The notes under the pieces: model-generated
The model's database searches: none
What the model was told of the DNA's origin: nothing
The model's input: only the letters and a program-made list of their open reading frames with translations
Shown: positions 1 to 64,000 of the stretch, piece by piece
Numbering within the stretch: the stretch's first letter is position 1
Layout of the letters: the number at the start of each line of letters is the position of its first letter
Made by a program: the position numbers and the translations under genes
Origin: Halichondria panicea
Lineage: Eukaryota > Porifera > Demospongiae > Suberitida > Halichondriidae
Length of the DNA: 64,000 nucleotides
Assembly (NCBI RefSeq): GCF_963675165.1
Contig: NC_087382.1
Coordinates: 496,001-560,000 of the forward strand
Direction: 5' to 3'

Positions 1-645
1 TTTTCTATATTTGAGTCAGGGGAATGGACTCATCCGTACCCACTAATGAACATTGCTCGTTATTCCTCAACAGCTGTCTCCTTCAACAACCACATCATTG
101 TAGCTGGTGGGGTTGATGGTAAAGGACAAACCTCCTCTGTGGAGGTGTTTGACGTGGCGTCAAGAAGATGGTACATTGCTCAGTCACTACCTAACCCACG
201 AGCAGTACTGAAATCAACTCTCATAGGAAACACCCTCTACCTAATGGGAGGGTTCGATCACACTAGGAGGGCAACCAAGACAGTGCACCACGTCGACCTC
301 AATGAACTGATTGCAAAGGCCCTTTTCAACCTGGACACACCCACTCTCTGGCAGACCTTACAGGAAGTACCACTCGAGCGTTCAGCCCCTCTCAGTATTG
401 GGAGGTCACTATTAGCCGTTGGTGGAGCGAACGACAAAATCTTAACAAGTTCATCGATCCACCTCTACCAGCCTGACACCAGGAGGTGGGTGAAAGTGGG
501 AGATCTGCCTACTGCACGATACTACTCCACATGCTCAGCACTTCCTAATGGAGAGGTTATTGTAGCCGGAGGAGAGACAAACGCTGATTACATTCAAACT
601 GTGAACTTCTTGTCAATAAGTTTAATTGTTTTGTTTTGTACATAA
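1..645 (+). CDS. Array gene 1 (partial): kelch propeller C-terminal part
   Basis: This is the 3' end of a kelch exon whose 5' part lies outside the window. The reading frame is open from base 1, so the ATG at 46 is internal. It holds the end of blade 2 and blades 3-6, each with the double glycine (AGGVDG, MGGFD, VGGAND, AGGETN) and the spaced Trp (RRWYIA, RRWVKV). It is the counterpart of the last 215 or so residues of the other array kelch exons. It ends SISLIVLFCT instead of SISS, a slightly longer tail. Kelch propellers are protein-binding platforms. Whether its upstream half had a kinase or Death domain cannot be seen. Confidence 0.85.
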   Translation, partial: FSIFESGEWTHPYPLMNIARYSSTAVSFNNHIIVAGGVDGKGQTSSVEVFDVASRRWYIAQSLPNPRAVLKSTLIGNTLYLMGGFDHTRRATKTVHHVDLNELIAKALFNLDTPTLWQTLQEVPLERSAPLSIGRSLLAVGGANDKILTSSSIHLYQPDTRRWVKVGDLPTARYYSTCSALPNGEVIVAGGETNADYIQTVNFLSISLIVLFCT

Positions 646-894
646 TTTGTCATGTTAACAACAACAATAATTATACATGATGTTTTTTCATGTTGTGAGA
701 AATGCTTTTCTATCGTATAATCATTTTTCCAAAAAATTTCACTGTTTGTTGGGATTGTAAATTCTGGAAAAAACAATGACATGCATGCATGAGTTCGTAC
801 ACATTATAATGTTTGCCCTGGATTGTAAAAGTAGTCGTTAAGAATATGACAATGATAGAATAGGCCGCAAAAACAGACAAAATGTGTGACAGTG

Positions 895-1853
895 TCATAA
901 CAAGTTCAGGTTATTGGTTGGGGTCTTGTCCGAGGGTAGGGTGGACGCCTTCTCCCAGAATCCAAAGTCTATCTCCTCTTCCGAGCCAGACAGTAAGAGG
1001 TGGGGCTCAGAAACTGAGGGGTTAAAAAGTCACATGGTCATAGTCATACTGAGTGGAAGTTTGAGGGCTTAGGAAGTGGCGAGAAAGTTGAAAGTACTTG
1101 TAACACTACTATACTGGCTAAAAGAAGAAAAAAAATGTCTTACGATGAAAAGTACATTGTGACTACTAGAATAATCGTAAGGGTCAGCCTTTTGCCGTTG
1201 GATTAATTTTCACTGCACGCCATCATGTATTACTTACTTACATTATAGTAATACTAGAATAGAGTAAGTGATACCTTTTGTGGAGAGTGAGAGCTGCTGA
1301 GCTTTGACACTCTCCAGGAACTTGTCAAAGTCCTCCTCGTCCTGAGTCAGTGTTCTGTAGCCAGGATAAACAACACATGGACACATTCAAACTGGTAGTG
1401 TGATGAAGGGTCTGGTACACGTACTGTACAATGTCATGTACAAATATTGTGAGCTAGTGTTCTCAATTGACACATGTTTCCCTGTACACACCTAAACTGC
1501 GTACATTGAAGCATACCTTGTATACAAGTGCATGTACATACAGACTAGTAAGCATGCTAGGTTCCCATTCTTTGTACTGTACATTCAATAGTACGCAGTC
1601 GACTCATTGCACTGCATAACTACACATTATACACACGTACCTTGTTCTTGATGAAGGTTCCTCAGTAGCCCCTGTCCATGGACCCATGTCTTCAGACTGT
1701 CCCTCACTGCTTGTAGGCTGCTCACCAGACTGGAGGTGGGCTGCATGTAAGGGCTGCGTGTCAGGGGAGTTTTTAGTCTCTGATGACAGACCCTTCTCCA
1801 TACTGCTGAGGTCTGTTAGCGTCTGAGTGGCCAGTCTTAGCAGCATAGTAGGC
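895..1853 (-). pseudogene. Unrecognised convergent gene, last three exons (unit 1 copy)
   Basis: Three exons are visible on the - strand: 1641-1853, 1275-1354 and the terminal exon 895-1013. Phases fit across both junctions. The product would read EEPSSRTR / TLTQDEEDFDKFLES / SEPHLLLSGSEEEIDFGFW and end LNLL with the stop at 895-897. Donors are GTACGT and GTATCA; the acceptor before the terminal exon is a clean pyrimidine tract plus CAG. This is the only copy in the window that keeps the middle exon. The upstream exon has lost 17 bp relative to the other copies (near 1833), which breaks the frame, so it is probably a decayed gene end. The protein is acidic; I do not recognise the family. Confidence 0.5.
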
Positions 1854-2009
1854 CTAGAGGTGTGTGTGTGTGTGGGGGGGGGTCGTACATTGCACACCTT
1901 TAAATACATTACAGGGAAACACACATCATGTGCTGAATAGGACACACTATAGCTGACCTTGAATAACTTTAAGGGACTCTACAAAGTATGACACAAATGC
2001 ATTTTCCAG

Positions 2010-2290
2010 CTAATGTACTCTGTACCTGTACAGGTAGATGTTTCCTGATCCACGGGTCCCAGTGTACATTGTTGAGTTGAGCTTAAACTTGTTCGTCAGG
2101 TAGGGAGGGGCAAGGTTTAGCAGACATTTGTGCACTTGGGTGAGCATGAACCTTTGACGCCTTTCATGGAGTGTGGTCCAGCCAAGTTGGTCCCTGAGGG
2201 ATGAGCTGCTGGTATGTGGAGGTTTTCCCAATATCACATGCATTCCATAGTTAGCAATTTTCCTCAGCAATGGTCTCTCTCCATGGTCCT
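2010..2290 (-). mobile_element. Non-LTR retrotransposon reverse-transcriptase C-terminal relic
   Basis: The - strand reads LGWTTLHERRQRFMLTQVHK, then CLLNLAPPYLTNKF and YTGTRGSGN. The pattern L-G-W-x-L-x-x-R-R, a K-C/I-L, A-P-x-Y-L and a late T-R-x-x is the usual region after the polymerase core of LINE-type ORF2 proteins. Only about 90 residues remain and neither end of an element is seen. It lies between the unit-1 convergent gene copy and a Death-domain fragment. Confidence 0.6.
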
Positions 2291-2345
2291 GGCTATGCCA
2301 CTGTGGTTCACAATAGGACTGGACAAAGCTTCCACCGAATACAGG
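2267..2345 (-). pseudogene. Reversed Death-domain fragment (upstream of gene 2)
   Basis: On the - strand this reads EALSSPIVNHSGIARTMERD and then a stop. It matches the last helix of the array Death exon (KALSSPIVGHVHIARTIERD) but runs opposite to the array. It sits directly upstream of the gene 2 promoter region. Similar fragments are found before genes 3, 4, 5, 6 and 7. Confidence 0.55.
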
Positions 2346-2427
2346 CAATAGTTTGGCCAACTTCCTCCATGCTTCAAAAGTGTCAGACCTAAACCTTTTT
2401 TGACCAGATCTCAAGAAGCATGTGGTT

Positions 2428-2588
2428 TGCTGATACAGCAATATTTTTGCTCAAAAGGGGGAGTATCTTGTAGCTCAGTAGCTGTTATAAGTACGCGAGG
2501 TTAAGTACATGTACATGTGTTGTACATGTACGTAGACTACATGTGTATTAAATTTGAAGAAGATGTAGCCTCTGGATTATTATCAGTG
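2428..2588 (+). promoter_or_regulatory. Gene 2 promoter region and 5' UTR exon
   Basis: A near-palindrome TGCTGATACAGCA at 2428-2440 (one mismatch to the version in genes 4 and 5) is followed by GGGGGAGTATCTTGTAG at 2457-2471, a diverged form of the shared GGGCGTGTCTTGTAG motif. A conserved stretch then ends in TATCA|GTGAGT at 2585/2586, a donor for a 5' UTR intron. The matching acceptor CTACAG precedes AGAAGATG at 2705. The same arrangement occurs before the other Death genes. Confidence 0.45.
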
Positions 2589-2709
2589 AGTACAGACTAG
2601 ACAGCACTGTATACTGTAGATCTTTAGTGTAGTAATCATTGCACACTCCCAATATAAACTATGCTCATACATTTCACTGCAATATCTTATTCCACACTCT
2701 ACAGAGAAG

Positions 2710-3028
2710 ATGTCTGACACTTACCTCACAATAGCAGATCTAGGAAAACTATACATAGCTACGTTTGATGCTCGAGTGAAGTGGCGAAACTTCTTGCTGG
2801 TTCTTGAGATATCCTCAGATACTATCGACAGTATAGGTACGAAATGGCGAGATGATCCTGATGACTGCTATCGTGAGGGTTTGAAAGAATGGCTGAAAGG
2901 TGGGGAGAGAAGCTGGGAAGATGTTGTCAAAGCATTGTCTAGTCCTATTGTGGGCCACGTTCACATAGCCAGGACCATCGAGAGAGATCATCTACAGTCT
3001 AGCAATCCTACTGATGTGAAGTCAGAGG
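2710..3028 (+). CDS. Gene 2 exon: Death domain
   Basis: About 95 residues with the Death-fold pattern: DLGKLYIATFDARVKWRNFL (helices 1-2 with the core Trp), EISSDTIDSIGTKW (helix 3), CYREGLKEWLKG (helices 4-5) and SWEDVVKALSS...IARTIERD (helix 6). It ends SEG|GTAAGT. It is the most diverged Death exon of the array. An open frame runs on past the donor to 3135, but it is intron sequence by comparison with the other copies. Confidence 0.75.
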
Positions 3029-6000
3029 GTAAGTACCAATTATGCACCTATCAATGCAAACCCCCACCCCCCCCTCCTGGGATAGGGTGGGGCATTTGTA
3101 AGTCATTTGATTCCCCTGGGGTGGGGCTTTTGTAATTAAGTTTGTATACTCAGCAGCCACAAGTCAGTATACTATAATTTTAACTTCTAGTTCTTTTTTA
3201 TAACCTCCCACTGGCATGTGTACATGTAGCTCTTTGGAAGGAACAAACAGCCAGTATAGAAAGCTGGATCACTTGTGATTGCTGGAGCTGTGGTTTCATT
3301 GAGTTGAAGTAGAACCACAGACTTACTATTGTATACAGAGTGTACTCCATAATTATGTGCTATGTTGTTTATTCTTTGTGACTGTGTCAAATCCCGTGGG
3401 TTAGGGGAGGGGTATTTGTAGTGCTTTAGTACCGTAGAAACTGAATTATTAGCGCATGCGCTTTTGGGGTCAATAGCAGAGCTCTATACGCTTATATTCG
3501 AGAATGCGCCTATAATGCAGTCATTTCGAGCCCCACCCAGCAACCGGATGTCTCTGTGATGAGTGCTGACTCGCAAGCTAGCTAGAAAGTGAGCAAGCAA
3601 GGCAAGCAGGCAACCCTAACTGGATCTATATCATACTATTATGTTACAGTTCATTTTACAGTTCATTTACATCATTTTAAATTGACCAGGAACTTGCATA
3701 ATTGGAAAAGCGCTTCAATTCGAGTATAAAAAGCCTGCCGTTGAGCATGTGCTTAAAATAAAGATACGCTTATAGTCGAGTAAGCGCTAATAATCCAGTG
3801 TCTACGGTAGTGTATTTGTACTGAAAACTACCCCCCTGAAGAGGGGGGTTTGCAACTCCCAGTGTCAAATCCCCACCCTATCCAGGGAGGGGGGTGGGGA
3901 TTTACATTGATAGGTGCATTAATGCATCTATATATATGAACGATATGCCCCACCCCCCTCCCCCCCACCTAGGGTTATTAGTATCGCAACCTAGGGTTAT
4001 TAGTATCGCAAGCCACACCCCTTCACTCGAAGAAGGGTCAGACAACAGTGTGATATTGACCATTCTACTATATTGACCATATTGACCATTCCACTACATT
4101 TCCCTCACGTGCTCCCCAGGTGGTGGGGTGGGGTATATCATTGATAGGTGCATAACTTAATGATACGTAGTTTGTTAATTAGTATAATTATTTCACTACA
4201 TTACCACTCCCCCACCTACACACATTGTTCTGTACAGTTGACCAAAATTTAGCACTATAAAGTACCTAGTGCATGATAATTATGTGTTTTACGCTTCCGA
4301 ATAATGTGTCGATTTTCCTTTTAACGTTTAATTAGATGCTTCACTGACAAGAGACTCGGACTCAATGGAGGCAACAAAGAGGGACACTCAACCAATCAAG
4401 AAGGTGCGTACATGTAGTGTGTGAATGAGATTCCTAACTGCAGCCACAAACAACAGCACTGTACCTCAGGGTGCTGTTTCATTATAGCTATAAATAAGTA
4501 GTACTCGCTTGTTATTAGATCCCACTTGTGTGTGTTTAGCAGGGAATTATGAGCCATAATCTCATAGTTTCCCAGGGAATTATAAGCTTGAGGGTATAAA
4601 GTACAAGTATAATTTTTTGAATGTACAGAAATGATAATAAAGCTGTAGCTGTATGATAATTAGCTATGGCTATTCAGTTTTTTCACTACCAGTTTCTATA
4701 GCGTTTGCTGGGTTTATGGTAGGGTTCACCAGTATCTTTTCTTGTCCGCCAGTCTACGAGGAACACTAAGAGCCAATGATTTTAACTGCATGTTCTGGGT
4801 CCATTGTCACAAGCATGAAAGCATGTCTTCAACTAAGTAGCATTTGTCAACTTCGTCCTCCTGACTTCTGTTTCTAACAGCCATGTTTCAAAATAGGTAG
4901 ACTCCTGGGAACAATATAGTGCACTGTAGCATTGCTGCAAGCTGTTCCTTGCTAGCTAGCGTACAGATCAGAACAGTTTACTGAGAAGCTTGAGCTGGGG
5001 TGGGGCTTGAGTGCAGAGAAAAGAGGAGGCTGGGCTCAATTGTTGCAGAGTGCTTCCTGCACAAGGTGGAGACACTAGTTTGTCCATTCCAATGTTGAAG
5101 CAAGGCCAATGCAAAGGTTTTTAGCAGAGAAGCAGAACTCATCTAGCTTGTCAGAACAGGACATTTTCAAAACTAAAGCTGTTGCTAAGGCTCGCTGCTT
5201 TTATAGATACACTTCTTACCTGAGGCAGCCAATGAAAAGTGGGATCTAAATTAGTTAGAACATGTGCATTCGGTATCTATGGTTATAGTGTCCCTCATCC
5301 CTCGGGCAAAGCCCTCGTGATATGGGACACTATAACACATAGATACCTCATGCCCATGTACTATCTATAACGTAGACACTATCCTCATTCATTATTCAGG
5401 GTCCCCCTCCCAGAGAGTTGCCACTCACTCTGAAATGGAGAAGAGGAAAAGATATGCCAATCAAGATGGGCTACACAGTACAGAGTGTTGTTATCGGTGA
5501 CACGGCGTATGTTGGTGGAGGCAGTGCAGACAATTATCGTAACATGTGTACAGTGATGAAGCTCGAGCAAGATCAATGGACCAAACTACCAGAGTACACT
5601 GCCAAGTGGTTTGGTATGACATCACTCGCTAATCGACTAGTGCTAGTGGGAGGACGTGATCCAAAAAAAAACACACCCAGCAATCAACTTTCAGTGCTCG
5701 AGTCAGGGGAATGGACTCACCCGTACCCACCAATGAACATTGCTCGTCAATCCTCAACAGCTGTCTCCTTCAATAACCACATAATTGTAGCTGGTGGGCG
5801 TGATGGTGATGGTCGTATCTCCTCTGTGGAGGTGTTGGACGTGGTATCAAGAAGATGGTACATTGCTCAGTCACTACCTAACTCACGATCAGAACTGAAA
5901 TCAACTCTCATAGGAAACACCCTCTACCTAATGGGAGGGTACGATCACACTGGGCCAACCAAGACAGTGCACCACGTTGACCTCAATGAACTCATTGCCA

Positions 6001-6314
6001 AAGCCCTTTCCAACTCGGACACACCCACTCTCTGGCAGACGTTAGAGGAAGTGCCGCTCGAGTTGTCAGCTCCTCTCAGTATTGGGAGGTCACTATTAGC
6101 CGTTGGTGGAGCGAATGACAGAGTCAACCCAAGTTCATCGATCCACCTATACCAGCCTGACACCAGGAGGTGGTTGAAAGTAGGAGACCTGCCTACTGTA
6201 CGATACTGCTGCACATGCTCAGTACTTCCTAGTGGAGAGGTTATTGTAGCCGGAGGACAGATAGTAAATAAGATTAAAATCAAAACTGTGGATTTCTTCT
6301 CTATAAGTTCTTAG
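2710..6314 (+). CDS. Array gene 2: Death domain - kelch protein, kinase exon lost
   Basis: Three coding exons join in frame: 2710-3028 (Death, ends phase 1), 4336-4403 (linker, ends phase 0) and 5400-6314 (kelch, stop at 6312-6314). The predicted protein is 433 residues: Death 1-106, basic/acidic linker 107-129, six-bladed kelch 130-433. The other Death genes carry a kinase exon between Death and linker. Here that exon is deleted, leaving its acceptor and about 10 bases (see 4238-4270). I see no coiled-coil exon between 4404 and 5399. Because the missing exon is phase 1 at both ends, the frame survives. The protein would be an adaptor joining a Death-domain partner to a kelch target. The start is the ATG after the conserved acceptor CTACAG at 2704, shared by all Death genes. 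Confidence 0.75.
3431..3808 (+). mobile_element. TA-flanked MITE, family CCGTAG
   Basis: Inverted ends CCGTAGAAACTG and CAGTGTCTACGG, bordered by TA on both sides, with ATTATTAGCGC just inside the left end and GCGCTAATAAT inside the right. It lies in the first coding intron of gene 2. A related copy in opposite internal orientation is at 11975-12547. Confidence 0.7.
4238..4270 (+). other. Kinase-exon deletion scar in gene 2
   Basis: The acceptor of the kinase exon is intact (TTCTGTACAG, ending 4237) and is followed by the first bases TTGACCAAAA. After a short unmatched patch the sequence resumes as the intron downstream of the kinase exon (TAGTGCATGATAATTATGTG, as at 11815 in gene 3). About 0.8 kb covering the whole kinase domain is therefore missing. 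If the vestigial acceptor were used the frame would soon stop, so expression probably relies on skipping to 4336. Confidence 0.7.
4404..5399. other. Gene 2 last intron, no exon seen
   Basis: No coiled-coil exon could be found here, although the other genes have two to four at this place. A hairpin-forming inverted repeat lies at 5271-5349 (GGTATCTATGGTTATAGTGT against its near complement). The rest is unassigned. Confidence 0.5.
5400..6314 (+). CDS. Gene 2 exon: six-bladed kelch propeller
   Basis: One 305-codon exon after acceptor ATTATTCAG. It opens GPPPREL and LTLKWRRGKDMP, then six kelch blades marked by YVGGGS, LVGGRD, VAGGRD, LMGGYD, AVGGAND and VAGGQ, with RRWYIA and RRWLKV at the Trp positions. 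The last strand (KTVDFFSI) could close the ring with the first. Blade 1 carries the longer loop ADNYRNMC that genes 3 and 7 lack. Confidence 0.85.
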   Translation, partial: GPPPRELPLTLKWRRGKDMPIKMGYTVQSVVIGDTAYVGGGSADNYRNMCTVMKLEQDQWTKLPEYTAKWFGMTSLANRLVLVGGRDPKKNTPSNQLSVLESGEWTHPYPPMNIARQSSTAVSFNNHIIVAGGRDGDGRISSVEVLDVVSRRWYIAQSLPNSRSELKSTLIGNTLYLMGGYDHTGPTKTVHHVDLNELIAKALSNSDTPTLWQTLEEVPLELSAPLSIGRSLLAVGGANDRVNPSSSIHLYQPDTRRWLKVGDLPTVRYCCTCSVLPSGEVIVAGGQIVNKIKIKTVDFFSISS

Positions 6315-6508
6315 TTTTTTTCATGTCCTTCGTGTTATAATTATAAATTAATGATACTTTTCTAGCATAATAATTAAAGTTGCAACTGAATTTCGATTGG
6401 CAGCTATTAAAGATTACGCAAAAACAATCAATGGCATTAGTTGGTACATAATTAAATTTCCCGAATAGACAAGAAACCGACAATAATTATACTAATTATG
6501 TGACAGTC

Positions 6509-7357
6509 TCATAACAAGTTCAGGTCCTTCCTTGCATGGTTGGGGTCTTGTCCGAGGGTAGGGTGGACGCCTTCTCCCAGAATCCAAAGTCTATCTCCTC
6601 TTCCGAGTCAGACAGTAAGAGGTGGGGCTCAGGAACTGAGGGGTTAAAGAGTCACATGGTCATAGTCATACTGAGTGGAAAATTGAGGGCTTAGGAAGTA
6701 AGGGGTGAGAAAACTGAAAGCCAATTGACACACGTTTCCCTGTACACACCTAAACTGCATACATTGAAGCATACCTTGTATACAAGTGCATGTACATACA
6801 GACTAGTTAGTAAGCATGCTAGGTTCCCATTCTCTGTACTGTACATTCAATAGTACACAGTCGACTCATTGCACTGCATAACTATACATTATACACACGT
6901 ACCTTGTTCTTGATGAAGGTTCCTCAGTAGCCCCTGTCCATGGACCCATGTCTTCAGACTGTCCCTCACTGCTTATAGGCTGCTCACCAGACTGGAGGTG
7001 GGATGCATGTAAGGGCTGGGTGTCAGGGGAGTTTTTAGTCTCTGATGACATATCCTTTTCCATACTGCTGAGGTCTGTTAGCGTCTGAGTGGCCAGTTTA
7101 CGTGAGGCCCCTCTCTTAGCAGCATAGTAGGCCTAAAGGTGTGTGTGCGGTGGGGGGGGAGGGGGTCGTACATGATTGTACATTGCACACCTTCAAATAC
7201 ATTACAGGGAAACACACATCATGTGCTGAATAGGACACACTATAGCTGACCTTGAATCACTTTAAGGGACTCTACAAAGTATGACACAAATGCATTTTCC
7301 AGCTAATGTACTCTGTACCTCTACCTCCATTCTCAGTGCCTCTTCTTGTCTCCTCAA
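6509..7357 (-). pseudogene. Unrecognised convergent gene, exon relics (unit 2 copy)
   Basis: Three exon-like blocks lie on the - strand. The small one at 7325-7357 reads LRRQEEALRME with its acceptor and a GTAGAG donor. The second, 6903-7132, reads YYAAKRGASRKLATQTLTD and then a Ser/Glu-rich stretch ending EEPSSRTR, with a pyrimidine-rich acceptor and donor GTACGT. The terminal block, 6509-6635, reads SEEEIDFGFW. The 80-bp exon between the last two is missing, and extra bases near 6530 change the C-terminus, so this copy looks inactive. It is tail-to-tail with gene 2. Confidence 0.5.
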
Positions 7358-7674
7358 CTGTACAGTAGGAGAGAGGAAGCCATTGAATGACATGAAAACA
7401 CCACTCACACCAACACAGTGTAATGCACACACCAAACAGACACACTCAACCAGAATAACAGAAGCAGCTCGGAATTGTCACCATTGCTTACAAGACTCTA
7501 TTGCAGTAGGCACTCACTCATCTCATGCTATAATGTACTGTACAACACACTGTACACTAACACAGGCTCAGAATTGTCATCTTCCTATGCAGTCTAGAGT
7601 CACTCATTGAGTTGCCTGCCCTTCTCATACCTATACGACGTTGGCTTCCTCAGTGCTTGCACCAGTAGACTGTA
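7358..7674. other. Spacer without recognised gene
   Basis: An open frame covers most of 7281-7610 on the + strand but has no domain, and a near copy exists at 52216-52515. I treat it as non-coding spacer carried along by duplication. Confidence 0.4.
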
Positions 7675-7738
7675 CATGGTCTCTCTCCATGGTCCTGGCT
7701 ATGTCACTGTGGCCCACAATAGGACTGGACAAAGCTTC
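7675..7738 (-). pseudogene. Reversed Death-domain fragment (unit 3)
   Basis: The - strand reads EALSSPIVGHSDIARTMERD, followed by VQSTGASTEEANVV and a stop. It is the closest of the reversed fragments to a Death helix 6. An in-frame stop also lies immediately before EALSS. Confidence 0.6.
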
Positions 7739-7878
7739 CTACAAATCCAGACAGTGAAATGTTTGGCCACTGCACTAGCTTGTTCCATCATAGACTATTA
7801 ACAAGAGTTTATGATAGACTCTTGCTATTAATTATGCTTCAACTCCTGTCATGTTCTGTCTCTAAAAATGTGCATGTT

Positions 7879-7926
7879 TGCTGAATCAGCAATGTTAATT
7901 GCATGTGACAAGGAAAAGGGTGTGTC
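7879..7926 (+). promoter_or_regulatory. Maf-type palindrome and GT box, distal to gene 3
   Basis: A perfect palindrome TGCTGAATCAGCA at 7879-7891 and GGGTGTGTCTTGTAG from 7918 repeat the arrangement seen directly before genes 4 and 5. Gene 3 starts 2.2 kb further on and has its own promoter block at 9863, so this is probably a duplicated older promoter. The UTR donor that follows it elsewhere reads ATGAGT here (near 8022), so it is broken. Confidence 0.45.
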
Positions 7927-8147
7927 TTGTAGCTAGCTGCAAAAGGATCTCCTCTAGTTGGGCGGAGCCCGACCGTCCCTCCTAGCTAGCTGTGATGAGA
8001 ATGAAGATGCTGGAATATTATCAATGAGTACAGACACCACTGTGTACTGTAGATACACAGACTAGACATTGATACTGTAGAGACACATTAATTGCTTGTG
8101 AGTTTCATTGATGGCATAATTATATTATAATTATCACACACTAACAG

Positions 8148-8270
8148 ATCTTCTGCAAACAACTATCGATACGCTTCCTCAACCTGTGTGTACGTGTGTG
8201 AGGGATCTGGGCAACATGAAATGATGGATCCTTGGCTTATGTGATGATCTCCAACAGGTGACACTGGACA
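8148..8270 (-). pseudogene. Reversed kinase C-lobe fragment (unit 3)
   Basis: The - strand retains SFHVAQIPHT...HRLRKRIDSCLQ, matching SFHVAQIPRTHRLRKLIDSC in the kinase exon of gene 3. It contains stops and an inserted ACAC repeat. It lies opposite to the array direction and near the reversed Death fragment at 7675. Copies occur at 34791 and 53292. Confidence 0.6.
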
Positions 8271-9032
8271 GTACGAGAACATGGAACTGGACAAGGGGGT
8301 GTGGCAATGGGGGTGTGCTGCTCTAAACTACAATGTATAACATTTGTGGACTCTGTCAAGAGCTGCTTTAAGGTAAAGATGTAGCTCTATGGAATGTGGT
8401 ACGTGTTTGTTTAGCTAGTGGATCTGATTTTAATCAAGACTTGCACAGTATGCATGTATACGTATGTGCTGTGTCAGCAGAAACCTTGAAGACCCATACG
8501 ATAACTTAACTGACCAATTTCCAGTGTAAAAAATGTGTTCAGTAGCTTTTAGATTTATGGTGTGTTTAGCTTTAGTATCAAAATGACCAAACTAAAGGAC
8601 TTAACTTAATATTGTTGTAGCTCCTCCTAAAAGTGCTCGTATAATTATCGTGTTTGAAATGAAGAAGTCATCACACTTTGTGTCTACTACCGTATTACTA
8701 CTGCAATGTTTTAATTGTGAGTTTCAAACACTTGCAAACTTCGTGAGTGCTTATGACATCGCTAAAATAAGATTGCAAATACCTGTATACCAGTACTTGT
8801 ATGATAATAGCACGATCTCTCCTTATTGCAAAGTTTCAAATGTTTCCTCAATCATAAAGGCTGAATTTGAACTCTGTACCCAGGCACATTGTTACAGTAG
8901 CAGTACAGTATCTTAATGTACAGTGTGTATTCTTGTAGTATGGCAATCCAAGGGGTTTAATCATATCTCCATTCCTCCAGTCTTATCCCCCCGCCCACAC
9001 ACTCTCCACAGAGTCACTCCCAGAGTTCATAG

Positions 9033-9700
9033 TCCACCACACAATGGAAGAGCTGTGTATGCCTTGTTGACTGGTGCTCCCCCGAGACTCCGCCCCTTCC
9101 CCTGCCCAGCCCATCCCTCGGAGGAGACCAGCTGGTGTACAACAAGCACTGGAGCAGGTGGGTGGGGTTTGCAGTGTAGGAAGATTCCTAAGAACTGCTA
9201 TATTATGTTACGTAGGTAGAGTACGTACGTTCAAAGTTTGTTAGAGAATCATCTTATTTGAAGCATGTCTGTAGTTTTTGGTTGGGTCAAAATGATCAGT
9301 TTGCACATTTAAAAATTAAAGTTCATTGAAGGACCTTCTATATTGTTTAAAAAATATTCACAATAGCTTCATGTAATGGTGAAAAAACTTCAGAGAGGTC
9401 AGGGTTCACCCGTTACCCCATTACCTTATTACCGTACGTGTATGTAGGTAGCTATACATGAACTTGGAACAAGCCATCACAATTATACACAGGTGTCAAT
9501 ATTAGTAAAACATTCCGCTCTCTGTGACTAATCCACAAATTCACAAAATAGCCAATTCACAATTTTATATATACTATGTCCGTATTCCACACTACGCTAG
9601 TACACTATAATATTAACCGTCACTCCCCATGCATGTACAGGTGCTTTGGTATTGTCTACCACCCCTGCCTGCACAAGATGCTCTCAGCTACTCTTGTCTG
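9033..9700 (+). pseudogene. Candidate exons of an unrecognised gene, decayed copy
   Basis: Two exon-like blocks: 9033-9157 (frame STTQWKSCVCLVDWCSPE ... DQLVYNKHWS, donor AG|GTGGGT) and one starting at 9641 after acceptor ATGTACAG. The 36.5-37.4 kb copy has a further 56-bp exon between them that is deleted here, and the GT donor after the last block is changed to AT. I cannot name the family. Confidence 0.3.
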
Positions 9701-9862
9701 ATGTTTTCCGATGTTACATTAAAAAGAAACTATAAAAATTAGCTTGAAATAATCAAGTGTTGTGTGTTGCATAGGAGTGCATGAATGCATGGTGACAGTT
9801 GTATATTATTATCTTCCCACAATCATCTAAGTTGTGTCATGTTTGTTGTCTTGTAATCTCCG

Positions 9863-10001
9863 GCGCATGCGCAGTATACCAATGTGCAAGGAAAGAGGGC
9901 GTGTCTTGTAGTTCATGAGTGTTGTTTGGTTTGTCTGCTGTTCCCTGGCCCTACTAGCTGGTGAAATCAAAGGGAAGATACTGTAGCCTCGACATATTTC
10001 A
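9863..10001 (+). promoter_or_regulatory. Gene 3 promoter block and 5' UTR exon
   Basis: GCGCATGCGCA at 9863-9873 is a palindromic NRF1-type site. GGGCGTGTCTTGTAG follows from 9897, the motif shared by all array promoters. The presumed UTR exon ends TTTCA|GTGAGT at 10001/10002 and joins the acceptor CTACAG at 10123, six bases before the ATG. No TATA box stands out. Confidence 0.45.
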
Positions 10002-10128
10002 GTGAGTGCAGACAGCACTGCATGTGTACTGTATACGTACTGTACATGATTTACTTTAGAGCTGTGCACACCTATGTACTCCCTCCTATAAAGCATTCTT
10101 TATATCTATTCCACACTCTACAGAGAAG

Positions 10129-10444
10129 ATGTCTGACTATCTCACAATAGCAGATCTAAACAAAGTGTACCTCGCTACGTTTGAAGCTCGAATCAAGTGG
10201 CGAAACATCTTGTTAATGCTCGAAGTCTCTGCAGCTACAATCAGAAGTATCAGCAAAGAATGGAACAATGATCCTGATGACTGCTATCGTGAGGGGCTGT
10301 TGGAATGGCTGAATGAAGGAGAGAGAAGCTGGCAATCTATGGTCAAAGCATTGTCCAGTCCTACTGTGGGCCACATTCACATAGCCAGGACTATCGAGAG
10401 AGATCATCTACAGTCTAGCAATCCTACTGATGTGAAGTCGGAGG
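10129..10444 (+). CDS. Gene 3 exon: Death domain
   Basis: 105 residues with Death-fold landmarks: DLNKVYLATFEARIKWRNIL, EVSAATIRSISKEW, CYREGLLEWLNE and SWQSMVKALSS. It ends SEG|GTGAGT in phase 1. The intact core IKWR is the part deleted in gene 7. Confidence 0.8.
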
Positions 10445-13400
10445 GTGAGTACCAATTAATTCACCTAGCTATATAAATGATATGCCCCACCTAGGGCGAT
10501 TAGTCTTGCAAGCAAAGAAGGGTAGTGTCAAAATATTGACCATTCCACTACATTTCCCTAATGTGCTCCCCAGGTGGTGGGGGAGGAGACATATTATTGA
10601 TAGGTGCATAATTATGTCTAAAAATAGTTTACATACCGTATAGCGGGTATATTTCGAGCGTATAAAAATGTTCGCGGTTTTCGCGGATTGAGCCTGTACC
10701 GCAAAAATTTATGAATAGTAGGCGTGTTCAGTATTATTGACCACACCTATGACAATAAGAGGTGCCTCACACAGGCTAGGCCTGGATTTGAGGCTAACGG
10801 TGTGGAGGTACAGCTGCATGTTGATGTGCGCATGCGCCAAAAGGCTGGAACCAGACCACGAAAATAAAATCCGCGAAATTCTTTGTAATGGTCCATCCGC
10901 GAAAATTTATACCCTCGAAATATACCCGCTATACGGTAGTCATTCCTTACTACCCACTCATCCCACCCACACACATTTTTTTGTACAGTTGACCATAATC
11001 GTCAAAAGATCAATAAAGATTTGACCGTTTTCTTAGACGGGCCACTCGGTAAAGGTGCATTTGGAGCAGTTTTCAAAGGCAGGTACAGGGGCGATCCTTG
11101 TGCAGTCAAAGTGCTGCTTCACGATGCTATGGAGATGCAGACAAGTATTCCAGTTGACAAAAATGAAGATGCTAGCAATGCAATTGATTGTGAGAGTGAT
11201 TTTCTCAAGTCGTTCAAGCACCCAAACGTTGTGAAGTTTTTGTCGACTGCTAAGCACCCCAAATCAGGTGGTACAATCCTCGTTGTTGAGCTGATGGATT
11301 GCAATCTGAGATCCTATTTCTCCAGCCTTGATGAAGTGTCCCTCACTAGCGAATGTGAAATTAGCCTATCCAAAGACATGGCTTGTGGTCTGGCCTACAT
11401 TCACAGCAAGCAGATTATCCACCGTGACCTCTGTGGCGATAACGTCCTACTGAAGCTTACACTGCCAGTGCCTGTCGCAAAGATTTCCGACTTTGGCATG
11501 TCACGGCTTTACGACCCCTCCAAGCTTAGCTCCACCCTAACAGCCATTAGCCACCGTAGAGGGTATCTACCTCCCGAGGCCTCTCGATTGGAAGAAGAGA
11601 ATTACGATAGTAGCCTGGATGTGTTTTCCTTTGGGGTTATTTTGACACAGATTGTTTGCAAGTTGGAGACGATCAAATCAGCCAAGGATCGATCATTCCA
11701 TGTTGCCCAGATCCCTCGCACACACAGGTTGAGGAAGCTTATCGACAGTTGTTTGCAAGAAGACATGAAGAGGAGACCATCTGCCAGGGACATCCGTGAG
11801 TCTATTAGATACGTAGTGCATGATAATTATGTGTTTTACACTTCCGAAAAATGTGTCGATTTTTCATTTAATTCTTACTTTTAGATGCTTCACTGAAAAG
11901 AGACTCGGACCCAATGGAGGCAGCAAAGAGGGAGACGAAGGACACTCAACCAGTCAAAAAGGTACGTACATGTACCGTAGAAACTGGATTATTAGCGCTT
12001 ACTCGACTATAAACGTATCTTTATTTTAAGCGGATGCTCAACTGCAGGCTTTTTATACTCGAATTGAAGTGCTTTTCCAATTATACGAAGGTTATTAGTG
12101 AAATTTTAGAATTGATTCTTGTTTATCCGGGCTAGCTAGCTGAGCTAGTTAGCTTGTACTGTGCATGATAGCTATATAGCTTGTGATATCCATCTGGAAG
12201 GACTCTCTGGGCATGCTGTTCCCTTAATTGTCTGATCATGCTGAGAAAATGTGAGGCATGGATGAGGTCCTTTTATTCCAAGTTCCTGGTCAATATGATA
12301 TAATATTATGAATTTAAATGAATTGTAAAATGAATTTTAACATAATAGTATGATATAGATCCAGTTAGCTTGCCTTGCTTGCATGCTCACTTCTTAGCCA
12401 GCTTGCGAGTCAGCTCTCATCACAGAGACATCCGGTTGCTGGGTGGGGCTCGAAATGACTGCATTATAGGTGCATTCTTGAATATAAGTGTATAGAGCTC
12501 TGCTATTGACCCCAAAAGCGCATGCGCTAATAATCCAGTTTCTACGGTACTGTGTGATACAGAATGAGATTCCTAATTACAGCCACAAACAACAGTATAG
12601 GGTGCTGTTTCATTGTTAAGCATGTTAAGTTTCGTACGTAATTCAGGTTTTAAACTAACGAGCGCTAAGTCCCATAAATTAGAGCTAGCTAAATTACAAT
12701 AAAAAACTGATAATAGCTGTAGTAAAGCCATAATACCATATATAACGAGTAATTTTCGGGGGGCAAAATATTTGTGGTTGAGCAATATTTATATAGTCAC
12801 TTCGTGGACAATATTTTCGTGGTTGCTGCTTGCACTGCAGGTAAAGATAGACAAGGTCGTTTCATTCGTGAGTATTCGTGGTTAGACCTTCAACCACAAA
12901 AGCCACGAAAATTACCCGCTATACGGTACCTTGACTAAAGGGGGGATCCGTGGCACCCTGGGATCTCCCCCTGGATCCGCCACTGTTTAGCGTAAATTTG
13001 TTCTGTAGTACTGTAAATAATAGTCCATTCTACAATTATAATGTTTACAAGAGGATAGAGGCTCTACTGGTGAGTCCAGTCCAGTGAGCTAGTGAGCTAG
13101 TGGGTGCAAGGGTCTGACACTGCATGCTGTACTCTGTTCTCAGAGAGAGGTGGTCGAGAAGGACAGGATACTGGAGAGGAAAGATGAGCAACTTGTACAG
13201 AAAGACGATCAACTGGATCAGAAAAACGCACTTTTGGTACAAAAAGATGAGCAAGTAGCGGACAAAGATACTCAACTTGCTAGACAGCAACAGGTCAGTA
13301 GAATTTTTACTTCACTTTTTACACGCAATTTCGTATTATGTTAACCCTTTCCCCGCTTTAACCGACTATAGTCGGCATGGCTACTGCTAATTTTCAAAAA

Positions 13401-15957
13401 ATGATTGTGCGAGCTGTGTTGGAGCTATGCACACACTGTAAGTACCAGCACATGTGCATTGAGCTGCTCTTTCACATGGTATTTTCATTGTGCTGCCTTG
13501 AGGTACACTTCATACAGTATTGTCAAAAGAAAAGTGACCAATTGATAATTGCTACAAGATCTTGGTAGGATAATCTTAGTGAGGCTCTAGTGCAGCTAGA
13601 CAGTGAGGATATAGATGCTTATGACCTTGTTGAGTCAGAGGGGAGTGATGACTGTGATCATAGCCATGCAGATAGGAAGCTACTCCTCAGAGTTCAAGCT
13701 AGAAATAAAAAGCCTGAAGAGCCAGAGGAAGAAGCTCGTGAATTTAGCTCTTGAGACTGACCAAGTTCCTGGACCTGGTAAGTAACTATAGAGTAGCATC
13801 TGTAGTCTTCCTAGCTTCAATATTACTTTGTTTAGGCAGCAGTGGACATCATGAGCCAACATTGAACTTGTAAACCTGTAGGTGAAGAAAACATTTCCCG
13901 GGAAAAGAGCGTCTGCCAATACGACCTCATAGACAAGTTTCTGCAGATTCTGATTGAACCATGTTGCCGTGAAAACATTGAGAACACTTATTTAGTGCCT
14001 TCATACAATAATTATTGTTTGTGTACATACTTGTGAATGTTTGTAAACAATTGCTAATTAGTTGGGGGTGGTCTGTTGCTAGGTAACGATGATGGTGTCA
14101 AGATGCCTCCGGGGTCTGGGCTACCTGTATAGGAAATAGTTACGAGTGATTTCAATGTATGGTTCATGAGATACGAATTTTTAAAGAAAAATATGTATTT
14201 ATTCTGTATTTTCTTGTTTTAATTAAAGCTGGGAAAGGGTTAACCATGCAAGTTAATAATTTCTCTTCATACAGATATTGAATAGTGTCCATGCTGATGC
14301 TGCCACCAAAGATGGTATGATTGCTGACAAGGACAGACAACTCAGTGAACAAGAGTCAAGGATCACTGATCTCATTTCTCAGAGAGAGGCTGCTCTAGTT
14401 GAGAGGGACGCTCTCTCACAGGTATTATATAGTAGTCACCAAATGCACACACTCTTATACTCTAGTACAGTACAAGAGTGTAGAATTGTCCACTGATACA
14501 ATAATAATATTCATGTCTGTGTTCTAATTAGAAGATTTCCACCAACGTTCCCCTGTACAGGTACACGGGGTACAGATGGAGCACAATACTGAGCTGGTCA
14601 GGAGAGACGCCATCATTCAACAGCAGAGACAGGTGAGATGAATCCATATTATTGCAGAGCTATAGTAGAAGCTTTGATGTTATAGTTTGTACATTCTAGT
14701 GGGCTGGTGGTCTTCACCTCTTAAGCTTCAGTATAGCGAGTAATTTTTAGGGGGAAAAATATTCGCGGTTCAGCCATTTTGAGACATTTCGTGGGTAATA
14801 TTTTGAGACATTTCGTGGTTGCTGCTTGTACTGCTGGGAAGGGTAGGCAAGGTCGTTTCATTCGTGGGTAAAATATTCGTGGTCAGACCTTCAACTAGAA
14901 AACCACGAATATTTTGCCCCCCCGACATTACCCTTCATATGATAATTAGAAAAAGTGATTTAGTGTGCATACAATTATTGCTACAAGTAACACTCGCTTG
15001 TTAGTAGACACTATCCTAATTACACCTGCATTCATTATTCAGGATCCCCCTCCCAGAGAGTTGAGACCTCCACTCACTCTGAAATGGAGAAGAGGAAAAG
15101 ACATGCCAATCAAGATGGGCTACACAGTACAGAGTGCTGTTATCGGTGACACGGTGTATGTTGGTGGAGGCAGTGCAGACAATGATCGTACAGTGATGAA
15201 GCTCGAGCAAGATCAATGGACGAAACTACCAAAGTACACTGCCAAGTGGTTTGGTATGACATCACTCGCTAATCGACTAGTGCTAGTGGGAGGACGTGAT
15301 CCAAGAAACAACACACCCAGCAATCAACTTTCAGTGCTCGAGTCAGGGGAATGGACTCACCCGTACCCACCAATGAACATTGCTCGTCAATCCTCAACAG
15401 CTGTCTCCTTCAACAACCACATAATTGTAGCTGGTGGGCGTGATGGTGATGGTCGTATCTCCTCCTCTGTGGAGGTGTTAGACGTGGCATCAAGAAGATG
15501 GTACATTGCTCAGTCACTACCTAACTCACGATCAGAACTGAAATCAACTCTCATAGGAAACACCCTCTACCTAATGGGAGGGTACGATCACACTGGGCCA
15601 ACCAAGACAGTGCACCACGTTGACTTCAATGAACTCATTGCCAAAGCCCTTTCCAACTCGGACACACCCACTCTCTGGCAGACCTTAGAGGAAGTGCCGC
15701 TCGAGTTGTCAGCTCCTCTCAGTATTGGGAGGTCACTATTAGCCGTTGGTGGAGCGAATGACAGAGTCAACCCAAGTTCATCGATCCACCTCTACCAGCC
15801 TGACACCAGGAGGTGGTTGAAAGTAGGAGACCTGCCTACTGTACGATACTGCTGCACATGCTCAGTACTTCCTAGTGGAGAGGTTATTGTAGCCGGAGGA
15901 CAGATAGTAAATAAGATTAAAATCCAAACTGTGGATTTCTTCTCTATAAGTTCTTAG
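10129..15957 (+). CDS. Array gene 3: Death - TKL-like kinase - coiled coil - kelch
   Basis: Eight exons splice in frame: 10129-10444, 10989-11795, 11885-11961, 13052-13069 (18-base microexon, least certain), 13144-13293, 14275-14421, 14561-14632 and 15043-15957. The protein is about 833 residues: Death 1-105, kinase about 117-375, charged linker 375-400, coiled coil about 401-529 and kelch 530-833. Kinase key residues are present: glycine loop GKGAFGAV 126-133, Lys146, HRDLCGDN 250-257 and DFG 273-275. It should be an active cytosolic Ser/Thr or dual-specificity kinase of the TKL type, brought to partners by its Death domain, oligomerised by the coiled coil and guided by the propeller. The family reading is by motif only. 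Gene 7 is its near-identical twin. Confidence 0.8.
10636..10936 (+). mobile_element. TA-flanked MITE, family CCGTATAGCGGG
   Basis: Inverted ends CCGTATAGCGGGTATATTTC and its complement, flanked by TA, with CGCGGTTTTCGCGGATT inside. It lies in the Death-kinase intron of gene 3. Relatives are at 47141-49172 and, more diverged, 12738-12926, 14733-14937 and 31975-32167. Confidence 0.75.
10989..11795 (+). CDS. Gene 3 exon: complete TKL-like kinase domain
   Basis: The whole catalytic domain is in one 807-base exon, phase 1 at both ends. It carries glycine loop GKGAFGAVFKG, CAVKVLL, the helix-C Glu in CESDFLK, HRDLCGDNVLL, DFGMSRL, GYLPPEA in place of APE, SLDVFSFGVIL and RRPSARDI. All residues needed for phosphotransfer are visible. 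The acceptor is TTTTGTACAG and the donor ATCC|GTGAGT. Confidence 0.85.
11975..12547 (+). mobile_element. TA-flanked MITE, family CCGTAG, with extra internal sequence
   Basis: Same ends as 3431-3808 (CCGTAGAAACTG and CAGTTTCTACGG, TA outside) but inverted internally and about 200 bp longer, with an inserted GCTAGCTAGC-rich segment. It lies in the intron after the kinase linker of gene 3. Confidence 0.7.
12738..12926 (+). mobile_element. Degenerate MITE of the CCGTATAGCGGG family
   Basis: The right end ACCCGCTATACGG is intact; the left end (ATAACGAGTAATTTTCG) is diverged. CGTGGTTGCTGCTTGTACTG-like sequence inside is shared with 14733-14937 and 31975-32167. Confidence 0.5.
13052..13069 (+). CDS. 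Gene 3 microexon derived from a kinase-exon tail
   Basis: The bases AGGATAGAGGCTCTACTG and the following GTGAGTCCAGTCCAGTGAGC match the last 18 bases and donor of the third kinase exon of genes 4 and 5. Upstream homology stops at once. Taken as an exon it is phase 0 at both ends and adds RIEALL. The acceptor would be TTTACAAG, which is weak, so it may be skipped. Confidence 0.4.
13144..14632 (+). CDS. Gene 3 exons: coiled-coil block
   Basis: Three phase-0 exons: 13144-13293 (REVVEKDRILERKDEQ, then Gln/Lys/Asp heptads), 14275-14421 (KDRQLSEQESRITDLISQRE) and 14561-14632 (ELVRRDAIIQQQRQ). Together they give about 123 residues rich in Glu, Lys, Gln and Asp with Leu/Ile/Val at heptad spacing, so a long parallel coiled coil is likely. 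It should set the oligomer state that brings kinases together. A transposon splits the first intron. Confidence 0.75.
13345..14239 (+). mobile_element. piggyBac-like element at a TTAA site
   Basis: Ends CCCTTTCCCCGC and GCTGGGAAAGGG are flanked by TTAA at 13341-13344 and 14240-14243. The matching intron of gene 5 (31488-31502) reads TATGCTAATCATG with no insert, so it marks the empty site. Inside are remnants of an acidic N-terminal segment (LDSEDIDAYDLVESEGSDD, as piggyBac transposases have) and a later piece DLIDKFLQILIEPCC. No transposase core remains, so it is non-autonomous. It is also present in gene 7. Confidence 0.75.
14733..14937 (+). mobile_element. Degenerate MITE in gene 3 last intron
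   Basis: Inverted arms AGTAATTTTTAGGGG and CCACGAATATTTTGCCCC. The same insertion, with fewer changes, is at 31975-32167 in the matching intron of gene 5, so it predates the split of those genes. Confidence 0.5.
15043..15957 (+). CDS. Gene 3 exon: six-bladed kelch propeller
   Basis: 304 residues after acceptor TTATTCAG. It starts DPPPREL, where the others have GPP. Six blades carry YVGGGS, LVGGRD, VAGGRD, LMGGYD, AVGGAND and VAGGQ. Blade 1 loop is shortened (ADNDRT) and blade 3 has an extra Ser (RISSSVEV). It ends SISS and the stop. The open frame upstream of 15043 is intron. Confidence 0.85.
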   Translation, partial: DPPPRELRPPLTLKWRRGKDMPIKMGYTVQSAVIGDTVYVGGGSADNDRTVMKLEQDQWTKLPKYTAKWFGMTSLANRLVLVGGRDPRNNTPSNQLSVLESGEWTHPYPPMNIARQSSTAVSFNNHIIVAGGRDGDGRISSSVEVLDVASRRWYIAQSLPNSRSELKSTLIGNTLYLMGGYDHTGPTKTVHHVDFNELIAKALSNSDTPTLWQTLEEVPLELSAPLSIGRSLLAVGGANDRVNPSSSIHLYQPDTRRWLKVGDLPTVRYCCTCSVLPSGEVIVAGGQIVNKIKIQTVDFFSISS

Positions 15958-16324
15958 TTTTTTTCATGTCCTTCGTGTTATAATTATAAATTAATGATAC
16001 TTTTCTAGCATAATAATTAAAGTTGCAACTGAATTTCGATTGGCAGCTATTAAAGATTATGCAAAAACAATCAATGGCATTAGTTGGTACATAATTAAAT
16101 TTCCCGAATAGACAAGAAACCGACAATAATTATACTAATTATGTGACAGTCTCATAACAAGTTCAGGTCCTTGCATGGTTGGGGTCTTGTCCGAGGGTAG
16201 GGTGGACACCTTCTCCCAGAATCCAAAGTCTATCTCCTCTTCCGAGTCAGACAGTGAGGGGTGGGGCTCGGGAACTGAGGGGTTAAAGAGTCACATGGTC
16301 ATAGTCATACTGAATGGAAGATTC

Positions 16325-16478
16325 CAGAGGAGGTACAACAACATCAATTCACGTGCAGTGGAATGTCAACAGCATGCAGGGGCTGTTATCACGCAGACCA
16401 TACCCATTCAACTTTTTGCTGCTGTTGGTTGAAAATTCCGTTGTCACGCACATGATGTTGTCGTATGTACCTCCTCTG
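16325..16478 (+). mobile_element. Mutator-like MITE, 9-bp target duplication
   Basis: Ends CAGAGGAGGTAC and GTACCTCCTCTG, with a perfect 9-base direct repeat GGAAGATTC on both sides (16316-16324 and 16479-16487). It belongs to a family in this window with different interiors. The copy at 61515-61668 came with the segmental duplication. Confidence 0.8.
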
Positions 16479-16597
16479 GGAAGATTCATGTAACTTTAGC
16501 TGCATGCATGACTAAGAAAAATGTCTCAACGATAAAATAAGGGACGCCATACATGTACTGGTACAATAATTATGTTAATAAGCACCTAAACTGCATA

Positions 16598-16996
16598 CTG
16601 TATTTACTTGATTAAAAGCCGCCCTTGATTAAACGCCATCTCATTTAAATGCCCATCAGGCATGGTAAAAGCTCTGTCTTTGTCAATAAACGCCCATCTT
16701 AAATAATCGCCCATGTATACGCGTAGCGATGTGGGTGGAGCTGAATTAGCACGTGGAACCAGTTGCAAGCATGGCAGTATAGAGTAATAGATCTTTTTAT
16801 GATGGTAGAGAAGAGAGAGATACCAACACAAAGGTAGAATCACCACTTATGACTTAAGATTTAAGCTGAGAGCTGTGCAAGAGTTCGGAGTAGACATAAC
16901 AATAAACACCCATTTCGAATAAGCACCCATCTCGTTTAAACGCCCCCTTTAAAGACTTCGATATGAAATAAACGCCCAGGCGTTTAATCAACATAC
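16598..16996 (+). mobile_element. MITE with TTTACTTGATTAAA / TTTAATCAA ends
   Basis: The interior repeats variants of AAACGCCCATCT in both orientations. Left end TGTATTTACTTGATTAAA, right end GGCGTTTAATCAA. A right-end fragment GGGCGTTTAATCAAGTAAAT with CGGTA after it is at 26060-26083, suggesting the full end was CCGTATTTACTTGATTAA. Confidence 0.5.
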
Positions 16997-18161
16997 ATTG
17001 AAGCATACCTTGTATACAAGTGCATGTACATACAGACTAGTAAGCATGCTAGGTTCCCATTCTCTGTACTGTACATTCAATAGTACACAGTGGACTCATT
17101 GCACTGCATAACTACACATTATACACACGTACCTTGTTCTTGATGAAGGTTCCTCAGTAGCCCCTGTCCATGGACCCATGTCTTCAGACTGTCCCTCACT
17201 GCTTATAGGCTGCTCACCAGACTGGAGGTGGGCTGCATGTAAGGGCTGGGTGTCAGGGGAGTTTTTAGTCTCTGATGACAGACCCTTTTCCATACTGTTG
17301 AGGTCTGTTAGCGTCTGAGTGGTCAGTTTACGTGAGGCCCCTCTCTTAGCAGCATAGTAGGCCTAAAAGTGTGTGTGTGTGTGTGTGTGTGTGGGGGGGG
17401 GGGGGTCGTATATGATTGTACATTGCACACCTTCAAATACATTACAGGGAAACACACATTGTGTGCTATAGCTCACGCTGTATGATGACAAATAAATTTT
17501 CCAGCTTTACCTCTTCTTCCACTCAGTGCTTCTTCTCTTCTCCTTAGCTGTACGAAAGAGACGTCATTGAAATTCCAATGTTATGTTGTAACAGTACATC
17601 GTGCAACTTGTGCTACTGGTACATGTCAAAGTATATACCGTGGAGCATGTCTATTGTAGTCACCCTATAGCAGGCCACCCTCTATAATACAGCCAGGTTA
17701 ATGGACTCCATAGTCTCTATAGCATGTGTTTGGACCTGTGTTAGCATGCAGGTCAGCCACTGTTGGTCTGCCCACAGGGTGACCACTATAGACAGTTTAC
17801 AACTAGAGAACTGGAGTGCTAACCCTCGGCTGGTTACCAATAAATTGGAAGCTGGCTAAGTAGCAAGTAACATTTCCATCGTTCCTGGTGCAGGATCACT
17901 GCAGCTGTAAATACGTACCTCAGAAAAAGGACGCATGCAGCTAGCTAGAGGCCAACGTGCAAGTTAAAGCTTCTTCAATAACGTGCGTACATGCATGTAT
18001 ACTCAATATAAACAGTCTCCACTGCACCTCATTATCTCTCTCTCTGTCCATTCTCTCTTGTTCTGCCAACAGCTGATCAAAGTTGCCACTCATCACATGT
18101 TCTCTCTCCTCTTCTGTCACCACCTGTGTACTCTCCCGGAGCTCGTTCTGTGAGGGGTGGA

Positions 18162-18162
<1 letters not shown>

Positions 18163-18202
<40 letters not shown>
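18163..18202 (+). repeat. (GT)n microsatellite
   Basis: A pure GT run of about 19 units ending in GGGTGGGTGGG. It differs in length from its counterpart near 63351-63394. It lies next to the acceptor of the convergent-gene exon at 18147 and could serve as its CA-rich 3' splice tract on the - strand. Confidence 0.85.
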
Positions 18203-18210
<8 letters not shown>

Positions 18211-18609
18211 GGTTTGGATGTGTCGGGTGTGGGTGTGTACTAATTAAACTAGAATCCTTTGTGGACATAAAATGAATAATTATATAAGAGCTGCAGCATA
18301 GTAGGCCTAAAGGTGTGTGTGTGTGTGTGTGGGGGGGGGGGGGGAGGGGGATCGTACATGATTGTACATTGCACACCTTTAAATACATTACAGGGAAACA
18401 CACATCATGTGTTGAATAGGACACACTATTATAGCTGACCTTGAATGACTTTAAGGGACTCTACAAAGTATGACACAAATGTCCACCTCACCAGGTTAGT
18501 ACAAACTCCGGGTGTGTTGCTACCGCTGGTTGCTAGGTGGAGCTCCGCTAGTAAGTTATCCTCATTGGGGTCAAAGTCCTCCTCACCAGGTTGGTACAAA
18601 TCCTCAGGT

Positions 18610-19008
18610 CTGGTAGGGAGGGAAATACATGAACAGTAATAGTGTACCTGAATTCTGGCTAAAGCAATAATATTATTATAACTCTACAAACACAAACACA
18701 TCTTCAAAACTATACATGTAGCAAAGGCAATGGCTATAATAGTTTCAAGCAACTCCACCATAACACAAGCACTGGCAAAGGTCAAATACTCGTGTCATTA
18801 GAGGTCATGACAGTGCTTGTAATACATTTACTCACGCACTCTTCAACATCACAACAATTTCAAACACATTTCTACTATTCCGGACCATCCAAACAAATCA
18901 AAGCCCCCTATACATACAGTGTAAATGTTGGCAGTACGTATATCCTATAAAGAAGCTCCCCCCTCACTGGATAGAACCTGTTAGGCTAATAACAACACTA
19001 CCACTCAC
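18610..19008. other. Spacer within the convergent gene
   Basis: No exon seen. About 350 bases are repeated at 29117-29460 with few changes, so this spacer was duplicated with the convergent gene. Confidence 0.4.
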
Positions 19009-19093
19009 TCATCATCCAGTGTGTCATCAGACTCTGCATCTTTATGAGCAGCTTTCGTCATGTCCTGATTGGCCAGGAACTCGCTCTCCTCAG

Positions 19094-19160
19094 CAATGGT
19101 CTCTCTCCATGGTCCTGACTATGTCACTGTGGTCCACAATAGGACTGGACAAAGCTTCCA
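19094..19160 (-). pseudogene. Reversed Death-domain fragment (before gene 4)
   Basis: The - strand reads SWPNYCLYLVEALSSPIVDH and SDIVRTMERDHC, then a stop, matching SWQSMVKALSSP...IARTIERD of the Death exon. It lies about 70 bases from the gene 4 Maf-type site. So even kinase genes without a Death exon have this fragment upstream. Confidence 0.55.
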
Positions 19161-19227
19161 CCAAATACAAGCAATAGTTTGGCCAACTTCCTCCATGCTT
19201 CTTTCTTGAACTTGAAAGCACGTGGTT

Positions 19228-19322
19228 TGCTGATTCAGCAATATTTTTGCGAGATTGGAATTCTTTATACAAAAGAGGGCGTGTCTTGTAGCTTTACAAA
19301 ATAATGCAGAGATAAGATTAGA
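19228..19322 (+). promoter_or_regulatory. Gene 4 promoter block
   Basis: TGCTGATTCAGCA at 19228-19240 matches the Maf recognition element except for the central base. GGGCGTGTCTTGTAG follows at 19277-19291. The ATG is at 19323, so the 5' UTR should be very short and unspliced, unlike that of the Death genes. Confidence 0.5.
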
Positions 19323-20100
19323 ATGGCTGCAATGTTTTCAGCTCTTCGAGATGACGCTAACTTGAGGGAGTTTGTGCTGGAGAATGTGGAGCACTTTGGA
19401 GAGGAGAGAGTTCTAGGAACTGGCTCCTATGGCTCTGTTCAAGAGGTCAGTCACTGCATGCTCTGTTTCTGTGCACTGTCGTCTCTAGTGTATCTGCTAG
19501 CTATTCAAGTGTGACTGCCTCCATGCACAGGTGAAGATCAATGGTGAGGTGTATGCAGCCAAGAAGATTCACGAGGTTCTCCTGGAGACGGACGAGCGTG
19601 GTGGAGTGGCCAACATAGCTGGGAACTACCACCGAGAGTGTCGACTCATGGCTCGCATCCGTCACCCCAACATCACCCAGTTCATTGGGCTGTGTTTCGT
19701 GACTGGCTCTCGACTGCCCCTTCTGGTCATGGAGAGGCTGGACTCATGTCTGGACGATCTTCTAGAGTCCACCCCCAACATCCCCCTTTCTGTCTCCCAG
19801 TACATTCTGGTCTGTGTGGCTCGAGGGCTGCTCCACCTGCATCGTGAGTCCGTGGTCCATCGTGATCTCACTGCCAAGAATGTCCTGCTGACGGCATCTC
19901 TGAGAGCCAAGATCACAGACTTTGGTAACTCTCGTATCGTGAATCTGGAGCCTGGTCGACTGGCCAGGACTCTGACGAGGTTTCCTGGGACACTGGTGTA
20001 CATGCCGCCCGAGGCCCTCTCTGACAGAGGCCACAGTGTGTCCGTACCCAGTCTGGACGTCTTCTCTTTCGGAGTGCTGCAATTGTTTGCACTCACACAA
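19323..20100 (+). CDS. Gene 4 exons 1-2: kinase N-lobe and catalytic loop
   Basis: Exon 1 (19323-19445) ends in the glycine loop GTGSYGSVQE. Exon 2 (19531-20100) starts VKINGEVYAAKKIHE, then RHPNITQFIGLCF, HRDLTAKNVLL, DFGNSRIV and SLDVFSFGVL. The intron cuts directly after the glycine loop. Donor GTCAGT and acceptor ATGCACAG are clean. Confidence 0.85.
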
Positions 20101-23100
20101 GTATGTGTTTAGATCCTCTGCAGTATTGCAGTTTGCTTTGTGTAATGGGGTATTCTTATCTATACATGTACTGTGGTATTGTATGTGTTGGTAAGTGGTT
20201 GACTTTTGCCTGTATTACGCAAATGCAGTGTGTACTAATGGAACGAGTGCTGCGCTGTGCTAATGCCTCTCGCCATGTTTTGCTTTTGCTCAAAAACTAT
20301 AGTTGTATCTCACCTTGGATCGATACAACTATATAGCTAACAGTCTCATAAACTATTAAAAACAAAACAAAAAGCTTTTCCGTATAGCTTGTAGCCAGTG
20401 CAAGCTTCTATAGCTCTTTGTACTGACCATGTCCAAGCAGTGAGCCCCACCTATATTCCAGCCTTCCCGAGCCCCATGCAGTCCTGCCCTTGTCAACATG
20501 TGTCTAGCTTCTTTTAGCTGTGTATAGATCTACTATAAAATCAGTGCGCCCTCAAGGCAAGGGAGTTTATGAGGAATGCGGGAGTTTATGGTAGTTAAAT
20601 CCCACCCAGTTGCTATGCAAGACCCCAAGTGGGGTATATAGAATATGTTATTACTGAATTGAATTCCACACAGTCATTATTAGGAGCTTAATGAAACAGA
20701 AGCCTATCTGATGGCTTGATGAATAATCTTCAATACACATGTATATGGTCTGTAGCCAAAGTGTAGGCCTATATGACAATTATATTATACATTATTCTAT
20801 AACCATAGCATTTATTGTCGTGTTTTGTGGCTTACCAGGACCTCAAGAAAAAGAAGTAAATTTGATTCTGCCAGGATCTGGATTCTCTCACTCGTGGGGA
20901 TGAGCGCGCATGCGCATTGCATCCACATTGCATCCACAGTAATACACAAATATATATAAATAAGGGGTGTGTATGCAAAGGGATCAAATTCACAAATGGT
21001 TGCTTTAACAGCTCTTTTCTGACTCTTGTAGCTAACAAAAAGCTAGCGCTTTAGTGCAAGGCTAACTCATGTGTTGAATAGAAAGTTTGTGCAGACGGAT
21101 GATACTATGAAAGATTCTGAAGAGACTTCACCAGCCGTCAATGTGAGTCAAAGTAGCCATAACTCGAGAAAGCTTTAGTTTGCTAATCCACGAATCAAAA
21201 TCCTACAACGTCCTACACTGAATTGTTCATCCATCCTACCCCATGCATCCTTCTTCGTCCTACACTGGATTGTTCAGCCATCCTACCTTATCGCACCCTT
21301 ATCATACATCCTACCCTGTAGCAATATATGAGATGATGTGGAGAGCACTCACCCCACTGATTGTTCATCCATCCTACCTTCTGCTCCCCCGTCCTACCAC
21401 AACCTTCTTTGTTCAACACTGGATTGTTAATACTGGATTGCATGTTCAGCCATCCTACCTTATCGTACCCTATCATATATACATCCTACCACGTCCTACA
21501 AAGAATTAGAAAATCGCTAGAAGTCTGTTAGTTTTCGTCGCATATTGCAACCGTTGAGCAGTTACAGCTGGAATACACACACACACACACACTCTTATGC
21601 GGCTACGCCTCGGGGCATAATAATTGTGACACATGTACACTTCATATATATACACGTACACTCAGTATTGACATGCTCTTCCACTCCAGGTGTTTCCAGG
21701 AGATCTCCTTGCCCCCACGTATAGCAACTCCAGCGACCTTGACCACCTCCTAGCTCGCTCAGAGTTTGAGCGTCGAGGTCCCTACACGGCTCTCCTTGAG
21801 AGGAATCTGGCGGGTGGACGTGAGCACCCTCTGTTTGGTCTGGTGAGGGAGTGTCTGACCAATACCCCAGAGAGAAGACCGACCACGGTTGAGCTCCTCT
21901 CGTCTCTGGAGGAGGTGGGGAGGGAGATGGACGGAGGACTGCTCCAGCTGGACATTGCACGAGTGAAGACTGCCAGGACCCTCAGGGCAAAGGAGAAGAG
22001 GATAGAGGCTCTACAGGTGAGTCCAGTCCAGTGAGCTAGTGGGTGCAAGGGTCTGACACTGCGTGCTGTACTCTGTTCTCAGAGAGAGGTGGTTGAGAAG
22101 GACAGGATACTGGAGAGGAAAGATGAGCAATTAACTGAGAAAGATGCACTTTTAGTGGAAAAAGACAATCAACTTGAACAACAAAGATACCAGAAAGATG
22201 CACAAGTAGATACTCAGCTTGCTAGACAGCAACAGGTGACTGGTCAGCAGAACATTTACTGTATACAAGTTAACCATACATGTAGCCTCGATTCCAGACC
22301 GCACTGAGGCCTTGTGAAGGAGGCTACCATACATGTTGATTATCTTTATTCACTTCACACAGATATTGAATAATGTCTGTGCCACCAAAGATGGCATGAT
22401 TGCTAACAAGGACAGACAACTCAGTGAACAAGAGTCAAGGATCATTGATCTCATTTCCCAGAGAGAGGCTGCTCTAGTTGAGAGGGACGCTCTCTTACAG
22501 GTATTATAGTAGTCACCAAATGCACACACTCTTATACTCTAGTAATGTACATGAGTGTAGAATTGTCCATTGCTACAATAATAATATTCAAATCTGTGTT
22601 TTGATTTACCAACGTTCCCCTGCACAGGCACACAGGGAACAGATTGAGCACAAAGATGCTGAGCTGGTCAGGAGAGACGCCATCATTCAACAGCAGAGAC
22701 AGGTGAGATAAAATGAACCAGTAAGCTTTGATCGGTTATATCATAGATAGTAGAGTGGAAACATCACAGGTGACCAATGTATTGCCTTGGAGAATTCCAC
22801 TATGCGTGTTGCATTCCGCAAGTGTTGATTGCGATTGATTGCGAGCCAGATGCAAAGACAATAGAGAATAAAGTGAAGAAAACTGCAGTAAGCACTGGCA
22901 AAGCTAGTCTGTATGTACATTATCCATATAGTAAATGTATGGTTTACATCATGTACCTAATTTATTTGATCATCAGAGGTCCATGTAGCACTGTTTTACA
23001 TGTATTTAGCTGGGAAAATTGAAGGTATGAAACTTTGTGGGGGATATCTTGAGCTAGGAAGTAGTCATGATTGCTTGAGAGTGATCACAGTGTAGAGGGA

Positions 23101-25869
23101 GCATTGAAATATGCCTTAGGCATAGCCAAGTTGAGCATTGTGCTGTTTATTGTTGGATATTAACATAGAAGTGTGAAAAAAAGAATTCAAAAGTACATTT
23201 GTTTGCGGGGGAGTTGCTGGTTAACAATAGATTGTACATCACTATTGTTTAGGTCTACATATTTACATATTGCCTAATGATCCCGATGTGCCTTATAGCT
23301 AACCTGTATAGTTTTTGAAATATGCTAATTCAAACTTACCCGTAAATTGGGTACTCAGAACATTAGTTCTAAGGATCTGCCAATTAGACCCTTTGGAAAA
23401 GTTTGGCATGCCAATGACAGGGGGAAGGGACACATGATAACCCCACTTATTCATTACGATTGGTCAATTCTTTTGCAAAAGCTGTGTAGTGACCTGATGA
23501 CGGATACGTACACCACTATACCTAAACGTCAGACTTATGTTTTGTGTTTGTAAACATAATCATTTCTCCATGCATCCTTTGTGATTGTGTGAATCATAAT
23601 GTTAAAAATAAGTATGCATCTATATGAACTGTGCCTAGTACTATATACATTTAGTGCTGATCACATGATCTCCAGCCAATCAGCTTATCTGAAAGCAGTC
23701 AGGTGACCATGGATTAAATAACTTAATCCACACTTAAGTGTGCTCTAAGTTGGTTAAGTGTGCTTTAAGTTGGTTTGTTAATGCACACTTTTTATCAAAC
23801 AACCATAATACAAGCAGATTGAATCTGAATGTCATCATAATTATAATAATAATACAAGCACAAGCAGATTGAATACGTACACAAGCAAAGCTGAAAAGTA
23901 TTAGAAAGTTGAATGTTATTGTTTCGACTTGTTTCATGTGTACCAAATTGCTGACTTGATCATAGCATCGTTTTTTCGTCTGAAGAAATAGGCCCAGCTT
24001 GCTTCGAAGATGTACATACCTGTACCTAATTAAGCCAGATCCATATAATCGTTTCATCAAAGGTGCTTCGAATATCATAGCTTTCCAAAAGAGCAAACCA
24101 GATACTCATTGCCATATAGTTTGCGCACAAAGTTTCCCATCCAGTAAGCCAGATCAGCTGGAGGCATATCCAGTAGTATAGTGGGATCGGGACTGTTGGT
24201 CAGCAGGAGAAATAAGTCGAGAACATGCCCAGTCAGTCCAGATAGCTTTAGATAGTATCTCCTTCTCCATTGCATCAGTTACTGGATCTACAAACCTACT
24301 AAAACTTGCTATTACGTCTAGCTAGCTAGCTAGCCACCAGCAACTGATTTAAAATGTAGCTAGATTTAGCTGCCACGAGGCTAGAGCTCACGTGACATAG
24401 CTGCCACGAGGCTAGAGCTCACGTGACAGCACTAAATCCTTTAGAACACACCTAGCCAAGTCACGTGTTTTAATCTGGTGCACTCGGATGGCCTCTCGGT
24501 TACGTAATGCTCTCGGCTGCGCCTCGAGCACCACGTTAACCTCGAGGCCATCCTCGGCACGCAGATTAAAACACTTAATCTTGGCTAGGTGTGTTCTAAA
24601 TAATACATAGACTCTTGTGGGTGCATGCCTTCAATGTTCTTTGAAGGTTTGTTGAGGACATGTAATTTTTCAATGCAACACTCAGAGAAAAGTCTCATTC
24701 TGATGTAAGAACAACAAACAAACAAAGAAACTAGTTAAGATCTATGTATGTAGCTATGTTAGCTATGTATGTAGCTACTATCCGGCCAGAGAAGCTATAA
24801 CTAGCTGTTCACTCTCTTTTGGCCCCAATTAAATTAACTTCCTGTCTATTTCCGGTGCGACACGCATGGGCCGCGTGAAATCCCTGTGTTTCCAATCCCT
24901 TCCCTCTACTGTCTATGGTTATATTCTTAAGACACTATCCTATAATTACGCTCATTCATTATTCAGGGTCCCCCTTCCAGAGAGTTGCTCACTCTGAAAT
25001 GGAGAAGAGGAAAAGACATGCCAATCAAGATGAGTGGCTCGATACAGAGTGTTGTTATCGGTGACACGGTGTATGTTGGTGGAGGGCTTGCAGTCAATGA
25101 TCATGATATGTGTACAGTGATGAAGCTCGAGCAAGATCAATGGACCAAACTACCAGAGTACACTTCCTATTGGTTCGCTATGACATCACTCGCTAATCGA
25201 CTAGTGCTGGTGGGAGGACGTGATCCAAAATCCTGCAATCAACTTTCTATCTTTGAGTCAGGGGAATGGGCTTATCCGTACCCACCAATGAACATTGCTC
25301 GTTCTTCCTCAACAGCTGTCTCCTTCAACAACCACATCATTGTAGCTGGTGGGCGTGATGATAAAGACAAGCGTATCTCCTCTGTGGAGGTGTTGGATGT
25401 GGCATCAAGAAGATGGTACATAGCTCAGTCACTACCTCACCCACGATCAACACTGAAATCAACTCTCATAGGAAACACCCTCTACCTAATGGGAGGGAGC
25501 GATTACACTGAAAGGGCAACCAAGACAGTGCACCACGTCGACCTCAATGAACTGATTGCAAAGACCCTTTCCAACTTGGACACATCCACTCTCTGGCAGA
25601 CCTTACAAGAAGTACCACTCAAGTTCTCAGCTCCTCTCAGTATTGGGAGATCACGATTAGCTGTTGGTGGACGGGACGGCCGAGGCAGCCCAAGTTCATC
25701 GATCCACCTCTACCATCCTGACACCAGGAGGTGGGTGAAAGTGGGAGACCTGCCTACTGCACGATACAACTGCACATGCTCAGTACTTCCTAGTGGAGAG
25801 GTCATTGTAGCCGGAGGACACGCAAACACTGATTACATTGAAACTGTGAACTTTTTGTCAATAAGTTAA
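19323..25869 (+). CDS. Array gene 4: N-terminal kinase - coiled coil - kelch
   Basis: Seven exons, all phase 0: 19323-19445, 19531-20100, 21690-22016, 22083-22235, 22363-22500, 22628-22702 and 24967-25869. The protein is 762 residues: kinase about 25-320, coiled coil about 320-462, kelch 463-762. Catalytic landmarks are GTGSYGSV 32-39, Lys52, HRDLTAKN 151-158, DFG 171-173 and MPPEA near 199-203. It has no Death domain; the first 24 residues are a short acidic lead. The kinase is TKL-like by motifs but distinct from the Death-gene kinase: it is split over three exons and carries an extra segment (FERRGPYTALLERNLAGGRE) late in the C-lobe. Introns 2 and 6 are swollen with repeats. Gene 5 is its sister. 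Confidence 0.82.
20830..21620 (-). mobile_element. Repeat element with GAGGCGTAGCCGC end
   Basis: This sequence returns in reverse orientation at 41950-42480 (shared AACTGCTCAACGGTTGCAAT, GCAAGGCTAACTCATGTGTT and others) and in part at 43020-43140, 45180-45390 and 46690-47050. One end reads CCTCGGGGCATAATAATT beside a CA microsatellite. No coding core was found. It lies in intron 2 of gene 4. Confidence 0.5.
21190..21505 (+). repeat. Degenerate minisatellite in gene 4 intron 2
   Basis: Imperfect units built on CATCCTACC with CGTCCTACACTGGATTGTT spacers, more than ten occurrences. Its counterpart at 41950-42480 has no such array, so the tandem expanded after insertion. Confidence 0.6.
21690..22016 (+). 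CDS. Gene 4 exon 3: kinase C-lobe end and start of coiled coil
   Basis: Starts VFPGDLLAPTYSNSSDLDHL and continues with the arginine-rich insert, then LVRECLTNTPERRPTTVELL, the usual last kinase helices with the conserved Arg. It ends ARTLRAKEKRIEALQ, the first coiled-coil heptads. The last 18 bases are the source of the gene 3 microexon. Confidence 0.85.
22083..22702 (+). CDS. Gene 4 exons 4-6: coiled-coil block
   Basis: Exons 22083-22235, 22363-22500 and 22628-22702 encode REVVEKDRILERKDEQLTEK, IANKDRQLSEQESRIIDL and AHREQIEHKDAELVRRDA. Exon 5 is 9 bases shorter than in genes 3 and 5, changing the length but not the frame. Confidence 0.8.
23654..24612 (+). mobile_element. Repeat element, 0.95 kb, second copy at 48141-49070
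   Basis: Both copies start AGTGCTGATCACATGATCTC and run to the right arm of an internal hairpin. The - strand has a frame with MPPADLAYWMGNFVRKLYG, vaguely like the N-terminal part of tyrosine-recombinase-type (Crypton/DUF3504) proteins; this is weak. It lies in the last intron of gene 4. Confidence 0.5.
24440..24600 (+). mobile_element. Foldback MITE inside the 0.95-kb repeat
   Basis: Arms TTTAGAACACACCTAGCCAA and its complement at 24581-24600, with a CpG-rich centre. The same hairpin is at about 48895-49056. Upstream, a 31-base unit GCTGCCACGAGGCTAGAGCT... is tandemly doubled at 24370-24428 here but single in the other copy. Confidence 0.6.
24967..25869 (+). CDS. Gene 4 exon 7: six-bladed kelch propeller
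   Basis: 300 residues. It is the most diverged complete kelch exon in the loops: blade 1 LAVNDHDMC, blade 2 shortened to DPKSCNQL, blade 3 DDKDKRISS, blade 4 SDYTERATK, blade 5 RDGRGSPSSS. It resembles gene 1 in blades 4-6 (NTDYIETVNFLSIS against NADYIQTVNFLSIS), so genes 1 and 4 form one kelch subtype. Confidence 0.85.
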   Translation, partial: GPPSRELLTLKWRRGKDMPIKMSGSIQSVVIGDTVYVGGGLAVNDHDMCTVMKLEQDQWTKLPEYTSYWFAMTSLANRLVLVGGRDPKSCNQLSIFESGEWAYPYPPMNIARSSSTAVSFNNHIIVAGGRDDKDKRISSVEVLDVASRRWYIAQSLPHPRSTLKSTLIGNTLYLMGGSDYTERATKTVHHVDLNELIAKTLSNLDTSTLWQTLQEVPLKFSAPLSIGRSRLAVGGRDGRGSPSSSIHLYHPDTRRWVKVGDLPTARYNCTCSVLPSGEVIVAGGHANTDYIETVNFLSIS

Positions 25870-26347
25870 TTGGTTAGATTATATTATAGTTCCGCCTTAA
25901 ATTATTATGATAACATTGCCAAAATACCGGTATATAAATTATATATATATATAATTCGTGGTATATATAATTATACCCAAAATAGTCAAGAATTATGGCA
26001 TGAACATATAACTACATCGACAAAATATAATTCCTACAATGGGGTGTTTAAACGAGATGGGCGTTTAATCAAGTAAATACGGTATACATACGTATATGAA
26101 TAACAATTGACAATCGTGATATGTTGCAACAGAATTTCATTGTTTGTTAGGATTGTGTAGTTAATCAAATTGTACAAAATAATCAATGGCACGAGTTCGT
26201 ACAAATATTACATTATGAGAATATAGACCACAAAAACAGACAAAATGTGCGACAGTCTCAAAACAAGTTCAGGTCCTTGGTTGGGGACTTTTATGCTTGC
26301 AGAGCGGAAGCTGAGGACTCGACAGTTGCCTTGTCTCTGTGTGGCAG

Positions 26348-26358
26348 GGGAGTGTGTG

Positions 26359-26400
<42 letters not shown>
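26348..26400 (+). repeat. (GT)n microsatellite
   Basis: A long GT run, broken once by GC, in the spacer after gene 4. Confidence 0.85.
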
Positions 26401-26403
<3 letters not shown>

Positions 26404-26959
26404 GAGGAGTGAGGGGGCATGTGTGTGCAGAGAGAGGAGGGTAACTACGTCTATTTGTGTTGAGTTTGACCTTCTATTAATTTTGTCATACTTCACTGAA
26501 ATTCAAAGTTTCATATGGATTCCTTCTTAAAAGCACTTCTACTATATGCTGTAGAGCTGGTAAGCTCCAACTAGTTAAAAGTTAGCATTTTCCATGTAGA
26601 AATCCCGGCATACTTGTCCACCACATAAAGCATAAATGAAGCCATAATCGACCACATAACTTCCGGGGCCAAAATCAGACTTTAATGCCCAATAATATTT
26701 ATGACCATGAATTAGAGAAATGGAAGGAATACATATAACCAAAACCTCTTAATGGTGCTTCTGCCCAATGTTTGAAGTACACCTATCCCACAGGAGCAGC
26801 CATTCCCCTAAAGACAGATCACAATAGATAAAAGCCACTCACAATTCAAGTTCCCTAACTTGAGCCAGGAGATGGTCCATTTCCAGAGACAATTCACTCC
26901 TGAAAGCTGGAGAAAAATTATAGACAGTGAGATACAACATGTACCAACACCACTGTGAC

Positions 26960-28180
26960 TGACTATAGGATTGCTATAACACGCCCACACACTGGTCGGT
27001 GGTTGGCTCTAGACCAAAATAACCATCAGTACTACATACACGTAAACAGAGGCAAATTTGTGTATTGTATGTATAACACGGGCACGAGGGATTGTATGGT
27101 GTATATTGTACTGAAGCACGAGGGCTGAGTGCAATATACACTAGCATCCCGAGTGCATGTGTTTAGTTTATATCCCTAGCAACACAAAATACACCACAGC
27201 TTCTACACAAATTACTAGTCCCAGCTACTTGCATCTCCACTCAAAGATACCATCTGACCATTCAAGGTTGCTGTCGATCATTGGCATGACGAGGCTTGAC
27301 TCACAAAACGTTGGGCTCCTCGCTCGATGCTAGACAAGAGTAAAGCAACCCCACCCCCCACAACGCTGCAAAACAGCCCTAACCCCAAAGGCAAAGCTGC
27401 AGAGCAACTCAAGCAGCCCCACTTCAAACTCTGCTGCAAAAAAGCCACTCCCCAACTGTGACGATGCCTCTAACCAGTGACCGTGTCCTAGGACTATGTT
27501 CAAGCAGACAGAAAAAAATGGACAAACCTAGATATGATTATTTATACTGTAAGCCTGTGCTACGCGGCATTTAATTTTTTGTAAAAATGCCATGCATATC
27601 ATTAAATCCCTCAAGGCTTTGTGGCCAGTGTATAGAATATGAGATTCAGTGCATTATGCTGCATATTGCACATAGCAACAGCATAGCAACGGGATATAAA
27701 ATATTTGTATGGTATTAATTGAGGATTGCCATCACTTCCAAAATTCTGGCAAATCTACTGCTATAAATACAGGCCAATGCAATGTACACAGGATTTGGGG
27801 GAAATAAAGCATGCTTCTGAAAAGTAACCAGACATTTTGCTAAAAAACTGTTATTTCAATACCCTGTTACCATATAGCTAGAAATTTCTGCGGCCAAAAA
27901 CTTCTGCGAATTCTGCAAATGAATGAGCAAACGCATGCAGTCCTCAAATGCTTATTAACCACGCCTAATTTAACAGTTGAAAATTTAATTCGCAGAAATA
28001 TTATCCGCAGACTGAAGGTATTTTTACAGCTATTCCCAGGCCGCAGAAATTTCTAGCTATACGGTAGTACGTATAGACACTCAATCAATACAACTAGTAG
28101 CTAGAGCAAATTTTAGGAGGGTAGGAATTGGAGCTAGAGGAGGGGATATCCCCCTTCCCCCCCACCCCTCTACCAAATAG
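26960..28180. other. Spacer between genes 4 and 5
   Basis: No gene seen. An imperfect inverted repeat GTGTATATTGTAC / GTGCAATATACAC lies at about 27099-27145, and a MITE at 27870-28064. Sequence around 26830-27010 is repeated at 28185-28385, a local direct duplication carrying one convergent-gene exon. Confidence 0.4.
27870..28064 (+). mobile_element. TA-flanked MITE, family CCRTATAGCTAGAAATTTC
   Basis: Arms CCATATAGCTAGAAATTTCT and its near complement ending CTATACGG, flanked by TA. It shares only the outer CCRTATAGC with the 10636 family. Confidence 0.65.
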
Positions 28181-29490
28181 ATAAAGTCACTCACAATTCA
28201 AGTTCCCTCACTTGAGCCAGGAGATGGTACAGTTCCAGAGACAATTCACTCCTGAAGATGGAGGATATAGACAGTGAGTACATGTACCAACACCACTGTG
28301 TCTGACTATAGGATTGCTATAACACGCCCACACACTGGTCGGTGGTGTTTGGTACTAACCACCTCTAGACCAAAATAACCACCTCTTAGGCCTAGTTACT
28401 ACACACACGCAAACAGAGGCATATGTGTGTGTTGAATTGAGATTGAGAGGATTGAAGATAACCATCACTTCCAACATTCTGGAACATCCACTGCTACAAT
28501 ACAAGCCAATGCAATGTCTACAGAACCATCTAGAGTTTAGGAAGTAACAGAAGGAGTGTGTTATTAGGTGCTATTGGTTGATAAGTACCACTCACTGATG
28601 AGCTTAGGTCCAGCTCCTGTCTCTTGTTACTCTGTGTTTAGCAATCAGCTCTAGCAGTAGTATCTATCCTACAGCAGCTAGGTCTCCAAACTGATTTATG
28701 TTGTGTCCTCTAACAATGCTGTCAAAAGTGAAGGTAAGCTCAGTAGCTGCAAAAGAGCCATTGAGCACAAGTTCTGCATTTCACTTGTTTTCTAAATGAC
28801 GGACACTAAAAGCTTTCTTATTAGGCACTCTTCAATTATAAGCGTTCATCGTTCCTGTGGGAATATAGGCACCTCCGCTTAATAACACACGTCTACGTGT
28901 ATACAAGTCAACAAAGCTCTCAGAAAGAGACCTACAATGTATATAGTTGTCTGACATGCTATCACTCACTTTTCCAGCATAAGTTTCTTATTGTCTATAA
29001 TGATCTGATCCACTCCGGGTGTGTTGCTACCGCTGGTTGCTAGGTGGAGGTCCGCTAGTAAGCCTTCCTCGTTGGGGTCAAAGTCCACCTCACCTGGTTG
29101 GTACAAATCCTCAGGTCTGGTAGGGAGGGAAATACATGAACAGTAATAGTGTACGTGAATTCTGGCTAAAGCAATAATATTATTATAACTCTACAAACAC
29201 AAACACATCTTCAAAAGTATACATGTAGCAAAGGCAATGGCTATAATAGTTTCAAGCAACTTCACCATAACACAAGCACTGGCAAAGGTCAAATACTCGT
29301 GTCATTAGAGGCCATGACAGTGCTTGTAATACATGCACTCACGCGCTCTTTAACATCATAACAATTTCAAACACATTTCTACTATTCCGGACCATCCAAA
29401 CAAATCAAAGCGCCCCATACAGCCCCATACATACAGTGTACATGTTGGCAGTACATATATCCTGATTGGCCAAGAACTCGATCTCCTCAG

Positions 29491-29555
29491 CAATGGTCTC
29501 TCTCCATGGTCCTGGCTATGTCACTGTGGTCCACTATAGGACTAGACAAAGCTTC
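29491..29555 (-). pseudogene. Reversed Death-domain fragment (before gene 5)
   Basis: The - strand reads EALSSPIVDHSDIARTMERD in outline, as before gene 4, about 120 bases from the Maf-type site of gene 5. Confidence 0.5.
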
Positions 29556-29675
29556 CTCCAAATACAGGTAATAGTTTGACCACTTTCTCCATGCTTCAAA
29601 AGAGACAGACTACACTTTCTTGACTGTTCTGGAATTAACTCTGGTCTTGACTCTAGTTCTCAAAAGCACGTTGTT

Positions 29676-29744
29676 TGCTGATTCAGCAATATTTTTGCAA
29701 CAAGCGATTCATACAAAAGGGGGCGTATCTTGTAGCTGTACAAA
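29676..29744 (+). promoter_or_regulatory. Gene 5 promoter block
   Basis: TGCTGATTCAGCA at 29676-29688 and GGGCGTATCTTGTAG at 29721-29735, only nine bases before the ATG at 29745. The order and spacing match gene 4. Confidence 0.5.
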
Positions 29745-31227
29745 ATGGCTGCAATGTTTTCTCTTCAAGATGACGCCAACTTGAGGGAGTTTGTGCTGGA
29801 GAATGTGGAGCACTTTGGAGATGAGAGAGTTCTAGGAACTGGCTCTTATGGCTCTGTTCAAGAGGTCAGTCACTGCATGCTCTGTTTCTGTGCACTGTCT
29901 CTAGTGTATCTGCTAGCTATTCAAGTGTGACTGCCTCCATGCACAGGTGATGATCAATGGTGAGGTGTATGCAGCCAAGAAGATCCACGAGGTTCTCCTG
30001 GAGACGGACGAGCGTGGTGGAGTGGCCAACATAGCTGGGAACTACCACCGAGAGTGTCGACTCATGGCTCGCATCCGTCACCCCAACATCACCCAGTTCA
30101 TTGGGCTGTGTTTCGTGACTGGCTCTCGACTGCCCCTCCTGGTCATGGAGAGGCTGGACTCAAGTCTGGACGATCTCCTAGAGTCCACCCCCAACATCCC
30201 CCTCTCTGTCTCCCAGTACATTCTGGTCTGTGTGGCTCGAGGGCTGCTCCACCTGCATCGTGAGTCCGTGGTCCATCGTGACCTCACTGCCAGGAACGTC
30301 CTGCTGACAGCATCTCTGAGAGCCAAGATCACTGACTTTGGTAACTCTCGTATCGTGAATCTGGAGCCTGGTCGACTGGCCAGGACTCTGACGAGGTTTC
30401 CTGGGACACTGGTGTACATGCCACCCGAGGCCCTCTCTGACAGAGGCCACAGTGTGTACGGACCCAGTCTGGACGTCTTCTCTTTCGGAGTGCTGCAATT
30501 ATTTGCACTCACACAAGTATGTTATTCGTTGGTAAATTCCTATAATTATTGATGACCTTCACTCCTAATGACATATTTATACACTTAATCAGTACTGTGG
30601 TATATATGTAGATTCCTCTAAAATGGTTGACCTTTTACCTGCAGCAAATGCATTGTGTACCAGAGGAGATAACGATAGGCGCGGTGCAGCTCAGGCAATT
30701 AGCCTTTGATTGAGCAATAATTATCCGCCCACGCCGTATGTTTTTGCTGAGAGTAATCAAAGGCTAATTACTTGAGCTGCACCGCGCCTGTCGTTACCTC
30801 CTCTGATTGTGTACTAATGGAATGATTGTGACACATGTACACTTCATACATACGTAAATGCAATCATGACACTCAGTATTGACATGCTCTTCCACTCCAG
30901 GTGTTTCCAGGAGATCTCCTTGTCCCCACGTACAGCGACCCCAACAACCCAGACCACCTCCTGGCTCGCTCAGAGTTTGAGCGTCGAGGTCCCTACACGG
31001 CTCTTCTTGAGAGGAGTCTGGCGGGTGGACGTGAGCACCCTCTGTTTGGTCTGGTGAGGGAGTGTTTGACCAACACCCCAGAGAGAAGACCGACCACCGC
31101 TGACCTCCTCTCGTCTCTGGAGGAGGTGGGGAGGGAGATGGACGGAGGACTGTTCCAGCTGGACATTGCACGAGTGAAGACTGCCAGGACCCTCAGGGCA
31201 AAGGAGAAGAGGATAGAGGTTCTACAG
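29745..31227 (+). CDS. Gene 5 exons 1-3: complete kinase domain
   Basis: Glycine loop GTGSYGSVQE ends exon 1. Exon 2 has VYAAKKIHE, HRDLTARNVLL, DFGNSRIV and SLDVFSFGVL; exon 3 has VFPGDLLVPTYSDPNNPDHL and ECLTNTPERRPTTADLL. Compared with gene 4, one Lys changes to Arg in the catalytic loop (TAKN to TARN), which is also common in active kinases. Confidence 0.85.
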
Positions 31228-33193
31228 GTGAGTCCAGTCCAGTGAGCTAGTGGGTGCAAGGGTCTGACACTGCATGCTGTACTCTGTTCTCAGAGAGAGG
31301 TGGTCGAGAAGGACAGGATACTGGAGAGGAAAGATGAGCAACTTGTACAGAAAGACGATCAACTGGATCAGAAAAACGCACTTCTGGTACAAAAAGATGA
31401 GCAAGTAGCAGACAAAGATACTCAACTTGCTAGACAGCAACAGGTCAGTAGAATTTTTACTTCACTTTTTACACGCAATTTCGTATTATGCTAATCATGC
31501 AAGATAATTTCTCTTCATGCAGATATTGAATAGTGTCCATGCTACTGCTACCACCAAAGATGGTATGATTGCTGACAAGGACAGACAACTCAGCGAACAA
31601 GAGTCAAGGATCACTGATCTCATTTCCCAGAGAGAGGCTGCTCTAGTTGAGAGGGACGCTCTCTTACAGGTATTATAATAGTCACCAAATGCACACACTC
31701 TTGTACTCTAGTAATGTACATGAGTGCAGAATTGTCCACTGATACAATAATATTCACGTCTGTGTTCTAATTAGAAGATTTCCACCAACGTTCCCCTGTA
31801 CAGGTACACGGGGTACAGATGGAACACAATACTGAGCTGGTCAGGAGAGACGCCATCATTCAACAGCAGAGACAGGTGAGATGAATCCATATTATTGCAG
31901 AGCTATAGTAGAAGCTTTGATGTTATAGTTTGTGCATTCTAGTGGGCTGGTGGTCTTCACCTCTTAAGCTTCAGTATAGCGGGTAATTTTTGGGGGGCAA
32001 AATATTCGTGGCTCAGCCATTTTGAGACATTTCGTAGGTAATACTTTCATGGTTGCTGCTTGTACTGCAAGTAAAGGTAGGCAAGGTCGCTTCATTCGTA
32101 CAATATTCGTGGTCAGACCTTCAATCAGAAAACCACGAATATTTTGCCCCACGAAATTACCCTCCATACAATAATTAGAAAAAGTGATTTAGTGTGCATA
32201 CAATTATTGCTACAAGTAACACTCGCTTGTTAGTAGACACTATCCTAATTACACTCATTCATTATTCAGGGTCCCCCTCCCAGAGAGTTGAGACCTCCAC
32301 TCAGTCTGAAATGGAGAAGAGGAAAAGACATGCCAATCAAGATGGGCTACACAGTGCAGAGTGTTGTTATCGGTGACACGGCGTATGTTGGTGGAGGCAG
32401 TGCAGGCGATGATTGTAACGTGTGTACAGTGATGAAGCTCGAGCAAGATCAATGGACCAAACTACCAGAGTACACTGCCAAGTGGTTTGGTATGACATCA
32501 CTCGCTAATCGACTAGTGCTAGTGGGAGGACGTGATCCAAGAAACAACACACCCAGCAATCAACTTTCAGTGCTCGAGTCAGGGGAATGGACTCACCCGT
32601 ACCCACCAATGAACATTGCTCGTCAATCCTCAACAGCTGTCTCCTTCAACAACCACATAATTGTAGCTGGTGGGCGTGATGGTGATGGTCGTATCTCCTC
32701 TGTGGAGGTGTTGGACGTGGCATCAAGAAGATGGTACATTGCTCAGTCACTACCTAACTCACGATCAGAACTGAAATCAACTCTCATAGGAAACACCCTC
32801 TACCTAATGGGAGGGTGGGATCACACTGGGCCAACCAAGACAGTGCACCACGTCGACCTCAATGAACTCATCATTACAAAGGCCCTTTCCAACCTGGACA
32901 CACCCACTCTCTGGCAGACCTTACAAGAAGTACCACTCGGGTTGTCAGCTCCTCTCAGTATTGGGAGGTCACTATTAGCCGTTGGTGGAGCGAATGACAG
33001 AGTCAACCCAAGTTCATCGATCCACCTCTACCAGCCTGACACCAGGAGGTGGTTGAAAGTAGGAGACCTGCCTACTGTACGATACTGCTGCACATGCTCA
33101 GTACTTCCTAGTGGAGAGGTTATTGTAGCCGGAGGACAGATAGTAAATAAGATTAAAATCCAAACTGTGGATTTCTTCTCTATAAGTTCTTAG
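29745..33193 (+). CDS. Array gene 5: N-terminal kinase - coiled coil - kelch
   Basis: Seven phase-0 exons: 29745-29864, 29947-30516, 30901-31227, 31294-31443, 31523-31669, 31804-31875 and 32270-33193. The protein is 769 residues. The kinase (about 24-320) is nearly that of gene 4, with HRDLTARN, DFG and MPPEA intact. The coiled-coil exons and introns instead match gene 3, and its kelch resembles genes 2 and 3 more than gene 4. Gene 5 is therefore a mosaic, or the donor of the block now in gene 3. It is the most compact complete gene here, with short introns. Confidence 0.85.
30661..30805 (+). mobile_element. Mutator-like MITE, 9-bp target duplication
   Basis: Ends CAGAGGAGATAACG and CGTTACCTCCTCTG, with a perfect direct repeat ATTGTGTAC at 30652-30660 and 30806-30814. 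The interior folds on itself (GGCGCGGTGCAGCTCAGGCA against its near complement). It lies in intron 2 of gene 5. Confidence 0.8.
31294..31875 (+). CDS. Gene 5 exons 4-6: coiled-coil block
   Basis: Exons 31294-31443, 31523-31669 and 31804-31875. The first is almost base-identical to gene 3's, as is the intron after it up to the piggyBac site. The block reads REVVEKDRILERKDEQLVQK, DRQLSEQESRITDL and TELVRRDAIIQQQRQ. Confidence 0.8.
31975..32167 (+). mobile_element. Degenerate MITE in gene 5 last intron
   Basis: Arms AGCGGGTAATTTTTGGGG and CCCCACGAAATTACCCTCC. Same site and family as 14733-14937 in gene 3. Confidence 0.5.
32270..33193 (+). CDS. Gene 5 exon 7: six-bladed kelch propeller
   Basis: 307 residues with all six double-glycine motifs. 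Loop features: AGDDCNVC in blade 1, MGGWDHTGP in blade 4 and an extra residue in LIITKALSNL. Its 3' flank is the same as in genes 2, 3 and 7. Confidence 0.85.
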   Translation, partial: GPPPRELRPPLSLKWRRGKDMPIKMGYTVQSVVIGDTAYVGGGSAGDDCNVCTVMKLEQDQWTKLPEYTAKWFGMTSLANRLVLVGGRDPRNNTPSNQLSVLESGEWTHPYPPMNIARQSSTAVSFNNHIIVAGGRDGDGRISSVEVLDVASRRWYIAQSLPNSRSELKSTLIGNTLYLMGGWDHTGPTKTVHHVDLNELIITKALSNLDTPTLWQTLQEVPLGLSAPLSIGRSLLAVGGANDRVNPSSSIHLYQPDTRRWLKVGDLPTVRYCCTCSVLPSGEVIVAGGQIVNKIKIQTVDFFSISS

Positions 33194-33372
33194 TTTTTTT
33201 CATGTCCTTCGTGTTATAATTATAAATTAATGATACTTTTCTAGCATAATAATTAAAGTTGCAACTGAATTTCGATTGGCAGCTATTAAAAATTATGCAA
33301 AAACAATTAGTTGGTACATAATTAAATTTCCCGAATAGACAAGAAACCGACAATAATTATACTAATTATGTG

Positions 33373-34027
33373 ACAGTCTCATAACAAGTTCAGGTCCTTG
33401 CATGGTTGGGGTCTTGTCCGAGGGTAGGGTGGACGCCTTCTCCCAGAATCTAAAGTCTATCTCCTCTTCTGAGTCAGACAGTAAGAGGTGGGGCTCAGGA
33501 ACTGAGGGGTTAAAGAGTCACATGGTCATAGTCATACTCGGTGGAAGTTTGAGGGCTTAGGAAGTAAGGGTGAGAAAATTGAAAGCCAATTGACATGGAC
33601 ACATTCAAACTGGTAGTGTGATGAAGGGTCTGGTACACGTACTGTACAATGTCATGTACAAATATTGTGAGCCAGTGTTCTCAATTGACAGACGTTTCCC
33701 TGTACACACCTAAACTGCATACATTGAAGCATACCTTGTATACAAGTGCATGTACATACAGACTAGTAAGCATGCTAGGTTCCCATTCTCTGTACTGTAC
33801 ATTCAATAGTACACAGTGGACTCATTGCACTGCATAACTACACATTATACACACGTACCTTGTTCTTGATGAAGGTTCCTCAGTAGCCCCTGTCCATGGA
33901 CCCATGTCTTCAGACTGTCCCTCACTGCTTATAGGCTGCTCACCAGACTGGAGGTGGGCTGCATGTAAGGGCTGGGTGTCAGGGGAGTTTTTAGTCTCTG
34001 ATGACAGACCCTTTTCCATACTGCTGT
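33373..34027 (-). pseudogene. Unrecognised convergent gene, relics (unit 5 copy)
   Basis: A terminal exon at about 33373-33509 (SEEEIDFRFWEKAS-like) and the exon 33859-34027, whose 5' part has been replaced by a GT/G tract at 34024. The 80-base exon is absent. Not functional as it stands. Confidence 0.45.
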
Positions 34028-34310
34028 GTGTGTGTGTGGGGGGGGGGTCGTACATGATTGTACATTGCACACCTTCAAATACATTACAGGGAAACACACA
34101 TCACAAGCTATAGCTCACGCTGTATGATGACAAAATTTAATGTATTTTCCAACTCATCTCATGCTATAATGTACTGTACAACACACTGTACACTAACACA
34201 GGCTCAGAATTGTCATCTTCCTATGCAGTCTAGAGTCACTCATTGAGTTGCCTCCCATTCTCATACCTATACGACGTTGGCTTCCTCAGTGCTTGCACCA
34301 GTAGACTGTA

Positions 34311-34375
34311 CATGGTCTCTCTCCATGGTCCTGGCTATGTCACTGTGGCCCACAATAGGACTGGACAAAGCTTCC
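34311..34375 (-). pseudogene. Reversed Death-domain fragment (unit 6)
   Basis: The - strand reads EALSSPIVGHSDIARTMERD, nearly the same as at 7675. Confidence 0.55.
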
Positions 34376-34516
34376 TACAAATCCAGACAGTGAAATGTTT
34401 GGCCACTGCACTAGCTTGTTCCATCATAGACTATTAACAAGAGTTTATGATAGACTCTTGCTATTAATTATGCTTCAACTGTCAACTCCTGTTCTGTCTC
34501 TAAAAATGTGCATGTT

Positions 34517-34682
34517 TGCTGAATCAGCAATGTTATTGCGCATGTGACAAGGAAAAGGGTGTGTCTTGTAGCTAGCTGCAAAAGGATCTCAATCTCATGT
34601 TCTCTTACTTGTGTATCTACTCCTAGCTGTGATGAGAATGAAGATGCTGTAGTCTCTGGAATATTATCAGTGAGTACAGTCA
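34517..34682 (+). promoter_or_regulatory. Maf-type palindrome and GT box, distal to gene 6
   Basis: TGCTGAATCAGCA at 34517-34529 and GGGTGTGTCTTGTAG from 34557. The UTR donor TATCA|GTGAGT is intact near 34670, unlike in unit 3, so an alternative far-upstream promoter for gene 6 is possible. Confidence 0.4.
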
Positions 34683-34790
34683 CCACTGTGTACTGTAGAT
34701 ACACAGACTAGACATTGATACTGTAGACACATTAATTGCTTGTGAGTTTCATTGATGGCATAATTATATTATAATTATCACACACTAACA

Positions 34791-34935
34791 GATGTCCCTG
34801 GCAGATGGTCTCCTCCTCATGTCTTCTGCAAACAACTATCGATAAGCTTCCTCAACCTGTGTGTATGTGTGTGAGAGATCTGGGCAACATGGAATGATAG
34901 AGATCCTTGGCTGATTTGATGATCCAAGAGGTGAC
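34791..34935 (-). pseudogene. Reversed kinase C-lobe fragment (unit 6)
   Basis: The - strand matches the end of the Death-gene kinase exon: AKDLYHSMLPRSL-type sequence, LRKLIDSCLQ and RRPSARDIC in shifted frames. The base match to 40840-40960 (reverse) is clear although the frame is broken. Confidence 0.6.
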
Positions 34936-35256
34936 ACTGGACGGTACGAGACGAGAACACGGAACTGGACAAGGGGGTGTGCCAATGTGAGTGTGCTGCT
35001 CTAAACTATAACATTTGTGGACTCTGTCAAGAGCTGCTTTAAGGAAAAGATGTAGCTCTATGGAATGTGGTACGTGTTTGTTTAGCTTGTGGATCTGATT
35101 TTAATCAAGACTTGCACAGTATGCATGTATATGTATGTGCTGTGTCAGCAGAAACCTTTGAAGGCCCATGCGGTAACTTGACTGACCAATTTCCAGTGTA
35201 AAAAAATGCGTTCAGAGAGTTCTAGGTTTATAGTGTGTTTAGTTTTAGCATCAAAA

Positions 35257-36012
35257 CATAGGTTGAAAAGGAAGGGGATTGGAAACGACCAGGCCACCCT
35301 GTGTCAACGGATGAAACACTCCGCGTTATGATTTCGCGCTCGCGAATATTTTAGTTTTTACCGTACTCAGGTTGTATTTCAACTGTTTCTAGCTCTCCTA
35401 TCCACTATTGATCACTCAGAAGCTGGGAGGTACTCTAGAGAAGTAAGTTTACACCACTGACAAGCTCTAAGTCCCTTGTCTTTACTCTGTTTTTACTTTT
35501 TGTTGAGTTTAGATTGAAATACTCCATGTCAACTTTTCTCTTTCCCTGCTGTGAAGCCGAAACAGCAAAGGACATTGCTTGACTTGGTTATTATGTATCT
35601 AAGTGCTATATAGGATGGTTTCATGCTATGGATAAGCTGTACTGTTCATAAACGTTTGCAGTATAGTCCTTCAAACTGCTTTAGTATACTTTTAGAGACA
35701 CCACGGGCCTTGACCTCCCACGACTTCATAGTAAGAGCTATATATTCCTTCTTGTAATTTATTTGTTTAGTGATAGTGGCTGCGTTGTTTAGTCTACCTT
35801 TTAGAGCTAGATTCCCTTTTCTTTTTAGAATAATCAACATTAAAAGTGATCAATTTCACCACTTCTATGTACAACACATTGTATGGCAGCAAGACAGGTA
35901 ATGAGCATGCTGACTATAAATATAATCCTTTGTAGTTTTAGCCACGCCCTATAACGCGGAGTGTTTTACGCAAACATTTTTCGTTTCCAATCCCCTTCCT
36001 TTTCAATCTGTG
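35257..36012 (+). mobile_element. hAT-like element, 756 bp
   Basis: Inverted ends CATAGGTTGAAAAGGAAGGG and CACAGATTGAAAAGGAAGGG (read from outside in), flanked by the direct repeat ATCAAAA at 35250-35256 and 36013-36019. The empty site is seen at 8575-8590 and 53750-53765. A 64-codon - strand frame (35646-35840) shows no known domain. Confidence 0.75.
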
Positions 36013-36487
36013 ATCAAAATGACCAAACTAAAAGGACTTAACTTATACTGTTGTAGCTCCTTAAAAGTGGTTTTACCTCGTATAATTATCGTATTTGAAA
36101 TGAAGAAGTCATCACACTTTGTGTCTAGTAACTTAAACTATCGTATTACTACTGCAATTTTTTTGAAGTGTCAAACAGTGTCGAACTTTGTGAGTGCTTT
36201 ATGACATCACTAAAATAAGATTGCATACCAGTACTTGTATGATAATAGCACAAACTTTCCTTATTGCAAAATTTAGATTGCAAATGTTTTCTCAATCGTA
36301 AAATTTGAACTCTGTACCCAGGCACATTGTTACAGTAGCAATACAGTATCTTAATGTACAATGTGTATTCTTGTAGTATGGCAATACAATGTGTGTGTGC
36401 TTCCAAGGGGTTTAATCAATATCTCCATTCCTCCAGTCTTATCCCCCGCCCACACACTCTCCACAGAGTCCCTCCCAGAGTTCATAG

Positions 36488-37440
36488 TCCACCACACAAT
36501 GGAAGAGCTGTGTATGCCTTGTTGACTGGTGCTCCCCCGAGACTCCGCCCCTTCCCCTGCCCAGCCCATCCCTCGGAGCTAGGAGACCAGCTGGTGTACA
36601 ACAAGCACTGGAGCAGGTGGGTGGGGTTTGCCGTGTAGGAAGATTCCTAAGAGCTGCTATATTATGTTACATAGGTAGAGTACGTACGTTCAGTTTGCTA
36701 GAGAAAAATCTCATTTGAAGCATTCCTGTAGTTTTTGGTTGGGTCAAAATGATCAGTTGCACCGTTAAAAAAGTTCACTAAATTTGAATGACCTTCTATT
36801 GTTAAGAGCAATTAAAACATATTCACAACAGCCGTCTATCAAAATAATTATGACAGAAGAGTGATTATTTGGACTATTTTTTGCTTGCAGATGGAACTTG
36901 CTCGGTATTGAACATGCAGGAGATGTCTTGTCATTGAAAGATAACCGTAAGTCATGTGACACACAGTGATTTTATTTGCTACATACGTACATTATTCTGA
37001 CAGCTTCATGTAATCGATGAAAATAACTTCAGAGAGGTCAGGGTTCACCCTTTACCCCATTGCCTTATTACCGTACGTGCGTGTAGGTAGCTATACATGA
37101 ACTGGAACAAGCCATCACAATTATACACAGGTGTCAATAATTATTAGCAAAACATTCCGCTCTCTGTGACTAATCCACAAATTTACAAAATAGCCAATTC
37201 ACGATTTTTTACATACTATGTCCATATTCCAACTATATACACCTAGGCTAGTACACTATAATATTAACCGTCACTCTCCTTGCATGCAATTCACAAAATT
37301 AATGTTTAGACCCTCAACTATTATTATATGGTACGTCCATAGTGTCATTATTAACCGTCACTCCCCATGCATGCACAGGTGCTTTGGTATCGTCTACCAC
37401 CCCTGCCTGCACAAGATGCTCTCAGCTACTCTTGTCTGGT
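36488..37440 (+). pseudogene. Candidate exons of an unrecognised gene, fullest copy
   Basis: Blocks: 36488-36616 (VDWCSPETPPLPLPSPS, donor GTGGGT) with a 4-base insertion that shifts the frame; 36891-36946 (WNLLGIEHAGDVLSLKDN) with acceptor TTGCTTGCAG and donor GTAAGT; and 37379 onward after ATGCACAG. The middle block exists only in this copy. The phases of the last pair are not decisive. It is probably a displaced piece of some other gene carried in the array unit. Confidence 0.3.
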
Positions 37441-37559
37441 GTTTTCCGAGTTCGACATGTTACATTAAAAACAAACTAGCTTGAAGTCTTGTGTGTTGCA
37501 TGGTGACAGTTGTATTATAGTTGTGACAAAAAAATTGTTTGTTGTCTTGATAATCTCCA

Positions 37560-37710
37560 GCGCATGCGCAGTATACCATTTTTGTATTGCAAGGAAAGAG
37601 GGCGTGTCTTGTGTTAACGAGAGTGTTGTTTGTCTCTTTATAGTGCATGCTATACTTGCTGTGAGTTCAAAGTGAAGATACTGTAGCCTGGGGATCATTC
37701 AGTGAGTGCA
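37560..37710 (+). promoter_or_regulatory. Gene 6 promoter block and 5' UTR exon
   Basis: NRF1-type GCGCATGCGCA at 37560-37570, GGGCGTGTCTTGT from 37600, then a UTR exon ending CATTCA|GTGAGT near 37703. The acceptor CTACAG lies just before AGAAGATG at 37806. Confidence 0.45.
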
Positions 37711-37810
37711 GACAGCACTGCATGTGTACTGTACTGTACATGATTTAGAGCTGTGCACACCTACGTACTCTTATAAAGCTAATATATCTATTCCACACTC
37801 TACAGAGAAG

Positions 37811-38126
37811 ATGTCTGACTATCTCACAATAGCAGATCTAAACAAAGTGTACCTCGCTACGTTTGAAGCTCGAATTAAGTGGCGAAACATCTTGTTGATG
37901 CTCGAAGTCTCTGCAGCTACAATCAGAAGTATCAGCAGAGAATGGAACAATGATCCTGATGACTGCTATCGTGAGGGGCTGTTGGAATGGCTGAATGAAG
38001 GAGAGAGAAGCTGGCAATCTATGGTCAAAGCATTGTCCAGTCCTACTGTGGGCCACGTTCACATAGCCAGGACCATCGAGAGAGATCATCTACAGTCTAG
38101 CAATCCTACTGATGTGAAGTCAGAGG
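37811..38126 (+). CDS. Gene 6 exon: Death domain
   Basis: 105 residues, almost those of gene 3 (SISREW for SISKEW) with the core KWR present. The ATG at 37811 is chosen over an upstream in-frame ATG at 37706 because the latter lies before the UTR acceptor CTACAG. Confidence 0.8.
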
Positions 38127-41100
38127 GTAAGTACCAACTAATGCAACCTATCAATAATATTCCCTACCCCCTTTCACCCAGAGGAGGTACGACACGAGTA
38201 CCTCGATTTAGCAATTACGCCCACGCTCAATGTTATTGCAGAGGCAATTCCTCGTGTCGTACCTCCTCTGCCACTCACCTAGGGCAATTAATCTCACAAG
38301 CCACACCACTTCACACGAAAAAGGATCTGGCAACAGTGTGCATGTGGAGTTGTCCCCTGCACCAGGACCCTGGCGCCGCCAAATCAGAGTGTAGAATTAG
38401 TAAAGCATCATTAACCCGCTCGTACCACACCCAATGATGTCATGATTTAGCATGCTGATACGAAACTAACCACGCCCACTCTATAGAGTGGACGTGGCAG
38501 AGTTACCACTGAAACAACCCCACAAGAAATGTGGCCTGCGAGACTATGGGGCGATATGGGGGTAACGTAGGGGAAGTGCCAACTGAACTCATTCCTGACG
38601 CTGTGTACTTTCCCCTATGTTACCCCTGTCCCCCATGTTGAGTAGGCCGCAATTTTTTGTCAACAATTACCACTAGGCCCTGGCAAATTATGCCGGCATA
38701 ATTGGGGCATAATAGGTTAGGTCATTATGCTGGCATAATTGGAGCACAATAGGGTTAAAATTTTGAATTTGGTCAGTTTGGTGCAAATGCAACGGTCCTC
38801 TGCTGCTGCTGAACGTGTTTTTTCTCTTTTAAATGCCTCTTACATCTAGAAGAATCTTCAGTTTCAGTTATGTTACAAATGAAATTATCTCTTGTTGTAT
38901 TGAAATGTACAATACAACAAGAGTTGTTATTACTGCTGAAAAAAGATTATTTATGACGTCAATATGGGGCATATGGGTTCTTTCGACGAGCATAATAGGC
39001 TGAATTTGGGGCACTGCTCAAAAGCATAACAGGCAGAAAAAGGAGCATAATTTGCCAGGGCCTAATTACCACCATGAAAACTTGTTTTGTCTAACACAAT
39101 AGCCGCCCTCGGTTCTTGTATTAAACAGCAGTCGAGGGCGGCTACAACCACGAATACCCACTATCAGGAGTGCATGAATAGGAGTATCCATGACACCCAC
39201 GCACATTCCACTCCATGCTTTCTCAGGGTGACATCACAAACACTTAGTAGTTGTGTAAACTGTGGTTTAGAGCCTAACCCAGAGGAGGTACGACACGGTC
39301 ACATGACCAGCCAAAAGGATTATGAATCTCATTAACTTGTTCATGAATATCATTCAAGACTGTACTTTGATAGTGGATTTGGTTTGGCGTGTATCTTTCA
39401 AGAAATACACTTGACGTTTCTAAGATGAGGATGGTTCATTGCTGGGCTTATACTGATGTGAAATAGCTTTTCAACCAGTTTCAACCACCACTTAGATTTT
39501 GAGATATTATTGTTTTTAGTGTAATTCTGTTTTAGAGTGTTTAATAAGTATTCTGTGCCTGCATTCAGGATAGGATCACTGCCAACATCTGAGCCTTGGT
39601 GGTTACAACAAATCTAATCTCTACTTGTAAAACTCTAGCTACTAGCCAGCAACAAATTCACTGAGTTTTATGCTCTAAACTTGTCTCTTTATGGCGCTTA
39701 CTTGCCACCAGTTGAATGTCGTCATTGGAATGCATTTTTAACGACTTCTTTGTCTTTCTTGCCTTCAATCAAGAAATAGCAGCCACGTGAGCTTAACGTG
39801 TCGTACCTCCTCTGAGCCTAACCCTAGGTTTGATTAGCACAAACCACAATACAAACAAGTGTCTTGCGCATTTTACAGAACTACCACGAGTAGAATATTA
39901 TTAACACCACCAAGCTAGTACTATACCAAGAAGAAGCCCATAGATTTGTTGTAGTCTCTACTAAAAAGCAATCCAGTTTATGTATACCATTGTGTTGTGT
40001 GACATTATGATCCACTATTGATGATCAATTCCCCTACCAATCTAAATACTCATTTCATTGATAGGTGCATAAGCACTATTCATATCTAATGCATAGAGCG
40101 GTTTGTTAGTTTACATCATTCCTCACTCACTCCCCAACCCACACACATTGTTCTGTACAGTTGAGCAGAAGATCAATGAAGATTTGACCATTTTCCTAGA
40201 TGAGCCACTCGGTAAAGGTGCATTTGGAGCAGTTTTCAAAGGCAGCTACAAGGGCGAGACTTGTGCAGTCAAAGTGCTGCTTCACGATGCTATGGAGATG
40301 CAGGCAAGTATTCCAGTCGGAAAAAGTGAAGAAGCTAGCAATGCAATTGATCGTGAGAGTGATTTTCTAAAATCGTTTCAGCACCCAAATGTTGTTCAGT
40401 TTTTGTCGACTGCCAAGCACCCCAAATCAGGTGGTACAATCCTCGTTGTTGAGCTGATGAATTGCAATCTGAGATCCTATTTCTCCGGTCTTAATGAAGA
40501 GTCACTCACTAGCGAATGTGAAATTAGCCTCTCCAAAGACATGGCTTGCGGTCTCGCCTACATTCATAGCAAGCAGATTATCCACCGTGACCTCAGTGGC
40601 GATAACGTCTTGCTGAAGCTCACACTGCCAGTGCCTGTTGCAAAGATTTCCGACTTTGGCATGTCACGGCTTTACGATTCCTCCAAGCTCAGCTCCACCC
40701 TCACAGCCATTTGTCACCGTAGAGGGTATCTACCTCCCGAGGCCTATCGATTGGAAGAGGAGAGTTATGATAGTAGCCTGGATGTGTTTTCCTATGGAGC
40801 GATTTTGACGCAGATTGTTTGCAAGTTAAAGAATATCAAATCAGCCAAGGATCGATCATTCCACGTTTCCCAGATCCCTCACACACACAAGTTGAGGAAG
40901 CTTATCGACAGTTGTTTGCAAGAAGACATGAGGAAGAGACCATCTGCCAGGGACATCTGTGAGTCTATTAGATAGTGTGTGATAATTTTACGCTTCTGAA
41001 AAATATGTTGATTTTCCTATTTAACGTTTAATTCTTAAATTAAGATGCTTCACTGACAAGAGACTCGGACTCAGTAGAGGCAGCAAAGAGGAACACTCTA

Positions 41101-44100
41101 CCAGTCAAGAAGGTGCATACATTCTCGGGTGCATTAAGGACTGGACCTTCAATTATTGCTGAATTTGCAAATTATAATCCCGCCCACACAGTTTCCATGG
41201 TTACTCCCACGCGTTCATTACTTCAACGTACTGCTCCCTTTTCATTTTGCAGTAATTCAGCGAAGTGACTTATTCAGCGTTCAAAACACCCTCTAGTGAT
41301 GCTTGTGAGGCAATACGTGACTTCCATAAGCCTTCCTTAGCTGATTTATCCTTGCATGTACTTGTCAACAAATTGTTGACCGTATCTCTGGGAAGCCTAT
41401 CCAAGATGAGGCTGCTACATCAAACAACTTCTGTTGTTTCTCCATTGCAAAGACCAGGAGGGCTAAGCGCTATAGCTAGAGTGAGTTGTTAGCTTATAGG
41501 TATAATGAGCAGCAGCAATAGCTAGTAGACTTCGTGTTAAAACACTGATTTTTCAATAGAAGAGTGAAATAGTGCTTCGACAAAACGGTGGGCGGGGGTT
41601 CATTTTATTATTTTCCTAGATAATTAGGGAAGCCAGTGTTTCATTTCATCATAAAAGTTTTACACATGCAGACTGATATATACACAGTAAACAGCAGCAG
41701 GTTTAAGTGCCTCTTATAATTATGTTGGTCCCAGTCCTTAATGCACCTGAGTTGCCACAACATCAAAAGTACTGTACCTATAGGTTTTGCGATTTTATTG
41801 TTGCGAATTGATCAACCCTCACAAAATTCGCATTATGTTTGATGCTCGCAAAACAAACGGTATAATTATACATCATTTTGAGTGTGCCTATAATTATGTA
41901 ATAGTCCTATTCATTTAAGAGCCTAGAACTTTGATTGCTCTTCCAACGCCTATGCTAATTATGCCTCGAGGCGTAGCCGCACGAGGGATACGGTAAAGCT
42001 GACTGTGTGTGTGTCTGTCTGTGTGTCTGTGTGTCTGTTCCAGCTGTAACTGCTCAACGGTTGCAATGCGACGAAAGCTACTGGCTTCTAGCCACGTTCT
42101 CTTGGATTTTGATTCGTGGATTAGCAAACTAAAGCTTCTTTCTCGAGTTATGGCTAGTTTGACTCACATTGAAGGCTGTTGCAGTCTCTTCAGAATCTTT
42201 CATAGCATCATCTGTCTGCACAAACTTTCTATTCAACATATGAGTTAGCCTTGCACTAAAGCGCTAGCTTTTTGTTAGCTACAATACTCAGAAAATATCT
42301 GTTAAAACAGCTAGCTAGCAGTATAGCCATTTGTGAAATTGATCTCTGGACACACCCTTTAATTATTCCTGTGGATGTAATGCGCATGCGCGCTCATTCC
42401 CCATGTGTGAGAAAATAATATCAGATCCAGATCCTCCTGGCAGAATCATCTTTGTCTTGAGGGCCTGGTAAGCCACAAAACACTACCATATAAAAATATA
42501 GATAACAATATGCATGTACACAGGTTTTTTCTTCTTAGATATTATATACACTGAACTACAGATCCTGGAAGAATCAATTTTCTTCTTTCTTGAGGTCCTG
42601 GTAAGCCACATAATACAATAAATAACAACAATAGATGCATGTAAATAAGTCTTTTCTTCTCAGTGACTTTATATAGATAAGCTAACTTTAATATAAAATT
42701 CATTATAGAAACTAATATAACACTCTAATACTTTTGAGCGAAAGCAAAAATATGGCGAGAGGCATTAGCACAGCGCCAGCTTGAACACTAGTTACTTTTG
42801 CAGTAACATTTTGCTGAGCTGGCACATTGAAGTCAATATAAAACCTAAACCCTGTACAGGCACACAGGGAACAGATTCAGCACAAAGATGCTGAGCTGGT
42901 CAGGAGAGACGCCATCATTCAACAGCAGAGACAGGTGAGACGAAATGCACTATTACATGTATAATTTGCCCTTGTTTTTTTTATCGAGCAACTGCTACTA
43001 TTTCACAATAAAAAAATAGTTGAACTGTGTGTGTGTGTGTTCCAGTGCTTAACAGTTGCAATGCGGCGAAAACTAACTGTTTCTATAGCCACGTTCTCTT
43101 GTATTTTGATTCGTGGATTTGCAAATTAAAAGCTTCTTTCGAGTTGGGCCTGGTATCGACTGCTTGCGCATGCGCTAACCATTAGCCATGCAGATACCGG
43201 CTAACGCAGGATAACAACGTGTATGCTCAGTAAAACAATGACGTCACAACGAACAGAAGTGGATTGAAGGAAAGTTCGATTGAAGGTTTCAGCCCGTCTG
43301 ATAGCATTCTGATAGCTATAGCCTGCTATATGCTAACAAAAGACTGCAAAGCCTTGCAACAGTGTGGATGACAATCGTGTGGACGGAGTGAAAGCTGACA
43401 AGAGCCTACTACAATATGGACAGGCCATGCCCATCTAAAACTAACTTTGGTGAAAGTCTACTATACTACTGCTATATACTGACTCTATCAGCTGTACATC
43501 TCTGTCTCTAGCTAGCTATATAGCTATATAGCTCTGCATGTGTATGTCTTTGTCAGGATTTGATAAACAGAAATTTTACGGGAAAAAATAGCCAATAATT
43601 TTGCGCATGCGCAAGCAGTCAGTAGCAGGCCTTCTCTTCAGGGGAGGCCAGTGAAGGAGGCTAGCTATATAGCTCTGTGTATGTCTTTGTCAGAACTTTT
43701 TCTCTGATAAATTCAGTATTACAGGAAATGTTACGGGGAAAACTAGCCATGCGCATGCAAGCAGTCAGTAGCAGACCTTCTCTTCAGGGGAGGGCAGTGA
43801 AGGAGGCTAATGCGCATTGAGCTGTTCTTTTACGTGGTATTTTAAAAATGCTGCCTCGAGGTACGCTTCGTTCAGTAATGTCGAAAAAAGTGACCATGCT
43901 TCAAGATCTTCGTACTACAACCTCAGTGAGGTTCTAGAGCAGCTATAGACAGTGAGAACATCGATGCTTATGGCCTTGTTGAGTGAGAGGACAGTGACTG
44001 GGATCATAGCTAGATAAGAAGCTACCTCAAGCTAGAAAATATAGAGCATGAAGAGCCTGAGGAAGAAGCTCTTGCGATGGACCAAGTTCTTGGATCTGGT

Positions 44101-47100
44101 AAGTCTAGAGTAGTCTTGATAGCTTCAGTATAACTGTATTTAGGCTAGTTAGTATAGCAGTGGACATCATGAACCACCATTGAACTTGTAAATCTGTGTG
44201 TAGGTGATTTCCCGGGAAAAGGGCGTTTGCTAATACGACCTCGCAGAGAAGTTTCTGCAGATCCTGATTGAACCATGTCACCATGAGAACATTGAGAGCA
44301 CTTGTTAATGCAGATTTTTCTCTATTTTTAGGGTACTAATTTTGGCGAATTTAAAGTTTGGAGTCTGATACAGATGAAAAAAGGGCTAACTTGCATAGCA
44401 TAATAATTATTATCAAAAGTACATTTTCATGAAAGAAAAAGTTTTTATTTTTGTTAATGAGTTCATTAAATGCGTTTTATTATTAGTGGATACTTAATTA
44501 AGGAACAAGGGGTAGCACTATTAGTAACTATCGGATCCTGGCCTAGATCTTTCACTATAATTATTGTACTACGTACGTAGCTATTATATAGCTATAGCTT
44601 AAGTTTTCAATGAAAGCACCACAGGTGCTAATGCCTCGGTGGAGGTGTCAAAGCTACATAACATATAAAGCTACTATAGCTATAAGCAATAGCATGCACG
44701 CATTTTTATCATGATTGCATTAATAAAATTAATTTTGCTGCATGCAGAATCACAGAGGAACTCAAAGAGTGCGTAATGATCGGTCATGATTGTTGTTGTA
44801 AACGATTCATGCCAAAAGTCTAAGTCTAAAATGAATGGTTGCATCCAGAGAAGGTACGACATCCGCGTGTCAAAGGAAGTTTTTTAAACTCACATTCCTT
44901 AGGTCAAAGTTCAATTGCGTATTACCTGCCAAACTTAAACATAAGCACTGGGCAATTTTTAGCTGCCAAGAGTCTGATTCGTGCACTGTTTGATCTAGGT
45001 TATAGCTATCAACCATCGTTTCAGCTTCAGAATCTTCAGGAGGGAGGCGGCCTGGAGTTGCTGTGAGTATCACTTTGTTTGATGTGCTATTGAACTTTGA
45101 CCAGGATATAATAAGGAATGTGGGTCTTTAAGACACAGATGTCTTACCTCCTCTGGGTTGCATCAGCAGAGCCTTGCAACTCTCTTTTAGCTTGCAGCTA
45201 TGGTACCAGTAGCTAGTGTTCTAGTGCAGAGCTAACTGTACTACGTATAGACTCCATGGACAAGCTTTTCTACGCACTCTTCTGAAAAGACTGCCATGGC
45301 ATTCCAAGTAAGCAAAACTCGAGAACGAAGCATTATTTTGCAAATCCACGAATTAAAATCCAACTAGAAGCCCATTACAGACCTGCCAACCTCTAATACT
45401 AAATTTATTTGGTAAAATCAAAGATTGTGCTTGAAATTATATGTTTCTCTAAATAACTCTTCCAATATAAAACAAAATAGTCTGGTAGAGCTGACATCAT
45501 TGTTTATTTTGTGGGTTTTGTGCACATCCTGCCACATGGCTCATTGGATTTTTCAATATTACTTCGGTTTGCACCTTTAATTGGAATGTTTACATGTGCA
45601 GTATTTAGAAATCAAACCGTGGCAAAAGTGTTTTGTGCTTGAAATTAGACCCCTTAGCCGGGATACCGGGAAGAGAGACAATTTTGAGGGATATTCCCGG
45701 TGGCAAGTATGCTATCAGGAGTGTATGAAGAGGAGTATCCAACTGTAGCAGTTGTAGTGTAAACCAGGTTTCGGTATGAGTATGTCATACTACGTCACTA
45801 TCAGACCGCATCTTAAGTGGGTGCGTAGGTGTATAGTGGTTAATTAATTTAAAATGAGCATACGTCTGCTGTCAGAGGAGGTTGACACGATCACGTGCAC
45901 CACTTTTTTTGCTGAGCTGGCACAAAAATTGACAATGAGTTCTATGTAAACTTCTAGCTGATGTTGCGCGGTCATTAGAGACTGAAGGCAAACTTTATGT
46001 GCCTCTCTGGCTTCTTTTGATATAAAACTTTCATTAACCAACCCGATCCCCTCTATTCTGGCGAGTTATCAGTGCATACAGTGTTTACTAGATTCTTGCC
46101 AGCCAGTACAATGCAAGCTATAGTCTAGCTAATCTTGGTCCAGCCAGACAACAGACACAGCTAGTCCGGTGTTACAAGTCAGCAAAGCAAGAGTATCCAT
46201 AACTTTTTTATTACAGTTATTTGGTATCTATGGTAACGTGAGCAGAGACCTTAGGAATGTCACATGATTGATGACGCATGGCCAACTTCCTCTGATCTGC
46301 TGTGGTTTGTACCTCCAGCCCCTAATGCTATAGAAACTCTTACCTTCACTTCTTATCCTAGTCTACACAGACACAACACACACACACAGACACACAAACA
46401 CACGTATACCTCTCTTGCGCATGCGCACCGAGGCATAATTAAATAATAAAAGCACTGCGGGTGCTGATGCCTCGGTGAGGTGTGCCAAAGCTACATAACA
46501 AAGCTACTATACATACATTATAATTATCATGATGAACATTTTTGCATTAATTAATTTTACTGCATGCAGGCAGGATCCAGAATCACAGGGAAAACTCGAA
46601 GAGTGGGTAATAATCGACCACGATTGTTATTAAAAACGATCGATGCCAAAAGGTAAAGTTCAAGTGTCTAAAATTGATGGCTGCATCAACAAAGCCTTGT
46701 AGCTCTCTTCTCACTCTTGCAGCTACCAATAGCTAGCGTTCTAGTGCAGAGCTAACTGCTAAGTAGAGTAGCAACACTCGGTGAACAAGTTTTGCTGAGC
46801 ACTCTTGAAAAGGCTGCAATGGCATTCCAAGTAAGCAAAACTAGGCATAACTCGAGAACAAAGCATTATTTTGCAAATCCCTGAATTAAAATCCAAGAAA
46901 ACATAACTAGAAGCCTATAAAAACTCTTACTTGCACTTCATTAATCCTTGAGCAGCTGTAGCAGTCTACACAGACAGACAGACAGACAGACATGCAGACA
47001 CACAAACACCGTATACCTCGCTGCGCATGCACACCGAGGTATAATTATGCTGACATAGCAATAATTGCCTTCGTGTGTTTTGGCAAACAGCTACACACAC

Positions 47101-50100
47101 CACGTGGATAAATGCGCATGCTTAATAGTATTGCCAATATCCATATAGCGGGTATATTTCGAAGGTATAAATTTTCGCGGATTTAATTTTCGTGGAATAA
47201 CAGCCTTTTTGCAGCATGCATGCATGCGATATTAAATTTGCAATTAATTAGGCCCTGATAAAATTAATTATGCTTTTTTCACCCATTATTCTATTCTTTA
47301 ATTCTTGAAAAATGTGCCTATTATTCTAATCCGATTATTCTCTGATTATTCTCATAAAAATGTATCCTAAAAAATGTGACATATAATCAGTAGACTCTCG
47401 TTAATCCGGTCACCCTTGGGACCATGCAGCTTGGCCGGAATAGCGAGGTGGCTGTATCTCAGGAAATAGCCGCGGCTTAAAAACGACCCTACCTCGAATC
47501 TAATGACTAATTTTGCGGTTCTTGTCTCGAGGATAATGTTATCTATTTAAGTGTAATCCAATTTTATTTGCTAAACCACGGTAAACGGAATAGCGAGTGG
47601 CCGTACTTCAGGGTGAGTTTTGTGCAGTAAACATATAGCTATATAGCATTCCGTGCCAAGCCAAATGGCCGGTATATCGAGGTGGCCGTACTTCAGAGAG
47701 CCGGAATAGCGAGAGTCTACTGTAGACATAAACACAACACACGACTGACATATGACATATTAATTAATATATCATGGTTCTCAGTGTTATCTTGCTGACT
47801 TGAACCAGGAGCCCATAAAGAGAAGGAGCGGCTAACTACGGGGATCACATCTCGTAATTGGTTATGACCGCATTTCCATATATGCAGGGTCACTAAGTGG
47901 TTGAATCCCTACACGTGTTATACGCAATGCAGGGATGCGGTTTGCAAGCACTTAGTCGCTTCCATACAAGGAAGTGCGATTTCACCGGCAATTACAAGAT
48001 GTGATCCCCGAGTGTACGTTGAAGTTGGGCGCTCCTTCTCTTTATGGGCTCCTGCTTGAACTGATCCACTAGAACATCATTATGCAAAACTTAATGTAAT
48101 GATCTTTACCAAAAATGAACATTGATGCCTATTATTCTTTAGTGCTGATCACATGATCTCCAGCCAATCAGCTTATCTGAAGGCAGTCAGGTAACCATGG
48201 ATTAAATAACTTAATCCACACTTAAGTGTGCTTTAAGTTGGTTAAGTGTGCTTTAAGTAGGTTTGTTAATGCACACTTTTTATCAAACAACCATAATACA
48301 AGCAGATTGAATCTGAATGTCATCATAATTATAATAATAATACAAGCAGATTGAATACGTACACAGCAAAGCTGAAAAGTATTAGAAAGTTGAATGTTAT
48401 CGTTTCAACTTGTTTCATGTGTAGTAAGTGTACCGAATTGCTGACTTGACCATAGCATCGCTTTTTCATCTGGAGAAATAGACTCAGCTTGCTTCGAAGA
48501 TGTACGTACCTGTACCTAAGCCAGATCCATATAATCGTTTCATCAAAGGTGCTTCGAATATCATAGCGTTCCAAAAGAGCAAACCAGATACTCATTGCCA
48601 TATAGTTTGCGCACAAAGTTTCCCATCCAGTAAGCCAGATCAGCTGGAGGCATATCCAGTAGTGGGATCGGGACTGCACTGTTGGTCAGCAGGAGAAATA
48701 AGTCGAGAACATGCCCAGTCAGTCCAGATAGCTTTAGATAGTATCTCCTTCTCCTTTGCATCAGTTACTGGATCTACAAACCTACTAAAACTTGCTATTA
48801 CGCCTAGCTAGCTAGCTAGCCACCAGCAACTGATTTAAAATGTAGCTAGATCTAGCTGCCACGAGGCTAGAGCTCACGTGACAGCACTAAATCCTTTAGA
48901 ACATACCTAGCCAAGTCACGTGTTTTAATGCTGGTGCACTCGGATGGCCTCTCGGTTACGTAATGCACTCGGCTGCACCTCGAGCACCACGTTAACCTCG
49001 AGGCCATCCTCGGCACGCAGATTAAAACACTTAATCTTGGCTAGGTGTGTTCTAAATAATACTTAGACACCTATTATATGCTAAAATTATTCCGAGCATA
49101 ATTTATCAGGGCCTATGCTTAATCCGTGAAAACCACAAACATTTATACCCTCGAAATATACCCGCTATACGGTACTTGAACTGACAATAAACCGGATAAA
49201 AGCTTGGAAATAAAGCTATTTGTGCGGAATTGCGATGTCAGACTGTTATTTTGTGCACTGAATGCATACAGACATGCACGTAGCCACACATGCAAGCGCA
49301 CACTGCCTGTGATTTGCTTCATTATCGTCGTAATTATTATATCCGTTTACAATGTCTATTTGTATTATTTGTTGTTTAATGTTTAATTCAATTTATTCGT
49401 AAATATACAAAGAAACTTATTCCCTCCTCTATAACACTCTAAATCAAAAGCGCAGCTTGTTAATAGACACTATCCTCGTTCATTATTCAGGGTCCTCCTC
49501 TCAGAGAGTTGAGACCTCCACTCACTCTGAAAAGAGGAAAAGACATGCCAATCGAGATGGGCACTTCGGTACAGAATGGTGACACAGTGTATGTCGGTGG
49601 AGATAATGCAGACAATGATCGTGATGTTGCAGCTACGGATGCCATAAGCACTGATCAGAACAGAGGACCCATCAACAATGACGACAAATACGAGGAAATT
49701 CGAAAAGCAGCAGCCTCTCTGATGCCAAAATCTATGCGAAAAATCGATGCAGTGCTGACTGAGGTAGAATCAACAACTCCAGCAAAATCAATTTCCATTC
49801 TTTTGACAGGAAAAACTGGTGTTGGAAAATCCACTCTAGCATATGGAATCTTGGGATTGAAAGTTGACGATGATCGTGCAGCACAAGAGGGTGGAAGCAT
49901 TAAGGCGAGGTGTACTACTGAAGTAAGAATGCATCAACAGAACAAAAATGGAGTCTTGATAACTGTTTGGGACAGCTCTGGGCTACAAGATGGTACCGAG
50001 GACCAAGATCAATATCTTCAGCAGATCAAGCTCAAATGCTCACAACTTGATCTGACGATGTATTGTATAAAAATGATTCAGACGAGGTTTGTTCGAGGCC

Positions 50101-50756
50101 ATGACAATCCAGACGTGGTAGCAATGGAAAAGTTCACAAAAGCATTCGGCTACGAATTTTGGAAAAGTACCATCATTGTCCTAACGTTTGCCAACATATT
50201 GACAGCAGTCAATCTGGAATGGGAGGATTTATCTAAGCTAAAAAAAGTCAAGGCATTTGAAGCGGAAGTACAAGAGTGGAAAGATAAGATCAGATTAATT
50301 TTGATTGATGATATCAAAGTACCACAGGAAATTGTGCACGGCATTAGGATAGTTCCAGCAGGGCACGCTAGGAGGCCAAATTTACCAGGAATTGAATACT
50401 GGCTTACGCATCTCTGGTTTCAATGCGTTTGGACAATGCCAACCAAGGGGGCACGAATCGCTATGGTGAAGATTAACGAGAAGCGAATGAAAAATGAAGA
50501 CGATGTAAGAGAAGATGGTGTAACAAGATGGACATCAGCAGATCAACAGCCACTTGTAGTGGTGGGTGATAGTAGTGCAATAAAAGTTGTAGCAATCAGT
50601 GGAACAAGTGGAGGTGCAGCTGGTGCTACGGTTGGTGCTTTGATTGGGCTGATTGGCGGTCCGCCAGGTGCTGCTCTCGGTGCAACAATTGGTGGTTTAA
50701 TTGGAGCGACGGTAGGTGGAGGTGCAGGAGGAATATACAAACACGTTACAAGCTGA
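37811..50756 (+). CDS. Array gene 6: Death - kinase - coiled coil - GTPase chimera
   Basis: Five exons fit in frame: 37811-38126 (Death), 40161-40958 (kinase), 41045-41112 (linker), 42860-42934 (one coiled-coil exon) and 49491-50756. The protein is about 840 residues: Death 1-105, kinase about 117-370, linker 372-394, coiled coil 395-419, kelch-derived start 420-459, GTP-binding domain about 480-760 and glycine-rich tail 789-833. Kinase motifs GKGAFGAV, CAVKVLL, HRDLSGDN and DFG are intact. The last intron is 6.5 kb of transposons, so joining of the final exon is predicted, not shown. The two first coiled-coil exons are missing; all are phase 0, so the frame holds. A GTPase in place of the propeller makes this the odd member of the array. 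Confidence 0.7.
38179..38270 (+). mobile_element. Mutator-like MITE, 92 bp
   Basis: Ends CAGAGGAGGTACGACACGAG and complement, almost all arm. Flanks CCTTTCACC and CCACTCACC match at 7 of 9 bases, an aged 9-bp duplication. Confidence 0.7.
38546..38640 (+). repeat. Inverted repeat (hairpin)
   Basis: GGGGGTAACGTAGGGGAAGT and, about 50 bases on, ACTTTCCCCTATGTTACCCC. Possibly another small MITE; no target duplication was identified. Confidence 0.45.
38674..39064 (+). mobile_element. hAT-like MITE, 8-bp target duplication
   Basis: Ends TAGGCCCTGGCAAATTATG and complement; direct repeat ATTACCAC at 38666-38673 and 39065-39072. The interior repeats GGCATAATTGGGGCATAATAGG motifs. Confidence 0.8.
39280..39814 (+). 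mobile_element. Mutator-like MITE, 535 bp, 9-bp target duplication
   Basis: Ends CAGAGGAGGTACGACACG and CGTGTCGTACCTCCTCTG; direct repeat AGCCTAACC at 39271-39279 and 39815-39823. It is the longest family member, with an interior unlike the others. Confidence 0.8.
40161..40958 (+). CDS. Gene 6 exon: complete TKL-like kinase domain
   Basis: Acceptor TTCTGTACAG, phase 1 at both ends, donor ATCT|GTGAGT. Motifs: GKGAFGAVFKG, CAVKVLL, RESDFLK, HRDLSGDNVLL, DFGMSRL, GYLPPEA and SLDVFSYGAIL. Ser replaces the Cys of genes 3 and 7 in the catalytic loop. Confidence 0.85.
41124..41751 (+). mobile_element. Inverted-repeat element, 628 bp
   Basis: Ends CTCGGGTGCATTAAGGACTG and CTCAGGTGCATTAAGGACTG (outside in). 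The open frame at 41265-41492 inside has no recognised domain. It lies in the intron after the gene 6 linker exon, where coiled-coil exons would be expected. Confidence 0.6.
41950..42480 (+). mobile_element. Repeat element with GAGGCGTAGCCGC end, opposite copy
   Basis: Reverse-orientation counterpart of 20830-21620, from GCCTCGAGGCGTAGCCGC to the GGTAAGCCACAAAAC end, without the minisatellite. A doubled right end follows at 42540-42610. Confidence 0.5.
42860..42934 (+). CDS. Gene 6 exon: single remaining coiled-coil exon
   Basis: 25 codons, AHREQIQHKDAELVRRDAII and QQQRQ, acceptor CCTGTACAG, donor GTGAGA. It matches gene 4's exon 6 (AHREQIEHKDAE) rather than the VHGVQMEHNTE form of genes 3 and 5. 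Confidence 0.7.
43545..43808 (+). repeat. Tandem duplication, about 130 bp x 2
   Basis: Two units each carrying GTATGTCTTTGTCAG, ACGGG(G)AAAA, GCATGCGCAAGCAGTCAGTA and CTTCTCTTCAGGGGAGG. The first keeps the palindrome TGCGCATGCGCA. Confidence 0.6.
43810..44400 (+). mobile_element. piggyBac-like relic, related to 13345-14239
   Basis: Diverged copy: GCGCATTGAGCTGTTCTTT, CTCAGTGAGGTTCTAGAGCA, ATCGATGCTTATGGCCTTGT and TTTCTGCAGATCCTGATTGA all align with the gene 3 element. A right end near GGGCTAACTTGCATA is decayed. The left end runs into the tandem repeat. Confidence 0.6.
44846..45155 (+). mobile_element. Mutator-like MITE, 310 bp, 9-bp target duplication
   Basis: Ends CAGAGAAGGTACGACATC and GATGTCTTACCTCCTCTG; direct repeat GGTTGCATC at 44837-44845 and 45156-45164. 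The open frames inside have no known domain. Confidence 0.8.
45180..47050. other. Intron region of diverged repeats
   Basis: Part of the 6.5-kb last intron of gene 6. Fragments of the GAGGCGTAGCCGC-type element occur at 45180-45390 and 46690-47050, each with AGCAAAACTCGAGAAC-like sequence. A lone Mutator-like end CAGAGGAGGTTGACACG is near 45875. No exon was found. Confidence 0.4.
47388..47722 (+). mobile_element. MITE with pogo/Tigger-like ends
   Basis: Ends CAGTAGACTCTCGTTAATCC and CAGTAGACTCTCGCTATTCC (outside in). CAGTAGACTCTCG resembles pogo-type Tc1/mariner ends. The interior repeats GGCCGGAATAGCGAGGTGGC-like units. Confidence 0.55.
47806..48054 (+). mobile_element. Inverted-repeat element, 249 bp, 7-bp target duplication
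   Basis: Ends CAGGAGCCCATAAAGAGAAG and complement; direct repeat CTTGAAC at 47799-47805 and 48055-48061. Probably hAT-like. Confidence 0.75.
48141..49070 (+). mobile_element. 0.95-kb repeat, second copy
   Basis: Matches 23654-24612 closely, including the inner foldback at about 48895-49056, but lacks the 31-base tandem doubling. It sits inside the nested stack. Confidence 0.55.
49491..50756 (+). CDS. Gene 6 exon: kelch start fused to AIG1-like GTPase with glycine-rich tail
   Basis: The acceptor CATTATTCAG and first codons GPPLRELRPPLTLKRGKDMP then DTVYVGGDNADNDRD are the start of a kelch exon. At about 49625 the frame passes without a stop into a different protein. It has P-loop GKTGVGKST (residues 526-534 of the predicted protein), SIKARCTTEV as a possible switch I, DxxG in WDSSG (579-583) and TFAN in the G4 position, weaker than the usual TKxD. 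The pattern is closest to AIG1/GIMAP-type GTPases. The tail (789-833) alternates Gly/Ala with Ile/Leu/Val in GxxxG spacing, as in membrane-inserting glycine zippers. The GTPase part is one exon; kelch 3' flank resumes near 51150. Confidence 0.8.
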   Translation, partial: GPPLRELRPPLTLKRGKDMPIEMGTSVQNGDTVYVGGDNADNDRDVAATDAISTDQNRGPINNDDKYEEIRKAAASLMPKSMRKIDAVLTEVESTTPAKSISILLTGKTGVGKSTLAYGILGLKVDDDRAAQEGGSIKARCTTEVRMHQQNKNGVLITVWDSSGLQDGTEDQDQYLQQIKLKCSQLDLTMYCIKMIQTRFVRGHDNPDVVAMEKFTKAFGYEFWKSTIIVLTFANILTAVNLEWEDLSKLKKVKAFEAEVQEWKDKIRLILIDDIKVPQEIVHGIRIVPAGHARRPNLPGIEYWLTHLWFQCVWTMPTKGARIAMVKINEKRMKNEDDVREDGVTRWTSADQQPLVVVGDSSAIKVVAISGTSGGAAGATVGALIGLIGGPPGAALGATIGGLIGATVGGGAGGIYKHVTS

Positions 50757-51150
50757 TATATATTTTGTAAGATTACTAAGTGTTGTTATTATTATGTGTA
50801 TGTGTGTGCACTTGACTAATTGTACATTGTTTACTTAGTTAATTTGTACTGTAGCTATGGTTTCTGTTATAGGTATGTTAATTACTTCCTGTGGAGCAGA
50901 GCCTCCTTTTGTGTTAACAATAGATTCTTTGTTGTAAAGAGGCCCTGCGCGTTTCTCTTGTTTTTGGTGCATGTATGATCTCTGTTTTGTCAGTTGTTAC
51001 TTTTGTCTATCTTGTTTAATGTTAAACCCTTGTCAAATCTTGAGCTGACTCCGCCGCTTATAGCTAGTTCTAGCACTCAACTCTGCCAACACTAAGGCCA
51101 TATATAGGGCCAGGCAAAGTAGATTAGCATCAAATGCATGGTTTTTGAAG
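50757..51150. other. 3' flank brought in with the GTPase
   Basis: No gene. This stretch has no counterpart after the kelch exons, while sequence from about 51165 (CATGTTGTGAGAAATG...) matches the 3' flank of gene 1 at 690. It is probably the GTPase's own 3' UTR and flank. Confidence 0.45.
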
Positions 51151-51353
51151 TTGATGAGGTGATTATCATTATTTCATGTTGTGAGAAATGTGCTTTTCTA
51201 TCGTATAAGATTACATCAGAGATTGAGAATTTCGTTAATGTTTGTTTGGATTGTAAAATTAAAAGAGAAAAATAAAGTAAAAACAATGGCAAGAGTTCGT
51301 ACACATAATGTTTGATTTTACATATTACATTGTCGGTACAGAAATAGACAAGT

Positions 51354-52267
51354 CTCATAACAAGTTCAGGTCCTTGGTTGGGGTCTTGTCCGAGGGTAGG
51401 GTGGACGCCTTCTCCCAGAATCCAAAGTCTATCTCCTCTTTCGAGTCAGACAGAGAGGGGTGGGGCTCGGGAACTGAGGGGTTAAAGAGTGACATGGTCA
51501 TAGTCATACTGAGTGGAAGTTTGAGGGCTTAGGAAGTAAGTGACAAGAAAATTGAATGAAAACTGGTTAAATGCAAAGTGGTTCAACAGTGATAAAAGGG
51601 ACACTATACACACATGTACTGGTGTACAATAATGTGTAGAAGTATCAGTAGTTTGACACTCTTCTCTTCTTATGCACTCTTGATTGAAGCATACCTTGTA
51701 TACAAGTGCATGTACATACAGACTAGTAAGCATGCTAGGTTCCCATTCTTTGTACTGTACATTCAATAGTACACAGTCGACTCATTGCACTGCATAACTA
51801 CACATTATACACACGTACCTTGTTCTTGATAAAGGTTCCTCAGTAGCCCCTGTCCAAGGACCTATGTCTTCAGACTGTCCCTCACTGCTTAGGCTGCTCA
51901 CCAGACTGGAGGTGGGCTGCATGTAAGGGCTGGGTGTCAGGGGAGTTTTTAGTCTCTGATGACAGACCCTTTTCCATACTGCTGAGGTCTGTTAGCATCT
52001 GAATGGCCAGTTTACTTGAGGCCCCTCTCTTAAAAGCATAGTAGGCCTAAAGGTGTGTGTGTGGGGGGGGGGGGGGGCGTACATGATTGTACATTGCACA
52101 CCTTCAAATACATTACAGGGAAACACACATCATGTGCTGAATAGGACACACTATAGCTGACCTTGAATAACTTTAAGGGACTCCACAAAGTTGACACAAA
52201 TGCATTTTCCAGCTAATGTGCTCTGTACCTGTACCTCCATTCTCAGTGCCTCTTCTTGTCTCCTCAA
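51354..52267 (-). pseudogene. Unrecognised convergent gene, relics (unit 6 copy)
   Basis: Exons 52235-52267 (LRRQEEALRME), 51819-52046 (ending EEPSSRTR) and the terminal 51354-51473 (SEEEIDFGFW). The 230-base exon is two bases short here (within the AAGCATAG region), and the 80-base exon is absent. It is convergent with gene 6, as the other copies are with their neighbours. Confidence 0.45.
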
Positions 52268-52577
52268 CTGTAGGAGAGAGGAAGCCATTGAATGACATGA
52301 AAACACCACTCACACCAACACAGTGTAATGCACAAACCAAACAGACATACTCAACCAGAATAACAGAAGCAGCTCGGAATTGTCACCATTGCATACAAGA
52401 CTCCATTGCAGTAGGCACTCACTCATCTCATGCTATAATGTACTGTACAACACACTGTACACTAACACAGGCTCAGAATTGTCATCTTCCTATGCAGTCT
52501 AGAGTCACTCATTGAGTTGCCTGCCCTTCTCATACCTATACGACGTTGGCTTCCTCAGTGCTTGCACCAGTAGACTG

Positions 52578-52642
52578 TACATGGTCTCTCTCCATGGTCC
52601 TGGCTATGTCACTGTGGCCCACAATAGGACTGGACAGAGCTT
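52578..52642 (-). pseudogene. Reversed Death-domain fragment (unit 7)
   Basis: Nearly identical to 7675-7738: EALSSPIVGHSDIARTMERD with one base change near the start. Confidence 0.55.
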
Positions 52643-52734
52643 CCTACAAATCCAGACAGTGAATGTTTGGCCACTTGTTCCATGGTCCAACAGTCACTTC
52701 TTGTTTCAACTCCTAAAATTAACATGTGCATATT

Positions 52735-52866
52735 TGCTGAATCAGCAATGTTATTGCATGTGACAGGGAAAAGGGTGTGTCTTGTTGGCAAAAGGATCAA
52801 TCTGTTAGCTACATAGCTGTGATCAGAATGAAGATGCTGTAGTCTCTGGATTATTATCAGTGAGTA
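52735..52866 (+). promoter_or_regulatory. Maf-type palindrome and GT box, distal to gene 7
   Basis: TGCTGAATCAGCA at 52735-52747, GGGTGTGTCTTGT at 52773, and an intact UTR donor TATCA|GTGAGT near 52858. Confidence 0.4.
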
Positions 52867-52960
52867 CAGACATCACTGTGTACTGTAGATACACAGAAAG
52901 TCATACTGTACTCACAATTAATTGCTTGTGAGTTTCTTAATTTGATGGCATATAATTATC

Positions 52961-53259
52961 TAGTCTCGCGGACCCAGACCCTGAAAGAGGGTCTGGCCAA
53001 TTTCACCGTACAGAGTTGTGTTGACCGCGCCACAAATATCGTGGCGCTCTAAGTGGCTGATAAGTGTTTGTAGTAAGTTGTGAAACCGCACAGCTGCACT
53101 GGTAGCTAAAATAGATTTGGCAAATCTAATTATGTGGTTTCACACATCCGTCCTCCACCCACTAACCACTTATCAATGCAAACAGCCACTTAGACCGCTG
53201 CACAAGTAGCTCATGTGTAATTTGCCAGACGATAATATATAGGCTGGTCCACGAGACTA
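52961..53259 (+). mobile_element. MITE with TAGTCTCG ends, 299 bp
   Basis: Ends TAGTCTCGCGGACC and GGTCCACGAGACTA, in ATAATTATC-rich flanks. Absent at the matching places in units 3 (about 8130) and 6 (about 34770), so it inserted after those copies split. Confidence 0.7.
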
Positions 53260-53291
53260 ATAATTATCACACACTATAAAATAGACTCACA

Positions 53292-53430
53292 GATGTCCCT
53301 GGCAGATGGTCTCCTCCTCATGTCTTCTTGCAAACAACTGTCAATAAGCTTCCTCCACCTGTGTGTGTGAGGGATCTGGGCAACATGTAATGATGGATCC
53401 TTGGCTGATTTGATGATCTCCAACAGGTGA
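53292..53430 (-). pseudogene. Reversed kinase C-lobe fragment (unit 7)
   Basis: The - strand matches the end of the Death-gene kinase exon from the ETIKSAKD region through HRLRKLIDSCLQEDM to SARDI, with small deletions. Same site as the fragments at 8148 and 34791. Confidence 0.6.
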
Positions 53431-54240
53431 CACTGGACAGTACGAGATCACGGAACTGGACAAGGGGGTGTGACAATGTGGGTGTGGCAATGTGAGTGTG
53501 CTGCTCTAAACTATAACATTTGTGGACTCTGTCAAGAGCTGCTTTAAGGAAAAGATGTAGCTCTATGGAATGTGGTACGTGTTTGTTTAGCTAGTGGATC
53601 TGATTTTAATCAAGACTTGCACAGTATGCATGTATACGTATGTGCTGTGTCAGCAGAAACCTTGAAGACCCATACGATAACTTGACTGACCAATTTCCAG
53701 TGTAAAAAATGTGTTCAGTAGCTTTTAGATTTATGGTGTGTTTAGCTTTAGCATCAAAATGACCAAACTAACTATAACCAGGACTTAACTTAATACTGTT
53801 ATAGCTCTTCCTAAAATTGCTCGTATAATTATTGTGTTTGAAATGAAGAAGTCATCACACTTTGTGTCTACTACCGTATTACTACTGCAATGTTTTAATT
53901 GTGAGTTTCAAACACTTGCAAACTTCGTGAGTGCTTATGACATTGCTAAAATAAGATTGCAAATACCTGTATATATACCAGTACTTGTATGATAATAGCA
54001 CGATCTTTCCTATTGAAAAGTTTCAAATGTTTCCTCAATCGTAAAGGCTTTTAAATTTGAACTCTGTACCCAGGCACATTGTTACAGTAGCAGTACAGTA
54101 TCTTAATGTACAGTGTGTATTCTTGTAGTATGGCAATACAATGTGTGTGTGCTTCCAAGGGGTTTAATCAATATCTCCATTCCTCCAGTCTTATCCCCCC
54201 GCCCACACACTCTCCACAGAGTCACTCCCAGAGTTCATAG

Positions 54241-54900
54241 TCCACCACACAATGGAAGAGCTGTGTATGCCTTGTTGACTGGTGCTCCCCCGAGACTCCG
54301 CCCCTTCTCCTGCCCAGCCCATCCCTCGGAGGAGACCAGCTGGTGTACAACAAGCACTGGAGCAGGTGGGTGGAGTTTGCAGTGTAGGAAGATTCCTAAG
54401 AACTGCTATATTATGTTACGTAGGTAGAGTACGTACGTTCAAAGTTTGTTAGAGAATCATCTTATTTGAAGCATGTCTGTAGTTTTTGGTTGGGTCAAAA
54501 CGATCAGTTTGCACATTTAAAAATTAAAGTTCATTAAAGGACCTTCTATATTGTTTAAAAAATATTCACAATAGCTTCATGTAATGGTGAAAAAACTTCA
54601 GAGAGGTCAGGGTTCACCCGTTACCCCATTACCTTATTACCGTACGTGCATGTAGGTAGCTATACATGAACTTGAACAAGCCATCACAATTATACACAGG
54701 TGTCAATATTAGTAAAACATTCCGCTCTCTGTGACTAATCCACAAATTCACAAAATATTCACGATTTTATATATACTATGTCCGTATTCCACACTACGCT
54801 AGTACACTATAATATTAACCGTCACTCCCCATGCATGTACAGGTGCTTTGGTATTGTCTACCACCCCTGCCTGCACAAGATGCTCTCAGCTACTCTTGTC
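54241..54900 (+). pseudogene. Candidate exons of an unrecognised gene, copy in duplication
   Basis: Copy of 9033-9700: block 54241-54365 with donor GTGGGT and a second block after ATGTACAG at 54841. It has the same loss of the middle exon and of the last donor as the other copy. Confidence 0.3.
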
Positions 54901-55064
54901 TGATGTTTTCCGATGTTACATTAAAAAGAAACTATACAAACTAGCTTGAAATAATCAAGTGTTGTGTGTTGCATAGGAGTGCATGAATGCGTGGTGACAG
55001 TTGTATATTATTATCTTCCCACAATCATCTAAGTTGTGTCATGTTTGTTGTCTTGTAATCTCCG

Positions 55065-55203
55065 GCGCATGCGCAGTATACCAATGTGCAAGGAAAGAGG
55101 GCGTGTCTTGTAGTTCATGAGTGTTGTTTGGTTTGTCTGCTGTTCCCTGGCCCTACTAGCTGGTGAAATCAAAGGGAAGATACTGTAGCCTCGACATATT
55201 TCA
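55065..55203 (+). promoter_or_regulatory. Gene 7 promoter block
   Basis: Same as for gene 3: GCGCATGCGCA at 55065-55075, GGGCGTGTCTTGTAG from 55099, UTR donor TTTCA|GTGAGT at 55203/55204. Confidence 0.45.
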
Positions 55204-55330
55204 GTGAGTGCAGACAGCACTGCATGTGTACTGTATACGTACTGTACATGATTTACTTTAGAGCTGTGCACACCTATGTACTCCCTCCTATAAAGCATTC
55301 TTTATATCTATTCCACACTCTACAGAGAAG

Positions 55331-55634
55331 ATGTCTGACTATCTCACAATAGCAGATCTAAACAAAGTGTACCTCGCTACGTTTGAAGCTCGAAACATCT
55401 TGTTAATGCTCGAAGTCTCTGCAGCTACAATCAGAAGTATCAGCAAAGAATGGAACAATGATCCTGATGACTGCTATCGTGAGGGGCTGTTGGAATGGCT
55501 GAATGAAGGAGAGAGAAGCTGGCAATCTATGGTCAAAGCATTGTCCAGTCCTACTGTGGGCCACATTCACATAGCCAGGACTATCGAGAGAGATCATCTA
55601 CAGTCTAGCAATCCTACTGATGTGAAGTCGGAGG
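55331..55634 (+). CDS. Gene 7 exon: Death domain lacking the core Trp
   Basis: 101 residues. After FEAR the sequence goes directly to NILLMLEVS. The missing four residues are at the start of helix 2, where Death domains pack a conserved Trp. The fold is probably weakened. The frame and donor are unchanged. Confidence 0.75.
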
Positions 55635-58600
55635 GTGAGTACCAATTAATTCACCTAGCTATATAAATGATATGCCCCACCTAGGGCGATTAGTCTTGCA
55701 AGCAAAGAAGGGTAGTGTCAAAATATTGACCATTCCACTACATTTCCCTAATGTGCTCCCCAGGTGGTGGGGGAGGAGACATATTATTGATAGGTGCATA
55801 ATTATGTCTAAAAATAGTTTACATACCGTATAGCGGGTATATTTCGAGCGTATAAAAATGTTCGCGGTTTTCGCGGATTGAGCCTGTACCGCAAAAATTT
55901 ATGAATAGTAGGCGTGTTCAGTATTATTGACCACACCTATGACAATAAGAGGTGCCTCACACAGGCTAGGCCTGGATTTGAGGCTAACGGTGTGGAGGTA
56001 CAGCTGCATGTTGATGTGCGCATGCGCCAAAAGGCTGGAACCAGACCACGAAAATAAAATCCGCGAAATTCTTTGTAATGGTCCATCCGCGAAAATTTAT
56101 ACCCTCGAAATATACCCGCTATACGGTAGTCATTCCTTACTACCCACTCATCCCACCCACACACATTTTTTTGTACAGTTGACCATAATCGTCAAAAGAT
56201 CAATAAAGATTTGACCGTTTTCTTAGACGGGCCACTCGGTAAAGGTGCATTTGGAGCAGTTTTCAAAGGCAGGTACAGGGGCGATCCTTGTGCAGTCAAA
56301 GTGCTGCTTCACGATGCTATGGAGATGCAGGCAAGTATTCCAGTTGGCAAAAATGAAGATGCTAGCAATGCAATTGATTGTGAGAGTGATTTTCTCAAGT
56401 CGTTCAAGCACCCAAACGTTGTGAAGTTTTTGTCGACTGCTAAGCACCCCAAATCAGGTGGTACAATCCTCGTTGTTGAGCTGATGGATTGCAATCTGAG
56501 ATCCTATTTCTCCAGCCTTGATGAAGTGTCCCTCACTAGCGAATGTGAAATTAGCCTATCCAAAGACATGGCTTGTGGTCTGGCCTACATTCACAGCAAG
56601 CAGATTATCCACCGTGACCTCTGTGGCGATAACGTCCTACTGAAGCTTACACTGTCAGTGCCTGTCGCAAAGATTTCCGACTTTGGCATGTCACGGCTTT
56701 ACGACCCCTCCAAGCTTAGCTCCACCCTAACAGCCATTAGCCACCGTAGAGGGTATTTACCTCCCGAGGCCTCTCGATTGGAAGAAGAGAATTACGATAG
56801 TAGCCTGGATGTGTTTTCCTTTGGGGTTATTTTGACACAGATTGTTTGCAAGTTGGAGACGATCAAATCAGCCAAGGATCGATCATTCCATGTTGCCCAG
56901 ATCCCTCGCACACACAGGTTGAGGAAGCTTATCGACAGTTGTTTGCAAGAAGACATGAAGAGGAGACCATCTGCCAGGGACATCCGTGAGTCTATTAGAT
57001 ACGTAGTGCATGATAATTATGTGTTTTACACTTCCGAAAAATGTGTCGATTTTTCATTTAATTCTTACTTTTAGATGCTTCACTGAAAAGAGACTCGGAC
57101 CCAATGGAGGCAGCAAAGAGGGAGACGAAGGACACTCAACCAGTCAAAAAGGTACGTACATGTACCGTAGAAACTGGATTATTAGCGCTTACTCGACTAT
57201 AAACGTATCTTTATTTTAAGCGGATGCTCAACTGCAGGCTTTTTATACTCGAATTGAAGTGCTTTTCCAATTATACGAAGGTTATTAGTGAAATTTTAGA
57301 ATTGATTCTTGTTTATCCGGGCTAGCTAGCTGAGCTAGTTAGCTTGTACTGTGCATGATAGCTATATAGCTTGTGATATCCATCTGGAAGGACTCTCTGG
57401 GCATGCTGTTCCCTTAATTGTCTGATCATGCTGAGAAAATGTGAGGCATGGATGAGGTCCTTTTATTCCAAGTTCCTGGTCAATATGATATAATATTATG
57501 AATTTAAATGAATTGTAAAATGAATTTTAACATAATAGTATGATATAGATCCAGTTAGCTTGCCTTGCTTGCATGCTCACTTCTTAGCCAGCTTGCGAGT
57601 CAGCTCTCATCACAGAGACATCCGGTTGCTGGGTGGGGCTCGAAATGACTGCATTATAGGTGCATTCTTGAATATAAGTGTATAGAGCTCTGCTATTGAC
57701 CCCAAAAGCGCATGCGCTAATAATCCAGTTTCTACGGTACTGTGTGATACAGAATGAGATTCCTAATTACAGCCACAAACAACAGTATAGGGTGCTGTTT
57801 CATTGTTAAGCATGTTAAGTTTCGTACGTAATTCAGGTTTTAAACTAACGAGCGCTAAGTCCCATAAATTAGAGCTAGCTAAATTACAATAAAAAACTGA
57901 TAATAGCTGTAGTAAAGCCATAATACCATATATAACGAGTAATTTTCGGGGGGCAAAATATTTGTGGTTGAGCAATATTTATATAGTCACTTCGTGGACA
58001 ATATTTTCGTGGTTGCTGCTTGCACTGCAGGTAAAGATAGACAAGGTCGTTTCATTCGTGAGTATTCGTGGTTAGACCTTCAACCACAAAAGCCACGAAA
58101 ATTACCCGCTATACGGTACCTTGACTAAAGGGGGGATCCGTGGCACCCTGGGATCTCCCCCTGGATCCGCCACTGTTTAGCGTAAATTTGTTCTGTAGTA
58201 CTGTAAATAATAGTCCATTCTACAATTATAATGTTTACAAGAGGATAGAGGCTCTACTGGTGAGTCCAGTCCAGTGAGCTAGTGAGCTAGTGGGTGCAAG
58301 GGTCTGACACTGCATGCTGTACTCTGTTCTCAGAGAGAGGTGGTCGAGAAGGACAGGATACTGGAGAGGAAAGATGAGCAACTTGTACAGAAAGACGATC
58401 AACTGGATCAGAAAAACGCACTTTTGGTACAAAAAGATGAGCAAGTAGCGGACAAAGATACTCAACTTGCTAGACAGCAACAGGTCAGTAGAATTTTTAC
58501 TTCACTTTTTACACGCAATTTCGTATTATGTTAACCCTTTCCCCGCTTTAACCGACTATAGTCGGCATGGCTACTGCTAATTTTCAAAAAATGATTGTGC

Positions 58601-61147
58601 GAGCTGTGTTGGAGCTATGCACACACTGTAAGTACCAGCACATGTGCATTGAGCTGCTCTTTCACATGGTATTTTCATTGTGCTGCCTTGAGGTACACTT
58701 CATACAGTATTGTCAAAAGAAAAGTGACCAATTGATAATTGCTACAAGATCTTGGTAGGATAATCTTAGTGAGGCTCTAGTGCAGCTAGACAGTGAGGAT
58801 ATAGATGCTTATGACCTTGTTGAGTCAGAGGGGAGTGATGACTGTGATCATAGCCATGCAGATAGGAAGCTACTCCTCAGAGTTCAAGCTAGAAATAAAA
58901 AGCCTGAAGAGCCAGAGGAAGAAGCTCGTGAATTTAGCTCTTGAGACTGACCAAGTTCCTGGACCTGGTAAGTAACTATAGAGTAGCATCTGTAGTCTTC
59001 CTAGCTTCAATATTACTTTGTTTAGGCAGCAGTGGACATCATGAGCCAACATTGAACTTGTAAACCTGTAGGTGAAGAAAACATTTCCCGGGAAAAGAGC
59101 GTCTGCCAATACGACCTCATAGACAAGTTTCTGCAGATTCTGATTGAACCATGTTGCCGTGAAAACATTGAGAACACTTATTTAGTGCCTTCATACAATA
59201 ATTATTGTTTGTGTACATACTTGTGAATGTTTGTAAACAATTGCTAATTAGTTGGGGGTGGTCTGTTGCTAGGTAACGATGATGGTGTCAAGATGCCTCC
59301 GGGGTCTGGGCTACCTGTATAGGAAATAGTTACGAGTGATTTCAATGTATGGTTCATGAGATACGAATTTTTAAAGAAAAATATGTATTTATTCTGTATT
59401 TTCTTGTTTTAATTAAAGCTGGGAAAGGGTTAACCATGCAAGTTAATAATTTCTCTTCATACAGATATTGAATAGTGTCCATGCTGATGCTGCCACCAAA
59501 GATGGTATGATTGCTGACAAGGACAGACAACTCAGTGAACAAGAGTCAAGGATCACTGATCTCATTTCTCAGAGAGAGGCTGCTCTAGTTGAGAGGGACG
59601 CTCTCTCACAGGTATTATATAGTAGTCACCAAATGCACACACTCTTATACTCTAGTACAGTACAAGAGTGTAGAATTGTCCACTGATACAATAATAATAT
59701 TCATGTCTGTGTTCTAATTAGAAGATTTCCACCAACGTTCCCCTGTACAGGTACACGGGGTACAGATGGAGCACAATACTGAGCTGGTCAGGAGAGACGC
59801 CATCATTCAACAGCAGAGACAGGTGAGATGAATCCATATTATTGCAGAGCTATAGTAGAAGCTTTGATGTTATAGTTTGTACATTCTAGTGGGCTGGTGG
59901 TCTTCACCTCTTAAGCTTCAGTATAGCGAGTAATTTTTAGGGGGAAAAATATTCGCGGTTCAGCCATTTTGAGACATTTCGTGGGTAATATTTTGAGACA
60001 TTTCGTGGTTGCTGCTTGTACTGCTGGGAAGGGTAGGCAAGGTCGTTTCATTCGTGGGTAAAATATTCGTGGTCAGACCTTCAACTAGAAAACCACGAAT
60101 ATTTTGCCCCCCCGACATTACCCTTCATATGATAATTAGAAAAAGTGATTTAGTGTGCATACAATTATTGCTACAAGTAACACTCGCTTGTTAGTAGACA
60201 CTATCCTAATTACACCTGCATTCATTATTCAGGATCCCCCTCCCAGAGAGTTGAGACCTCCACTCACTCTGAAATGGAGAAGAGGAAAAGACATGCCAAT
60301 CAAGATGGGCTACACAGTACAGAGTGCTGTTATCGGTGACACGGTGTATGTTGGTGGAGGCAGTGCAGACAATGATCGTACAGTGATGAAGCTCGAGCAA
60401 GATCAATGGACGAAACTACCAAAGTACACTGCCAAGTGGTTTGGTATGACATCACTCGCTAATCGACTAGTGCTAGTGGGAGGACGTGATCCAAGAAACA
60501 ACACACCCAGCAATCAACTTTCAGTGCTCGAGTCAGGGGAATGGACTCACCCGTACCCACCAATGAACATTGCTCGTCAATCCTCAACAGCTGTCTCCTT
60601 CAACAACCACATAATTGTAGCTGGTGGGCGTGATGGTGGTGGTCGTATCTCCTCCTCTGTGGAGGTGTTAGACGTGGCATCAAGAAGATGGTACATTGCT
60701 CAGTCACTACCTAACTCACGATCAGAACTGAAATCAACTCTCATAGGAAACACCCTCTACCTAATGGGAGGGTACGATCACACTGGGCCAACCAAGACAG
60801 TGCACCACGTTGACTTCAATGAACTCATTGCCAAAGCCCTTTCCAACTCGGACACACCCACTCTCTGGCAGACCTTAGAGGAAGTGCCGCTCGAGTTGTC
60901 AGCTCCTCTCAGTATTGGGAGGTCACTATTAGCCGTTGGTGGAGCGAATGACAGAGTCAACCCAAGTTCATCGATCCACCTCTACCAGCCTGACACCAGG
61001 AGGTGGTTGAAAGTAGGAGACCTGCCTACTGTACGATACTGCTGCACATGCTCAGTACTTCCTAGTGGAGAGGTTATTGTAGCCGGAGGACAGATAGTAA
61101 ATAAGATTAAAATCCAAACTGTGGATTTCTTCTCTATAAGTTCTTAG
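55331..61147 (+). CDS. Array gene 7: Death (damaged) - kinase - coiled coil - kelch
   Basis: Near-identical twin of gene 3. Exons 55331-55634, 56179-56985, 57075-57151, 58242-58259 (microexon, uncertain), 58334-58483, 59465-59611, 59751-59822 and 60233-61147. The protein is about 829 residues. The notable difference is a 12-base in-frame deletion in the Death exon that removes Ile-Lys-Trp-Arg (ARIKWRNIL becomes ARNIL), taking out the core Trp of helix 2. Other changes are few: kinase QTSIPVDKN to QASIPVGKN, TLPVP to TLSVP; kelch DGDGR to DGGGR. Kinase catalytic motifs are intact. It could be a separate gene or the other allele of gene 3. Confidence 0.78.
55826..56126 (+). mobile_element. TA-flanked MITE (copy of 10636-10936)
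   Basis: Same element at the same intron position as in gene 3; carried by the duplication. Confidence 0.7.
56179..56985 (+). CDS. Gene 7 exon: complete TKL-like kinase domain
   Basis: As gene 3: GKGAFGAVFKG, CAVKVLL, HRDLCGDNVLL, DFGMSRL, RRPSARDI. Three amino-acid differences, none in catalytic residues. Confidence 0.85.
57165..57737 (+). mobile_element. TA-flanked MITE (copy of 11975-12547)
   Basis: Duplicate of the gene 3 intron element, with ends CCGTAGAAACTG and CAGTTTCTACGG. Confidence 0.7.
58334..59822 (+). CDS. Gene 7 exons: coiled-coil block
   Basis: Exons 58334-58483, 59465-59611 and 59751-59822, the same as in gene 3 as far as I compared them, and interrupted by the same piggyBac-like insertion. 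Confidence 0.75.
58535..59429 (+). mobile_element. piggyBac-like element (copy of 13345-14239)
   Basis: TTAA at both borders (58531-58534 and 59430-59433). The insertion therefore predates the 45-kb duplication but follows the split from gene 5. Confidence 0.75.
60233..61147 (+). CDS. Gene 7 exon: six-bladed kelch propeller
   Basis: 304 residues, differing from gene 3 by Asp to Gly in blade 3 (DGGGRISSS). All six double-glycine motifs are present. Confidence 0.85.
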   Translation, partial: DPPPRELRPPLTLKWRRGKDMPIKMGYTVQSAVIGDTVYVGGGSADNDRTVMKLEQDQWTKLPKYTAKWFGMTSLANRLVLVGGRDPRNNTPSNQLSVLESGEWTHPYPPMNIARQSSTAVSFNNHIIVAGGRDGGGRISSSVEVLDVASRRWYIAQSLPNSRSELKSTLIGNTLYLMGGYDHTGPTKTVHHVDFNELIAKALSNSDTPTLWQTLEEVPLELSAPLSIGRSLLAVGGANDRVNPSSSIHLYQPDTRRWLKVGDLPTVRYCCTCSVLPSGEVIVAGGQIVNKIKIQTVDFFSISS

Positions 61148-61514
61148 TTTTTTTCATGTCCTTCGTGTTATAATTATAAATTAATGATACTTTTCTAGCA
61201 TAATAATTAAAGTTGCAACTGAATTTCGATTGGCAGCTATTAAAGATTATGCAAAAACAATCAATGGCATTAGTTGGTACATAATTAAATTTCCCGAATA
61301 GACAAGAAACCGACAATAATTATACTAATTATGTGACAGTCTCATAACAAGTTCAGGTCCTTGCATGGTTGGGGTCTTGTCCGAGGGTAGGGTGGACACC
61401 TTCTCCCAGAATCCAAAGTCTATCTCCTCTTCCGAGTCAGACAGTGAGGGGTGGGGCTCGGGAACTGAGGGGTTAAAGAGTCACATGGTCATAGTCATAC
61501 TGAATGGAAGATTC

Positions 61515-61668
61515 CAGAGGAGGTACAACAACATCAATTCACGTGCAGTGGAATGTCAACAGCATGCAGGGGCTGTTATCACGCAGACCATACCCATTCA
61601 ACTTTTTGCTGCTGTTGGTTGAAAATTCCGTTGTCACGCACATGATGTTGTCGTATGTACCTCCTCTG
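61515..61668 (+). mobile_element. Mutator-like MITE (copy of 16325-16478)
   Basis: Same ends and same GGAAGATTC direct repeats; duplicated with the segment rather than newly inserted. Confidence 0.75.
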
Positions 61669-63348
61669 GGAAGATTCATGTAACTTTAGCTGCATGCATG
61701 ACTAAGAAAAATGTCTCAACGATAAAATAAGGGACGCCATACATGTACTGGTACAATAATTATGTTAATAAGCACCTAAACTGCATACTGTATTTACTTG
61801 ATTAAAAGCCGCCCTTGATTAAACGCCATCTCATTTAAATGCCCATCAGGCATGGTAAAAGCTCTGTCTTTGTCAATAAACGCCCATCTTAAATAATCGC
61901 CCATGTATACGCGTAGCGATGTGGGTGGAGCTGAATTAGCACGTGGAACCAGTTGCAAGCATGGCAGTATAGAGTAATAGATCTTTTTATGATGGTAGAG
62001 AAGAGAGAGATACCAACACAAAGGTAGAATCACCACTTATGACTTAAGATTTAAGCTGAGAGCTGTGCAAGAGTTCGGAGTAGACATAACAATAAACACC
62101 CATTTCGAATAAGCACCCATCTCGTTTAAACGCCCCCTTTAAAGACTTCGATATGAAATAAACGCCCAGGCGTTTAATCAACATACATTGAAGCATACCT
62201 TGTATACAAGTGCATGTACATACAGACTAGTAAGCATGCTAGGTTCCCATTCTCTGTACTGTACATTCAATAGTACACTGTGGACTCATTGCACTGCATA
62301 ACTACACATTATACACACGTACCTTGTTCTTGATGAAGGTTCCTCAGTAGCCCCTGTCCATGGACCCATGTCTTCAGACTGTCCCTCACTGCTTATAGGC
62401 TGCTCACCAGACTGGAGGTGGGCTGCATGTAAGGGCTGGGTGTCAGGGGAGTTTTTAGTCTCTGATGACAGACCCTTTTCCATACTGTTGAGGTCTGTTA
62501 GCGTCTGAGTGGTCAGTTTACGTGAGGCCCCTCTCTTAGCAGCATAGTAGGCCTAAAAGTGTGTGTGTGTGTGTGTGTGTGGGGGGGGGGGGTCGTATAT
62601 GATTGTACATTGCACACCTTCAAATACATTACAGGGAAACACACATTGTGTGCTATAGCTCACGCTGTATGATGACAAATAAATTTTCCAGCTTTACCTC
62701 TTCTTCCACTCAGTGCTTCTTCTCTTCTCCTTAGCTGTACGAAAGAGACGTCATTGAAATTCCAATGTTATGTTGTAACAGTACATCGTGCAACTTGTGC
62801 TACTGGTACATGTCAAAGTATATACCGTGGAGCATGTCTATTGTGGTCACCCTATAGCAGGCCACCCTCTATAATACAGCCAGGTTAATGGACTCCATAG
62901 TCTCTATAGCATGTGTTTGGACCTGTGTTAGCATGCAGGTCAGCCACTGTTGGTCTGCCCACAGGGTGACCACTATAGACAGTTTACAACTAGAGAACTG
63001 GAGTGCTAACCCTCGGCTGGTTACCAATAAATTGGAAGCTGGCTAAGTAGCAAGTAACATTTCCATCGTTCCTGGTGCAGGATCACTGCAGCTGTAAATA
63101 CGTACCTCAGAAAAAGGACGCATGCAGCTAGCTAGAGGCCAACGTGCAAGTTAAAGCTTCTTCAATAACGTGCGTACATGCATGTATACTCAATATAAAC
63201 AGTCTCCACTGCACCTCATTATCTCTCTCTCTGTCCATTCTCTCTTGTTCTGCCAACAGCTGATCAAAGTTGCCACTCATCACATGTTCTCTCTCCTCTT
63301 CTGTCACCACCTGTGTACTCTCCCGGAGCTCGTTCTGTGAGGGGTGGA

Positions 63349-63350
<2 letters not shown>

Positions 63351-63394
<44 letters not shown>
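63351..63394 (+). repeat. (GT)n microsatellite
   Basis: Counterpart of 18163-18202 with a longer run, the usual slippage difference between copies or alleles. Confidence 0.85.
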
Positions 63395-63403
<9 letters not shown>

Positions 63404-64000
63404 GGTTTGGATGTGTCGGGTGTGGGTGTGTACTAATTAAACTAGAATCCTTTGTGGACATAAAATGAATAATTATATAAGAGCTGCAGCATAGTAGGCC
63501 TAAAGGTGTGTGTGTGTGTGTGTGGGGGGGGGGGGGAGGGGGATCGTACATGATTGTACATTGCACACCTTTAAATACATTACAGGGAAACACACATCAT
63601 GTGTTGAATAGGACACACTATTATAGCTGACCTTGAATGACTTTAAGGGACTCTACAAAGTATGACACAAATGTCCACCTCACCAGGTTAGTACAAACTC
63701 CGGGTGTGTTGCTACCGCTGGTTGCTAGGTGGAGCTCCGCTAGTAAGTTATCCTCATTGGGGTCAAAGTCCTCCTCACCAGGTTGGTACAAATCCTCAGG
63801 TCTGGTAGGGAGGGAAATACATGAACAGTAATAGTGTACGTGAATTCTGGCTAAAGCAATAATATTATTATAACTCTACAAACACAAACACATCTTTAAA
63901 ACTATACATGTAGCAAAGGCAATGGCTATAATAGTTTCAAGCAACTCCACCATAACACAAGCACTGGCAAAGGTCAAATACTCGTGTCATTAGAGGTCAT

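What the first reader, a model, noticed from the sequence alone, without database searches (positions are those of the whole stretch)
49491..50756. Kelch exon replaced in frame by a GTPase in gene 6
The last exon keeps the kelch acceptor and about 40 kelch codons (to VYVGGDNADNDRD) and then becomes a P-loop GTPase with GKTGVGKST and WDSSG. The kelch 3' flank returns about 400 bases after its stop. A 1.5-kb substitution thus turned a predicted propeller kinase into a Death-kinase-GTPase, an architecture I do not know as described.
Basis: partly seen in the sequence, partly recalled or inferred. Interest (0 to 1): 0.9.

Follow-up and report, generated by a model that had tools for sequence, protein, structure and literature searches.

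The report
Sponge kinase gene with swapped-in GTPase
In a sponge's tandem array of kinase genes, a last exon that normally encodes a propeller domain has been replaced in frame by a GTPase copied from another gene, and two copies of the swapped exon now stand behind two different kinases.

Summary
The window is from the sponge Halichondria panicea. Exon 49491-50756 keeps the kelch splice acceptor and 44 kelch codons. At base 49622 it switches, with about 3 bp of microhomology, to an AIG1/Toc-type GTPase that is 91% identical to an intronless solo GTPase gene 6.7 Mb away, without that gene's start codon. A 311-bp solo LTR (target duplication CTAAG) later landed in the 3' UTR. The kelch 3' flank then returns.

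First, the exon exists twice: a 10-kb duplicate lies about 97 kb downstream, behind a different kinase without a Death-like exon, and NCBI models that copy as a kinase-GTPase protein (LOC135337596). Second, the database proteins I mapped onto the window splice around its own GTPase exon, and the searches found no protein joining it to a kinase.

So "kinase-GTPase fusion" is supported for the sister copy. "Death-kinase-GTPase" for gene 6 is possible (all frames fit, 840 aa) but unsupported: one splice donor is weakened, and the GTPase shows no visible constraint. Kinase-AIG1 and Death-AIG1 fusions are already reported in a snail. This is a new variant of a known kind, with an unusually readable record of its making.

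The parts
37811..38126 (+). Exon 1 of gene 6: Death-like N-terminal domain, ends in phase 1
   Evidence: Frame and GTAAGT donor. PDB profile search: the 11 best of 16 matches are FADD, E 0.008-0.29. Foldseek ranks 1-22 of 38 are entries with a Death domain, best E 0.06, none at E 0.001 or less, on a weak model of pLDDT 59. Pfam finds no Death domain.
40161..40958 (+). Exon 2 of gene 6: kinase domain, type A
   Evidence: Pkinase E 7.5e-40; lysine, HRD and DFG motifs readable in the translation (motif names recalled)
41045..41112 (+). Exon 3 of gene 6, converts phase 1 to phase 0; weakened donor GTGCAT
42860..42934 (+). Exon 4: 25-aa charged exon of coiled-coil look, phase 0-0; database proteins P0037 and P0087 use it behind the upstream kinase B
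49491..49622 (+). Kelch stub: 44 codons of the old propeller exon behind its acceptor, with two in-frame deletions (6 and 9 nt) not seen in the 21 other kelch exons lined up
   Evidence: predicted disordered, pLDDT 35-52 over residues 1-60
49623..50756 (+). Swapped-in AIG1/Toc-type GTPase and stop codon; ends in a glycine-zipper tail
50757..50780 (+). Remnant of the donor's 3' UTR, ending in the 5' copy of the target duplication CTAAG
   Evidence: homology to L013 ends at 50777; CTAAG on both sides of the repeat
50781..51091 (.). Solo LTR (TG...CA, 311 bp), a dispersed repeat inserted after the fusion and present in both copies
   Evidence: 18 other places match over 280 or more of the 661 query bases at 81-96% (7 start at query base 42, 12 end at 352, i.e. 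50781 and 51091); 40 of 201 candidates were scored; target duplication in both copies
51169..52132 (+). Returned kelch-gene 3' flank, weak from 51169, strong from 51351
41959..52132 (+). Segment duplicated at C6:634890-645977, where it sits behind a kinase-B gene
29745..31669 (+). Kinase-B exons that database proteins P0037, P0060 and P0087 splice across cassettes, bypassing the GTPase exon
44204..44230 (+). Short alternative terminal exon (VISREKGVC) used by database protein P0087
60230..61144 (+). Kelch exon of the next unit, spliced to by P0006, P0037 and P0060

Best explanation
A terminal-exon swap. In a tandem array of kinase genes whose last exon encodes a kelch propeller, illegitimate recombination joined kelch codon 44 to codon 20 of a copied intronless AIG1/Toc-type GTPase. 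This removed the GTPase's start and the rest of the propeller but kept the kelch acceptor and reading frame (shown by comparison). A retroelement then left a solo LTR in the 3' UTR, before the duplication (shown by comparison). A 10-kb segment with exon 4 and the swapped exon was duplicated, so that one copy stands behind kinase A and the other behind kinase B (shown; which is older is not). Because the kinase-B, coiled-coil and terminal exons are all phase 0-0, the swapped exon is readable behind either kinase. Behind kinase B it is most likely expressed as kinase - coiled coil - GTPase - glycine-zipper tail (NCBI model; transcript support inferred). The likely action is inferred only: nucleotide-dependent pairing of the G domains, as in Toc34/GIMAP, clusters the kinases or targets them to a membrane, in place of ligand or substrate binding by the propeller. 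The window's own copy is probably used little or not at all.
For: Sharp DNA boundaries and donor. Donor start codon 57 bp upstream of the junction, absent from the fusion. Microhomology. Solo LTR with target duplication in both copies. Duplicate behind kinase B, complete 874-aa model with all seven exons of length divisible by three. P0001 matches that model except for skipping the 25-aa exon, and bears an isoform number, which in this pipeline usually reflects RNA evidence (the last point recalled). Two stub deletions, both multiples of three, and a third variant P0131 (seen as protein only) with the same junction and a different stub deletion. GTPase core folded, stub disordered. Toc34 nearest fold.
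Against: No RNA was seen directly. Between the two copies the GTPase differs at 24 of 1,134 bases; 21 of the 24 are nonsynonymous by my count (19 amino-acid changes), dN/dS about 2 by two methods, a third failed: no sign of purifying selection since the duplication. The 5' intron differs by only 0.34-0.50%, while LTR and 3' flank differ by 1.3-1.8%. The window copy departs at 2 of 40 columns that are 90% or more conserved in a 97-sequence alignment (N118Y, P163S), copy 2 at 1 (G110C). The tail's best hydropathy window, 1.36, is low for a membrane helix. No assay supports the inferred function.
Confidence: 0.62

Rival explanations
1. The window's copy is a dead or skipped exon: transcription runs through it, but splicing goes from exon 4 to the next kelch exon or to the short exon at 44204, so gene 6 never makes a GTPase protein. 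Only the sister copy is used. (This concerns the window copy and can hold together with the best explanation.)
For: P0037, P0060 and P0087 bypass it. No protein found joins it to a kinase: one search covered lengths of about 462-1470 aa (7,999 candidates scored), about 232-737 aa (7,998 scored, 120 of 131 hits listed). Weak exon-3 donor. Departures at N118 and P163.
Against: Full open frame, intact acceptor like kelch acceptors, no stop among 24 differences (expected without constraint in 35-39% of simulations, so weak). Models in near-identical tandem repeats may be misassigned.
Confidence: 0.5
2. The GTPase is translated alone, from the stub ATG (MPIEM...), from an intronic promoter or an internal start.
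For: ORF callers begin P0125, P0126 and P0131 at that ATG. The stub ATG is in frame. The donor gene is a stand-alone GTPase.
Against: The donor's start codon and upstream sequence were not carried over. A 6-nt in-frame deletion lies upstream of the stub ATG, where frame would not matter (one event, about 1 in 3 by chance). NCBI models it behind a kinase in copy 2.
Confidence: 0.15
3. The GTPase arrived as a reverse-transcribed cDNA (retrocopy) rather than by DNA-level recombination.
For: Insert and donor are both intronless, and homology ends about 21 bp after the stop codon.
Against: No poly-A tract at 50757-50780, and the only target duplication noticed flanks the LTR, not the GTPase segment. 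Kelch sequence was lost at the junction, so it is a replacement rather than an insertion. An intronless donor cannot discriminate.
Confidence: 0.2
4. Assembly artefact (misjoined repeats).
For: The region is a mosaic of repeats of 90-99.7% identity.
Against: The junction occurs in two loci with different neighbours and in ORFs on a contig of another length (631,535 bases; its sample is unknown). A diverged variant P0131 shares it.
Confidence: 0.03

Closest known systems
AIG1/GIMAP proteins with an N-terminal kinase or death domain (Biomphalaria glabrata; kinase also salmon, fungi per PMC7053062)
   Same: Kinase or Death domain N-terminal to an AIG1 GTPase, in an expanded, partly tandem invertebrate family with coiled coils
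   Different: Here the GTPase is nearer to Toc34 and arose by replacing a kelch propeller whose first 44 codons remain; independent origin inferred
Roco proteins (LRRK2, DAPK1)
   Same: Kinase and GTPase on one chain; DAPK1 also has a Death domain (recalled)
   Different: GTPase is AIG1/Toc-like; Pfam Roc is below its cut-off (23.1 against 27 bits); no COR domain was listed
Sponge Death-kinase-kelch family (e.g. P0006, P0007; kinase-kelch also in Dysidea avara, P0084)
   Same: Same upstream exons, acceptor and first kelch codons
   Different: Propeller replaced by GTPase
Toc34/Toc33, IRG (Irga6/IIGP1), GIMAP2 G domains
   Different: Fused to a kinase; tail is a glycine zipper

Membership tests
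AIG1 (PF04548) | Profile match above the curated cut-off | tested here: met
   44.9 bits against 27; copy 2 51.7 bits
AIG1 (PF04548) | P-loop and DxxG motifs | tested here: met
   GKTGVGKST and WDSSG present, though S replaces the 90%-conserved P
GIMAP | GIMAP conserved box and IAN motif | not tested
Roco | Roc-COR tandem | tested here: not met
   Roc below cut-off and no COR match listed at E 0.1 (exon) or E 1 (P0001)
Death domain | Death-fold six-helix bundle | tested here: inconclusive
   FADD top by profile at E 0.008 and by Foldseek at E 0.06 on a pLDDT-59 model with five helices; no Pfam Death match
Protein kinase | Complete kinase domain with catalytic K, D and DFG | tested here: met
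   Pkinase 137 bits; motifs readable
Kelch propeller | Several kelch repeats | tested here: not met
   only 44 codons remain; no kelch match in exon 5 at E 0.1
Solo LTR | TG...CA ends, short target duplication, dispersed copies | tested here: met
   a full element with internal region was not looked for

The most novel reading that the evidence does not exclude
The array works as one combinatorial locus. Kinase heads (type A with a Death-like exon, type B without) are spliced over tens of kilobases to a shared pool of terminal exons: kelch propellers, a GTPase, a short stop exon. The GTPase swap is then a new entry in that pool, available to several heads at once. Of 11 database proteins that map to this region by exact peptide chains, 5 (P0037, P0060, P0061, P0042, P0087) skip at least one intact kelch exon to use parts of another cassette.
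Probability: 0.3. Interest if true: 0.78.

Novelty: new variant of a known kind. Interest (0 to 1): 0.52.

Why it matters
It is a readable record of a domain swap in an animal signalling gene: acceptor and first codons of the old domain kept, new domain in frame, a retroelement scar that orders the events, then a duplicate of the new exon behind a second kinase. If RNA confirms it, it shows how sponge signalling families reach new domain combinations, and it offers a natural comparison (kelch or GTPase on closely related kinases) to test what the C-terminal domain does.

Tried and rejected
Gene conversion as source of the clustered window-specific changes near the G4 region: a 39-base pattern with up to 3 mismatches found only the window itself (1 place), and among the proteins fetched only P0125, the window's own, holds that peptide; no donor found. 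Selection: dN/dS of either fusion copy against the solo gene is 0.73-1.00 and between the copies about 2; simulated neutral substitutions give 21 or more nonsynonymous with no stop in 2-5% of runs (uncorrected). This is suggestive of diversification at best, because the region may have an older ancestry than its 5' intron. P0127-P0130 and P0132-P0136 were read for kelch stubs: none shows one. Genome-wide there are two kelch-GTPase junctions among the 99 scored places of 234 candidates. Literature: the listings of seven searches showed no title on sponge kinase-kelch arrays or on this fusion; only open-licence PMC papers were searched, and only titles and abstract starts of the listed papers were seen. 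Of the four papers opened, PMC7053062, PMC8242945 and PMC8195603 were seen in passages (of the first also Discussion part 1) and PMC11378527 in outline only. The fused protein was not folded as a whole: both prediction jobs went to exon 5 and the N-terminal domain, and alignment A3, made for P0001, was not used.

Full report
Where it is. The window is C6:496001-560000 of a 131-Mb genome. A database protein on a contig of the same length names the species Halichondria panicea (P0001), a demosponge. The 243 kb that I scanned, window included, holds 24 kelch-type terminal exons, two of which are the fusion exons. They are mixed with two kinds of kinase exon, A (mostly with a Death-like first exon) and B, in a mosaic of duplications of 90-99.7% identity.

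The junction. Upstream of 49622 the exon is kelch; downstream it is a GTPase, 91% identical in DNA to the solo gene at C6:7269342 (L013; protein P0127, LOC135337843) and 90% and 81% identical to two pieces of an interrupted neighbour (L014). The kelch side reads GACAATGATCGTGA and the donor side TGATGTTGCAGCT, with about three bases shared; this is judged from relatives, as the exact parent exons are not known. The donor's ATG lies 57 bases before the matching position, so the insert came without a start codon. The homology ends about 21 bases after the stop, where a 311-bp repeat begins. Its ends are TG and CA, it is flanked by CTAAG on both sides in both copies, and 18 other long matches lie elsewhere in the genome, with 40 of 201 candidates scored. 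I read it as a solo LTR that landed after the swap and before the duplication. The old 3' flank returns at 51169 to 51351.

Two copies, two kinases. The segment 537959-548132 recurs at 634890-645977, so a second set of the 25-aa exon and the swapped exon stands behind the kinase-B gene at 630767. Which copy is older I cannot tell. Both genes can be read in full: 840 aa for gene 6 (Death-like, kinase A, coiled coil, GTPase) and 874 aa for the copy (kinase B, coiled coil, GTPase). All seven exons of the copy have lengths divisible by three. The swapped exon can therefore follow any phase-0 exon of either gene kind.

What the annotation says. From the 707 hits and I chose 13 proteins and mapped them to the region. 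Eleven map by exact peptide chains (in P0061 and P0038 one repeated exon is ambiguous); two (P0007, P0020) belong elsewhere. Ten of the eleven are named as NCBI proteins; for P0038 no source is shown. P0001 joins kinase-B exons of the copy to its GTPase exon, skipping the 25-aa exon. P0079 uses that exon and a short stop exon instead. For the window, P0037, P0060 and P0087 start at kinase B (29745) and pass over the GTPase exon or stop before it, ending at 61144 or 44230; P0006 uses the Death-like, kinase-A and kelch exons of the next unit. No protein found carries the window's GTPase exon behind a kinase (5 hits among 7,999 scored, only P0001 with a kinase). The stand-alone ORF call P0125 is from another contig. 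I could not see reads, so all of this is model evidence. In near-identical repeats, short reads can be placed wrongly.

State of the GTPase. AlphaFold2 gives a confident core and a disordered stub. Nearest solved folds are Toc34/33, then the bacterial dynamin LeoA, IRG proteins and GIMAP2; a profile search of PDB sequences also ranks Toc34 first, with IRGB10 and GIMAP4/7 below. The tail has 12 GxxxG pairs but a top hydropathy of only 1.36, below the usual threshold for a membrane helix (threshold recalled). The two copies differ at 24 of 1,134 GTPase bases and at none of 132 stub bases or 75 exon-4 bases. Introns differ by 0.34-0.50%, LTR 1.3%, 3' flank 1.8%. The 5' part has therefore a more recent common ancestor or was homogenised. 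dN/dS is about 2 between copies and 0.73-1.00 against the solo gene. There is no sign of purifying selection on the GTPase; either it is free to drift or it is diversifying. The frame is intact in all versions seen, but these were found as open frames, so that count is biased.

Death domain. Pfam does not see it. A profile of ten sequences finds FADD first at E 0.008, and the weak model's best fold matches are Death-domain entries for 22 ranks, none of them significant at E 0.001. I call it Death-like.

Comparison. PMC7053062 reports AIG1 proteins with N-terminal kinase and with N-terminal death domains in a snail, the kinase form also in salmon and fungi; a search with three such terms found no other paper. 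Roco proteins put kinase and GTPase on one chain but with another GTPase (recalled; PMC6337361 seen in a listing only). The fusion is thus a new variant of a known kind. New here is the mode of origin in plain sight and the swapped exon standing behind two kinases. Related heads carry other ends: C2 domains (P0021) and a dynamin-like GTPase behind the Death-like exon (P0035), so end-swapping may be a habit of this family. A study of this sponge lists kinases, some with DEATH domains, and GTPases among LPS-responsive transcripts (PMC8242945, passages), which fits but does not show an immune role.

Noticed in passing
window 29745-61144: Database proteins P0037 and P0060 (LOC135337594) and P0087 splice across tandem units (kinase B at 29745, exon 4 at 42860, kelch at 60230), skipping an intact local kelch exon at 32270. 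Either cross-cassette alternative splicing or a mapping artefact.
   Followed up: partly
P0035 (LOC135337711, contig of C6's length, place not determined): Death-like first exon of this family (69% identity) followed by a dynamin-type GTPase (Dynamin_N E 2e-8): a second GTPase on this head.
   Followed up: partly
P0021 and P0032 (Halichondria panicea): Kinase-A relatives ending in two C2 domains (P0021) or in a P-loop segment with a Roc match below cut-off (P0032): other replaced ends.
   Followed up: no
window 7661-7738, 34297-34374, 52566-52643 (minus strand): Antisense fragments of the Death-like exon, some with antisense kinase-A fragments nearby (e.g. 53280-53423), recur in many units of the array.
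   Followed up: no
P0183, P0224, P0236: Proteins named as Amphimedon queenslandica, with AIG1 Pfam matches, although PMC7053062 states that AIG genes are lacking, as far as known, in this sponge.
   Followed up: no
C6:504149-519647 and 549323-564871: 15.6-kb duplication at 98.3% identity, mostly inside the window (its second copy ends 4.9 kb beyond it).
   Followed up: no
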